Shown here in pieces: positions 1 to 64,000 of a stretch of DNA of 64,000 nt. The notes beneath the pieces are model-generated. The model made no database searches. It was not told where the DNA came from and saw only the letters and a program-made list of their open reading frames with translations. The position numbers and the translations under genes are program-made. How positions within the stretch are numbered: position 1 is the stretch's first letter; every line of letters begins with the position of its first letter. Origin of the DNA: Polytrichum commune (lineage: Eukaryota > Streptophyta > Polytrichopsida > Polytrichales > Polytrichaceae); the NCBI GenBank assembly GCA_950295325.1, contig OX485804.1:24924001-24988000 (forward strand), written 5' to 3'.

Positions 1-169
1 AAAGAAAGTCTCTTGCTTACTCACTTTTGATCTTGCATGTCCACCTCCATTTCTTCCATGAGTTGACAATGTAGTAGAGATTTTCAATTCAACTATGAGT
101 GTTGTAAGTAAGCAAAAGTGTTTCTTCTCCATCTCAAGTAGTACATTGCATTTTTAGTAGTTCCATACC

Positions 170-1146
170 ATGACAAGGCCATTATCGTTTGAAAAAGAAT
201 AGTGCAGTATTATTGCTACAAAAGGGATGGCACACGGAAAGTAGCCAAATGGCTTGCTATTAGTTAATCTAGTGTTGAGGAAACCCAAAAGAAGCGTCAA
301 CATGATGCGAAACTATATGTAGGAAGAAGACCAAAAGTGATTTCAAACCACTTGAGGAGGGCATGTGTGAGAACGGTGACAATTGGAGCATTCAATATTG
401 CCATGGAGGCATGTAGATTAGCTAGGCATGATATTGCAATGATATATGTGTTCAATTAATGCAAAAAAACAATCAATCCAATAGGTTTGGAGGCTTATTT
501 GAAGAAGAAGAAGGAACCTCTCCTTTCAATGAAGAATATTCAAGCTCATTTAGGTTTTGCCAAATCTCACGAGAATTGGATTGTTGCGGATGGAATCAAG
601 TGGGTTATTTTTTTAAGGTTAATTATTTATGCTTAGATGGTCATTATTGGTGTTGGGCTCGAGATGAAGAGGGTCTTACATATCGAACAATGAGGAAAAC
701 ACCAAAACACTAAGGAGGTTCATTAATGGTTTGGGGTTGCATGAGTGCAATTGGACTTCGTTTTATTTGCAAGATAGAATGTAGAACGAATCAATATCTT
801 TGTCATGAGATCTCTATGGCCATTTCTTGAAGTATGGCATGAATGCATCTAGAGTCTTTTTTGAACGTGACGATGATCCTAAACATATAGAAAAACAATG
901 AAATAGTGGTTATCTAAAAGACCTTTCAATGTTTTAAAATGGCTTGCTCAATCACCCAACCTAAAGCCCGTAGAGCACCTATGAGCAACACTAAAACAAA
1001 AGCTCAATCGTTGTCCAACACCTCCAAAGGGTCCTCTAGAATTATGGGAGCACGTGTCTGAGACTTTCCATTCTATCACTTCCATAGAATATGAGAAGCT
1101 TCATGTAGAGCATGTTGCGAAGAATTATTTAATCCTTATTTAAGTG
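170..1146 (+). pseudogene. Tc1-like (DD34E) transposase relic
   Basis: Seen: translated fragments in shifting frames line up in the order of a Tc1/mariner transposase. A basic stretch GLEAYLKKKK and the block NIQAHLGFAKSHENW lie near 484-579. DGHYWCWARDEEGLTY follows at about 639-690, LMVWGCMSAIGL at 721-760, and ERDDDPKH at 863-886. WLAQSPNLKPVEHL occupies 941-982, followed by a proline/leucine-rich tail to about 1146. The second catalytic Asp (869-871) and the Glu (973-975) are 104 nt apart, one base short of the spacing a D-34-E protein needs. The first catalytic Asp is not recognisable, and several stops and frameshifts break the gene. Known: Tc1 transposases cut and paste at TA sites in the nucleus. 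Inferred: a long-dead copy; no terminal repeats were identified and the 5' end may lie outside the window. Family call is fairly sure, the exact lineage is not. Confidence 0.8.
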
Positions 1147-1199
1147 GACTAGTTTTTGTGTATGTATAGACTCATAGTTCCGAAATTGAGTTTGTGAGG

Positions 1200-2369
1200 G
1201 GCTTAATTTCAAAGTTCGAGTGCTTCCATATATTATGTGTAATTTTTTATTTTTAATTCAAATCCTATGAGAATAATCAATGAAACTTCTACTATCTAAA
1301 GTGATCTTGTGTTTGTTTAATCATTAACTCCATGTGTCGGCATTGTTGATTTATTGGAAAACACTCATGTGATGTGCACATCATGCACATTCACACGGTA
1401 GGGCCCATTGCCAAATCATTTCACCTCTAACCTATTCTCTATCCATACTTCTTCATTTTCAAAGTCAATGTAGTATTGAAAGGCCTCGGGGATAAGCATA
1501 TTCTTAAATTTTTATATTAACTTGAAGGGTTTTTTCAACATGATTGTCACAAAAGATAAGTTGTGAAACATCGTCAAAGAATTGTACCCATAGGGTTGAA
1601 ATAAAATAAAATAGCTTTGTCTCCCATATGACTTCATGTGTAGGAAGTTTGAGAATTTTCTTTTTAGTTACAAATTTCATTATTTGGAACATTAACATCG
1701 TGCCACAATTTCCACTCCAAATGTGATGTGACATTTCACTCAAATGAGTTTCAACTCTCTTAACACGGTTCTAATAGTACGTAATAGGATGTTGTAAAGA
1801 ACGTTGACATGTACATCTACACATAATTGACTTATGCTTTTGCCGCTCATTCCAAAGTGTTTCTCATATAGCATAATCTATTCACTAGGTTGGCAAGGGG
1901 ATTCCACAAGAGAATGATGCACTATCTTCCTATATATGTTCTTCTGCATTCTTTACATCAAGCGAGTCTTAGATGACGTGGGCCTTTCCAATAGAAGACC
2001 ACTCAACAATCAATCAACATCATCGGATCTTGTGGCCTTATATAGATACTTGAAATTCCCTTGGTGACACATGCTTACCTATGCAAATATGCTATGAGAG
2101 AAGTACAAATCAAAATGACACCCAACTCTTGATGGTTTCGTAACGAGAGAATTATGATGAAAAGGGATGTAACTTATACCTCATTCCCATTCGCATCAAT
2201 CAGACAATAAGACTAACTCCATTAGATAGTGCCTTCTGACACTCCATTTTGAGGGATGGTTCACACCTAGACTATGCAAAATTATCAACTCGGATTATTC
2301 AATCTACAAGTACTCAAGAAATTGGCTCTAATCAATATTAGGTTTACAGTTGGTGAGGTAGTAGAGTCA
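1200..2369. other. No gene recognised
   Basis: AT-rich sequence with only short accidental ORFs. I see no domain, RNA gene or clear repeat boundary here. Confidence 0.5.
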
Positions 2370-2600
2370 TTTGTAGAGTCTCTCAAAGAGGGATGAAACC
2401 GTTCTTTGAGAACACCTTATATTAAGAGCTTGTTAGTTTGTTGTGTATTGGAGCTTCTTTTGAAAGTTGGGTAAAGTTTTTGGGACTTCTTCTTTCCATT
2501 GCCCAAACTTTTGATAGCGTTTTCATGTCTAAAATAGGGTGTACACATGAGACTCATCCCGGATTGGCCTATGCAAGGCTGACTAAAATAACCAATGTTT
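2370..2600 (+). repeat. Dispersed repeat A, copy 1
   Basis: This segment matches the reverse complement of 13130-13380 over most of its length. Shared blocks include TTTGAAAGTTGGG, TTTCCAT, AAATAGGGT and GGCCTATGCAAGG, in the same order and similar spacing, with small indels between them. Both copies contain a broken reading frame in this orientation (SFESWVKFLGLL here, YFESWAILLESL in the partner), so a coding origin is possible. I do not recognise the family. Confidence 0.6.
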
Positions 2601-5600
2601 TTAATAGCCTAACACCATTCTTTGTGTATGATAGTTTAAACATTGAGAAAACTTGGATGACTTTGTGTTGATTCACATAAACTCATGGTTTCGTTTGCTT
2701 TACTTTACAATAAGTCTATTGTTGGCCACAATACCTCCACAATATCCACACCACTCTTTGTGGGCTACGTAGATATGTATTTGGAATCCTACATGGTCAA
2801 AGCAATGCTTATTTTCCATGGTTAAAGGCATTTTTTCTTCCCATCTCTATAAGGTAACACTAAGAAAAAAAACACAAACATGCATTAAACTAAACCATAC
2901 AAGTTGGATTCAAACTTGTTTGAATTATACAATAGATCATTAAAAGAATTGCATTTTTGGTATGATTATGATATACTAAACATATAACCACATAGTCAAA
3001 GTTATTTTGTTAATCAATCCACAACATATATATGAGGATAAATATGCATGGTTATCATATACCCGTAGTGGAAAACATTGACATAAATATGTTAAATTTG
3101 ACTTGGAGCCAAATGAAATCAAATTGTATCAATAATACTAAACATGTGGCAAATGGTTTCTTGCATGTCTATCCATTGTTTATCGACATTGTGGGATTGG
3201 TTGTGTGCACATGATTTGCTAGTATGATTTTATTTGTTATTTGTTATTTATTTATTTTAAATTTGTTTGGCGCACATTGAGAATTCAATTGCATTTGCTA
3301 TTATGATCTTATACGTAGCCAACAACAATTGCAAATGGATGAATTAGATGTGAGGTGCACATTGTTGCAATGCCAGGGTCAAGTGATGCATGCGAGTCTC
3401 TCCATGCAATCTTTGCATGCATATGGGTTTCAACGATGTACACATTCTCCCCCTTGTTGTATTGTGTTAAATTGTCTCAAGTCGTGTACTTTAAATGTTT
3501 TTGGTGAGCCTCACGATTGTTGCCTTCATGACCATGTGTTTGCGTCATGGCATGGCTCCTACACTTGGCCATTCTAACCCATAAGGTACAAGCATTTGAT
3601 TGACCATGTTACCAAGTCCTTGCATGGGCTCATGCCTCCTCCTACTTCTTATATGAGAAAGAGGCTCTTGCTGAAGCTTGCACCATGTACAAACAATATG
3701 ACAAGATCTAAGACTATGTGCATTTTAGTGTCGTGTGACAAGCCTATGATTACACATTCCCCGTATTGGGTGGTCACTAGTGTATGTGATGCAATGTTGA
3801 TAATGATCACCACATGCTTGTTTTGACTGTTTTGTTAATGGAGTATAGTTTAACTAGCATTCAACAACATGTATGGTATGATTATCCAATATCATTGATG
3901 GACCAAGGAGGATTGGCGGAGGATGAAATTTCATCCAAATTTATATGGTTTCGTGTTGACAAGGTCACGATGTTTTAAGGACACATTTGAATTTACGACC
4001 CAATTGAAACAAACCAAAAAATGACTAATATATGCATGATGGTTTGCTCTTGATAGTGGTATCATCCTTACCATGCATCATGCATACTTAAAGCCCTCCA
4101 TGTTCAATACGAGGGTCAACCTATGTGAGTATAGATTAGTTTTGTTATCAAATATATGCACATTGGAATGAGGTCATTGTCTTATTTATCCGTTTTGAAT
4201 GTTACATGAGTGGATTTAGCGAATTGTACCTTGAACTTTAGAAAATAAATGAATAAAGTTCAATATTTTTTAAACTCCGAGGTTGCTTTGAACAATACAA
4301 GACGCCAACATAAAAATTTAGTGTAAAATACAAAAATCTCAAACAACAAGTTTGTGCAATTGAACATTTTGTAACTCAAATAAGTCAATTTCTAGTTTCA
4401 GAATAGACATGCATTCACAACCCACCCTCAAGCTTCAATATGTTGACCACCAATTCTCTTTATCACATTTAATGACACTTCCATGTGGATGGGAGGTCAC
4501 AAATTTCTTTGCATTTGTTTCACCAACTTGGCCGAGATGCGGAAATACATAAAGGCCTTCTTCTTGGGAGTCCTTTGTTTGCATACATTGGAATGCCAAG
4601 AAGATTAAACCAATACAAAGGGTGGATTTACATTATGGTAACAAGTCCATGAAACTAGGGTTCCAAATTGCCCCTTAAGGGACCCTACTTACTTATAGAC
4701 TCAAATATGGACCAAGATTACATATTAGTTTCTCAAACCATGATAGCTATTTTCTTGAGTGTCAACCATCAAAATTTTGGCAAAAAAGTGACGCTATATT
4801 ATCTTTTAGGAGATTCACTCACATTGGTGGATTATGTGATGTAGTATATTGGTCCTGGTGCATCATCCTTTGCCTTTAAATGACCATATACATCTAAACC
4901 ATATTCATTGGCTAATTCTATATATATATATAAATTTTACTTTAAAACATGCAAAGGCGGACACATGGTTTTTTTTACACATAAGGTTGCCGCCTTATTG
5001 TGTGCAATTCCATTCCCACATACATCCAATCATCAATAACAAATTATAAAGATTGTCATAGTCAATTTTCACCTTGTTAAGTGCTCTCTCTCTCTTTATA
5101 TATATACATTTTGAACACGTATATTTTTGGTTTTAGATGTTAACAATGAACCTTGTCATTAAATGTAGGTGTCCAATTAAGAAGGTTGTGTATCTTACTA
5201 TTTTGGACCCATACTGCTCTAGTTTGTTGCACTTACACATGTGAATCATGAATCACTTTAATGTGGTTTCTAGTGGTCCAAGCTTGCCAACTCATTGACA
5301 ATGTCCACCATTCATGGGATGGTTAAACGATGAGACGATGGCCTCACCACCGAGTTGTCTATTGCATGAAATAACAAGAAAACGGTAGAACCGTGAGGCT
5401 ATGTCCTTTGCTATGAAAGACTACAATTGTAGCTAATTACTTTGCTCATGCCAATCCATGGCTATTCACTATACCAAACCTTTCTTGGATTTTGTGCACC
5501 TTCTTCTCAAATACGGGTCAAGGATTGAAGCTACTCATTTCTCACCCGAAATTTTTAAAATAAAAAAATCAAGAACTGCTGAATTAACTATGGTTAACTA

Positions 5601-6453
5601 GATTTCTTTCAATGCATTTTAGGGAGCACTTGTATATGTATATATATATATAAACTATAGTTAACATCCACATTACATAAAGTGGACCAAAAATAACAAG
5701 AACAAGTAACGTCCAAGTGTGAACACAAAGTGGTTAGGAAATTTGCTCTTGAAACAAAGACGTTGATGCATAGTCTCTATCCTACAGACAAAGCCAATAA
5801 ATAAAAAGAACATTGGGTGCTCTTTTTGCACCGGCGTGAATGAAAGCATGCTATTTCAACACGTGATCAAATTTTACTAAGCTTCAGGGTAGGGTTACTT
5901 CCATCCTTTCAGAAGGTGGACTCCTTTTAATATGTTTGTGTCCATTGCACAATGGATACCGTAGATGATTAGTTGACGCTAGGCAGCCAACTTTGGTTCT
6001 CCCAAAGTTGCTGGGGTGAAAAGTAAACCATCGCTAACTTATGAGCTCAAACACCAAAGGGCTCGGGTGCACGTGGGCTACAAAGTTCCCTTTTCAGGCG
6101 AGATTTGGTTCAACTATATGCAAGTGACAAAAATGAAGACAAATCCGGGATGCTTCTAATTGGATGCGGCTCGGGTCGGGTTAGCCCAATTCGACAATAC
6201 GGACATTGGTATGTGAGGTTTAGGGTTTAGCCAAACATTTAATTAAACTCCTAGAGAGTATCGTACTTGCGTTGCTTTTGTCGTGTGTTTTCACATGTAA
6301 TCGCTTATCGAGTCATTAGCAAACTACTACAATAGTAGGCACCTTTTTAAGCTCTTTCGAAACCTAGGCGTGTGGCACTTGTCAACATGTTTTTGGGTTA
6401 AGGTACACGTGCGCTTAAAAGCGTCGTCAAATAAAGAACCAACGTCAATAAAT
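2601..6453. other. No gene recognised
   Basis: Several ORFs of 60-82 codons between 3032 and 5049 have no recognisable motif and overlap low-complexity sequence; I read them as chance. Short TA microsatellites lie near 4920-4931, 5098-5105 and 5636-5652. A short piece near 5165-5195 resembles the dispersed repeat B consensus but is too short to call. Confidence 0.5.
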
Positions 6454-6697
6454 CCGATGTGAATTTGAGAACGTTGGCCCTACCCTGCTCAAGCATCTTC
6501 GTGATGCAGGGTGGGGTTTACTGCCTACCTTGTGGTGGGTGGGCTCATGGCTTCCTACCTACCTAACTAGTTCCCCCCCCCCCCCCCCGTCAAGTAGAGA
6601 GAGGATTTCACAGTGGGATCCGAACCGCCAACCACTTCATTCGGAAATGGGTACCTCTCCACGATCACCCAATAGTTTAGGATCATTTCGGACCTAG
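6454..6697 (-). mobile_element. SINE-like repeat, copy A
   Basis: On the minus strand this segment aligns end to end with 26848-27062 on the plus strand, at roughly 80% identity by eye. Both contain a Pol III box-B-like motif (CGGTTCGGATCC here, CCGTTCGATTCC in the other) about 70-80 nt from the 5' end, preceded by a weaker box-A-like TGGGTGATCGTGG. Both end at CTCAAATTCA followed by a few bases. Size (about 215-245 bp) and the internal promoter suggest a tRNA-derived SINE. A 16-base C run (6573-6588) lies inside this copy, on the 3' side of box B. Target duplications were not resolved. Confidence 0.55.
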
Positions 6698-7264
6698 AGC
6701 ATCATCAACTTTTTATTGCCAACTACACCTATTATTTTGCTTTATCATTTGGAGTCACATGTTGCTATAAGTTTTCCCAATGACATCATTTTTTACATAG
6801 ATAATATAAATAGGTAGTATGCACATGAAAGAATATAACATAACTTAGTTGGCAAAACAAAACCTTAGCAAGAAAAGTTACAACAATGTGTAACTCCAAA
6901 AATGGTTGACTGAAATAATAGGTGTAAAAGGTGTAGTTATGGATGTAAAATTTTGCAAACTATCATTGTGAATGGATCACGTCTAATCTAGATCGGTTGC
7001 ATCCAACGGATGTAGAGCTAGGTTTGCAGTGGTTGTAGAAGTAGGTTCACAATACAAATGTATGTAAGAATGAGCCCCCCCCCCCCCCCCCACTCAACAA
7101 GAGAAGGCCTAAACCCTAAGACGACTATGCGGACTTTTGTGGGTCACATACTAATCTACTATATTATTATTTATACATTCATAAATGTTCAATCCTCACA
7201 CTTTTGCAGGGCTACCATAATTTTATGGTTTTTTGGTCACTTTGGTAAGGTACATCAGTTGAGA
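6698..7264. other. No gene; 17-base C tract
   Basis: AT-rich spacer with a 17-base poly-C run at 7075-7091. The 69-codon ORF starting at 7058 runs across this tract and is not believable as a gene. Confidence 0.5.
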
Positions 7265-7692
7265 TAAACTTTTTAGAAGTGACATTTTAAGGCACACATA
7301 TCTTAGTACGCCAAAATGCATGGAGGTTTAGTTGTTATAAAGAAGAAGTTTTCTGCTTCAATGAAGTTTGAAGATTGACATGATAATTGATCAAGGAAGA
7401 TGTGCCTCATTTGGTGTTTGACCTTGAATGGACACCCATATTTTAGTGGTGTATAGTTGGGTGTGAATTGAAGAGCATACATCAAAAGACATGTGTTGAA
7501 AATATGTTGGACTACGTGCTCAGTATTTGTTAATCATTGTAGACACTATTGGGGGGGGGGGGGGAAAGGGGGTATATGATCATTTAATAACTCCTAGATC
7601 TTCACTTTGACAATGACTAAGACATTCATACAAGCTCCAATGATTTTGAGAGCAGTGGTCATGGTCACGATTTGGATTTGCTAATCATCTCA
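7265..7692 (+). repeat. Dispersed repeat B, longest copy
   Basis: The longest of at least six related segments. Its right part (7485-7692: a phrase near GACTACGTGCTC, a poly-G tract at 7551-7564, then ATATGATCATTTAA and TCACTTTGACAATGA) recurs at 60700-60911 and 63185-63390. Its left part, read on the opposite strand (GGTGTCCATTCAAGG), recurs at 25590-25770, 30745-30960 and 32120-32290. Copies are strongly diverged. No terminal repeats or coding domain were seen, so the class is unknown. Confidence 0.55.
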
Positions 7693-9275
7693 CACTAAGC
7701 TTAATTACAAATTTCATATCCACAAACAATAGGTGGAGGGAGAAATGTGTTTGTTTAAGATCCACTTACCTTATAGGGTTGAAAAGATCCCTAACTTTGA
7801 CCTAAATTTCAATTTCAACCCTCAAAAGGAAAATAAAAAGGAAAAGTTACATTATGCTCAACCCTTTATTGCCTCAACAAAGCACGAGTTGCACAATGGA
7901 GGGAGATAATTCTAACTCACCACCTTGTATCATGGGTTGAGATTGGGCTAAGGATTCGTGGTGTCTATGTAGACTCATGTGTTGTGAAGGTGAAAACGCA
8001 ATGAAAAATATTATAACATGTAAATGATTATTTATAGATAAAAATGACTTTATAAATAAAGTCAAAAACCCCAAATTAAAATCATGGAGTCGAATTGAAA
8101 TGAATTGGGCCTTAATCTTGTAGGGGGGCTTCTTTTTCACTAGAGCCCCTTCATTCATGATGGATAAGTTTATGTAGATGCCACAAATCACAAGCCTTGA
8201 AATTGTGTTTGTCACAAGGCAAAAAAGGGACCAAAATCAAGATTTTTCAACTTGGCTAGTTACTTGAAAGACAAATTTACAACATTACTACGCCAATGGA
8301 CATGGATAATTTATTAAATATATATCATTCTCTTACAAAAGTGTCATCTTGTATTTAATAGTCTAAAGTATTGTGAATAAGAATGGGTTCTAACACTCAA
8401 ATGTGAAGTCCATAATTCCAAATGCGAGGTTCACATCTTTAGTTCTCAAACCTTATTGAGAGCAACTCCTAAATCCTCAGGGGTTGTACACTTCAAGGCA
8501 CTTACATGCAATGCCACTTAATGAGCATGTTTAGTTATCTTTAGTAATTCACAAATCCTGAAGGTGCACCATTCATTCATAGCATGTGTCAATTTCAATA
8601 TCAATACAACTTCATACAAATTCTGGGTGGACAAGAGGAGGAATATACATACAAAATAATAGCTAAGAAATAGAAATAAGTGTATATACACTATGTCAGA
8701 GTTTATTTATAAAGAGTAACAACATATATATGAGAAAAAAAACTTGCAAAAATAAGGCTTCTGACATTGCATCTCATATTATATCTCAAGTGGTAGGATT
8801 CCTCCCAATTTTTCTCAATGATTAATTCTTACTCTAAACCTCTCACCCCTCCTCCCTGGAGGCCTCAAACCAAACCTCAACCCTTGGGTTTTGGACAAGC
8901 GATGATGGTAGATGAGCCATTCATAGACTACATGAAATGAAGAGATGTTGGATACTTACGTGTAGCTTAAGAACTACCTAAGTTTCTATAATCTCCTAAA
9001 AAAGAAAGGAGAATGACAACTACGGTCTTATTGTTGCTGTGAATTATGTTGTTCCTTAATTTTTGAGTTGGTCTAAGTATATTTGTAAACCCAAAAAGGC
9101 CATTACAAGAATTAGAATACTCTTGCCACCTTGAACATGTGCGGAGAAGCTAACATGCACTCAACTCCTCCAAGGGCAAACCCTTAGGTGCTCATATTGT
9201 TAGTTGAAAATATCCAGTTCACCTAAATTTACCCCCCCCCCCTCCCCCTAATGATTGGGTGCCCAATATGTGGTA
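7693..9275. other. No gene recognised
   Basis: A 113-codon minus-strand ORF (7874-8215) is the longest here, but it has no recognisable motif and a biased composition. I leave it uncalled. An 11-base C tract lies at 9232-9242. Confidence 0.45.
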
Positions 9276-9391
9276 GGTTGCATCGGAAATCAAGCACTAG
9301 GAAGGTCACCCATCCAAATATTATTATGGCATTAGGTGGCTTAACCTTGTAAATCCCATGGGGTCCACGTTAAGGCCTTGGGTTTTAACCC
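9276..9391 (-). pseudogene. 5S rRNA-derived pseudogene
   Basis: Read on the minus strand, about 116 nt follow the layout of a plant 5S rRNA gene (120 nt). The best block is AGGTCACCCATCC (9303-9315, plus strand), the complement of the conserved internal control region that carries box C. Flanking matches include GGCTTAAC, CCCATGGGGTCC and TTAAGGCCTTGG, in the right order and spacing. Many substitutions, including in the helix I strands, make it non-functional as a ribosomal RNA. It may be a dispersed 5S pseudogene or the head of a 5S-derived SINE (SINE3 class); no second copy was found in the window to decide. Confidence 0.6.
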
Positions 9392-9497
9392 ATCATTCAA
9401 TCTCCCATGTATCATGCCCTTGTTGCAAAATTACGTATGAGTTTCAATATTCCATAGGGCATCATGTATATACATTGCCAATAGAAAGAACACACCA

Positions 9498-10010
9498 TAG
9501 TCCTATGTATATTACTAGTTTGACATGTGTCGTCCCAACTTGTTGTACCCATGAATATAAATTGATATCATGGATCAACCCAACCCCATATACCCCATGC
9601 AACCACATGCCCATGTGTACCCGCCACATGCATGTATGCCCATGCCCATGCCCATGCACATGTCCATAAGCCCCCGTGACCCACCACCATGCCATGTCAC
9701 CACCTTGGCTCCATGCATGCCACCTCTTTTGGGTTTCTCCAGCATATCCACCTTTTGCACTTGTACTCCCCCAACCTTTCCACATTTGTTCCTTTTTTTT
9801 TTTTGATCACATGTCTAGTTTGGAGTGGGGAAATCTTTGACATTCAACCGTTGTCCTGTGGAAACATTTACATTTTTTAGGCGAGAATGATGGACCAATA
9901 ACCTCACCACCACCACCACCACCACCATGCCTTTTGTTGTGTATAGACCTAACCCATAGTCATAATCAATACCCCTTATGTGCACCCACGTGCTATAAGT
10001 ACAAAAATCA
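9498..10010 (+). repeat. Tandem duplication, unit 1 (513 bp)
   Basis: Unit 1 of a head-to-tail duplication. Unit 2 begins directly after it at an offset of 513 bases. The two agree over their whole length, differing by point changes and by copy number of embedded microsatellites (ATGCCC near 9646-9657, CAC at 9905-9927). The ORFs in this block, such as 9358-9669 plus and 9462-9785 minus, are products of the microsatellites and differ between units, so I do not call genes. Confidence 0.9.
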
Positions 10011-10510
10011 TAGTCCTATGTATATATTACTAGTTTGACATGTGTTGTCCCAGCCTGTTGTACCCATGAATATAAATTGATATCATGGATCAACCCAACC
10101 CCATACACCCATGCAACCATATGCCCATGTGTACCCGCCACATGCATGTATGCCCATGCCCATGCACATGTCCATAAGCCCCCCGTGACCCGCCACCATG
10201 CCATGTCACCACCTTGGCTCCATGCCTGCTACCTCCCTTGGGTTTCCCCAGCATATCCACCTTTTGCACTGCTACTCCCCTAACCTTTCCACATTTGTTC
10301 CTCTTTTTTTTTTTAGTCACATGTCTAATTTGGAGTGGGAAAATCTTTGACATTCAACCATTTTCCTTTGGAAACATTTACGTTTTTTAAGCAAGAATGA
10401 TGGACCACCACCACCACCACCACCACCACCTTTTGTTGTGTATAGACCTAACCCATAGTCATAATCAATACCCCTTATGTGCACCCACGTGCTATAAGTA
10501 CAAAAATCAT
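10011..10510 (+). repeat. Tandem duplication, unit 2 (500 bp)
   Basis: Second unit of the duplication that starts at 9498. It is shorter because it has fewer ATGCCC copies and lacks a few bases beside the CAC repeat. It ends at ACAAAAATCAT, directly before a 13-base C tract (10514-10526). Confidence 0.9.
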
Positions 10511-11811
10511 ATGCCCCCCCCCCCCCAAATTTTGCAACCTTGTTCCTCCTAGACATTGCCTTCTCTGATTTTGTCATCAATGATTGTGTCAAATGTTGTG
10601 AAGGTCGAAGGAACTACGATCCTTCATAAACTCTTGCATGCATTTGTCAAGTCATTGTTGTTTTTTATTCCAACTCTCAAACTTTTAAACTCATTGGAAA
10701 TTAGAGTGATATTTGTGAATTATCATGCAACATCAAGTGTCAATGCCACTTAATGATTGACAAACAGTCAATGTAGGTTGATGATGAATAGTGGGCCACA
10801 CTTAATTAAATGCCTAGTGTGCTTAGTATTTAGAATGATTCCCCTTCACCCTCAACTTATTATAGTTGGTTTCCCAAATTCATTAATGTGATCTCCTCAC
10901 ATGTCATGATGCCATTGTTTTATCAATTTACTCAAGCATCATCACCAAAAATTCTTGATGGGCAAGGTGTGAATGAGGAATTACACTCAATCTTTGTGAT
11001 CAAGATGATTAACTATGCACTCATGTGGATATCTTTGTGCTAGATTGGTCTTGATGAAATGAGTTTACCTTGCATTTTTTATTGTGGAAAAACAAGAAAG
11101 AACTACATTTTTGAGAAATTAGGAGAAAAAACTATTTTGGTTGAAATGATAACTTCAATCTATGATTCAAAATTCTTCCTTTGAATTTTCTAAAAGGAAT
11201 ACACAGGGAAGTGAAAGTGTGCACCGTCAATTTGAATTTACGCCCATCATCTAAAAGTTTCCCCTCCCTCCCCTCCTTGTAATTGTGGCATAAAGCAAAA
11301 AAAGAAGAAGAAGCAATATGTCAAAGAACATAACAATGTCTCTTTTCAAATCACGATATTGCTCATGCCATCTTTGTCCCCCTCAAGCCCCCCCCCCCCA
11401 TTAGAATCTACTATGGTATAGATGTATATAATACATAGGTCAAAGTCCCTCAAGGTTTTGCTCCATCAAAGATAAATGGTGTCATGAAATGCATTTGATG
11501 TTCGTGGAAGGTCATTACAACATTAACAAGGAGGCAAATCTCCTTGCAAGTGGGTTTTGTAGGTATTATAGATCCTTAGCAATTGCTGTGTCACCCCAAA
11601 CCAAACATGCTTGATGGAAGACATTCAATATCAATATGAAAGGCATTCATCAATTGGTCAATAATTTTTACAAAATTTTGTAACGATGCCCTCAAATTTA
11701 TAATGAATTCAAGGAATGTGAAAACCCAACTTCAAAATATTGAAGGTCATGAAATCTATGTCCAAAACCAAATTTAATTTTTTACCTTTTGAGCAATATT
11801 TTTAATGATAA
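10511..11811. other. No gene; contains a GGGCCACAC motif
   Basis: No coding domain. Near 10770-10830 lies TTGATGATGAATAGTGG followed by GCCACACTTAAT, which matches 17157-17200. A 12-base C tract lies at 11388-11399. Confidence 0.5.
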
Positions 11812-11990
11812 GTTTTGAAGATCTCATCTTGATATTCTATATTTAGGTACCTAACACAACAATAAAGGGAGCCCTAAAAATATGTCCAATTTAAACAACA
11901 CTTTGCCACTACTTTCAGGCGTTTGACCAGAAAATTTATGATTTTAGTATACCAAAGCATTTCTTTTCCATATAATTGACCGTGTTTGCT
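11812..11990 (+). repeat. Dispersed repeat D, copy 1
   Basis: Aligns in the same orientation with 24346-24520. Both start TTTTGAAGAT, continue through CTTGATATT and TAACACA, then AACACTTTG and a GTTTGAC block. Diverged, unclassified. Confidence 0.6.
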
Positions 11991-13129
11991 CGATGTGATG
12001 TTGATATACTTTTCCATTATGATGTTTGAAGAATTCTTATGCCTTGTAAGTATCCATTTGCAAATTGTTGTGTCCTCTACTTGTAACATGTTGACCTTTC
12101 ACTATTACTAATATATCACTAGGGCAAGAGTTCCTAGTATTAAATATGCCGGGTGTCTACATTGTGGCTTAGTTCTTATCCTTATCACATACAAACCCCA
12201 TGCATCAAATGTAATGAAAAAACTCAAGTGCTTTGCAATAAACAAGCGATTCTTCGAACACGCTCCATTGCTATGTTGAGCCATGCCCACTTTAAGAAAC
12301 TCCCTTTGTTTACTCAAAGGGCCTGCACTTAGCACGTAATTATTGAGTCAATTTAGAATAAACCGAGCCGCATTCTTCATGTGCTCACGATAGAAGTGAG
12401 AAACAATTGCCCTATTAAGGTTCGTACCTTATATTGGAACACCTGACCAAGGTAAGTTCTAGTAACCTTAATATGTGAAAAAGAGGTTAAAAAATGGTTA
12501 AATGTACTAGGTAAAATGCATTTGTATGGGCAAGATATGGTAAGTTACTAATATATTAACATGTGTAATTTTGTGTTATTGCCATGCTCAAATTTATGAT
12601 AAAACTAAACATGCCCGATAAGTTTTGGGCAATGCTTGAGAGAGAGAGAGAGAGAGAGAGATCCAAATGACTTATTTGCTTGTAGTTTTTTTGGAATGCA
12701 TTCCTCTCTCCTCCCTCTCACAAGCAACATCTTTCCTTGTGTGTTGCAAAATTTACGATTTAGTCCATGTTTGTCATTTACTTACTACTCCAAAATTAGG
12801 AAATGTCTATTAATTGTCCAGCAAGAAAACTTTAACTTTGCGATAAGTAGATCTTCTCATATTTTGTTAAAATGAGGGACTTTGTTCATTCAACTATGTA
12901 TGGAGTTGTCTTTCACAAAATACTTGTCCCATAAAAAATTTTGTGATCGAGAATTGTGTGAGGTCTACGTATCAAACTCATGTTGAGTTGGTTAAAACGT
13001 GAGTTTGAAAGTGTATCCATAATGTTAGCCAATTTTCTCGAGGCTTGAAATAATTTGCTTAAAGAGTGATGTCGAGCTACCAAAACCCAATGTTTTAGGT
13101 TGTTGTACTAGAATGGGTGGGCCAAGCTA
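11991..13129. other. No gene; AG microsatellite
   Basis: Spacer with an (AG)n microsatellite of about 24 bases at 12638-12661. ORFs at 12108-12335 (minus) and 12636-12875 (plus, beginning in the microsatellite) have no recognisable features. Confidence 0.5.
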
Positions 13130-13380
13130 ACCTTGCATAGGCCGACCCGAGGTTTTGGATGACATGTGCCAGGGCAAACCCTATTTTGGTTCCCAAAGTT
13201 CTTTTTTGAAGTTTTTGGGATGGAAAGAGGATGTCCAAGGACTCAAGGAGTATCGCCCAACTTTCAAAATAGGCTTTGTTACACAATGAGCTAACCGGTT
13301 CCTTAATAAGAATTCTCTCAAAGAAGGATAAAACCCATGGCTTTGTCACTCGTTGAGAGACTTTACACATAGCTCTAATA
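13130..13380 (-). repeat. Dispersed repeat A, copy 2
   Basis: Reverse-oriented partner of 2370-2600. On the minus strand it retains a 101-codon open frame (13095-13400) with the fragment ERILIKEPVSSLCNKAYFES, and the matching region of the partner is also partly open. The shared frame hints at a coding origin, but I cannot name the protein. Confidence 0.6.
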
Positions 13381-14264
13381 TGGCCCACGACTTCAAACAA
13401 AGTCTAAAATCTTCAAACTCGTCAGCATGAGCCTCGGGGAAGTAACAAACACTTGGAGTTGATTTAGTTAGGTAGACATGCCTTATTAAAAACACTTACC
13501 TTACTCCAACACCTACTTTTGGGCGTAAAATGGTTCATACTCCTCCTAAAATGAACTATTTCATAATTAATGAATTGATTGATATGATAGCTCTTTGGTT
13601 GTGATAGCCAAAAAATCAATGCTCAACACCCTCAACATTAACCACTTTAGACATACCTATGTAACCACTTGAGAAGATCACATCCAATATAGTTTAATAT
13701 GGTTCAACATGAACTAACTATTTTTTAGAATAAATTTGCCACATGTCATATCCACATTGGTCACGACATATTCAATCCAATGTACAAATATGGTTGTCAA
13801 CATTCATCACTTCGTAGTATACACTCTTTGAAAATTTGACACAAATTAAGGTCTAGTCAGTTCAACTTCATCCTCATGGCATTGGATTTGCACCAAATGT
13901 GCAAATCAACTACAATTTTTTTCATGGCTTTATTGGACATTGGAAGAGATCAATCCTCTTAGAAATAACCATAATATGCCTATCTACTTTACTAATCGAT
14001 GGGGCATCCAAGCAATGGCTTTTTTTTAATGGGTTACTTTTATTTTTTATTTTATTTAAAAAAAAAACCTTTCAATGTGACAGACAACATCATAAACTAC
14101 CTTTCAAATGCCGGGTTGCGAAATCCTTACTCGTTTACACAAAATCGAAGATCAAATCATATTCTTCCAAATTTGAACTTTTTTAAATATTCAGTTCAAA
14201 TTAAGAACTTTCCGATTCTTTATGTTGCACCATAACTCGTATATTGCCCTCCAATCCATATTCT
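13381..14264. other. No gene recognised
   Basis: AT-rich, with short overlapping ORFs and no domain. It lies just downstream, in the coding sense, of the hAT relic and may include its eroded 3' flank. Confidence 0.45.
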
Positions 14265-15212
14265 TCACCGATATCCTGCATAATGAATCTCACAATTGGC
14301 TCTTGATAGCATTTTGTTTTGCAAATCCCTTTCACAAATTGCAATACTTGAGGGAATGACAAACATTTTTTGCCAAAGTTTCATGGGATGCGGCCAATTG
14401 GTATACCACTCATTGAAGCCTACACAAAATTGCCATGCCTCGTACAATTATTTATTTTCACATTCATGCCTCAAAGTTTCTGCAAGCTCAAGCAACTCCA
14501 CTCTACTTGTATCACCTTCAATTGCTGTCAATCCAAAGTTTATGCTCAATCTCTCCAACCATTGCTCTGACATAGTTACACAAACTTCTTCATCACTTGG
14601 ATAATACTTTGGACTATAAAGTTTTGATTTGTTGAAAACATGTAAATTAGGAAACCTTTTGTTCAAGCTATCCACAATTTCTTGCACATACATAGCTCCC
14701 ATCATCTTGCATTCTTCTAGTATGTCCTCCCGATCAAAATTTTGTTTGAGATACATAGGATGATATGTGCCTTCAACATCATCATTTGCCCTCCATCTTA
14801 ACACACCATCCACCCATGCTTGAGACAAAAATGGACCAAAGTTCTTGGTCGATCGTCCAAAGTTAGGTCTGAGACCAATTAAAAACTATCTCTTCAGACT
14901 AGAAATTGATGAATCCAAAGTGGATCCAATTGATGAAATATCAACCAAGTCATATTGAAATTTTCGATATAATTTATCTAGTTCCATCAACACATCCACC
15001 ACAAGATGAAGCATAAATTGAAACCAAAAGGTTGTAGCTTGATGATACCAATAGGCATCCTCCACTTTGAAAGCATCCAACCTTGAAGTTCGAGACTTCG
15101 TGAAAAACCTCAATTCAGTAAAGAAAACTTGAAAGATCACCTCACACCAAATTATCATTGCATGGGGTTGGCCATCGGGTTCATTGGCATTACGAACGGA
15201 CACTTTATTCAC
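14265..15212 (-). pseudogene. hAT-type transposase relic (ZNF862/DUF4371-like)
   Basis: One minus-strand frame runs from 15212 to 14265, interrupted only by an in-frame TAG (14886-14888) and TAA (14448-14450). The first block (15212-14889) has LVVDVLMELDKLYRKFQYD and DLVDISSIGSTLDSSISSLK, typical of the middle of ZNF862-like hAT-derived proteins. The second block (14828-14451) has YVQEIVDSLNKRFPNL and LYSPKYYPSDEEV. The third (14447-14268) has MFVIPSSIAICERDLQNKM, matching the hAT C-terminal dimerisation region with its Cys-Glu-Arg core. Known: hAT transposases excise DNA in the nucleus and dimerise through this tail. The N-terminal BED finger and the first catalytic block are absent. Inferred: a truncated, decaying copy. 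Family confident, activity excluded. Confidence 0.78.
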
Positions 15213-15475
15213 GCCGGCCCCTTGTAGACCGGAGTTTCTCTCTCTCTCTCATTGCATGGGGAGGCACCAATCACTAGTTACAAGTAAACTGGTTGAGTTT
15301 GAGGAATAACTAGTCAAAGTTCAAGATTTTAGGAAAAACCCGCAATTTAATAAAGAAAAATCTAAAGGTCACCTCACACCAAACTATCAATGCATGGGGA
15401 GAACATACCACTAGTTACATACAAACCGGTTGAAGTTCAAGACTTCAAGAAAAACCCCCAATTCAATCATTTCAG
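15086..15475. repeat. Local partial duplications beside the hAT relic
   Basis: The segment 15086-15172 (GTTCGAGACTTCGTG to CATTGCATGGGG) recurs at 15319-15401, and its first half again at 15437-15475. Shared text includes GGTCACCTCACACCAAA and TGCATGGGG. A piece of the hAT relic has been copied locally upstream of its 5' edge. The intervening 15176-15240 block with a CT microsatellite matches 39776-39853. Confidence 0.65.
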
Positions 15476-17149
15476 TTACCTCATGTCTACTCACAAATTA
15501 TTGAATGACAACCTCTTCAATGATCACAATCATATCGAAAACTCAATACAAACTTAAATTGGGTTTAGTTTGGTGTCACTTTCAAGAGTAGAAGTAGACT
15601 CGTATCTCCTAAGTCACTTTGAAATTGAAGTGTAGCTTATATATACATGATACAACATTGTTTGCCCATAATTATGCAATATAGTTGAGGAGACCGTCCT
15701 TTTGATGGGTTAAGATTTATATTAAAAAAAATTGGCCTTTCCATGTGACATGCATTTTTTTTTGTTTTCACTTGTTTTTTTTTCTTTCAATGGGCAAGAT
15801 TAATTTCAGACTTCATACACTTTCTTTTGGCTTGTGAGGGTGCAAAAGGAAGCCTTGCATGCAATTATACCAATCCGATATGTCCCAAATAACTAGACAT
15901 TGGCTTTGTGTGCATCACACATTAGCTCATGATAGGCAACTTAGGATTTGTGGCACCCATGTTACAAGTTTCATGATGAAGTTAATCCCATTTTGGTTGT
16001 GAATGATTTGTCCCAATTTACTCACATTGAAATAATGCAATGTGTTTGGTTATAATTCACATGTCAAATCAACTTCAATAATATGCACTAATCATCTTAT
16101 ACTTTTGGCATTAAAGTTGGTATGCCACATGAATTAGTGCGCACTTCCACGTGTCAGCGAAATCGACAAAAACCTCTAGAAGATAAATATTTGCACGAAA
16201 GTGTCTGCTGATTTTCCTTGGATCTCTAAAATATGTGGCAAGCAATATAGTAGGGGAACGTTGTAGTTTGAGGATGGAGACTTAGCCGCCTCTTTGTTCT
16301 GAAACCTATAAAATGATTTTCATGTGATTGGGAAAAACTTCATTCTCAAACACATGTTGGTGTGTGTCCAAGATTGTGATATCCTACACCTCTTTTTTTT
16401 AAAATAAAAAATTAAAGGATGGCATGTGCTTGATACTATAAACCTTGCATGAAGTTTTCTAGATTTGTTGGATTTGATTTCATTTTTCTAGAATCTCAAA
16501 GATATAAAGTTTGATTTCTCCAATCATGCAACATTCAAAATGGGTAAGTGCGAGGACAACCACATTCCAACTTGCATGTTGGACAACGAAGCAAATCCAT
16601 GGAAGTCCTTGGCCCAAAAAATGCTTGAAGATATTGGCGAGAGTTTAATTTTGCTATCCTAAACAAGCAACACATGCAAGTGTGCCCTTATTTGATATAA
16701 TCTTGACATTGGTCATTTGGTCTTCTGTCTCGAAAGGGGGAAAAATTAGCCGTGTCCTTATAGTGGTCTTCAAGACTTGTCATTTGACACACTCTTCAGT
16801 TGCCACCTGACGGTTGTAAGAAAATGACATTTTTGTCCAGGCAATCTCCTGTGTCCAACAATGATTGCAAGACAATCAAACCCTAACAACTTCTTTTTGT
16901 AAAACAAGAAATACAGTGCTTGAGAAAGGAGGGGGGGGGGGGGGCAATCATTTCTACCCAACCACGCCATCGTACACGTTTACATTATAATCTCCTAAAT
17001 GTATATGTGAACAATACAAACTTTACAAAGATACCATCCGTACGATTAGAACCACCATTAAAAGTACGAGTTTCCTTTAATAAGCTGATGAATTGAACTA
17101 AGCTTGTTTGAATGATTTTTGAAGAGAGTTTGCTTGGGCCTTTAGGAGT
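15476..17149. other. No gene recognised
   Basis: AT-rich with a 14-base G tract at 16931-16944. No domain or repeat boundary is visible. Confidence 0.5.
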
Positions 17150-17215
17150 TAACATGGGTTGATGATGACTAGTGTGGGCCACACTAAATCAGAAGTTTAG
17201 TGTAGGTAGCGTCCA
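17150..17215. repeat. Palindromic AGTGTGGGCCACACT repeat
   Basis: Contains TAGTGTGGGCCACACTAAAT at about 17170, then TTTAGTGTAGG. The same or a closely related palindrome lies near 10784, 30225, 61700 and 61804. The flank TTGATGATGA is shared with 10776, so this is a dispersed element and not a chance motif. Confidence 0.5.
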
Positions 17216-17958
17216 TAGTAAAAACCCACTATTTCTCAATGGGGGAGGGTCAATTTTAGAATGGCAAATAGGCATGTGGACAAATGGATTCCTCCTTGAC
17301 CAATACAACAATCTTGAGTGCCTGGCTTGGCAACACTAGAATCATCGGCGTTGTCAATACACAGCATGGGATATCACTACTCTAGGGTTTCTCTCACAAT
17401 GGGAAAGTCTTCTTTGGTTGTCTTCTTTCCCCGAACCTTATTTGCCCGTTTGTAGGATTCACTTCTCTTGACCCTCAAGTGCACACTACACCCTATTTGC
17501 AAAGGGCCTACACTAGGTGCCTAGATATCTTCGAGTGTCATGTCCATTAATCGCCAATATGATACTATTCGCCAACATAAGCAACTCTTTTAAGTGGGAA
17601 TATTTGCAGTATGACATTTTAGTGTAGTACATTGGGATTCTTGAGATGATAGTTTTGCATGCGTCCAAGAATACAAAGGGATAATACTAAGGAGCGTATT
17701 ATGGCAAGTGTCATGTGTTTACATTTTAGTATGCAAGAGGAAGGCGTTGTTGAGTATACTAATGCCAAGTGTCACTTGGGTACACTTTAGTCAACTTGTA
17801 GACCATTGTGTAAGACCGCCATACATCTAATAGTATTATTAAGCATACTCATGCCAAGTGTCACGAGGTGGCATTGATGATGAGGTTGTTGATCGTTAGG
17901 GTAGCTTACAATACGCCTCAAAATAGGGCGGGTGACACTACTACGCATGTGGTACTAA
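17216..17958. other. No gene; short spaced repeats
   Basis: Three copies of a phrase like ATGCCAAGTGTCAC lie near 17702, 17761 and 17847, suggesting an eroded tandem repeat. Otherwise unremarkable. Confidence 0.45.
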
Positions 17959-18402
17959 GGGGCGGTTTACACTATGGACCATGAAGTCGTCCCACGTAAG
18001 AGGCCTATTTTGCGTGGGACGACTTCATGGGATGACTTCCATGGTCCGAGTTACTAAAATATTAGTTTTCATGGTTCATGGGCCCTTCACTAGGTGTAAA
18101 CCGAATGTGGACCATGAAGAATGACCATGCACCAAAAAGGCTTAAAACGGCATTTTTCTGACATGGGCCCTTGCTCTTTTTCCCGGACCACCTCTTTTGC
18201 TTGTCCCAACGGAAAACCCGTTGGACCATGGCAGTGGATAGAGTAGGCTTAAAAAATATATTTTGTGGACCTCAACCTCCGTGGTCACTTTGCCATTTTT
18301 TCCTTGGTGTAAACCCAAGTCGTCCCAGGACGACTTCAACGTCCAATCACATCGCTTAGACGGCCGTGGGACGACTTCATGGTCCATAGTGTAAACCGCC
18401 CC
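17959..18402. mobile_element. PIF/Harbinger-type MITE, 444 bp, TAA TSD
   Basis: Perfect 38-bp terminal inverted repeats (17959-17996 and 18365-18402) begin GGGGCGGTTTACACTATGG. The element is flanked by TAA on both sides (17956-17958 and 18403-18405). A 3-bp TWA target duplication and GC-rich TIRs are the signature of PIF/Harbinger (Tourist-like) elements. Inside, the TIR inner part is repeated in inverted form at 18013-18028, giving a 16-bp stem with 17981-17996. A further short palindrome AAGTCGTCC/GGACGACTT lies at 18313-18333. No transposase domain is present, so it would need an autonomous helper. Confidence 0.88.
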
Positions 18403-20028
18403 TAAACACCATAAGCGATGTAGTGGTTCATGGACAATTTCAAACACTATTCCATAAAAGGAATGCTTCTATAATTAATATCTATTAGATTATTATCGTA
18501 ATTCAACATGAACCCATAATTCAAGCTCCACACCTTCCATTTGTAAACCAAAGAATATATCAAACCTTTAACATACATTTTGTGATACACCATTGGTTTT
18601 GGTCATTTAAGGGTTAAGGTATCTCACGTGGCCATGTTGTGGGCATTGTCAACTCTATACAAATATTTTTTTACACACATTGTTGTTGAATATGTTCAAG
18701 AGTTGTTTCATCTACACTCATATGTGCAATTAGGTTGCCTTTGCGTATAGGTTGTCTTTACACCCATGCAAATTATCTTTGGTCAAATTCATAGTACAAA
18801 AACTTACAACCCATATGAGTTTTTGTATAGCGACCACAATAAATAAATAATAAAATTACTTGTTTTATTTATTTACCGTGGCAACACTCACTCAGACCGT
18901 GTGCAATGTTGGTGATTTGGCATGACGCAACCCAATTGCACATACCAATGTAGTTAGCAATCATAAAATCACGAAAGTTGTTGTTGTGATTATTATGCTT
19001 GTAGTAGAGATGCAACTGTTGTAAGAGGTCAAAGTGAAGATTTCTCATTATGTAGATATTTATATACTCAAACAACCACACTCTTCAATTATGTTGGCAT
19101 TTGTTATCGTTCCAAATAACGAACCCGGTTTTCAATCTCCACAATCACACCCATAACGATATCTACATTGTGAACACATGAACCAATGTTATTATACCAC
19201 GTGTCTTTTGGATATCCGTTCTTGACTACAAAGCCTTGCCATCATCACATACCATTCAAAGTTATAGGCGTTCGGAACTTCGGGTTAAGTAGAGTAAGGC
19301 CCACATACATAGCACCTCAATTTATACTTAACCTACTCCCCTTATCGGTCGATCACACACTACACTACTACGCAAGTGCTTGGCTATTTTTAGGATCAAA
19401 ATCGCTCGATATTCAGACCACATGCTGATTAAATGCCTTGACTTGTCAACTGCTATCTGACCTTTAAAAACAAGAGATTCTTTGTGGATTTTATTCCACG
19501 GGCCTCCTCCTCCTCCTCCTCCTCCTCCTCCTATATATAAAGATGAGTTTTTATGTGGAAGAAATTAAAGATGCAAAAAACACACGGCCATCCTCAATCA
19601 CTCATTATTATCACGACGTAACTTCATTAACTTATTAAGCCTTGAATCTCCGCACTAGATATCGGCCAATGCCAAGGGCCTCCGAGCCGGGCCATGGAAT
19701 CTAAGTGCGAGGGGATATGTTTACCACCACTAGGATAAGCGGGCCTTCAACGGACATTTTGAGCTTTGCACCCACCTCTCGTAGACTCCAAAAAAACATG
19801 GAGTTGATTAGTGTGAGATGATTAGTGATTTCAAATGGTGCTCATAACCGATTTTTTCTTTTCTTTTTCAAAAGTTGGAGGATTTTTATGTATATTTGGT
19901 ACATCTTCAATGTGAAGATTCTCTTTCTTATTGAACGATCATATGTGCCTCTCCAGTTATGTCGACTGTTGAGAATCTATAATGGTTAACAAATTTGGAG
20001 CACTTGCCTTATGGAGGTTTTCTTCTTG
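18403..20028. other. No gene; CCT microsatellite
   Basis: Contains a (CCT)n microsatellite at 19503-19532 and an A/T hairpin near 18839-18874. No coding feature was recognised. Confidence 0.5.
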
Positions 20029-20459
20029 GGGCCACTTCACACCCGAGCCAAGAGCCGTGACCATGAAGTTGTGGGAGCCCAAAAGAAAGTGTCCAAAGGT
20101 TGTCCCAAGACACCTCCAAAATCATGTAGTGTGGTCACAAGTCCTCAAGTGTAGTGTGAAGTCATATGTGACCAAGCACTCAACCAAATGCAGATTCAAT
20201 GGATTTCTATTCATATGGACCCTCACACATGATTAAATAGAATAAATCAATGGTTGTGAGTGTTCGAAGTGCCATGGTCTCCTAGTGGTTTTGTGTTAGG
20301 CCTACCTCCAAGAGGTGGACTATGAAAATAATCCAAGTGACCATGAAACATGATCCATTCGATGCCATGTAGGAATCCATGTAGGCTTTACACCCATCTT
20401 GCATTCACTTACTCCGTTGGTCCCTCAAGCGTAGTGTGAAGCGAACTTGGTGTAGTGCA
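20029..20459 (-). mobile_element. Truncated PIF-like MITE, second family
   Basis: Matches the reverse complement of 23404-23885 from the terminal GGGCCACTTCACAC onward through CCTCAAGTGTAGTGTGAAG, AAACATGATCCATT and GGTCCCTCAAGCG. Homology stops at about 20459, so the far terminal repeat (roughly 70 bp) is missing. The 84-codon ORF at 19982-20236 falls partly in this repeat and is not a gene. Confidence 0.75.
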
Positions 20460-23403
20460 GTTTACACATTAGTATTGAGCAAGACAAATAGAATTGGTGA
20501 CACTAAATACATTGTTTAGTGTATGAGTGCCTATTAAATTACTAGTGCAACCATTACTACCTACCATGGTCAACTATGCTCTAAACTTTGCAATGTCACA
20601 TTTGTGTCAACCAAAGTGCACATGATATGAAGGATTTACGCAATGTTAACATGGACGCGTGATAAAAAGAGGATTAATATAGCATATAACATTATGTGAT
20701 ATTATAATAATTTCAATGATGATAACATGATGCGTGTGAGCATGTAGTTTGAATTCATTGGTGGTTTATTTTGATGTCAAAACTCATGATATATGGTAGG
20801 GAAACGTGACCATAAGGAGTGCGATTTAAACTAAGCACATATGTTCCCGAGGGTTTTTTGGGATGTAGGAGAAGGAGTGACATTAAGGAGGTTGTTATCA
20901 CAGAGTTTGGAGTGTATTCATTTCATCGTGTGGTGAAACTTAGCCCCCCATATATGTGGTGTAGGAAGTATTAGGCCATTGAATGCTTTGACTCCTTACG
21001 CTTCTCGCAACCGAAGGTCAAAAGTTGGTGCTAATAGTATATAGTTGTCATATGTATAGATAGGTTGATAGGTACCTATCACCATGCGAGGACGAAATCC
21101 TCGCCAAGACTCAATAGGAGGGGAGGGGAGGGAGGGGGCTTTTAGGGCTAGGTAATGCTTTTAATACTTAAACCCTAAATGCCCGTGGTTGCGAGCCGTT
21201 TTCAGAGATATATTTCTCAAGGCGAACTTTTTTCCCCTCTTTATATATATATATATATATTTGTTTCTTGACATAATAAAGTTGTGCACCATCTATAGAA
21301 ACCAGTCGAAAATTTATATTGGTGAGTCTAAGATATGGATTTTGAAGTGGTTGGAATTCTTAATTTTTTCTTTGTGACAAAATTATCTATTTTGGGAAGT
21401 AACAATGTCCGTGACATGTATATATTTGCTTTGTTTTTTGCACCAAATTATGTAACTCTTATTTCTAGCCAACCATATTGAAGATCAAGTGCTTTCGATA
21501 CATCTTGGAATTCTACTATATTTTGAAGGAAAATGCTTGTGAAATGATCCTCACCGAACCACATACCAATCAAACACAGGGGTCCAATCAAGAAAACGAG
21601 CCACTTGAGATCCATCTACCTTAGTGTGAATTGTTCTATTGATTTGCGGTTCCAAGTTATTAGGATGAATTCAATTCAATCCACCGACACATTCCACTTA
21701 CCAACATGTGGAGTTGGGTGAACATGTTTGTTGTTGTTATCCAAGTCGCCATCTTACCCCCCACCCCCACAAAAATCTACTAAAACATCAACTATGTATA
21801 CTATTATTTCCCCATATACAATCATCACAAAGTTAATGTTTCAATCGATGCCATGAATTTGTCGTCACTGCACTAATCATCCCAATCAGTGCATGTTAGT
21901 ATTCATCGTCACCACGCTGTAGAACTATTCATCGAGAACGTACTATTATTTCATCTCGTAGCAAAGTCATTTATCGCCTATAATGTCCGAACCACCTATT
22001 GAACTTTTGGTAGTAAAAACTGAACTCCCGAGTAAGACGTTATTGCACCACGTAACTCCAAATAGCAACAACACACTAATCGGAAGAGCCGGTGTGATCC
22101 CACCAACGGACGAGCCTCTTCATTGTAACATTAACATTTGTCCCTTGGTAAAGTGATGGACGAGCGGAGCTTATGAGGTGGTAAGTTAAAAGCGGAAGCA
22201 GAAAGGCTTAGAGTCCATGGCATCTATCTGTCATGGGCTACAATAGATATGAGCTCCATTGTAGATTGAGGGGTCCTGTTGAGTTACAGCGTGTCCCATT
22301 TGACTAAGTTGGGGTCTCACATGCTATTTCAAGCGCAAAGTGAGATGACGTTTTTAAAAGAACCCCATGCATGATGCTATGCATTTAGTCCGTACAGTTT
22401 GACCACCTCAACGGAGGAGAGTGTAGCTCGAGGGCGCATGTTCACATGAGTATCGAGCCGAGTTTTTAAGTTAGTCAATCTAGCTAACCCATGCATCGAA
22501 ATCAAAGATCACGAATTCATCAAGCGAGTTTGAAGGTAGCGTGATTCATCAAACACCGCCTACATTCGACAGGTTTTAGTATGAGCCCCCCCCCCCCCTT
22601 CGCACATGAAGCTCGATCGGAGAGCAGGATCGGATCGTAACCTCTCATGCATCCCACATACAGACTTGACCGACCCTATACATTGATGCCCAATCCATCA
22701 TCTTTAATGACCTGCACTACACTAATTCAGGGTTTTTGGGGAGCTAATTCGGGAGTTAATCCGAGAAAGAGTAGACGAAAATCTGGGACTCCTTGTGAGT
22801 GGGAGGAAGGAGGTTTGAATCTCACTCAACCGTGGAGTTAAACCTCAGACCTTGCTTGGTGTTCCTTGCACTCGACTCCAACCTTTATATATATGGTAAC
22901 TTAATTAGAAGTTCACACGGAACCTATGTTCGGGGAAAACCGACGGCTAGTTCATTATCAGCCGATGGATTTCTCCTCATGGCCGGTCCAAATTTCCAAC
23001 CATCGGATGGCAATCCGACTATAATTTCAATCCTCCGGCAATTAGCCGATGGACCAGAAAATGTCCCGGAAATGTAGCCGGAAATGTAACTCTGCACGGA
23101 ACTATCTCGGGGAAGTTCCGAAATCGAGGAGGAGGAGTTGGAGTTGTTGTTGTGGTGGTGGTGTTGTTGGTTTTCTTTAAGCAATAATAATGAGTGTGTG
23201 CTTACTTTCTGAACAGGAAGGTGGCTCAACGCTGTGGAGGAGTTGACAATGGAATGATGGGTTTCAAGGGCTCGCAATTATTGAGGAATTTGATCAAAAG
23301 CTGTGCGTGTGTTGGACTGAGCTGTAGCAATGCTGCTGCTGCTGCTGCTGCTGCATTGCGCGGGGCCTTCTCGACTTAACCCTAAGGTCGCCCACTTAGC
23401 TTA
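20460..23403. other. No gene; small repeats and microsatellites
   Basis: Contains a (TA)n tract near 21243-21260, a 13-base C tract (22586-22598) and a (GCT)n repeat (23331-23354). A 70-bp piece at 22708-22775 (CTAATTCAGGGTT to CGAGAAAGAG) resembles 27558-27625. Plus-strand GGTTTGAATCTC near 22811 resembles a Pol III box B, but no tRNA fold was found around it. ORFs at 22799-23077 and 22924-23277 overlap one another on opposite strands and have no recognised domain. Confidence 0.45.
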
Positions 23404-23885
23404 GGGCCACTTCACACATGAGACTGAGAGCCCGTGACCATTACACTTCAAGCACTCTCATTGGTGGAAAACGCGGAGCCGCTCCAAGTTCGCTTCTTCA
23501 CACGACGCTTGAGGGACCAACGGAGTGTGTGAATGTGAGATGGGTGTAAAGTCTACATGGATTCCTACATGGCATCAAATGGATCATGTTTCATGGTCAC
23601 TTGGACTATTTTCAACACCCACTTCTTGGAGGTAGGCCTACCATAAAACCGGGAGACCGCGGCACTCTGAACACTCACAACCGTTGATTTATTCTATCAT
23701 GTGTGAGGACCCGCATGAAATAACATTTGGTTGAGGGACCGGTCACATATGACTTCACACTACACTTGAGGGTTTGTGACCACACTACATGATTTTGGAG
23801 GTGTGTTGGGACGACCTTTTGACACTTGGTTTTGGGCTCTCACAATTTCATGGTCACGGCTCTTCACTCGTGTGTGAAGTGGCCC
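23404..23885. mobile_element. PIF/Harbinger-type MITE, 482 bp, TTA TSD
   Basis: Ends are GGGCCACTTCACACATGAG and its imperfect inverse at 23885, with similarity extending about 40 bp inward through GCCCGTGACCAT. The direct flanks are TTA (23401-23403 and 23886-23888). This is a full-length relative of the truncated copy at 20029-20459. The TIR is not that of the 444-bp MITE at 17959, but both share GACCATGAAG near their ends. No coding sequence. Confidence 0.85.
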
Positions 23886-23909
23886 TTAGCTTAACTTAAT
23901 AAGTTACTC

Positions 23910-24340
23910 CACCTCCCCCTCCCTCCTACAGTGGAATGTGACCTTTCTCCTTCATTAAAATTCATCAACAGGGATTTCACATGATATGCGCAGGGAAGGT
24001 GAATGAGTTTGTGTTATCTCTTAAGTGTTTTCATGCAGCAAACTTGTAATACCCCTCTTTCTATATTCTATGTAAACGTAACATGAGCATAAGCATAACC
24101 CACAACCAACACATAACCTAGATCCAACACTACATATCACGCTCATATATTTGAGCTAAGGTTGTCACTCAATTTATTTCACCTCCCTCGTACATTGGAT
24201 CATGCTCTTTCTCTTTGATTATGATTCACTTACGAGGGATTGATACGATGTGTGCGTGGAAGGCGAGTAAGCTCATAATTCTAAAGTTTTTTCATGCAAC
24301 AAACTTGAGTCCCCCTTTCCAAATATTTTATGTAATGTAA
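23910..24340 (+). repeat. Diverged tandem duplication, about 265-bp period
   Basis: 23910-24075 and 24178-24340 share a CT-rich start, a GGGATT-TGATATG block, TTTTCATGCA-CAAACTTG and TTTTATGTAATGTAAC (in the second copy), in order. The copies are heavily diverged. The PIF MITE lies immediately upstream. Confidence 0.6.
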
Positions 24341-24345
24341 CGCAA

Positions 24346-24520
24346 GTTTTGAAGATGTCAACTTGATATTTTACATTTGAGTATTTAACACAGTAACAGA
24401 GGTTATCGTGAAAATAAAAGAAAATCCAATATAAGCAACACTTTGTTACTACTTGTAAGTGTTTGACAAAAATATATATGGCTTTAATATACATGAGCAC
24501 TTTTTGGTCCACTTTACCAT
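24346..24520 (+). repeat. Dispersed repeat D, copy 2
   Basis: Same-strand partner of 11812-11990. The 127-codon minus ORF over it (24273-24656) has no recognisable domain, and the partner does not keep the frame open, so I do not call a gene. Confidence 0.6.
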
Positions 24521-25589
24521 GCTTGCACCCATCTACTGTTGGATGAGTTGGACATGTGTTGGTGGGTGGAAATCCATGTGGAAGATGCATAGTTGTGGCA
24601 CCGTTGCCGCAAGTTGCAAAGTTTTTTCTTTTTAAATCACAAAAGAATGGTTTCAAGATTCGTGAGCTACTTTGAGCATGTTTGTTGCCCCTCTTTTGAA
24701 TGAGGGTAACATTTTGTCACTTGGAGATGAGTTGAGTGGAGACTTGATAAAAAAAGCAACCCCAATTTAATTTCCAATTCATTGCCCCTCAAGACCACTG
24801 TTGACACTCCTATTATAATTTCCTACATAACACGACTTCAATGTTTAAACTTTGGACTATGAGTAGTCCTCTCTAACTTGCAAACATATATACAGTTGGA
24901 TTTGTCAAAAAAGAACTTTAGATCTTCAAGTACATTCATTGAAATTGAAGTCACATTTTATAGGCATGTTTGAGGGAAATTGGACATGAGAAGTTAGGGG
25001 TTGAACAAGGATAAACAACGCACAATCAAGTTGTTCAGATAATGTTGAAACAAAGTAAAGAACCAATTCCCATAATCCAAAACCTTGCCCCATGTTTTCG
25101 TGTGTTTTTTCACGGGCTTTATATAGAAGTAGATAAAACATTATGAACATACAAGGCATCCACGTACCCCTGGCGCATTCCGATGCCACCTGCTACACTA
25201 ATTAACATGAAAAACAAGGCCTGCTTTTTAAGCAGGCAAAACTCTTCGGTCTGGCCTTCACAAAAATGTCGTCCCTACCCACCCCTTGGGCGAGGCTTGG
25301 ATCATTGTAAAGCCCTCTCCTTAAGGCTTTCCCTAGTTTTTGTTATCACAACATAGACGTGATGAGCATGAAGGGTATCCAAAGTACACACGGTGATGTT
25401 TGATCCACATATTTGTTTGTAGAGTTGTGTTGGAGTGAGAACACGCAAGAATTTACGCCTCGTGTTAATCCAAATTTAAGGTATCCGGAGACACTCTTAG
25501 TTATACACCCACTCCACGTGGGATATGGAACATAAATTAGTGCAATCCCTACATGATTTTTGGAGCTTTTATGAATATCTTTATCTTTA
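24521..25589. other. No gene recognised
   Basis: Includes the short hairpin GCCTGC-TTTTTAA-GCAGGC near 25222-25240. No coding domain. Confidence 0.45.
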
Positions 25590-25770
25590 TCAAAATGTTT
25601 AGAATGGTAGCAAATTTTGAACACCTAGTCCACTCTTTTTTAAATATATGTTTGTTTTTAATATTCATTCTATGATCCACACACCACTCAGACCTAGGTG
25701 GTTGTTTCATACGAATAACCAAATTAGGCTTGCTTATCTTACCCATTATTTTTTCTCTCCAAATGTTAGT
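25590..25770 (-). repeat. Dispersed repeat B, copy
   Basis: Plus-strand reading TTTTGAACAC, then CCACACACCACTCAG, then GAATAACCAAATTAGGC matches 30764-30880 and 32130-32270. Taken as minus-oriented relative to the copy at 7265-7692. Confidence 0.45.
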
Positions 25771-26847
25771 AAATATATGTGACATACCTTGCTAAAGTGT
25801 TTTGGCAACACACATGTGTCAATATTGTAGAGGACATTCTATTCTATCTTTGCTAGTGCCAAACTAAATTTCACATTGGAATTCATGTGTGTCTTTGGCA
25901 AATGTAGGAATGACATGTGGCAAAAATTGAAGGGATAATGATTATTTTTGGTTGAATTACAAAAGCTTAGCATTATTGTTGTTGTAAGGACAAAGGTTTG
26001 GAAATGTGCCTACGAGTTTCAAACCCACGAATACATGAAATATAGTTCTTGAAACTCGGTGAAGCTCATGTCATTACCCCTTAGTATTCCTACAATTGTA
26101 TGTGTTTTCAAGATTGGTCTCAAATAGAGATATGCAAGTATGCTTCATAAAACATTTGTGAAGCAAAAAAATCTCCAACCGATACTAAAGGGGTTGGAGG
26201 AATGATGGGGCAACCACAATGTGGTCTTCCGGGGATATCAGGGGTTACATTGTGTGTACATCCATAACATTAGTCAGCTGCATACCAAACTTCCATGCTA
26301 AAAATGTGAATGTGATAACTCACCACAATGAAAAGGGTAAATATATGAGGGCATGTAAAGTATCTAGGGGCGGGCTAATTGCCGGTAGCACTTGGCGCCA
26401 GCAGCGTGGCCCACCATGGCAATGACTTAACTTAATGTACATTAGACAACGTGGGATTCGTTTAACCTTGATTGCCAACTAGCAAATCATGGCAAATAAC
26501 ATGCTGGGTGGGACCCCGGCCTCAGAGGCAAGGCACCATCAGTCAGTGTCACCATCCTAATGTTGCTAATTCAATTTGACATTGGATTTGTGTGCAAGTA
26601 AAACAAGCTTGATTCCCAACATTGAATGAATCAAACCACGGCCCATGTATTGACTAATGCTACGTCGCATTGGCCACCCTCTATCTCCCAATTAGAACAT
26701 GTAAAAATATTTGAATTAAAAGGAACAAAAAGAAGAAGAAAGAACAAGCCGTGACGTTGAGTAAAGGAGGTCACTTACATGTTAACCTTGAAAACCTGGG
26801 ACTTGCTGGATGGAATAACAACGATGACATATAATTTACACAAGAAT
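25771..26847. other. No gene recognised
   Basis: No domain, RNA gene or repeat boundary visible. Confidence 0.5.
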
Positions 26848-27062
26848 TAGGTCCGAGATGACCCTAAACTATTGGATGACAATGGAGAGGCACTGGAAAC
26901 CAAATGGAAAGGCTGGCCGTTCGATTCCCAACTGTGAAATCTTCTCTCTACTTGACGGAAAAACCAAGAGCCCACCCATCGCAAGGTAGACAGCAAACCC
27001 CACCCTGCACCAAGGAGATCCTTAAGTAGGGTAGGGCCAACAAACTCAAATTCAAGTCGAAT
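26848..27062 (+). mobile_element. SINE-like repeat, copy B
   Basis: Aligns with the minus strand of 6454-6697 from TAGGTCCGA to CTCAAATTCAAGTCG. It has a good Pol III box B (GTTCGATTCC at about 26929-26938) and a weaker box A (TTGGATGACAATGG, about 26873). The 16-base C tract of the other copy is replaced by AAAAA here. TSD not resolved. Confidence 0.55.
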
Positions 27063-30000
27063 TGCCCGATGTTATATAATAATAATATTATTATCATTAC
27101 ATAAGTATGCAGTATATATGCACATGCAGCAATGCATGCTATTTTGTTGATTTGAGGATAAAGCCTGTGAACAGTGGCATTCCCATACTTTTAAGACCAC
27201 ACCCAGATACTATGCTATATATCCCATTATATAACCAAGTCATAAAATCTTAGACTTAATGATTAGGTGTCAAGCTGGGTGTCATTATAAGATACATGTA
27301 ATATATATAGGGAGCGGTTGCCGGCCCCGACAGATATGGGTTTTGTAGGCAATGTGCATAACGAGTCAACAGTCATACAGGAAATTTTATTTTACTATAA
27401 AATGATAAGGCTTTGATTCACTGACAAGTATACTACACCGGCCTAAACACACGCTGATTTAGGTCAAGGATTAAGGGACTTTGGTTCCCAGCACTTAGCA
27501 TGGGGTCGCGGTAAAAAAACATGCCCCCCTTATAGGTTTGTTGTTGATTCATCCTAATTCAATCTCAACAGACTAATTTGGGGTTCTGATTTAGGTGTTA
27601 ACTTGAGAAAGAATGTGAATGTTTTACATAGTAATCGATAATTACGCCACCCCCCTCCCCCTCTTTTCATCGGTGTTACGAAACATCATTTAGGATTAAG
27701 ATAGGCATATCTCGAAATCAACACATAACTTAAAAACAACACTATGTAACATCTTATAGTGTGTTTGAAGCTCTCAAATGCACGATTGTAGTATTTGGTG
27801 TTGGTTATTGATATTTGTTTCTTAGGGTTGTGGGATGAAGGTCATTTGGTTAAATCGGTGCAAGACGACTATGTGATCAAGTATGAATGTGTGTGTGAGT
27901 GGTGAAGAGTGAGGCATCGATGTTGTGAGGGTATCTAAGTTGAAACCCATGTGTCCGTAAGGGAGCATGGGTAGGTATAAAGTAGTCGATTTGGTTAATA
28001 TCACATCCTTCGATATTTGTATTGATTGATACCCACTTGATATTTGTGCATAGCATTGCCAAAACTCCGTGATATTCATTCGCATAAGACACTCAAGGCC
28101 GATAAGGAAACTCATGATATTGCTACCCTAGTTTCTCCAATGATATCAATAGCACGTGGGGTGCTAAACAAAGTCATTTGTGCTCAACACAAATTTGATT
28201 TTTTTTGAAAACCAAACATCCAGTTCTTGTTCCCTCAAGGTGGCATGTGCTTGTGACCACTTCTCAATGCAATGAATTATTACATTTTGTCAATTCTTTT
28301 TTTCTAATGAAATCACTTATATCTACTTGAATATTTTTTCTTAATTGGGAAAATGCAGAGTATCACTCCAAGGATTGTAGCCAACATCCTCTCTTGAAAC
28401 TTTGAGGAGGAGGGGGAGAGGGGAGGAGGGGGGGGGGGGCATTGATCCAAAGAGAGACCCTCCGTAACATATTGGAGAGGGCAATAGAGCAATTTGTTAG
28501 GTTATAAATGAAAGGACAAGTGTGCTCGGTAACTCACGTGTTGGTAACTAATATTGAGGGGAAGGGGGTAAATAACCGGATACACACAACGTTTTGACCG
28601 TGAGGGGTGTAAGAAGCTTGACTTCCACGAGCGATGAATGGAGGCATAAAGAAAGGCTTGCATTAGCTGGCAAGTGAGCATAATAGATTAGGTCACGGTG
28701 TACCTTGGGCAAGTGTCCTACCTTAATGGCTCAAGTACAAGCCGGAATGATAGTTTAGTCTAATATGGCGGGAGAGGGGCACACTTACTCACTCTTATAC
28801 GCAAGTAAGGCCGGGGGTCGCTCGCGGCGCATTGAATTATCTTAGCCTAGCTACCCAAAGGGGCCACTTGCCACTCATGGAACAAGGAATTTAGCCGCAC
28901 TCCACACCCCATTGACGTTATAGCCTACTATTCCATTAATTTACTACAAGTGTCTTGCCCTAACCCGCCCTAGCTACTAGCTTAGCCTCCCCCCCAAGTA
29001 CGTATATGTATTTTATCACATGTTTGGGAATTGAAAATTGTTCTATGACTCAACTGTTGTACCTCCAATGATAGATGCCCATTGGATTCCTAGTGTTGTG
29101 GTAACTGTGAGGGATAATATCACAAGAGTACATACTAAAAACATACACGGTTTCTAAGTATAGGTTCACCTCATTTTTCTATCCATCAAACTCCAAACAA
29201 TCATGCTGCCTCTTGCATCTTTGGCTCATGTGTATCCTACTTGATTAATTATACTCACCCTCGAAATTTGACCTTTGACCGATTGCATTACATTATTCAG
29301 AGGTTGTTCCATACTAATTCGTAAAACGATATACCAATTTTTAATAGTGCAAACTCAATTTCATGATTTAGTGAACCAATTTATCAATAAGTTCGACTAA
29401 TTTCATTGGAATCATGAACCAATTTTATTACATGTTGTAGACATATTTCATGATTTGGTATTCAAATTCACAACTTCACAAAATCAATTTCATGAAATGT
29501 ATAAGTTTATTCCAAAAATTACAACAAATTATGTATAGGATTCTCCTAATCGTTCCTCATGCCACACAACTGGACACTACTCTGCAAACATGTTATGTGC
29601 TTTGTTCATGCGGCCAACACTCTTTTCACAATCAAATCCACGAGGTTGCACACTCCAACTACATTGACTTTGTGTTGCTTGCTTCAATGTACAATAATCA
29701 AAGACCATAGAAGAACCGACATTGCTTGCTTCCGGCTTTGAGTTTTTGTAATGGAAGACCAAAGAAAATTCTAGGTAAACACAAAACAAAGAGGAACAAC
29801 GAACAATGAGAAGGCAAAGAGTGCAAAACGAGGAGGTGAGCAATTGAGAAGTTGAGAATATGAAAACCACACAGTACAAAAATATTTATGAAGTTGGCTT
29901 GGAAGTTTCATGAAGCTACTAGACGTAAAGATCCACTATCATGAGATTGAGGTGTGCCACATGTCAAGTCGGTTTAGAAGAATCATTAACTAATATAGAA

Positions 30001-30744
30001 GGTCATGAAATTGGCATAACATTGTGGTAACATTGGTTGGAAGCTTCATGAACTACATTGTCTTGTCCAATTAGTGTGAGCTACATTGATTCCCAATTTC
30101 CCATACTATTCTTATATCATAATTTGAAGTGGTCCACTACAATTTTCACTGTGAAAAAATGGTGTGGGTTTTCTTGTCTACATATTTGGATGAAAATTCA
30201 AGGTAAAGCAAGTACTATAAGTTAACGTGGGCCACACTAAATTCCAACCCACATGAATTTCCCACCCATGTTAATTAGACAAAACATTGTAGCTTGGATC
30301 CTTCGTTAAATTGAGTTTGCACTTTTGTGAGATCATCTCACCAAAGGAGTATTATTTAACGACAATGCTTCACTCAAGTTTATCATTCTGAATTTTCTTA
30401 GATGTACATTCATATGGTATATTTCTAGCACCTTACATGACATATTCCTTGACCATGCCTAATCTTGTAACCTGAGTGAATAATGTTATGTGAGGAGTTA
30501 TGAATATATATATATATATAGTCATAGTCATAGTCATAGTGAAGGCAAGTGGGTCTTAAATGGATGCTTTTATCTATGCATTCATTTCTTGTGGGATACC
30601 AAACATGAAATTGGTGCAAGATGATTAACAAATTCAAAATCTTGCATGTAAGTCATTTTCATGAACATCTTATTTAATATCAAAGTGAAATATTATTTCT
30701 CTCATAAAATGATCATGTAAAATTCCCATAATATGTTGGGTATT
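27063..30744. other. No gene recognised
   Basis: A mixture of AT-rich and neutral sequence. A 12-base G tract lies at 28428-28439. Minus ORFs at 27822-28115 and 29577-29879 and a plus ORF at 29450-29710 lack recognisable motifs. A (TA)n tract and a fivefold TAGTCA-like repeat lie at 30503-30540. The palindrome-bearing motif GTGGGCCACACTAAATT lies near 30226. Confidence 0.45.
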
Positions 30745-30960
30745 GACCTTAGTACAATTAACATATTTTGAACACGTAATTCAATCTCATTTGAACACAT
30801 CTTCATTTGGTATTTCTTCTTTGATTCGTCCACTAAAATATAGGTGTCCATTTAGGATGAGTAACCAAATTGGGCATGATCACCTTACTTTTGTAGCCTT
30901 AATTAGAAGTGGGTTTTTTTGTTCTTTGTCACGTCACCTCTAATGAAACCCTAATCTTGG
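30745..30960 (-). repeat. Dispersed repeat B, copy
   Basis: Plus-strand phrases ATTTTGAACACGTA, TCATTTGAACACAT, GGTGTCCATTTAGGATGAG and GTAACCAAATTGGGCATG match the copy at 32120-32290 and, inverted, the copy at 7265-7500. Confidence 0.6.
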
Positions 30961-32119
30961 TTTTTCTTAAGTATGGATACATTACCCATGGGTCATGTCA
31001 AATGGACCCCTACTTGCTTGTTGTGGTTATTGTCAACACAACAATGTACATTGATACGTGTATTTAGATTTCTCCACGCCAAAGTCTATCAACATTCCAC
31101 ACTAATTTGAATACATATTATCATAATAACAAAAAAAAAAACTCTCTTTTTTCACTCCCTACGATCGCTCTAAGCACAAACAAAACAAAAGATATAAGTT
31201 TTTGTAATGTGAATATGACCCAAGGTAATTTGCATGGGTAAAGAAACAACCCATTGGGAAGACAACCCAATTGCCCATATTAGTGTGCATAGGTTTCCAA
31301 GTCGATAAGCATAAAACATATATCATACAGCACAATCACATATATAGGTCAAGGCTCTTCAGTGCAAGTCTATGGGTATATCTAAGGAAGGCATGGATGC
31401 CTCCATCATTGGCCTAAGTCGTCTTCACAAGTTCCAAGTTCCCACCCCATCTCCTAATAGATTTACCACCACAACTACAGTAGAGGCACCCATAACCAAT
31501 CATTTAAGAGATTTTGCGCCAAATCTAGAGAAGTATAAGGCGGTGCAAGATTTTTCTATGTAGGAAGATAGAAATCAGGTGGATTACCAAAAAAACCAGT
31601 AATTTTATCTCGTAAATTGAAATCATTGTGAATTTTTGAACCGCAAATTGGCATGAACATGTTACCAATGTTTAATATTTTTCATAGCCGCTCATTTTGA
31701 GACGAATGCCTCGTCACTTTAGCACTAAGAACCGGCAACATGTGTCATGGCGCTATCGATTTAGACTTGATCGGATTTTGGTGCCAACCTGGTCGAAATT
31801 TAGTCGTGACATGATTAAAAAACTATGGTACCCTATAGATTCATGATGGGGTCCTAATTGGGAATAGGTGGTTCTACTATGTATGAGACTTGAGTACATG
31901 TACTCGGTTAGCTAGGGTAGGCTATAAGATATATGGGTGTTATTTGGTTCAATTTTCACACTCTCCAACTTATACCGATTCGAGATTTACACAACAAAAC
32001 TTGTGTGTGTGTTGGCGAATCTGTAACAATATTTTGTTCTAGTTATTTGGAAGTGCATGTTTGTTGATCCCTTGATTATATACATAGATCCTTCTTGTTT
32101 GTGATCATTATCGAGTATG
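30961..32119. other. No gene recognised
   Basis: AT-rich, no domain. The 63-codon ORF at 31372-31563 is not recognisable. Confidence 0.5.
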
Positions 32120-32290
32120 GAATAGTTGAACATATTTGAATATGTAGTGCAATCTCTTTTGAACATGTGTGTTTATGGTGTTTGTCATTCGATCCTCGCC
32201 TAACCACACACCAATCAAGTATAGGGTGTCATGTTGAGAAAAGTAACCAATCAACACCCACATATGTTACCTTACTACACTACATGTTGT
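32120..32290 (-). repeat. Dispersed repeat B, copy
   Basis: Contains ATTTGAATATGTAGTGCAAT, TCTTTTGAACATGTG, TAACCACACACCAATCAAG and AGTAACCAATCAACACCC, in the same order as the copy at 30745-30960. Confidence 0.6.
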
Positions 32291-33799
32291 ATTTAGTGTC
32301 ATATGGTAATTACATGTCAATGCAGTTACTTTACGTTGTCACACTTTTTATGAAAAAGTTCGCAAATATTGTCATCCACTCTTACTTTCAGTTCATCCAA
32401 ATGCCAATCATTGAAACCGAATTTGGTATATTCTACAACCTAACACTTTTGTAATGTAATATTGTCATGAATGATTGAAATTTGGATGGAGAGTCACTTA
32501 GCAAGTGACAACAATTGCAATATTCTAAATGCCCAATTTTTCTTTTATTTTTACAAGGAATGACAACAAAAGCTACGTATCCAATTAGTGTTGGCGACAC
32601 TTAATACAATATTTATAACCGGCATTGGTTACATCTAGTGGCTCTCATTGGTTAATTGATAGTTTAAGTGGCCCTTGCTGGTAGGAGCCGTTCGGTGGTG
32701 GCCCGCACCAGCAAGCGTGGGTGGGCTATTAGCGTAGTTAACAGATCGTGGCACCTAAGTACTCGGCAGGGAGACCAAATTAGATTAAATGATGAGGGTG
32801 GTGACATGGCACGGTGGCAAGTGATGGGCATGGAAGCATGTGCCAAGACCGCCATAACTTGGCTTAGGTGGCCTATCATGCGGAGTTTCTTCCGCCTCCG
32901 GGCTCCTCACACTTTTTCTCCGCGAAATGGGCTTGCCTTGAAGAACCACTCAAACCGACCACATGGCTTGGACGGCACCTAGCTAGGTATATGGGATGCG
33001 GCATTGACCCTCTAGCCCCCTAGGGTTGCCTAGGGATCGGCTCCCCTTGTATTCTATTCTTGACCACACAAGTCCGACGGGACGGGCCCGAAACCCACCA
33101 AAACCCCAACATCATCATAAAAATTAAAAAATTAAAAATAAAGGGAAGGGAAAGGAAAGGGAGGGAAAAAGAGGGCAAGGCCCGGTGTCCCACTCCGCGT
33201 GCCCGAATTGTAAGGTAAGTTAATCTCATGTCAACACGTCGAGCAAGCCATGATCGCCCGAAACCCGGGGTTTGCATGGGAGCCCGGGTTGGGGGTGGGT
33301 GGGTAAATGAGGGCCTTTGCCAATCACTCTATGCCTTGCCTGCCGTGTACGGACGGGATGTTAAATTTCTTCCCCCTTTTAATAAAGCCTTTTTAAAAAC
33401 ACTTGATACCTCAATGATGTGCATACCTCGTAGGCGCTTTCTAGCATAATTCCCTCACTAGTAGAATGGATAGGTGTCCAAAGGAGCCCCAACACCATTA
33501 TTAGCCCCGCCGCGGCTTCGGTATTGGCCCCATGTAGGCCGCGGGTGGTATCATATATGATAGATATACATGGGGGCTCCCTCGCTCCCTTGCTTGCTTG
33601 AACGGCCCGTGGGCGGGGCCCGCCGGCCACCGGCCAATGATATACAATCATCAAATTTGGCATTGGCAAGCCCTCGGGTGGGCCCTCAAGGGGGATCAAT
33701 GGCCCGGGTGGGGCTCCGGGCGGCCTTTCTTCCTTGTATGCGATGCCCCTTTCCTTTGTACCATGTACCACAATATGCCCACATTCGGTTAGGAAACAT
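32291..33799. other. GC-rich island without recognised gene
   Basis: From about 32640 to 33800 the GC content rises well above the rest of the window, with runs such as GGGCGGGGCCCGCCGG. The minus ORF of 185 codons (33379-33936) starts in a CAC/TGG microsatellite that encodes polyhistidine and shows no domain. It is probably a by-product of low stop-codon density in GC-rich DNA. Host gene remnant or unidentified mobile element are both possible. Confidence 0.4.
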
Positions 33800-33880
33800 T
33801 TCATAAATAGTGGTGAACCCCTCCCCCTCACTCCCACCCTCTCAACAAGAAATCGCAGGCAATGATGACCCCGCGACCAC
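33800..33880 (+). repeat. Direct repeat, left copy (partner 36977-37058)
   Basis: TTCATAAATAGTGGTGAA, a CT-rich tract, ACAAGAAAT and ACCACACCAAGG appear in the same order at 36977-37065. The two copies bracket the pogo-like relic and the 36.6-kb inverted-repeat element. A (TGG)n microsatellite follows at 33907-33932. Confidence 0.55.
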
Positions 33881-34479
33881 ACCAAGGAAAAGGAAAGAAA
33901 AAATGCATGGTGGTGGTGGTGGTGGTGGTGGTGCACTCGTTGAAATGTGTTGCCAAATCAAAGCCCTCCATATCTACTACACTCATAGATTTGAGGACCC
34001 CCACCTAGCTACAAGTGGTTCTACCACGGTGAATATTTCGATCCATGTGGTTGCTATAGTCTAACCTCGTTAATATGACACCCGTTTATATGACACCCTC
34101 GATATTACAACACATTTTTGCGAGACCAAACTTTGTAGATCAAAACTCCCTCTTTTATGCGACTACGGCACTTGATGATGTTACATTTAGAATCTCCGTT
34201 TCATTGTATCAAAGAGGTAGTTAATGTTGAAATTCCTTTCATGCATGTTATGTACATCTAAAATACATCCATTTTCACTTGGGAACTACTTGGTGTCAGC
34301 CCAAAACTCTCACCTATGTGCGTCGTAGTCCAGGTGAGGGCTTGGGCTCACATACATTCTCTTTACCTACCTTAGCCCTTGGCACTGAGCTTCCCACACT
34401 CCAACACATAATCATTGAACACCCAACTTTTATTCAAATAGCACAAGGTCCAAGTATTTAGAAATACTCGTTGCTCCTG

Positions 34480-35850
34480 TGATCATTGTCACCCATAATC
34501 ATCCACCAAGCATCAACACCCACTCCAAACCTCAACCCTATAACAATGTGCTACTAAACTACGCTAAGCTAATTCCTAAGGCATTAAGCGACACCAATTA
34601 CACAAGTGGTTTGCCTACGCCTATCTCATTGATCATAACACTCACTCTCTTTACCCCTCCACTAGTTCATTAATTAACACTCCAACACCTACCCTAATTA
34701 ATCCCTCCTCTAATCACTACCTAATATCCCAGCCTCCCCTGGTCCATTAGCTCTGCATCCCAAAGTGTATCCGCATTGCCATCCACTGAGCCCCCTTGTC
34801 AAACTGAAGTACAGGTAATAGCTCAACTAAGACCCCTTAATCCTATGTATTCAAACTCCCAGCAGCAGACATGCCCTCGACCTTGCTGTCGGTGGCAGGC
34901 TTCGAAGGTCCTGGCTGCGGCCTTCTCACAGCAATAACAACCTCCCGACTGCACCCAACATTTTCCACCATCCAATTAATTCTCCAACCAGCAATGCACA
35001 AACGCTTGACTTTGAGGACGGAACTGGGAGGGATCATGAGTGTGATTCCAGCAGATAAATCTGTGGCTGTGAATTCCCATGCAGCAATGTGAATGGAAAT
35101 CTCTGTCTGGAGGTATCATGTTCCGATTCAGTCTGTAGGATGTGGGATGATGCCAGACACGCTGAATCCCCTGGAACCACCAAGGTAGTCCAAACTCGCA
35201 AGCACGGCAATGAACATGATTCCAAATTTTTCAGCCGCAGTGTCCCCTCCGCATTTCTGCCCTCGCCATCTGTGCAATGAATTCGGTGACTCTCCTCACC
35301 TTAGTGTCCCGAGTTTTGGGAGTTGGCATGGTGGTTGGTGCTCTCCTTTTGCACTCAGCACTGCCCTCCGAATTCAAACTCCCTCTATTCCCAATCCCCT
35401 TAGCATCTCAACCTGTTAGATTTTAGACAGCCTTCACCCCTGTCTCCTGAGCACTTCCGGAATGCAGTAGCTTACTTTTTTTTCCTTGCTATGAGCTCCT
35501 CGATTCTACTGCATCCCCTTTGGCCTTACTGGCTTGTGCCTGGTGTTGGCTCCCATCTCCTCTACACCATCGCCTTCTCACCCTCTAGTCGGAACTACCT
35601 CAGAGCCCCGATCTCACTTCGGAGCCCCCAACTCCCGGTGCTCGCCTAGCAGACCTGCCACCATCGCCGAAATCCAGCAAGAGAGCTCCTCTGTCGCCGT
35701 CACTCCCTACTGTCACAACCGAACGCCTCTCTCCTCCGATCCCAACCTCCTGAAATTTCCAGGGGTACAATACCCCCCTCCTAATACGAACACTCTACTA
35801 ACCTAGTTCGGTTAATAAAAACCCAGCCTCCCTCCTAAGCCTAAGTTCCA
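34480..35850 (-). other. C-rich segment with coding-like minus frames
   Basis: On the plus strand this block is C-rich and unlike its flanks. On the minus strand two open frames follow each other (35225-35034 and 35037-34843), with fragments such as LCIAGWRINWMVENVGCSRE. No domain was recognised. It interrupts the pogo-like relic, so it may be a separate insertion, for example the 5' part of a retroelement. No flanking target duplication was found. Confidence 0.35.
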
Positions 35851-36086
35851 CCCCTTCTATTGTTAACTAACTCCTAATCTAATTCCATCACCCATCAAGT
35901 GTCAAATACTAATACTCAAACTAATAATCAATCATAACTAAAACTTAATGCATAACTCTTTTCTATGGTTTTAAATTCATAAGTAGAAATTCAAATCCTA
36001 ACATTAACAGTTTTTAAGCTCAAAAGCACATGTGGGCCTTGACTTTGGGCTCACACTTGGGAACTTCACTTATCACTGGGAACTCA

Positions 36087-36320
36087 ATGAGAATTAGGAT
36101 TACTAGTGTAGATGTGGATGATGTTGCTCCACCTATAGTAAAGCTTCGTGATGCTAAACGTCATGCATCATTGTTGTTTAGTTTCTTATAAGAGAACTCT
36201 TTATGTTTTGATGAAATTATTAGTTTTCAAAAGCTAGTAGGGAATTTAGATAAGATGACAACCGCTAACTTAGGTAGGCAACACCATAGATCTTTGGACT
36301 CCTATTTCAAGAGTTATTGA
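36087..36320 (+). pseudogene. Pogo/Tigger-like transposase C-terminal fragment
   Basis: The plus frame reads VKLRDAKRHASLLFSFL, an in-frame TAA (36189-36191), then ISFQKLVGNLDKMTTANL and GRQHHRSLDSYFKS before a stop at 36318-36320. From memory of the family this resembles the C-terminal tail of plant Tigger/CENP-B-type DDE transposases, where a similar SFLxEN and LDKM block is common. The catalytic DDE core and the DNA-binding half were not found. It sits about 230 bp inside the right end of the 34.06-36.55 kb element, as expected for a plus-oriented transposase. Confidence 0.55.
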
Positions 36321-36553
36321 GAGTATAAATATATATATATATTGGAGTTGTAAGTTACTATTTCATACCATCTACATTGCTTTCATACCATCTACATTGC
36401 TTAAACTCGTTGTATGTATAATTTAAGTTCATATTACCTATATTTTGTACTCCCTCGATAATACCACAACTTTATGTCATTTGTCATGTTAATGAGAAGA
36501 TGACACCTTGATAATATAACTTTTTTTGTGTTTCCCAAACGTGTCATACTAAG

Positions 36554-36860
36554 TAGAGGGGCCCTTTCCCGCTCGGGTCCTTAAACCGCTCACTAGACCT
36601 ATCCAAACAAGAGGTACATTATAGCTTCCAACCTCAAATTTCTATGTAATCATGGTGTACATTTTTGGGGTGAGTGGTTTTGGGTACCCCTATGAGTTCT
36701 CCTTCCAAAATTCATAACTAATTCAATATTAATCCAAAATTAATTATTCCAATTGGTCCAATTTCCAATGTACTTTGCACATCTTCCAAGATTGATTCCC
36801 CCTTAATAACTCCCCAATGAACATGCCAATATGAAATTCGAGCGGGAAAGGGCCCCTCTA
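36554..36860. mobile_element. Inverted-repeat element, about 300 bp
   Basis: Perfect 20-bp inverted repeats GAGGGGCCCTTTCCCGCTCG at 36556-36575 and 36839-36858, each preceded outward by TA, so a TA target duplication is likely. It abuts the right end of the pogo-like relic, whose own terminal sequence may include the CCTCTA. It could therefore be a nested MITE or a rearranged pogo end. No coding sequence. Confidence 0.65.
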
Positions 36861-36976
36861 CCTTAAAGAGGGAGAACAATATACCGATGCATAAACAAAG
36901 CTACAAGTGTTTGTCATATGGCAAGGAGGCAAGCTCATTGCACAAATGAATGTAGAAATGCAATGAAAGAGCAACA

Positions 36977-37058
36977 CTTCATAAGAAGTGGTGAAACCTC
37001 CCATCCCTCTCTACAAGAAATGGCATGCAGCGACGAAGCTTCTACCACACACCAAGGG
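36977..37058 (+). repeat. Direct repeat, right copy (partner 33800-33880)
   Basis: TTCATAAGAAGTGGTGAAAC, CTCTACAAGAAATGGCATGC and ACCACACACCAAGG match the left copy. Spacing between the copies is about 3.18 kb. Confidence 0.55.
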
Positions 37059-37299
37059 GGAAACACATTGTGTTGGTGGTGATTGGTCTTATTTTGCTAG
37101 GCAATAAAATGTTAGATTGCAATAAACAAATAAGAACGCAAGTGCTTCTTAGCAGTTGCATGAATAAGAACCCATTTCTCATTTGTCGCACAACAAACGA
37201 TGGTTCACTAATGGTGTATTGCCTACTTGTACATAGGGGGGGTTTCCCTAGGCTTCCTTAGAGGATGGGATGTCTTATTATGATGGACATTGTATGGGT

Positions 37300-38712
37300 T
37301 GTGGACATCTCTTGAGTTTCCGTTCGTTGAGAATAATGTATGTGAGGTATTTAACGGACGTTTGGTGTGATTTATCCATCAATGTTTTAGTGAGTGTTTT
37401 GGGGTTTTTAGGTGTTTGAAGTATTCTAGAGTCGGGGTGTATCGCTCCTCTAGCACCGAATGTCTTAATTGCGAGGGGCTTGATTTTCCAACCTTGTTGT
37501 TGGAGGGCTTCTATGAGAGGTTGTATTTGTCAAAAATTTCTGGACTGGTTATCTTAAAAACCAATCACGACTGTAGGTGAATCTTACGAATTGGATCGTG
37601 GTTGTCAATGTGGGGGTGAAAGGGGGCGTGCCATCTTTGGGGATGCCCATGGGGTTTGTGATTTTCCGGTCTTAGTTTTGTTAGGCCTGAGCATCTACGA
37701 GTTAGGCATGTGCATGGTAAGAGCCAGGGTGGGACGGTGTTATGTTGACGGGTGTTCTCATTGGTATTGATACTAACGTACAATTTCTTGTGATGTTGCA
37801 TGAGGCTAGTGCAACATCGATTGCATGGACAAATATGTTGTGTTTATTTATGTGTAGGCATTTTATGCATTTATGGGTACAATCTAGAAGGAGAGGTGAC
37901 CATGTGTTGATGGCATTTTGTGTGCATAGCATGCAGTTAATTGTAGGGTATCTTGGCCAAAAAGTTATTTGCCAGAGGTTGCCTAAGTATTGTGCGAATC
38001 ATAATTTGAGCACTTGTATGTTGTGTGCACCTATAATCCAAGGTGCAATCTAGAAGTTGTTTGATAGTTTGAGGTTGATTTTGTCATTACTAAGCCATTT
38101 ATTGACATAATAAAACGTGTTTGTGGCGTATGTGTGAGTAGGCTAATGTTACACTTATTCATTGTATGTATCATCAATCATCTATGCCATATAATATGTC
38201 ACTTAAGGTGACCATGATATTAATATACATGCCTTCGGTCTTGTGTTTTTGAAGCATCTAATCTTGTGTATGTCAAACATGCCTCTCTTGCTATTGTGCG
38301 TTTTAGGGTTTGGACGGAGCCATCATGGACTCATGACGTGGGTGGCTTGCTAACCAATATGGATTGGTGTGTCATATGTGGGTGAAGGGAATTATATCAT
38401 TGTCCAAATTGGGGGTTGCTTTGAGTTTCACTAGGGCGTTTGCTTTCTTGTTTCCGGTGATGTCTACATGTGCTTTGAATATGTGCATATGATTCTCATG
38501 GGGAGCACCTTTGAGGAGGTGAACTATGACCCTGATGAGGAGCTTGTCCAGTTGGTTGGTTGGTTGTGAGGAGGGTATTTTTATGTGATTGTGTATAAGG
38601 TAGAGGTTGTTGAGACTATCCGTGAAGAGGCTAATATTTATAGTTATTAACTTTGTGTGTTCTAGGCATAGAGGGAATGCTTTGGTTATGCTCTAAGTAT
38701 GTTTGGGTAGCA
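37300..38712 (-). pseudogene. LINE relic, 3' part with RNase H and Cys/His tail
   Basis: The minus strand is A/C-rich and carries two recognisable modules. RNase H (38692-38375, 106 codons without a stop) has ISLFTDSLNNLYLIHNH at its start and HIFKAHVDITGNKKANALVK at its end. These are the second catalytic Asp (TDS) and the terminal HxxxxGNxxAN/D motif of LINE-type RNase H domains. A TAG (38693-38695) breaks the upstream frame. Further along, 37932-37702 in another frame has CMLC, LLLDCTH and INKHNIFVHAI. That is a CxxC...CxH motif followed by a His-rich helix, as found in the C-terminal tails of such elements. Known: LINEs copy themselves by target-primed reverse transcription. RT and endonuclease are not visible here. 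Strongly decayed. Confidence 0.7.
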
Positions 38713-38982
38713 CTCGGGGGGTTCACTCCCTCTTATATTTTGCATACACGTGTGTTCGGGACCTATTTATTGGGGGGCTATTTACCTTGCAAAAAAGATT
38801 ATAAGGTATGGTATTTTTCAAAATAAAGGTGTGATGGTATTTTACATGTAATCCTTTTTCACTATTTAAAAACCCCCTATATTATATGTAAGTTTTTTAC
38901 AAAATTTATCTACAATGAATATATTAGACCTTATTTTTTATCGCACGTTGTTCTACGATTTTTCGCCAGTGAACCCCCCGAG
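38713..38982. mobile_element. hAT-type MITE, 270 bp, 8-bp TSD
   Basis: Perfect 15-bp terminal inverted repeats CTCGGGGGGTTCACT at 38713-38727 and 38968-38982. They are flanked by an exact 8-bp duplication GGGTAGCA (38705-38712 and 38983-38990). An 8-bp TSD with short TIRs is the hAT pattern, although the TIR does not start with the commonest CAGGG. AT-rich interior, no coding. It appears to have inserted into the LINE relic just upstream of the RNase H module. Confidence 0.88.
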
Positions 38983-38990
38983 GGGTAGCA

Positions 38991-39543
38991 CAAAGCCTCC
39001 TTGCTACAGTGGGATGGCTTGACTTTGTTGTATATGCTTGATTGGACTTTGTTACATGTGCCATATGGGAGGGAAGACATGAGTGGTAACATGCAAAGTA
39101 ATGTTGAAGGTGGAGCATTAGATTACTCGTAGTCAATAGAAATGTAATACTAGAAGGAATTGTAGAAGGTAAGAGCAATAGATTGCGCGTAGTCAATAAA
39201 AATGTAATGAAAGAGGCATGAGAAATAATAAGGTTAGAAGAAAGCCACGACGTTGGTCCGAGAGGGATAAGAATTCTTCCAAATTATTTGTATGAACCAA
39301 GGAATAGATGAAATACAATAAATGCAAAACAAGGAGAGCATGAGATCATCTCAATCCAAGTATTGTTCATGTGCCTTTGTGTATATGTTCTTACTTGTGT
39401 GCCCCCTCAATGAAACAACTTGAAACAAAATTTCAACTATCCAAAACAACACATTCACAACAATTAACACCTCCACCATTCACTATGCCGGATCAATCCT
39501 TCTACATAAAAGAAGAATAGAAAACAATCAATCAATTCCAACT

Positions 39544-39578
<35 letters not shown>

Positions 39579-40099
39579 CTATACCTATACATGTATATAT
39601 ATTGCCTATATACAAATAGGCCCCCATGAACAAGAAAATTAGTAAATAATAATAAAATAATAATTTATTCACCAATGGTAACTTCACCAGTTGCTTTTGT
39701 TGATTATTGGTCATTAAAGTGTCTATTCTCGATAGAGGAGATTAGTATTGCCCTACCGGGCCTTTGCCTAGTGGACACTAGGCCATTAACATTACGAACA
39801 TACACTTTATTTCACACTAGCCTTACAAGAGGTCCGGAGTTTCTGTCTATCTATTTTTTTACTTGTGCATTCTCCCATTGACTTCCAATATGGAATGGGC
39901 CCGTGTATGCAAGTGAAGTGCTCAAAGATTTGATTGCTTTGAGGTTGCAGAGTGGATTTTGAGGGGTTGGTGCTTTGGAGCTTCAGTGCGTAGGAGGTGT
40001 CCGAGGGCGCATTTGGTTGTTGTAAGTGTTTCTTTGTCCTTTTCTTTTGCTTGAATGTATGTGTGATGCAAGAACATGTGCCTTGAGTGTCTTGAGTGT
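38991..40099. other. No gene; short repeats and AC microsatellite
   Basis: Two copies of a 33-bp phrase (GATT-CGTAGTCAATA-AAATGTAAT) lie near 39120 and 39180. A (AC)n microsatellite lies at 39546-39575. Segment 39776-39853 matches 15176-15240. Possible upstream LINE sequence near 39000-39200 is too eroded to call. Confidence 0.45.
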
Positions 40100-40400
40100 G
40101 GAGAGGCTCATTTGAGAGGTTTGGAGGTGGTTAGACTTCAAAAACATTTGACTCAAGTGTTTTCAGCATTCAAAGACTTGTTTAAGAGCTTTGAAGGTGT
40201 TTAGATTCCAATAGCACATGACTTGAGAGGCTTGAATGATGAGAAATTTATTTGAGCTTTGAAAATGTTTAGACTTCAAAAGCATATGACTTTGAGTATT
40301 CAAGGGCTTAGTTTAGAGCATTGAAGGTGTTTAGACTCCAAGAGCATCTAACTTGAGAAACTTAAGCATTGAGGAGTTTATTTGAGAAGAAAATTGAGAA
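40100..40400 (+). repeat. Degenerate minisatellite, about 65-75 bp unit
   Basis: Four to five units share TTTGA-GGTGTTTAGACTTCAA and AGCAT-TGACTTGAG. The unit length varies, the frame is not conserved and stops are frequent, so a coding (leucine-rich) repeat is unlikely. Confidence 0.6.
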
Positions 40401-40799
40401 GTTAGGAAAATTGGTGCCCTTAGAGAATGGAGGTACTGCTTGTATCAAACTTTAGAATGTTGTATCCCATACGCCATTTCTCAACATGATTAGAGGGCTT
40501 GAGAATATCATCCCTCCAATTGATTTTATTCGATTATTTCTTGACATCTCAAATTCATTTACGACCTCCTCCTCCAACTACACAAATGAAGAAAACACAA
40601 ACAAAAATCAATACATGCGAATGAGAACCACATCAAGCAATCAAACGTCCACAAGTGACATGAAATTGAAACATTTTGAAATACTTGTGCAAATAGAGAG
40701 GCTTGGGCAAGGAATAACTTCAAGACCTTCTCCTTCATTGGAAAAAACGGGAAATGATTAGATGTACGCAACATAAGGCTAGAGTTCCACCATATCAAT

Positions 40800-42700
40800 C
40801 ACGTTAATTTGTATGCGCCTTCAACCGTAGATGTTGCAATTCTTTGTAAATTTTCAAAGCTCATCTCCAAGTCCGGATTGGACTCCAATGCATATTGACC
40901 TTTGCAAACATTTAAACAATGGATATGTATAAAGTATACAAAATCAAATGTACAAATACATAAGAATTTAGATTATGTAAGAATTTGAATATGAAAGAAA
41001 CCAAGTGTGCAAGAATCAAATATTAGAATATGAAAGAATATAAGTATCCAAGTATGCAAGAATTCAAATATGTAAATATTTAGGCATCTAAATACGTAAG
41101 AAATAAAATAAAAAAATAAAAAAGAATTTGAACATGCAAGTATACAAGAAATGAAGTATGTAAAATTACAATATTCAAATCTGCAAAAATCCAAGTATAG
41201 AAAATTCAAATATGCAAGAATGTGAAAATACAAGAATTTTAAGTATGTGAAAAACCAGTGATGCAACAACCAAGCACGTAAGATTTAAATATACTAGAAT
41301 AACAAAATACGTAAATTAAGAAGTTAAGTATGAAAAAATTTAAACATATGCAAACAACTTATAATCAAGTATACAAGAATTCAAATACATAAGTCTATAA
41401 AAAAATCAAGAATACAAAAATGAAGTATGCAAAGTTATGTATATTAGATTTCAAGAATGCAAGAACCAAGAAGTCAAGATTGAAAATTTTCAAGTATACA
41501 AGAAGCTAGTATGTAAAAATCCAAGCATACAAGACTTGAAGATATATATATAACAAAAACAAAATTCCATCCTGTTCTTTGGATTTACAACACTGAGCAA
41601 TTTTTCAAACTCCCTAATTCTAATACTATACATGATATTTAAATGTCTCTTCGATATCACTTCTCCCAAGTCATAACCCAACTTTTTCGTGAAAGGCAAA
41701 GTCTCCTTATGAATCCTACAATCCTCATCTATAGATCCTACAACCTCACGTTGCACATACGAATATATTGTAAGATTTTAAATATCAATACAACAAAAAA
41801 TATACGAAAATTAAATAAGTATTATTGAACGGACTTTATACAAAAATCACACAATTGCATAAATTGTCAATACATACCAAGTTGAATTTTCTTCTTCTTT
41901 TATTCATTGCTTTTGTAGTCACCGACAAAAGTAATGATTTAAAATCTTTGAGAGTAGTGTACCAAAATGATGAATCTCATAAAGCTTTTAACAAGATTGG
42001 TCTTTATATCATCATTCTCAGTAGACCTAGAAAAAAATAAAAAATAATAAGAATAATAAAATGATAGAAATCAAGCAACGGAAGAACTTGTAAAAAACAA
42101 ATATGCAATGAATATATTTTTACATTGTGCATTACTTCAAGATTGACTTCAACATTTCTTGATGCATCCATGCATACGCAATCAATTATATAATGTTATA
42201 TCGGATCATCTGCATGAAAATGCTCTATGTGGCGTTTCCATGGAGTCACCCGATGATTCTTTTTTAATAAAAAATATTTTGTCTCGTAAAATGGCATAAT
42301 CATCATTAATATTCAATTTTTGCTTAAAGCTAATGAACACTCAAAATAACTTCCATTTTAATATTCAATACAAATTGATTGTATTTGTATTTTTTCATAT
42401 CATAAATTCAGAACCATGTTCCCTTCTTTGTAGGTATTGATAAAATCATTCTCTAGGAATTGCACATGAGCTTCAAGAATAGCTCAAACCACATCCAATG
42501 ATACCAACCGACATATAGGAATAGAATTCCTAGATTTTCCTAATGATTTTATGCGCAAGCTGCTTATAACATAATTGAAGTTTGTCTTCAGTGGTGTCTG
42601 CATATCATTAACAACATTTTCAATGTCCTCCAATAATTCCATATCATCATCATCATCATCATCATCATCACTATGATAATTAACCGGAATTGGCAAAAAT
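40800..42700 (-). other. Coding-like blocks of unknown protein between the arrays
   Basis: Between the arrays, the minus strand has stretches whose composition looks protein-coding. 40903-40806 reads GQYALESNPDLEMSFENLQR. 41756-41569 contains SIDEDCRIHKETLPFTKKLG and LNIMYSIRIREFEKLLSVV. 42674-42487 contains an acidic run, then MELLEDIENVVNDMQTPL. A TGA at 42484-42486 is followed in frame by AILEAHVQFLENDFINTYKE. AG and GT dinucleotides near some edges could be splice sites, with the arrays as introns. I do not recognise the protein. The in-frame TGA argues for a pseudogene or for a splice site just before it. Confidence 0.35.
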
Positions 42701-43360
42701 CAAATTATTGATGGAAAAATATTAATGATAATTATGTAAGAACTAAGCATCTCAGAGCTAAGTATCATAGAATTTGTATAAACAATAATAAAAAATTGTA
42801 TTATGCAAGAATCAAAATTTGGAGTACATAATAATTTAAATATACAAAATCAAAAGTACATAACCTAGGTATCCCAAAATCTAAGAATGTATGAATCAAG
42901 AAGTCAAGTATGTAAGATTTAGGTATCCTAAATTTAAATTTGCAAGATTCAAATATGTAGGTTATAAGTATATCAATATTCAAGAAGGAAATAATCAAAA
43001 GTCAAGTATGCTAGTTTTTTAATATACAAAAATCAAGAGTTGAAGTATGTATTAATTCAAGTATGCAAAAATCAAGTTTGTAAGAGCTAAACATGTAAAA
43101 CCTATACATGTAAGCCTTAAGAATGTCAAAGTTAAGTATCCTATAATATAGATATGCAAGAATGAAGAAATCAAGTATGTAATATTCAAGTATTAAAGAT
43201 TTCAAATATGTAAGATTCAAATATATAAGATGTAAATATCTTAAAATCTAAGAATACAATAATCGGTAATTGAAGTGTGCAATAATTTAAATCTTATAAA
43301 ATCAAATATGTTAGATTCAAGCATATATGAGCTAAGTATCCTAATCTAAAAATGCAAGAA
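40960..43360. repeat. Degenerate AT-rich short tandem arrays
   Basis: Two blocks (about 40960-41530 and 42735-43355) consist of loosely repeated text like AAGAATTCAAGTATGTA, with a 16-18 bp spacing and many indels. The same vocabulary is used in both blocks and almost nowhere else in the window. Minus ORFs over them (40973-41269, 42801-42998, 43011-43220) encode repetitive F/Y/I/L-rich peptides and are artefacts of the repeat. Confidence 0.7.
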
Positions 43361-43599
43361 ATTATTTATGAAGTTTTTTAAAGTTAAAAAAAGAAGAGGA
43401 TCATTTTTTGTCTTGGAAAGTAGCATGCCAAATCCAAGATAATACTTTTAAGAAATTAATGGATCCTCCTATTGAGATTTTCAAAACATTCTAAAAAATA
43501 AAAAGGAAGACAAAATTTTATTGACACTGGATCTCATACATGAATAAGTACTTATGAATTGCAATAATTACTTATTTATTATTCATACACGTATTGAAG

Positions 43600-44120
43600 A
43601 TTGAGCGGATTTGAGTGTATGTGTGAAGTTCATTATTGAATCTAACTTCAATCACATACATACAAACATTGGGTTTTGTACACATTTATATCTTAATTTT
43701 ATTGATGTGCATGCACATGTTTAAAATTGCATGAAAATGAGGTTGTGTGAGAAATTCATTGTTGAATTTAACTTCAATCACACACACATAATGTGACACT
43801 CAAATTGACATCTTACCCACCTACATTTTGAAATTTCTAGAAACATGCATACACATGCTCAAGATTATGCGGATGTGAGTATGTGTATGTGTGAAGTGTA
43901 TTGTAAAATGAAATTTTAAACATACATAATCACCCATACAAAGAAACACACATAATTTCTCTCATATTGAGATAATATACAATCATATTTGAGATGTCCA
44001 AATATGTATATATACATGTTCAAAAATTTTAAAATGTAATTGTGTGCATGAAGTTCATTGTTGAATTTAACTTCAATCTCACGCATACAATCTCTTTCAC
44101 AACCATACACACACACATAG
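43600..44120 (+). repeat. Degenerate tandem repeat, about 120-150 bp period
   Basis: The phrase GAAGTTCATT-TTGAATTTAACTTCAATC, followed by CACATACA, appears near 43628, 43751 and 44048, with a weaker copy near 43900. Each is preceded by a TGTGTG-rich stretch. No coding. Confidence 0.6.
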
Positions 44121-44219
44121 TCTTTCTCACAAACACATGCAATATCCCTCTAACATGCATACATACCTACAAATACATTCACATATAAACATTCTTGGGT
44201 CAATGGATTTGGTGGAGAC

Positions 44220-44762
44220 ATTGGATTGTCCACTCCAATTTTCTTGTTCTTGGTTCCTCCCTCCCACTCATACTCACATTTGATTAACCCACTCTTGCTC
44301 TACTTCATATTCACTCTCACAATCTCATTCATCCTCTCACTCTCATTCATACTCACATTTGACTAATCCTCTCACAATCGAACTCTTATACTCACAATGA
44401 TATTCTTACTTACACTCCCATTCTCACACTCTCAATCTCATGCTACCACACTCCAACTCTCTCAGACTCACACCCATATTCTCACACTCCCACTCATACT
44501 CTTACACCCACACATTTATGACTGAATCTAAAATTGATTACCCTCCTCTTTTTCATCATATTTGACTCCACCCTCCCTTACCAGTTTGAAAACATTTCCA
44601 AAAGACCCTAAATATGTCATAACGAGGTGGACAAGAAAAAAATCCAAAGTCTTTGCAATTCTTAATAAAGGCGTTGATTATACCATGATCAATAATTGAT
44701 GCTTATGCATCTACTTGTGAATTTTTAAATTTTGATTATGATTTTCAGACACATAATATAAT
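44220..44762. other. CT/CA-rich low complexity, then AT-rich spacer
   Basis: 44220-44560 is a degenerate CACTCT-rich tract. The rest up to the copia insertion is AT-rich without features. Confidence 0.6.
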
Positions 44763-44767
44763 GTTTA

Positions 44768-45091
44768 TGTTGTAAAGAGAGAGAAATCAGGTGGTCAGAG
44801 CAACAACATAACGGTGCAAAAACAAGAAGTGAGTGTCCTCAAGAAGAGGCCTCCTTATATACTATATGTGAGTACATAGGAGTCATAAAGACTCTGACAG
44901 ATACTCCTGACTTCGTAGTTCAAACGGCGGCTTCCCTCCTAAATGCTCGGTAGTTGAGATAAGCATCCAGTTCCTCCTCGGACCTTGGACCAGGCTAATT
45001 AGAGTTGGAGGCTTCTAATTAAGCCTTTGCTAATCTCGAGGTTGCTACGTGGCTGCCTACAGCTAGGATGTAGGTGCCTACCTCTACAACA
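44768..45091 (-). repeat. 3' LTR of the copia element
   Basis: 324 bp, collinear with the 5' LTR with seven transitions. Its TATA-like box would direct any read-out transcript toward lower coordinates, into the AT-rich flank. Confidence 0.95.
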
Positions 45092-45102
45092 CTCCTCCTC
45101 AA
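45092..45102 (-). promoter_or_regulatory. Polypurine tract
   Basis: The minus strand reads TTGAGGAGGAG directly before the 3' LTR, the expected plus-strand primer for reverse transcription. Confidence 0.85.
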
Positions 45103-45176
45103 CCTTAGAGATGACCTCGTTAAAAACTCGACTAAGTAAAACCCAGTGGGATAAAACCTTAGTAAAGAAAAGAGTG

Positions 45177-46055
45177 TCACTCGTTGCGGTTAAGGTCAGA
45201 AAGTGCTCTCATACCTGTAGCCTCTACAAGCTTCTTGTGCTTATAGGCTGGGAGTGCTTTTGTTAACATATCTGCTATGTTATTTTCAGATTCTATCTTC
45301 CTAATTTCTATTTGGCCATTCTCAACTAAGTCTTGAGAGAAATTGAATATATGAGGGTTAATATGCTTTGTTCTATCGGCTTTGATAAAACCTGATTGCA
45401 TTTGCCTTACACATGAGGCGTTATCCTCATATATCACCGTCGGTTTTTCTTGAACCTTGATGTTGCATTGCTTAGTGATGATGCCTTCCAAAGTTCGTAG
45501 CCAAACCGCTTCCCTGGCAGCTTCATGGAACGCCAGTAACTCCGCGTGGTTAGTTGATGTAGCAGTTACAGTTTGTTTTACTGATTTCCACGAAATCGGG
45601 GCTCCGTCTCGGATGAATATGTATCCTGTTTGGGATTTGCCTCCAACCTCATCCGTGTTGAAGCCTGAGTCGGCGTAACCTGTAGTTTCTTGATTTTGGC
45701 ATTTCCTGTAAAACAAACCTAAGTCCTCGGTTCCCCGTAAGTACCTAAGTAAATGTTTTACTCCATTCCAATGCCTGGCAGTAGGGTTTTGGCTATGTCT
45801 AGCGAGCATGCTAGTGGCAAAACCAATATCCGGCCTAGTATGAGTAGTAAGATAGGTAAATGCCCCTATAGCCGTGAGGTATTTCTTTTTATCGATAACC
45901 TCCTCCTCCTCACGAGGATGATAGGGGTCATCCCTATTCTTACTTCTACCTATCATAGGGGCAGCCAATGAATGGGCTTGGTCCATATTAAAACTCTTTA
46001 GTAATTTCTGGATATATGTTTGTTGATGTAACAAAATACTTCCATCCTCAAAGTG
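45177..46055 (-). CDS. Copia pol remainder: RT end and RNase H (after TAG)
   Basis: The same reading frame as gag-pol, separated from it only by the TAG at 46056-46058. It continues the RT connection region (ILLHQQTYIQKLLKSF, TRPDIGFATSMLARHSQNP). RNase H follows, with Asp in TTGYADSGF, Glu in NHAELLAFHEA and Asp in YEDNASC. At the fourth position the common copia HxD appears as HIN in RTKHINPHIFNF. The C-terminal NIADMLTKALP motif closes the protein at a TGA (45177-45179), 75 bp before the polypurine tract. There is no strong start of its own, so it depends on readthrough or is silent. Confidence 0.9.
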   Translation of the reverse strand, partial: HFEDGSILLHQQTYIQKLLKSFNMDQAHSLAAPMIGRSKNRDDPYHPREEEEVIDKKKYLTAIGAFTYLTTHTRPDIGFATSMLARHSQNPTARHWNGVKHLLRYLRGTEDLGLFYRKCQNQETTGYADSGFNTDEVGGKSQTGYIFIRDGAPISWKSVKQTVTATSTNHAELLAFHEAAREAVWLRTLEGIITKQCNIKVQEKPTVIYEDNASCVRQMQSGFIKADRTKHINPHIFNFSQDLVENGQIEIRKIESENNIADMLTKALPAYKHKKLVEATGMRALSDLNRNE

Positions 46056-49000
46056 CTAAATCTGCAGCCCTAGGCAATACGTTGTTTTTCCTAATATCTT
46101 CATATCAAAATGTTGTACCAGTAGGTCTTGAGTGTACTTACATAGTTCAGGCATGCCGATTACGTTCAGATCATCAACGTAAACCGCCACTATGACAAAA
46201 CCATTAGCATTCGACAAAGTAAATATACATGGTAAGGTCGGGTTATGAACGAAACCTTTAGAAATCAGATAATTACACAGATGATGGTACCAGGTCCTCC
46301 CGGCCTGCTTCAGTCCGTATAAAGCTTTCATTATCTGCAAACCCGTGTGCTTGCCGGGTATGGCCGCGGGTATAGACTTCACAAATCTAGGTGGCGGCAC
46401 AATAAACAGTTTTGTGTCTAGGACACCATGCAAATAGGCTGTGACAACATCCAAGAGATATATATGCAGTGATAATTGAACAGTTAATGCAAGCAAGAAT
46501 CTGAAAGATATGGTGTCCATTACAGGCGAATAGGTTTGGTCAAAGTCGACCCCAGGTCTTTGTGAAAAACCTTGAGCGACTAGACGTACCTTGTATCGTG
46601 TAATGGCCCCGCTTGCATCAAACTTCCTTGTGAATATCAACCTGTGTCCTATTGGATGCTTGTCCAAGTTATTCACTGTCGGACCAAGCACCTTGTGTTT
46701 CCGAAGTGAATTATATTCCGCCTCTAGGGCCTGTTGCCACATGGGCCAGTCTGCCCTGGATTGGGCCTCCTCTAGAGTTCCAGGGTCCGAATCCAACAAT
46801 TCGGCCGTATAATGTATTTTCAGTTTAGTGGTCTTTGGTCTAGTTACCTTAGGTGGCTTTGGTGTAGGGGTTGGTTTAGTGGTGGTTTTGGCTGGTGCGG
46901 CTCTTTTGGTTGGTCTGTTAGCCGGGGCAGGGGCTGTCCTTTTATGGGGAAAAGAATTTCCAGTCCCAGATATAGGGTGCCTAATAATTCTATCACCTGT
47001 TGCAAACCCATCTGGGACTTTCTCAGCTAACGACTTCAGATTAAGTAACTTAGTAACTTCGGTTTCTGACACTCCAGTGGGAGGGTCTGGGTTCAGAGTT
47101 AGAGTTTCTAATGCTGAGAATTCTAAACTAGTCCCTAATTCAGATTTGTAAAGTTTCGGAAAAACACTTTCAATGAATCGACAATTTGCAAATCTGGCCT
47201 TAAGTAGTATACCTGTGGCAGGTACTAGGTAGCGGATTATCGCTGGCGAGTCGAATCCGACGTAGATCCCTTCCTCCCGGTGTGCTCCAATCGTCCTTCG
47301 TTTAGGCTCGGCCACCGGCACCCAAACTTGGCATCCAAATACCTTTATGTGTGATACATCTGGAATTCTACCTGATTGGAGTTCGGCTGGTGTTTGGACG
47401 TTAAGTAGGGTGGGTCTTAATTTAAGCAAGGCCGTGGCATGCAAAACGGCATGTCCCCATATGGATGAAGGTAATTGGGCTTGGAGTAACAGTGGTCTAG
47501 TTACTAATTGAATCTTCTTTATGAAGGCTTCGGCCAAACCATTTTGAGAATGTTCGTACGGGACTGCATAAGTTAAAGATATACCCGAGGCTACACAGTA
47601 GTCCTCGAATGCATGAGATTTGAATTCAAGTGCATTATCCATTCTAAGATACTTAATGGGAAAATAAGGAAAATGGTTGCGATACTTAATAAGTATGGCC
47701 AGAATTTTGGGAAACACCATGTTTCGGGTGGGTAAAAGAGATACCTCTAGATGACTCCCTGAGGCATCTATCAATACAAAGAAATATTTGAATGAACCCG
47801 AAGGAGGATCAATCGGGCCACATATATCACCGTGGATCCGATACAAGGGTGGTGGTAACTCACTAGGAAGTTGCCACTTAGAGGGCTTTTTACTGAATTT
47901 TCCTTGGATACAAGCAATGCACTCATGCATTTTATGAGCGTCAGATGTACTCAAATTATGACCTAAGGTTAGAGGCAACATCCTACGGAATACAGTTACC
48001 CCTGGATGCCCTAGCCTCCTATGCCATAAGTCTTGTTTGGCTGTAGTATCTCGCGATACCCCCGTCGCCAGGTTATGGCCATTTAGCCGTGAGCCCTTAG
48101 CCCAGGCTGCCATGCAAACCTCCTCCTCATCTGTTAGAGAGATGGGGCTAGATGTTATAGACTCTATAACCATCTTGTACAGGCCTTCGGCTCCCGCATG
48201 GGCGGTGGCAAGGAGTCTCTGCCCTTGCCTGAGCTCCAGGACCTCTTCAGCGTTGTCCAACGCAGTGGACACGTGGATGTGGTTAGCCCTTAAGTCCTTG
48301 TAACTGATCAGGTTACGAGGAGCTTCCGGGGCAAACATTGCTCTCTCACATATGAGATTGAAACCTCCGGGCAAGCCAATTACTGCCCGGCCTTCCCGAA
48401 ACTTAAGTTTTCGGCTTCCGGCCATTGTAACCAAGTTACAGTATTGCCAGGATGTTTTATTAATTTTGAATTCAAAGAATTTAGAATCTGTGAGGATTGT
48501 GTGCGTAGAGGCACTATCTAATAGAGCCATATTTGCTTTATTTTCTGATGTACCTCTTAATGCCATGAAATTCTCAATATCTGGGTTAATATCAGTTTGC
48601 ACATCCATATTATAATTTTGGCGTGATTGGTTCTTAAGTTGCTGTAGTTCTTTATATAATTCTACAACATATGCCGAAGCTCGGCATTCTTTTGCATAGT
48701 GGCCCTTACGGCCACATTTGTGACAGTTGCCTTTAACAGGTTTAGAGTTAAAGGGTTTAGGCTTCTGGGGCGTCCCCCTTGCCACGTACCTTGTAGGTTT
48801 AGAGTTGAACTTCTTGGTGAATCCTTTGGGCGGCCGTTTCAGTGCTTGGGTGGCGTTCGCTTTAGCTTGAATGGCTGATGTGGTGTGAACGTCCCTCATG
48901 ATTGGTTCAGTGGCATGCACCTCCCGAGCTGGCCGTGATTCGGCGTTCCTAAGTAGTAACTGTTGATGCTTTTCTGCAAGTAACAGGTGTGACATCGACT

Positions 49001-49586
49001 GTGAGTGAGTCCCGAAGTTCATGTTTCTATAATGCTGTGACAATATAGATGTGGCAGGGGGGAAAGTTGACAGGGTTTTCTCAATCATTTCGGCCTCAGA
49101 GATTGTCTGTCCACATAACCTCAACTGGGCCACAATTCTGTGCAATTCAGAATTAAAAGAGACAAAATCTGGAAAATCTAAGACCCTTAGATTTATCCAG
49201 TCGCTCCTAGCCTGTGGTAGGAATAGAGTCTCTTGATGGTTGAATCGTGCATTCAGCTCCCTCCAAAGGCGGGCTGGATCTTCGACTTGGATGTACTGTA
49301 GTCTGAGAGCTTGATCCAGGTGCCTCCTTAGTAACAGTAATGCCTGAGACTTGTAGGCATCGTATATTTCCCCTGCCGGATCGTTTTCCAGTGTGTTGGA
49401 TAAGTCCTCGGCAGCTAAAACAGTTTTGGCGTCATTCATCCACTCAAGAAAGTTAGATCCATCAGAATGTAGAGCGTTGAACTGTAATGGTTGTAGTCTG
49501 GACTCTGCTGGTGTGGATGAGGAAGATGCGTGAGTAGCCATGACAGTAGGGTTATCTTGTTTCTTATTCCTACTTCTGGAGGCCAT
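46056..49586 (-). CDS. Copia gag-pol polyprotein, N-terminal 1176 residues
   Basis: Single frame from the ATG at 49586; this start precedes all conserved gag sequence. Gag occupies roughly residues 30-320, with a CCHC zinc knuckle (C288, C291, H296, C301) after a basic linker. The aspartic protease site is LLDSAST (D357). The integrase has the HHCC finger (H522, H527, C556, C559) and catalytic D587, D650 and E686, the canonical D-35-E spacing. A Pro/Thr/Lys linker (880-920) leads to reverse transcriptase, with DVVTAYLHG (D1046) and YVDDL (D1138, D1139). The frame ends at a TAG (46056-46058) right after CLGLQI, where copia polyproteins normally continue. The downstream part is in the same frame at 46055-45177. 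All catalytic residues named are present. Role: nuclear/cytoplasmic replication and integration of the element. Readthrough is possible in principle, but a nonsense mutation is more likely. Confidence 0.95.
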   Translation of the reverse strand: MASRSRNKKQDNPTVMATHASSSSTPAESRLQPLQFNALHSDGSNFLEWMNDAKTVLAAEDLSNTLENDPAGEIYDAYKSQALLLLRRHLDQALRLQYIQVEDPARLWRELNARFNHQETLFLPQARSDWINLRVLDFPDFVSFNSELHRIVAQLRLCGQTISEAEMIEKTLSTFPPATSILSQHYRNMNFGTHSQSMSHLLLAEKHQQLLLRNAESRPAREVHATEPIMRDVHTTSAIQAKANATQALKRPPKGFTKKFNSKPTRYVARGTPQKPKPFNSKPVKGNCHKCGRKGHYAKECRASAYVVELYKELQQLKNQSRQNYNMDVQTDINPDIENFMALRGTSENKANMALLDSASTHTILTDSKFFEFKINKTSWQYCNLVTMAGSRKLKFREGRAVIGLPGGFNLICERAMFAPEAPRNLISYKDLRANHIHVSTALDNAEEVLELRQGQRLLATAHAGAEGLYKMVIESITSSPISLTDEEEVCMAAWAKGSRLNGHNLATGVSRDTTAKQDLWHRRLGHPGVTVFRRMLPLTLGHNLSTSDAHKMHECIACIQGKFSKKPSKWQLPSELPPPLYRIHGDICGPIDPPSGSFKYFFVLIDASGSHLEVSLLPTRNMVFPKILAILIKYRNHFPYFPIKYLRMDNALEFKSHAFEDYCVASGISLTYAVPYEHSQNGLAEAFIKKIQLVTRPLLLQAQLPSSIWGHAVLHATALLKLRPTLLNVQTPAELQSGRIPDVSHIKVFGCQVWVPVAEPKRRTIGAHREEGIYVGFDSPAIIRYLVPATGILLKARFANCRFIESVFPKLYKSELGTSLEFSALETLTLNPDPPTGVSETEVTKLLNLKSLAEKVPDGFATGDRIIRHPISGTGNSFPHKRTAPAPANRPTKRAAPAKTTTKPTPTPKPPKVTRPKTTKLKIHYTAELLDSDPGTLEEAQSRADWPMWQQALEAEYNSLRKHKVLGPTVNNLDKHPIGHRLIFTRKFDASGAITRYKVRLVAQGFSQRPGVDFDQTYSPVMDTISFRFLLALTVQLSLHIYLLDVVTAYLHGVLDTKLFIVPPPRFVKSIPAAIPGKHTGLQIMKALYGLKQAGRTWYHHLCNYLISKGFVHNPTLPCIFTLSNANGFVIVAVYVDDLNVIGMPELCKYTQDLLVQHFDMKILGKTTYCLGLQI

Positions 49587-50197
49587 TCTGGAGACTGATT
49601 CAGTTGTAGCTGTATGTGTATAGATGTCTATATACTGATTGATTCAGATAGTATCTACAGTCTTGTCTGTCAGACCGTTCTGATCTATGCTATACTAGGT
49701 AGGATTCAAAGTTCTGATCGACTTACTGAGTCTCTAGACAAGTGGTCTCTTTCGGGGACCTCAGTATGATGTAGTCTGATCTAAAGGAATCCTAATCTAG
49801 TGCAAGTAAAATCAGATCGAGACTTTTAACATATCCTGAAGACAAATGGACAGTATTTATGCTAAGAAGTGTGAATATCTGCAAATAAATCTGAAATAAA
49901 AGTTTGAAACTATATTTCAGTAATATAGCAAGTGTATATCCACAAATGAAAGAAATGAAATGAGAACAGTTATGTAGTACTCCCTGAAGTGAATCAGGTA
50001 AGAGTAGATCAACTGGGTTGGAAAAGCTCCGCCTAGGATCTGCTCCGTGTTGATCAGATACAAAGTGCCGGCCTAAATATCAGTTAGCAAGATGTTTCTG
50101 ACTGAGTCTAAGTTTAAGCAGCCCTTCGGCGTCGAACTATATCTCATAGCAGCTATCTAAAACTAAGCATTCAGAGCAAGAGATGTAAGAAGCGCAA
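49587..50197 (-). other. Copia leader (untranslated)
   Basis: About 600 bp between the PBS and the gag ATG, without a long open frame. This presumably holds packaging and dimerisation signals, which I cannot locate by eye. Confidence 0.6.
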
Positions 50198-50217
50198 GAG
50201 CGATCATGTGCTGATAA
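50198..50217 (-). promoter_or_regulatory. Primer binding site (tentative)
   Basis: Two bases inside the 5' LTR, the minus strand reads TTATCAGCACATGATCGC. The TATCAG core matches the complement of the 3' end of plant initiator tRNA-Met. The remaining match is poor, so another tRNA or an internal tRNA primer site is possible. Confidence 0.55.
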
Positions 50218-50219
50218 CG

Positions 50220-50543
50220 TGTTGTAAAGAGAGAGAAATCAGGTGGTCAGAGCAACAGCATAACGGTGCAAAAACAAGAAGTGAGTGTCCTCGAGAAGAG
50301 GCCTCCTTATATACTATATGTGAGTACATAGGAGTCATAAAGACTCTGACAGATACTCCTGACTTCGTAGTTCAAACGGCGGCTTCCTTCCTAAATGCTC
50401 GGTAGTTGAGATAAGCATCCAACTCCTCCTCGGACCCTGGACCAGGCTAATTAGAGCTGGAGGCTTCTAATTAAGCCTTTGCTAATCTCGAGGTTGCTAC
50501 GTGGCTGCCTACAGCTAGGATGTAGGTGCCTACCTCTACAACA
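50220..50543 (-). repeat. 5' LTR of the copia element
   Basis: 324 bp; on the minus strand it begins TGTTGTAGAGGTAGG and ends CTCTTTACAACA. A TATA box (TATATAAGG on the minus strand, about 50305-50314) is well placed to drive genomic transcription within the LTR. Confidence 0.95.
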
Positions 50544-50548
50544 GTTTA

Positions 50549-51369
50549 TATCTATGTGGATTGCTCATGCATTTATTCATGCTTGTTGGTGAAGTAGTGA
50601 TACCTCATCACATTCGAAAGAGGCTCTGCCATATTTGATGTCATTCTTGGCACCAACATACAATACTTTATCCTCACTTCATAGTGGTGGCTCAATGGTG
50701 AAGATGATCTCCCTCAATAATGATGAAGAACCTATTTGGAAACTTTTCACGAAATTCCAATAAAGTACGTAAGTTTGCCATGTATTCCATGTTTATTGGA
50801 TTTTGGAGTCATTCAACTTGTTATTCTCCAATAACGAATGTTGACCGTTTGAGTTTTGTTTTTATTATTATTGTTTTTGTTTTTATTTTTATTAAATGAA
50901 AAATGTGATGTCCCCTCCCACTTGCATAATTATCCCATTACTTGCAAAGGTGGTCACAAAGGTTGTGGATCCAACCTCAAGACCATCACATTATAGTAGG
51001 TTGTCGGATTATGACCTCCAAAATTTTCAGCCTGAGCTCGTAGTTGTTGATTTTAGAAATAAAGTAAGGCATTCATTAGGTTGATTGCATTTTGTGTGAA
51101 CTTCCCACTCATATTATTATAAACAACTATGTTATTATTAATGCCAAAATACCATGGTTATAGGATATTAGTGGGTGTATCTCCAAATATTTTGCCAACC
51201 GCACTGCTCACAGATAACTGCTCATCACTCATCACTCACATGTTAGCACTCCTTGGTTTAGGGGGTGTGTTTATGATGGAGGGCTTGTGTGCATCTAGTG
51301 ACTTTATAGGTACATTAAATTATTGAATCTTGGATGATTTTTGATGATGTATATGGTAGATCATTTTGG
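50549..51369. other. No gene recognised
   Basis: Flank of the copia insertion, AT-rich and without domain. The 5-bp target duplication borders it at 50544-50548. Confidence 0.5.
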
Positions 51370-53905
51370 AGGGATATTGTGGTGATCGTTTCGTTGTTTG
51401 CTATTTTATGGTTGATGCGTTCATATACTTTGTGAGTGGGCAATTTTATGTTGTTTTATGTGTTTATGTGTTTATGTGTTTATGTTGGCATGTACGGGAT
51501 TGTTATGACTTAGGTAGTAGTATTATGGTAGCATTGGGTAGTTGGTGTATGCGTCATCAGAGGGTTATGCTTCTTGGGCTTAGTCTGTGAGCTAGTTGGT
51601 CATTGCATATTGCAGGGATAGGACTTATGGTTGTGATGAGCATAGAGAGTTTGAATAAGTGGGGGTAGGGGGTGAGTAGTGGGAAATGTTTTGTGAGATG
51701 AAGGAGTGTTGGTTTTTGTTGTGGTGGACCTAGTTCTAAGTATGGTTTGAAAATGTCTTTGAGGTGATAATAGTGTTCTTTAAGGCAAATTGTGTTTGTT
51801 GATTTTTTTTTTTTTTTTTTGTCTTGTTGTGTATTTCTGGGAGAGATCTTCATTAGTTGTGTGAGTGGTCCCGAATCGGGATGTATATCTCCAAAGAGAA
51901 TGAAACTGTGAGGGTCATATTGTGGTGGGTGATGTTTATGAGTATTGATTTTTTGAGATGTAGGTTTTTAACGAGATAGTAATGGGTGGATGTATGTGCG
52001 TAGAATGTGTTGTAGTTTTTTTGGTCTAAGATGTGAGTATTTTCAGTGTTTTCTAGATTGTGCACGGATGTTTTTGTATGGGTGTGTGGTCTTTCTATTG
52101 TGGTGGTGGTGGAGTGGTGTATGTTGGTGTATTATGGTGCTAAGGTAGGGCTTGTTTGTGAGTGATTGTGTGTTGGTGTGTTTGTTGTTTGTGATGTTTC
52201 TTGGGTTAATTGTGTGTGTTCGGATGTTGCTTAGTAGGATAAGGAGCATGATAATGTTTGGATTTTGGTTTGTGTGGGGCCTTATAGTTGGCGTTTTGTG
52301 TGACGACTGGGTGGATTGTGTGGAATTGGTGTGTTGTTATGTGTTTGCTTTGTGATAGGCATTGAGGAAATATTATGAAAATCAAAGGGATGAGCAAGTC
52401 TTTATTGATGAGAAAATAAAGAGTTGTGATCTTGTCAAAGGCCATCTCTATTCATGTTGAGTTTTTCTTCCAAATCTTGCATCAAGCGGTTCAAGTGTTT
52501 CTCAATCACCGGTGATTGGTCATAGCATTGCTCATAGTTTAGATTTTTTAAGCAATGGCCTTGCATGCAAGGGCTTGAGCAAAATATATAGCAGTTTTGT
52601 TCGCTTCCAACCCGTCATTACCCCATTGTGCGCTATGAAGTTGATTCGCCATCTAGAATGTGTGCAGATTTGTTGAGCCACTCCATATAGACCACCGCAT
52701 AAAGACATTGCACGTGGCACCATCAAGATTGGTGGTTGTTCTTGTGGTTGGATGCATGACCAAAACTTACACCCATGATGTTGTTTTTGCTGCAAAACTT
52801 CTTGATGGTCTTCATGATGATGGATTGAGACTCTCATTGGGAAGATTGATGGCGATGAGTGTCGTGCTTATGTGGAGCTTGGACGGGTTGCCAGGCTTTG
52901 CGATCTCGGGTGACACTTACTTCAAGTTTTTCATAGTTTCTCTAGTATAGCGTCATGTGCTGAATTAGTGGTAAGGGTGAGGAAAGCAAAATCCTTCTCT
53001 AGCACTAGCTTGGTCAATGACAAGAATTTGTGTTGTTTGGCGTTGTAGTAGCTTGTCCTCACTATTTCTTTGAAGATGTTATGTGCGGTGTTGTCGCGGA
53101 GGGTGTCTCCCTTAAGGAGAAGGTGGAGGATTCTTGAGTTGGTAATTTATTTGAATCCTTTTCCTACCTTGCTTATGGTCCACTCCATGTCATCCATTGT
53201 CATCACGAATGCTTAGTCTCCCTTCAAGAGTGTTATGACATCAATCTGTGGGTATTTGAGGTGGACTTTGATGAATCCCACCCAATTCTTGATGACGGCA
53301 TTGAGGCCAATGTCCATGGGATTCGGGTATTTTGTGCCAAGAGAGATGTTCATCATTTGAAGTCTTTCAATGCATGCTCCTCGTGCCTCACTTTGAATTT
53401 TTATTCTTGAAGCCTGACTCATATCGAATGGTTACATGAAAGCCATTGGAGAATCCAATTGTTGGATTTACCTTTCCTTGACTTGGGAGTTGGGTGAAGT
53501 GAGGTGGTAACCAGGCACTCCGTCTGGACATTCATGAGGGTAGAGTCATTGTGAAACTTGTGGTAAAACTCTTGTCAATGTCCATAGGTCTTCCATTTCA
53601 TTTACCCGCAGTGAGGAATTCGGCATCCATTTGCTTCTTCTTAATGATCCTTGAGCCTTGTTGGGTTGTTATTGCCTCATGGATAGGGAATCCAAGCCAC
53701 ATTTGGGTGGTCAATGCTATGCTTGGGATAGGAATTTTGTGGCGTGTTCAACTTTGTGTACCTTTTTCTTCTTGATGTTTGCTCAAATTTGAGGTAGTGA
53801 TGTACTCCTCCACTCCCACCTTCCTCCTCTTGGCATTTTGTGTGTAGAATATCACTTCCTTCCTTGGGCTTTTGTAAGGCATTATGGGGTTGTACTATCC
53901 TCTAC
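51370..53905 (-). pseudogene. LINE ORF1-like relic, 3' portion
   Basis: The plus strand is G/T-rich, so the minus strand is A/C-rich, as in the 37.3-38.7 kb LINE relic. From 53422 to about 52942 one minus frame holds only two internal stops. It contains TKYPNPMDIGLNAVIKNWVG, FIKVHLKYPQIDVITLLKGD, HNIFKEIVRTSYYNAKQHKF and LVLEKDFAFLTLTTNSAHDA. In the next frame come MGVSFGHASNHKNN and WCHVQCLYAVVYMEWLNKS. These resemble, from memory, ORF1-type proteins of LINE-like elements that are annotated only as hypothetical. From about 52440 down, a basic Thr/Lys/His-rich tract contains SLEIYIPIRDHS, perhaps the start of an endonuclease ORF. No RT was found. Family name uncertain. Confidence 0.5.
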
Positions 53906-54741
53906 CACGGGTAGATCACTTAGTGCATTTAAAAAACGACGTGCGGCATAATATAGAGAGGATTAAAATCATTTGAAATAAAAATTATAAAGGAATTCCA
54001 AATAATGAAGGGGCCATTAAATGTAGACAATCCCATTATAAGTAAGTTAGATGAACATAAAATGTGGGCCACTATTTTTTTGTAAAATTAATATAGGGGC
54101 TGAAGATAAGGATCCTAGAAGGTATGTTTAGTATGATATGTAAATGAGTCAACATTTTGTAAACCGCATGTTGTGTTTGTGAACACATGGACATTTTTCC
54201 TCTGTTTCCACCCTTACCCTATTTGTGGTGTACTTGGGGTTATTTTGTACGCGCTGTAACATTGTGGACTCCACCCTAAATTGTAAATTCTAAGCCCGCT
54301 TTACTATGCTTTGTGTTTTTGGTCACTTGCATTGCAATGACCTCTATGGTATTCGTGTTGGCATCTCCTATGTGTTTTCATCATAATAGTGTTTGCAATG
54401 GTATTACTTTGCTATGGTCTCCTATGTGTTTTCTTCATAACTTTGTTTGCAATGGTATTATTGTTTGCACCCTTCTTTGTTTCCATGCTTTCCCTCAACA
54501 CTCGTCAATTGCGTTAGGAAGTAGATTAGCTTTTATTACTTAAAAGGAATATAGTGTACAAAAAATTGCAGTGACTTGGACAATATAAGTAATGGAAGGG
54601 TGCAAACAAATGGGCCATTTTTGAAATTTAAGTAATTCTAGGGAGGCTTTAATTCAACCCTTGAAGGTAAATAGCCCCAAAACAAAAAAAAACCCTAGCC
54701 GCATGTGGTGCACAAAAATGCCTTAGAGTGATCTACCCGTG
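53906..54741. mobile_element. hAT-type non-autonomous element, 836 bp, 8-bp TSD
   Basis: Terminal inverted repeats start CACGGGTAGATCACT (15 bp perfect at 53906-53920 and 54727-54741), with similarity extending to about 25 bp with one indel. The flanks are an exact 8-bp duplication TCCTCTAC (53898-53905 and 54742-54749), diagnostic of hAT-like insertion. The interior holds a 54-bp direct duplication (54364-54417 and 54418-54469, beginning TCTCCTATGTGTTTTC) and no transposase domain. It splits the LINE ORF1-like relic. Confidence 0.93.
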
Positions 54742-54749
54742 TCCTCTAC

Positions 54750-56340
54750 GCGAATGATGTCACGTGTGTTGGCGGCTTGAAGTTGATTGTCTGGTTGGTG
54801 CTCATGAGATGTGGAGATTTGCAAGGAACTTCCCCCATGCTCCAACGAGACATCTTCCAATTCAATGTCAAGGACTTCATCATGTTGTGAATATTGCTTG
54901 TGTGCTCTAACGGAGGCCATGGGTTGGCTACCTTCTTCACTGTGGTTGGGCTCTCGGGTGCATGTGCCAGTCCCTTCTTTAGGTCAAAGTTGTTCTTCCT
55001 ACATGGTCTTTGTAGTGGGGGGACTTCTCTACACTTGGTTGGCTTTGGAGCTACACACCTACAATCCTTGCGATATTCTATTTGTGCCTCTGTCCTAATC
55101 CGTTGATGATGAATGGAAGAGTGTAGTGAGGATTTTGTAGTGCTTATGTGAGTATTATTCTGGTGGATTTTTGTGCAACAGGTTGCATGGGTGTCAATTT
55201 GGCTTGCGAGATTGGTGTTCTTAGGCCAAATTTTCCCGGGGTTGGAAAAAAAATTGAGTTTGGTGATTGTCATCCAAGTGCATGCAAGAATTTGTAGGCA
55301 TATTGCAGGGTTCAGCAGTGGGTGGTGGGTGGTGGCCTTGTTGCAACTAATTTGAGTTGGGTATGCATTTGGCGCTCATTCATACTGAGTTGTTATTGAC
55401 AATGGGTTGCATGATTGGAAACTAATCTATTGTGGGGTGGTATTGGTGGCTCTAGTGCATGAGTGTCCACTTGTTGGTGTTTGTGTTTGGCCGAGGATTT
55501 CAACGGCATTGATGGTCGGGAGTTGTGGTCATCACGTTGCAGTTGGTTGCATGGTGTAGGCTATGCAACTTCATTTCTAGACTCAAAGCTTGTCAATATT
55601 GTTTTTGGGGCATGTATGTTGCCTTTGTGTTGTTTGTTGGGCTAAATGTGAAGTTGGCGGTGATTTTGTTTAATTGGGTGGGTGGTGAGGGGACTCAAAT
55701 TTGGATAATATTTTGTTGGGTGCAAGGAATAATTTGATGTGTGTAAGTATTGTTGTTGATGTGGGTATCAAAAAAATATGAAGGTAAGCTTTTGTTTCAT
55801 GTTGGTAATTTTGATAGTTTATCGTAGTGTGTTGTAGTTTTTTTGTCATTTTGTGGCATGTGTTTGGTAAGGGTGGTATATAATAACCTAAGTGTATATG
55901 TAGTGAGCAGTTTGTTATTGGGTTTGCATGAATTTTGGTGGCCATTTTTGTTTATATGTTTTGGAGGAGTCAAACATGTGGTTCGGCAACATAGTTTGGT
56001 GAGGGTTTTAGGATGTTGGTTGCTTCCTAGAAGAAGAAAAAAATGGTAGTATTTCAACAACTAGCAGTGATGAGATTATTTAGGGTGCTAGAATATTTGT
56101 GGAGGGGTGCTTGAAAGATTTGGTTGTTGGTTACGTGTGAGAGAATGAAGGATGGTGTTGTAGAAACATAGTTGTGGGATATGGAAAATGCATGAGTGAC
56201 TACAATATGAATGAGCATTCATGAGAGTATTCTTGGTGTTGTAGAGTGATGCAAAGTAGCCATTATTGATATAGATATGTTTGGTGTGGGTATGAGGTAA
56301 AGTTCGCACCTTTAGGATTTCCAAGCCAAAGGTGAATTTG
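54750..56340 (-). pseudogene. LINE-like relic, 5' portion (A/C-rich)
   Basis: Minus-strand continuation of the ORF1-like relic on the far side of the 836-bp MITE. Two overlapping frames are open (55273-54746 and 54920-54723). They contain CREVPPLQRPCRKNNFDLKK, then HDEVLDIELEDVSLEHGG in the adjacent frame, which suggests one frameshift. Upstream to 56340 the strand stays A/C-rich with many stops. No zinc knuckle was found. Assignment rests on composition and on continuity across the MITE. Confidence 0.35.
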
Positions 56341-57999
56341 TACTTATTGTTTGGTCACAAACAACTAGATTAAGGTTCGGAAGTCTTTGTGAATGGAACG
56401 GATCTTGTTAGTTGTACCAAATGCCTCAAAATCGAATTCAAGCTTAGGTGTTGTGGAATAAACAACTTAGACCCTTCTAATGTATTCTAGTAATTAAAAT
56501 ACATCCCAGAGTGGCCTAAAATCCACTATGATTATTTAAAGATTGTAGAAATTTATATTAAAAACACTAAGATGTTGAAGTTGTCTCATGGGAACTCTTA
56601 ATATTCCATCTTAAAATTATAAAATAAGACAAAATTAATTGAAATAGAAAGATAATTTTAAGGCCTACCTATTAACATTAATATTTATAGCAATCAATGC
56701 TAATAAAAATTATGGTAAGGTTCTAAATACTACTATACTTTAATAAAGATAATTAAATCATTTGCTTAAGGCTGAGAGTTGGTCAAAGGTGAGATGAGGT
56801 TGATAGAGGGAAGGTCCAAGCCTTCTGGAGGTGGATGTCAGAAATGAGAGATGATTGAAGGCAATATTGAGCTCTCATTTTAAAGGGCTCGTCTCAAATA
56901 GTGGGGATAAGTTTTTTCTTGACTTACACCTCACCGTTTATCCAATTGATTCGGTGTAGCATCTTACACCATTTATTTACTTTAGATACTTATTCCGAAT
57001 TTTTTTTTGTTAACTTTTATCCGATAAAATTTTATTCATTGTTGACTTTGTAGTATTAAAAGACATTCGTCATGTGGAATCTTACATCCTCGAGGCAAAT
57101 TTTACCAACATGAAGATTAGATTAAATCAACTTGCCTCCCCCTGTTTGATTGTCTTGGCATTCTCTAACCTTGGATCTCCTAGAGTTAGCTTTTGAATTT
57201 TATGTCATTGTTCTTGAACCAAATTATTATTTTATCCATCTCTTAGTTATCTTATGACGTATACTATCTTTAGTTTGGGCCTTTCTAAACAATTTACCAA
57301 TAAGTTTTTTTCGTATTAATTGTTGAGGCTCTCATCTATATAAATTAATTTTCATACCCAAAATCATCTTAACTCTTATGAAAAAAAATTCTTTACTCTT
57401 AATTTTCATAATAAAGAGCTTAATCGACCAAAAAGTCAAACAAACACTTTACAGAGGGGGGGGGGGCATTGTTGAGTTGGATCTAGATGAGTAGATCTTG
57501 TTAAGTGGGCAATAACATCGAACTTGGTTGGCATTGATGAAATTTTATAAACACGTTGATTGCTACTCAAAGGCAGTAATAGGGTGACGATCACAAGTGC
57601 GGAATAAAATTATTGTTTTTTTGTGTCTGGTGTTTGTCTTTGTTGTCATCTTGCGTTTGATGTGTGTTTTTTATTCGGTAAGATTGCTCGCGGGCATACT
57701 ATGTTCTTGTGTGTGTTGTAAATCGGGTTTAGTTCAATGCACAGTTAATCTTAGTATAGCATATATTGGTATAGGGGGGAGTTTTGGCACTTGGGGTACT
57801 GTGATAAGTAGTATGTGTGTGTTTTGTAGTGGTGCCACTACTACTTTGTCTTTGGTTATAGGCATGTTGGTGATTTGAGTTGTGGTGTAGGCTTCTCTTG
57901 CCTAGAGATTTGTTGTTTGGACATGGTAGCTAGGTGTATGCGTTGCATCGCTATGTGTTGAGTTCAACCTACTTGAGAGTGGCCACTCCACCTCTCTAA
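56341..57999. other. No gene recognised
   Basis: 56400-57420 is AT-rich and unlike both sides. 57570-57900 is again G/T-rich like the LINE relic and may be its detached 5' part, leaving the AT-rich block as a possible insertion with unresolved ends. An 11-base G tract lies at 57456-57466. Confidence 0.4.
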
Positions 58000-59110
58000 A
58001 TTCCACCATGCAACCATCGCAACATATTCACTCCATTTGTTGGCCTAACATATTTTGAAAGACAATCATTTAGAGTGACCATATGAGTTGCGCTATGTTC
58101 CTTGGATAAATTCACTGCAACCCATTGAAGCATGTGGTTGCATATGAACAAGGAGGGCAACTTGCACGCTGACATTGGTGGATGGTCCATCCAATGAGCA
58201 TGCAATATGGGCCCAAAGAGTTTTTTTTTTAAAAAAATCATTGGAAGAGCTATTTTACTATAACGACTAAATAAACTGCCCTAGGCTTTGTGGGTGAAAT
58301 CACAACGTGGCTGCATGTGAACAAGGAGGATGACTTGAAGGCAAATGTTGGCGGACTCTTCATTGGAAACCTAAGTGGTGTGCATGGGTGACTATGAACT
58401 TAAACCCCCTATATGCCAAAAAAATAAAAAATAAAAAAGAGTTTTGATAGAGAGAAGCCCAATGTATACGTACTGATAGTACATTAGACAGTGGACTCAT
58501 ATATTTAAACTAGGCTTGTCAATTTTATGTTCTAAATGCCTCTACTACCTACACAAAGTATAAATTCATGAAAGCAATAGGCCTTCGACAGCAATCAACA
58601 ACAATCTCCAATTCTTGCCTCCGTAAATTAGATGAAACCAACAAATCTATTGTCAAGTTCTCCTCCAAAGCTTAGCCCCCCCCCCCCCCCCCCCTCCCCG
58701 TACATCTACCTTCACGTCATAATTCTCAATAACCTTTTCGAATGTACACACAAGAAAGTTCAATACCTCTCCTTTATGTATAGAACGTACGCCAATGGCT
58801 CAAATAATATCCTTTTTTCACACTCTTGTTAGCTCGGACGTGGTGCGAAGAGTCCACCCTCCCCCAGGGTGGATGATGGTCCATGCAACGAGCACACAAT
58901 AGAAGCCCCCCAAAACTTCAAAAGCCGACTATCTAGAGAACCATTTTACTAGGGTGACGAAAATGAGTTGGCCCTAGGTCTTTGTGGGTGAAGTTGGCGC
59001 AACGGAGTATTAAAGTGCATGAGTGCATGCGAAGTAAAAGGGCGACTTGAAGGCCGGCGGGCGGGCGGGAGGGCGTCGGTGGATGGAGGATGGGTCCATG
59101 CGACGAGAAT
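58000..59110 (+). repeat. Degenerate tandem repeat, three units
   Basis: Units near 58125-58235, 58236-58400 and 58870-59110 share GGTGGATGGTCCAT, AACGAGCA-ACAATA, ATTTTACTA-ACGA, GGCTTTGTGGGTGAA and ACTTGAAGGC, in a repeating order. A 19-base C tract (58676-58694) and GGCGGGCGGGCGGG near 59056 lie within or between units. Confidence 0.6.
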
Positions 59111-59690
59111 CTTGATAACCGCAAGCGGCAACTAACAGAGTCACCTCTTCACATTCTCGGTGACTTTTCCTTCAACAAGTTTGTCTTGTATCACATGGTT
59201 GCTTCCCTCCCTCCAACTCGCCACGAGCTTCGCCAAAACCTAGCTAGGGCCACCCCAATCCACAACCTTTGAGAAGGCGCTCAGGTGGTGACGAGGAGCT
59301 TTGCGATGGCCATGATTGGACAAAGGCTTCAAACCACGTTGTGCTGATTGATGTCACTTCTTATTATTAAAAAAAAACTCATATATATATATATATATAT
59401 GTATCGGGGATTGTTAAAATTAACCACACATTGTTATAAACAACCACAACCAATATCTAAGGTGCCGACTAGGCTTTGACCGGTCATCCAAACTAGTCAA
59501 GTGTTACGAATCCCAACACCAAGCTGACACCTTGTTCCCCCTCTTCACGTGTGCAATGAAAATTCAAATTTTGGCAGGTCGTGTGACCGCGTGACGTAGC
59601 TCGATGGTTGTTTCAACAACCCACCGTACGATACATGGTCGTATCAACAACCCCGTAGAGAGAGAGAGAGAGAGAGAGAGATCGTGGCAC
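59111..59690. other. No gene; TA and AG microsatellites
   Basis: Contains a (TA)n tract near 59383-59401 and (AG)n at 59657-59681. No coding domain. Confidence 0.5.
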
Positions 59691-59819
59691 GGTGGGTTTC
59701 GGAGGGTGTAGATGATAGAAACCCGGGCGGCCCTATCCCAATTCCTCCCTCCCTCCCTCCCGGCCCGGGCGGGGCGGTCGGTCGGTCGCGCATGCGCACA
59801 ACTCATACTTACATTGAAT

Positions 59820-60105
59820 GATACATCGGCTCACATCCAATTATGAGGAATTGGGGATGATGAGCAGCAGAGCCGGCAGATACAGACACCCATCCCACGC
59901 CAACACACAACCCGCTTCTGCTTATTATTAAGCTCCATAACTCCCCCACCCCACCCCCCGCTCCTTCCCTCTTTAGCTCTTCCTTCCTTCCTTTTTCCCC
60001 TTTCCCAACGCTGGCCTTTATAAGATAGATAAGTTAGAGCAGGAGGCTAGGCCATTACCGAGAAACCAAGCTGCTGCCTCTGCTGCTGCTCAGGTTTCAT
60101 TAAGT
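59820..60105 (+). promoter_or_regulatory. Promoter/5' leader-like sequence (tentative)
   Basis: A pyrimidine-rich stretch (59935-60010) leads to CTTTATAAGATAG, a plausible TATA box at about 60017-60024. After some 80 bases comes a CTG-repeat leader and an ATG at 60106. CT-rich tracts beside a TATA box are common in plant core promoters. No expression evidence, so this is a hypothesis. Confidence 0.3.
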
Positions 60106-60530
60106 ATGGGGGTGTTGCGTAAGAAGTACTTTGGGGCGAGCATGACTCAGGAACAATTTCAATGGAACCTCCAACAACTAAGTTACACTGCGCATGAGGT
60201 GACTGGGGTGGGGTGGGGGGGGGTTAGTAATGTGTCAGTGCTTCTTTATCAGTTTCCGTCATTAGGGTTTAAGTGCTTCAATAGCGGTTCATGCCTTTGG
60301 CACCAATGGAGTCCCTGCCATTGCGTTGCGGGGTCAGCTGGCTGTTTGCAACCGATTCGGAGGACCCTTTTCAAGAAAGCCAAAATGACGACAATCATTG
60401 GACACGTATAGATAGATGGATGGATGGATGGCTATTACCAAATTTTTTCATTCACGAGTTGTGGTTTCCATCCAAACTTATGATTGTTGGGGAAGAAGTT
60501 CTACCGATTCCGCCCGTGAATAGAGGATAG
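60106..60530 (+). CDS. Unrecognised short ORFs downstream of promoter-like DNA
   Basis: An ORF of 101 codons starts at 60106 (MGVLRKKYFGASMTQEQFQW at the N-terminus), and a second frame is open at 60291-60530 (starting MPLAPMESLPLRCG). GT dinucleotides in GAGGTGACT (about 60195-60203) could be a splice donor joining the first stretch to something further on. No domain, signal peptide or membrane segment was recognised. If a host gene exists anywhere in this window this is the best place to look, but a captured fragment or chance ORFs are equally possible. Confidence 0.2.
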
Positions 60531-60699
60531 GATGTATTATATTGGATTTCTATTTTTGGATTTCTCAATCTGACATTTTCGACGTAAAGAGTAGAGGGCG
60601 GGCTAAAGTGGACCTTTCGTTGTTGGTTTGTCTAAGTGGACACTTGTGTTTGAAAGATGTGTGGGTTGGGTGTGGTTAGTACAAGCACCCGAAGAAGAA

Positions 60700-60911
60700 G
60701 AAGAAAAGAAGAAGACTACGTGGTCCAATGTGTTGATCGTTTTGGGGTTGATAATCAACAAAAGGAATTTTGGGTGGGGGGACTTATATGACCATTTAAT
60801 GTCGATGAGACTCTTTACTTTGACAATGAATAAGATATACATGTGCGTTCCAAATACTATGGGGCAAATGGCTATGGACAAGATTTGGAATTGGCAATCA
60901 TCATTTTCACA
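60700..60911 (+). repeat. Dispersed repeat B, partial copy
   Basis: GACTACGTGGTCCAATGTG, a G-rich stretch, ACTTATATGACCATTTAA, TTACTTTGACAATGAATAAG and GATTTGGAATTGGCAATCAT match 7515-7692 in order. Confidence 0.6.
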
Positions 60912-63099
60912 CAAATGGCATGGTTTGCAATCAAAGAGAAGTGGGTGCAGATTCTAAAGCGCTCATTTAAGGCATGTGTACCATAAAATATTTTCAAGTG
61001 ATCGGAAAACCTCCACATCACATGCATCATCTATAGAAAGCTTGGTTGACAAACGAACAAGCCACTAAGGAGTCTAGGCCTTGAGTGATCACTTTTATAA
61101 AACCCACTATTTTAATTTGAAAATATTGACTCAAATTGGCGACTTGAGCGCATAGACTTCCCACTAGGGGAATTGAGGAAGAATACCGAAGTCTAGGCCT
61201 TTAGGATTCCAAATAACCACCAAAGTGCTCATCCGAGCAATTGACTCTCTAACACACAAATTGGCCGTCCAACACGTCTAAAAATTGCCTTACACAATAG
61301 GTGGTGCTTTTTCTAATTGGTTTGTAAGGTTTTGCATATCAATTCTACCACGATCAATAATTGCAATGACCATGCCCCAAGTGACATGGTGCATGCATTG
61401 GTTAAGTCCAATCACTAAACCTTTTTTCCCACACCAACAATTGTATATTGGATTACAAAGAAACAAATTTGTTGCCCAAGTTTCATGATCATGTGGCATA
61501 AGTGCACTAAATAACCCTATTAGCGTGGTTGGAAAATTAGCGTGGAAATTATTAAAGGTACCCAATCTAATTGTCTATCTAGGTGGGGATAACTTGGATT
61601 TAAGACGTGGGGTCTTCCCCTTAGTTTTCCTTTATATTTTTTACCAACACCTTACATAAAACATCATATTCACCCACTTCCATTACCGAGAAAAATAATC
61701 AATGTGGCCCACACTATTTTAAAATTACATATTTGGTGTGCGTTGCAATTAACTTGGCCCACAACAATTTGTTATGATGAAGAATGTGGGCTCTAGAGGA
61801 GTAGTGTGGCCCACACTAATAGGATTATTTAGTGTACTTGTGTGACTCAAGAAATGCTACGAAGAAACATTCAAAGACTACACTGCACATGCCAAGGGAA
61901 AATATAATGTTTTTTCACCAGTTTTGGTAGTGTGCATTCTTTTGCCACTAGTAGAGTGTGGTCATTGAGATTGGATGATATAACCAACTCCATCAAATAA
62001 GGTGGAGGGTGCTAATTCCATCCACTTGCCAAAAGCACACCCTATGCACCGCCTCCAAACCATGTAATTGGAGCATACCTTGAACCATCCAAATGTCTCC
62101 AACGCAAAGTGGGGGCCATTGTGGGAAAATGCGAGGTTGGTTTTGGGGAAAGTGGGATTGGTTTTGGACAAATATCATGTCGTAGTTAGGGGTGGTAACT
62201 TATATGTTTTATATGAATCCCGTGGGCATAAGTTATAAGGACACAACTTTTTTATTGAGCGGAGTGTTAGAATTTTTGTGGAGCTATTTAAGAGACCAAC
62301 ATGGAGGTTATGAGCAAGTCTTGGCATGGTTTTGGGAGCCATTTGTAGTGAACAAAATGTGGGTTGAAGGAGGGATTCAAGTAGATAAGGGCCCGGAACT
62401 TCAAACATTTGTAGTATATTCATAAAATGTGCAATTAATTTGATTTTTGGTTCTACCATGTCCAAGCCAGTTTGCTAAGCCAATCATGCATACGAAAAAT
62501 CATGTAGACTCCAAACAAAATGTTAAATTAGCCAAAGGTTTGGTTTAAGCACCCTTTGCCTTTAATTATATTCAAGTGATTGCATGCATATCCATTGGAG
62601 GCTCAATTCATACACGAACAAGGTTCAAAGGAATACTTCCATGTGGTGATTGTTTTGACTAAAGAAACTAGACTTCGTCTATGTCTTCAAAAATTTAGAT
62701 GGTACTACCCATTTTGTTGAGTGACCACTTCCATGTGGATTTATTTATTTGTTTAAATTTATTTTATTTTATTTTATTTTATATTTTGTTGTTGTTGTTG
62801 AAGAAGGGGGGGGGGGGTTGAGGGCAACAAATGAGATCACTTGTCTTGTTCCCAAGCATGCAAGTTTGCACATGGTTACCTATCGAGATTTTGTAAACCA
62901 ATAACTTCAAGTCCACATCAACATGTTTTTGCATGTCATTTTTTCCCCCACTGAAATGAAAGTGAAATTACGGTTCCAACTCTCCCCCCAACCACCACCA
63001 TGATAGTGCTAGCCACCAATTCATGTATTGATCAAGGGAAAATTAACACACGCTAACATGTGGAGGGGGAGGTCATTTCTTTTTTCTATTTAGTGACTT
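60912..63099. other. No gene; two palindromic motifs
   Basis: AATGTGGCCCACACTATT (about 61700) and AGTGTGGCCCACACTAATAG (about 61805) belong to the dispersed palindrome set. ORFs at 61290-61565, 61962-62178 and 62175-62465 (all minus) have no recognisable domain. A 12-base G tract lies at 62806-62817. Confidence 0.45.
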
Positions 63100-63390
63100 T
63101 CGCCGACTTTTGCCATCATATAAAATTGTGCCCTTGAGGTGTGTGGGCCTCATTTGGTGGTTATTTTTTAGATAGACTCCTTTATTGGAGTGGCATGTGG
63201 CAATGCTTGTACTTTTAAACACACCAAAAAGAACACATGTTACAATGAGATTGGAGTATGTGCTCATATTAGGTGAACACAATTGGGAGGGTTTGTGTGA
63301 TCACTTAGAGAGATTGAGAATATTCACTTTGACCTTTTATAGTGTTTCCATCTTGAGTACGATTGTCAAATTTGAAATGATAAGGCACCA
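63100..63390 (+). repeat. Dispersed repeat B, copy
   Basis: GGCCTCATTTGGTGG, GAGTATGTGCTCA, TTGGGAGGGTTTGTGTGATC and TATTCACTTTGACC match 7396-7620 in order. The 129-codon plus ORF at 63185-63574 begins inside this repeat. It has no known domain and is not kept open in the other copies. Confidence 0.55.
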
Positions 63391-64000
63391 TAGGCCTTGT
63401 GGTGGGGTTGGGGGTTGTCATCGGTGGTTCTTTGTTTCTTTCCATTTGCATGGGGATATGGCATACTTGAGGGTCCCCGCTTGCCTCCAAGTGATTGTGT
63501 CTTCTTGGTTCATGATTTATTCTTGGTGTTGGTTAATTGGCCTTTTGTCTCAAATTCAACCCAAAAACATATAAACAAAATTAATTAAATAATTATTTTT
63601 GGGGATTCACACTTGCTCATCATATTAGGCATTTCATGACCAATCCAATGACCAAAATGATTTGTGGAGTTGGGAGTGCCCATGATAGGCCCACGTACCT
63701 TAGTTGCACAAACCTCAATGCCACACTCTACAATGTATTTTGACAAAGATAATTGCGATTATATCTCAAAATTCCCTAGATATTGATAATGAGGTATTTG
63801 TCACATGATGTGATATCCACATAGGTCCCAATGTGAGATGGGATGTTTCTAATGGGGGCATTAGAAGTAAAGGAAGAGATGAAGAAAAATAATCACCTTT
63901 TAGTCGTTGGTGTATTTATCCATATGAACTACAAGGAGGAAATGCCAATTGCAAATGAACTTGCACCAACATGTGTATAATTTGTCCGTAGCAAGTAGAA
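63391..64000. other. No gene recognised
   Basis: AT-rich to the window edge, with nothing that can be supported. Confidence 0.5.

Follow-up and report, generated by a model that had tools for sequence, protein, structure and literature searches.

The window, by which we mean the whole stretch of 64 kb that was analysed, contains close to its left edge the coding remains of a Tc1-type transposase and, farther to the right, a copia LTR retrotransposon. The features are as follows, with the basis for each in parentheses.

170-1143, + strand: decayed Tc1-type transposase coding region, readable only with frame changes (frame translations, frameshift-aware score)
170-223, + strand: frame-2 piece of the N terminus, with a premature TAG at 200 (by eye, from continuity with the next piece)
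220-612, + strand: frame-1 piece covering the DNA-binding region and the linker, with premature TAA codons at 265 and 457 (weak PF01498 match; Sleeping Beauty alignment from 508)
600-622, + strand: where Sleeping Beauty has its first catalytic aspartate, in WSDET (alignments)
615-794, + strand: catalytic-domain piece, frame 3, with GGSLMVWGCMS, premature TAA at 711 (frame translations, alignment)
811-843, + strand: short frame-1 piece of the catalytic domain (read by eye; the aligner keeps frame 2, with a stop at 806)
842-895, + strand: catalytic-domain piece, frame 2, with DDDPKH (alignment)
892-1143, + strand: C-terminal piece, frame 1, with QSPNLKPVEHL, premature TAG at 904 and TGA at 982 (alignment, to 1020)
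44768-50519, - strand: nearly intact copia LTR retrotransposon (Pfam, terminal repeats)
45180-49643, - strand: copia internal region, used as CAG/CTG control (shuffles)

The transposase remnant opens with an ATG at 170, the start given in an earlier, sequence-only reading of this DNA, and closes with a TAA at 1141-1143. Frame translations place the three motif blocks named in that reading where it had put them, all on the + strand and each in a different frame: LMVWGCMS at 723-746 (frame 3), DDDPKH at 869-886 (frame 2) and QSPNLKPVEHL at 949-981 (frame 1). The second catalytic aspartate is encoded by GAC at 869-871, and the third catalytic residue, which lies in a QSPxLxPxE context and is encoded by GAG at 973-975, is E and not D. 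The gap between these codons is 101 bases, where 34 codons would take 102, so that the spacing is indeed one base short of DD34E, as had been noticed. Such a spacing would fit a DD34E ancestor minus one base, but the extent of decay would permit other ancestral spacings too. No aspartate is present at the site of the first catalytic D (~600-622), and hence the catalytic triad is incomplete: the D and E of WSDET fall in a two-residue gap of the frameshift-aware alignment and lie opposite other residues in the alignment to a read-through made by eye. Because the first catalytic aspartate is absent, the sequence is to be regarded as a decayed descendant and not as a working member of the Tc1 (DD34E) group.

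The assignment to this group was examined with the catalytic fragment of Sleeping Beauty (178 residues) as the query and a frameshift-aware dynamic programme that aligns protein to DNA. Positions 1-1500 of the window gave a score of 195, with the alignment extending over 508-1020, while 82 other 1.5-kb stretches, representing 41 places read on both strands, did not exceed 49 (mean, 32.4; s.d., 4.1) and the highest of 60 shuffles of 1-1500 had 41. The catalytic-domain homology is thus well above all controls and not due to chance. In a tblastn search of the whole window with the same fragment, the relic was the only place matched at E<=1, in three pieces in frames 3, 2 and 1 with E values of 4e-7, 4e-7 and 8e-5. 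The three frames were joined by eye into a read-through of the relic, and in a phmmer search of the PDB its only distinct match at E<=1 was to Sleeping Beauty SB100X (E 6e-21). As this read-through was made by eye, the frameshift-aware alignment is the unbiased test. Support from domain models was slight: PF01498 (HTH_Tnp_Tc3_2) matched at E 0.011-0.015 with 16 bits, below its cut-off of 31.5, an IS630 model, falling well short of its cut-off, matched at E 0.081, and no DDE-domain Pfam model was matched by the relic. The N-terminal 137 residues had no PDB match at E<=10.

The sequence-only reading had called the relic a Tc1-type element, not a mariner, and this distinction holds. Searched against the PDB, the C-terminal half of the read-through matched SB100X at E 1.1e-16, while its matches to three sequences of the mariner Mos1 had E values of 0.26 to 0.53. 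A mariner of the DD34D kind was rejected on these values and on the E in third position. It could also be proposed that the remnant is a diverged plant DD39D mariner-like (PlantMar) element or a pogo element misread as Tc1, as these are the members of the superfamily that were earlier known from plants (PMC4054914). We consider this extremely unlikely. The third residue is E, not D, and its codon follows the second D codon after 101 bases and not at a spacing of 39; the disparity between the Sleeping Beauty and Mos1 values, obtained from PDB sequences, points the same way.

Two readings of the frames are available and differ in detail. The path drawn by eye runs through frames 2, 1, 3, 1, 2 and 1, with five changes and six premature stops (200, 265, 457, 711, 904 and 982). 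The path of the aligner covers 508-1020 only, runs through frames 1, 3, 2 and 1, switching at 571, 783 and 887, and meets stops at 711, 806, 904 and 982, of which the stop at 806 is absent from the by-eye path. Because of these differences, the number of stops in the relic is six or seven and the number of frame changes four or five. On either path the gene is broken many times and cannot yield a functional transposase. Such damage also bears on whether a Tc1 transposase could here have been domesticated as a host gene. The near full length of the relic is all that speaks for domestication; the multiple stops and frame changes, the missing first catalytic aspartate and a loss of CAG/CTG throughout (see below) speak against it, and we give this explanation practically no weight.

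The ends of the element could not be found. Inverted repeats were sought between the left 180-200 bases and the sequence from 1121 or 1141 to 1440 or 1500, with shuffles as the control, and no significant terminal inverted repeat was detected there: the result with lax aligner settings was equalled by 271 of 500 shuffles, while a stricter aligner gave a 10-base match of 91-100 with 1170-1179, equalled by 185 of 1,000 shuffles, and a 27-column match, equalled by 303 of 1,000. Neither CAGT-type ends nor a TA target duplication was found around the relic within the window. As only 169 bases precede the ATG, the window may not reach the left end of the element. The frameshift-aware alignment detected no second copy of the relic within the 64 kb.

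The base composition of the relic provides a different type of evidence. We compared the counts of CAG plus CTG with those expected from 300 dinucleotide-preserving shuffles of each region. The relic has 2 against 25.2 expected (0.08), the lowest shuffle having 15. CAG/CTG is its rarest trinucleotide relative to expectation, the next lowest standing at 0.55, and CTA/TAG is over-represented (1.50), with only ACG/CGT being higher (1.75). The flanks show the same depletion, with 0 against 6.8 expected (0.00) on the left and 5 against 44.9 (0.11) on the right up to 3000, and 3001-9000 has 31 against 145.3; there is no change of pattern at the edges of the relic. Depletion extends across the window, 50 of the 64 1-kb blocks having a ratio of 0.40 or below (0.00 at 63001-64000) and values of 0.9 or more being confined to 35-36 and 46-50 kb. 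Among 65 non-overlapping windows of 974 bases, the relic is one of eight with 2 CAG/CTG sites and three have 1, against a median of 6 and a maximum of 52, the latter in the copia element. For comparison outside this DNA, the ratio was 0.73-1.43 across 45 prokaryotic and viral loci.

A depletion of this type is what CWG methylation in plants may be expected to produce. CCG was reported to carry less methylation than CAG/CTG in four angiosperms; once methylated, CAG/CTG would be turned by deamination into CTA and CAA sites (PMC5221884). Whole-genome CHG methylation has been put at ~76% in Welwitschia (PMC8275611), and at 65-69% in Wollemi pine. From the pattern we infer a host plant with CWG methylation, and this lends indirect support to the earlier description of the genome as plant-like. 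The relic would then have been exposed to CWG mutation for as long, or nearly as long, as its flanks. An ancestor that was itself poor in CAG/CTG would weaken this argument, but such a coding sequence would be exceptional.

These data bear directly on contamination, which the sequence-only reading had named as an outcome that would count against it. An assembly chimera could have joined fungal or animal DNA to plant sequence near the window edge, and the relic does sit at the very edge of the window; in addition, the angiosperm Tc1-like matches of a 2014 survey are described there as mostly single copies, the majority of them fragmented (PMC4054914). However, the relic is as depleted in CAG/CTG as both flanks, and the pattern is continuous at its edges. 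The shared depletion argues for a long mutational history in common and makes contamination or a recent insertion unlikely, with the proviso that the CAG/CTG test cannot tell DNA of another CWG-methylating plant from that of the host. Overall, a chimera or contamination appears highly improbable to us. Fungal RIP converts CpA to TpA. In the relic CpA is in excess (1.25) and TpA is low (0.67), the opposite of the RIP pattern; this speaks against fungal DNA as a contaminant, and RIP was rejected as the source of the decay.

The copia element serves as a young control within the same window. Its terminal repeats, aligned without gaps over 300 nt, differ at only 7 of 300 positions, and on this basis the element is young. 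Its two long ORFs, 46059-49643 and 45180-46055, are separated by a single stop codon. The first has matches above the cut-off to RT, gag-pre-integrase and SH3-like domains and matches below it to the integrase core, gag and CCHC domains; the second has an RNase H match below the cut-off. CAG/CTG is present at the expected level in the internal region (144 against 141.3; 1.02) and is slightly low in one terminal repeat (9 against 11.9; 0.76). Part of the contrast between the internal region and the relic could be due to coding constraint, as most of this region encodes protein. The depletion seen across the window amounts to a base-composition clock for insertions.

The presence of DD34E Tc1-like elements in plants has been reported before. 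Liu and Yang described such elements in 2014 in a moss (PpTc1 and PpTc2) and in nine angiosperms, namely rice, birch, Brassica, hemp, barley, lettuce, poplar, pear and wheat (PMC4054914). A 2020 study placed the moss elements near fungal ones and not near other plant sequences, and suggested that this may indicate transfer from fungi (PMC7466625), and a superfamily phylogeny of the same year includes archaeplastids in its hosts for newly found members of the Tc1 family (PMC7325037). The statement in the sequence-only reading that DD34E Tc1 elements are mainly animal, fungal and protist is, therefore, outdated since the 2014 report (PMC4054914). Its main idea is sound but precedented, because moss and angiosperm DD34E elements had already been published. 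A search of open-licence PMC papers found none containing both 'DD34E' and 'gymnosperm', a search so narrow that it proves little. As similar elements in plants have been described, the relic is not new in kind: it is an old fossil of an already described kind of plant element.

Comparison with these elements, made by description, shows both likenesses and differences. PpTc1 and PpTc2 of Physcomitrium (Physcomitrella) patens share with the relic a Tc1-type DD34E transposase in a plant, the moss protein having 338 residues. They are young, with an average divergence of ~2.2% from the consensus, and are reported in 75 and 20 full-length copies (PMC4054914, PMC7466625), with CAGT ends and TA duplications, whereas the relic is a single decayed copy in the window without detectable ends. 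The angiosperm fragments resemble the relic in being pieces of DD34E transposase that are mostly single-copy and fragmentary (PMC4054914); the relic differs from them in having a compositional argument for old residence in a plant genome. Sleeping Beauty, an active element reconstructed from fish Tc1 elements (PMC7325037), resembles it in the catalytic alignment, which covers 178 residues with 34% identity to the by-eye read-through (SB100X, PDB 5cr4). In contrast to Sleeping Beauty, the relic is dead, is resident in a plant and lacks the first catalytic aspartate.

Taken from the sequence, the evidence indicates that 170-1143 is a real, old and dead Tc1-type transposon relic in DNA that is most likely from a plant. 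We think it very probable that a single copy of a Tc1-type cut-and-paste DNA transposon left this dead sequence, which has long been resident in the plant. By analogy with the family, the living transposase would have had ~325-340 residues, with an N-terminal helix-turn-helix region binding the terminal repeats and a DD34E RNase H-type catalytic domain cutting and joining DNA at TA sites. After insertion the copy would have been silenced; it has gained stops and frameshifts and lost its first catalytic aspartate. CWG methylation followed by deamination is the presumed cause of the near-complete loss of CAG/CTG that is observed, and residence in the plant lineage would have been long enough for the base pattern to become equal to that of the flanks. 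Entry could have been by vertical inheritance with loss elsewhere or by transfer from a fungus or an animal; given the precedent in moss, horizontal transfer is a plausible route. A more specific proposal, raised in the sequence-only reading and refining this account of a long-resident Tc1 remnant, is that a fungal-type Tc1 reached the plant lineage long ago by horizontal transfer. The closeness of PpTc1 and PpTc2 to fungal elements, and the transfer from fungi proposed for them (PMC7466625), favour it. However, the sole relative compared here was Sleeping Beauty, whose 34% identity is uninformative on closeness to fungal elements, and old vertical inheritance with loss would also give a patchy distribution. 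We would put such a fungal transfer at somewhat short of an even chance.

Relatives were also sought in viral contigs, genome contigs, phages and plasmids, and no eukaryotic Tc1 relative (animal, fungal or plant) was found there. Among viral contigs, one pattern match was obtained with the relic protein and 43 with the Sleeping Beauty alignment, none of which was a relative, and degenerate motif patterns gave 0, 5, 0, 1 and 0 stretches. Two motif patterns gave 0 and 39 matches in genome contigs, and tblastn of phages and plasmids gave no match at E<=0.1. No significant relative was present among the resulting 45 loci (5 + 39 + 1). With the relic the best E value there was 0.26, and with Sleeping Beauty it was 0.25; some weak matches to the latter, at E 0.34-0.73, fall on the searched motif itself.

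Most of the evidence for Tc1-like elements in flowering plants consists of fragments, and these could be contamination. The CWG mutation pattern in the relic, as strong as in its flanks, is independent evidence that Tc1 elements entered plant genomes long ago. The compositional residence test is new here and a useful addition: the seen-to-expected ratio of CAG/CTG, with a young LTR element as the control, could help to tell resident foreign sequence from contamination without reads, and the count is usable on assemblies of CWG-methylating plants. We also entertain, tentatively and as rather unlikely, a very old Tc1 transfer, probably fungal, into a large-genome land plant other than a moss, for which a gymnosperm- or fern-like host is a guess. 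If this were true, the entry of Tc1 into plants would be neither solely recent nor limited to moss, and the age of the fossil would be readable from the almost complete loss of CAG/CTG.

In the remainder of the window, Pfam searches of selected stretches found only the copia element above the curated cut-off. ARAGORN found no tRNA and Rfam nothing at gathering scores; at E<=0.5 there were four weak sub-threshold Rfam matches, three of them at a GA/CT-rich stretch near 12629-12730. Long inverted repeat arms of 162 and 155 nt, which are 90% complementary and separated by 3-3.5 kb, lie at 20029-20441 and 23496-23885, possibly a long-TIR DNA transposon or an inverted duplication; no Pfam match was found at 20000-24003 on the + strand or 22500-23503 on the - strand. 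The loss of CAG/CTG is less severe at 34000-36500 (0.58 at 34-35 kb and 0.95 at 35-36 kb), a stretch with no Pfam match in six frames that is a candidate for an unmethylated gene or a recent insertion. There is a direct duplication at 9508-10511 with a period of ~500-515 bases and copies 88-100% alike, and at 14451-15248 on the - strand are adjacent ORFs of 145 and 120 residues with no Pfam match. GC content is 29-46% by 4-kb block, and in view of this range Welwitschia, with ~29% GC (PMC8275611), was considered an unlikely host. The two 4-kb blocks of 48001-56000 show strong strand asymmetry (GC skew, 0.14 and 0.24; AT skew, -0.14 and -0.23). Finally, poly-C/poly-G runs of ~9-17 bases, unusual in AT-rich DNA, occur near 6573, 7075, 7552, 9232, 10515 and 11390.
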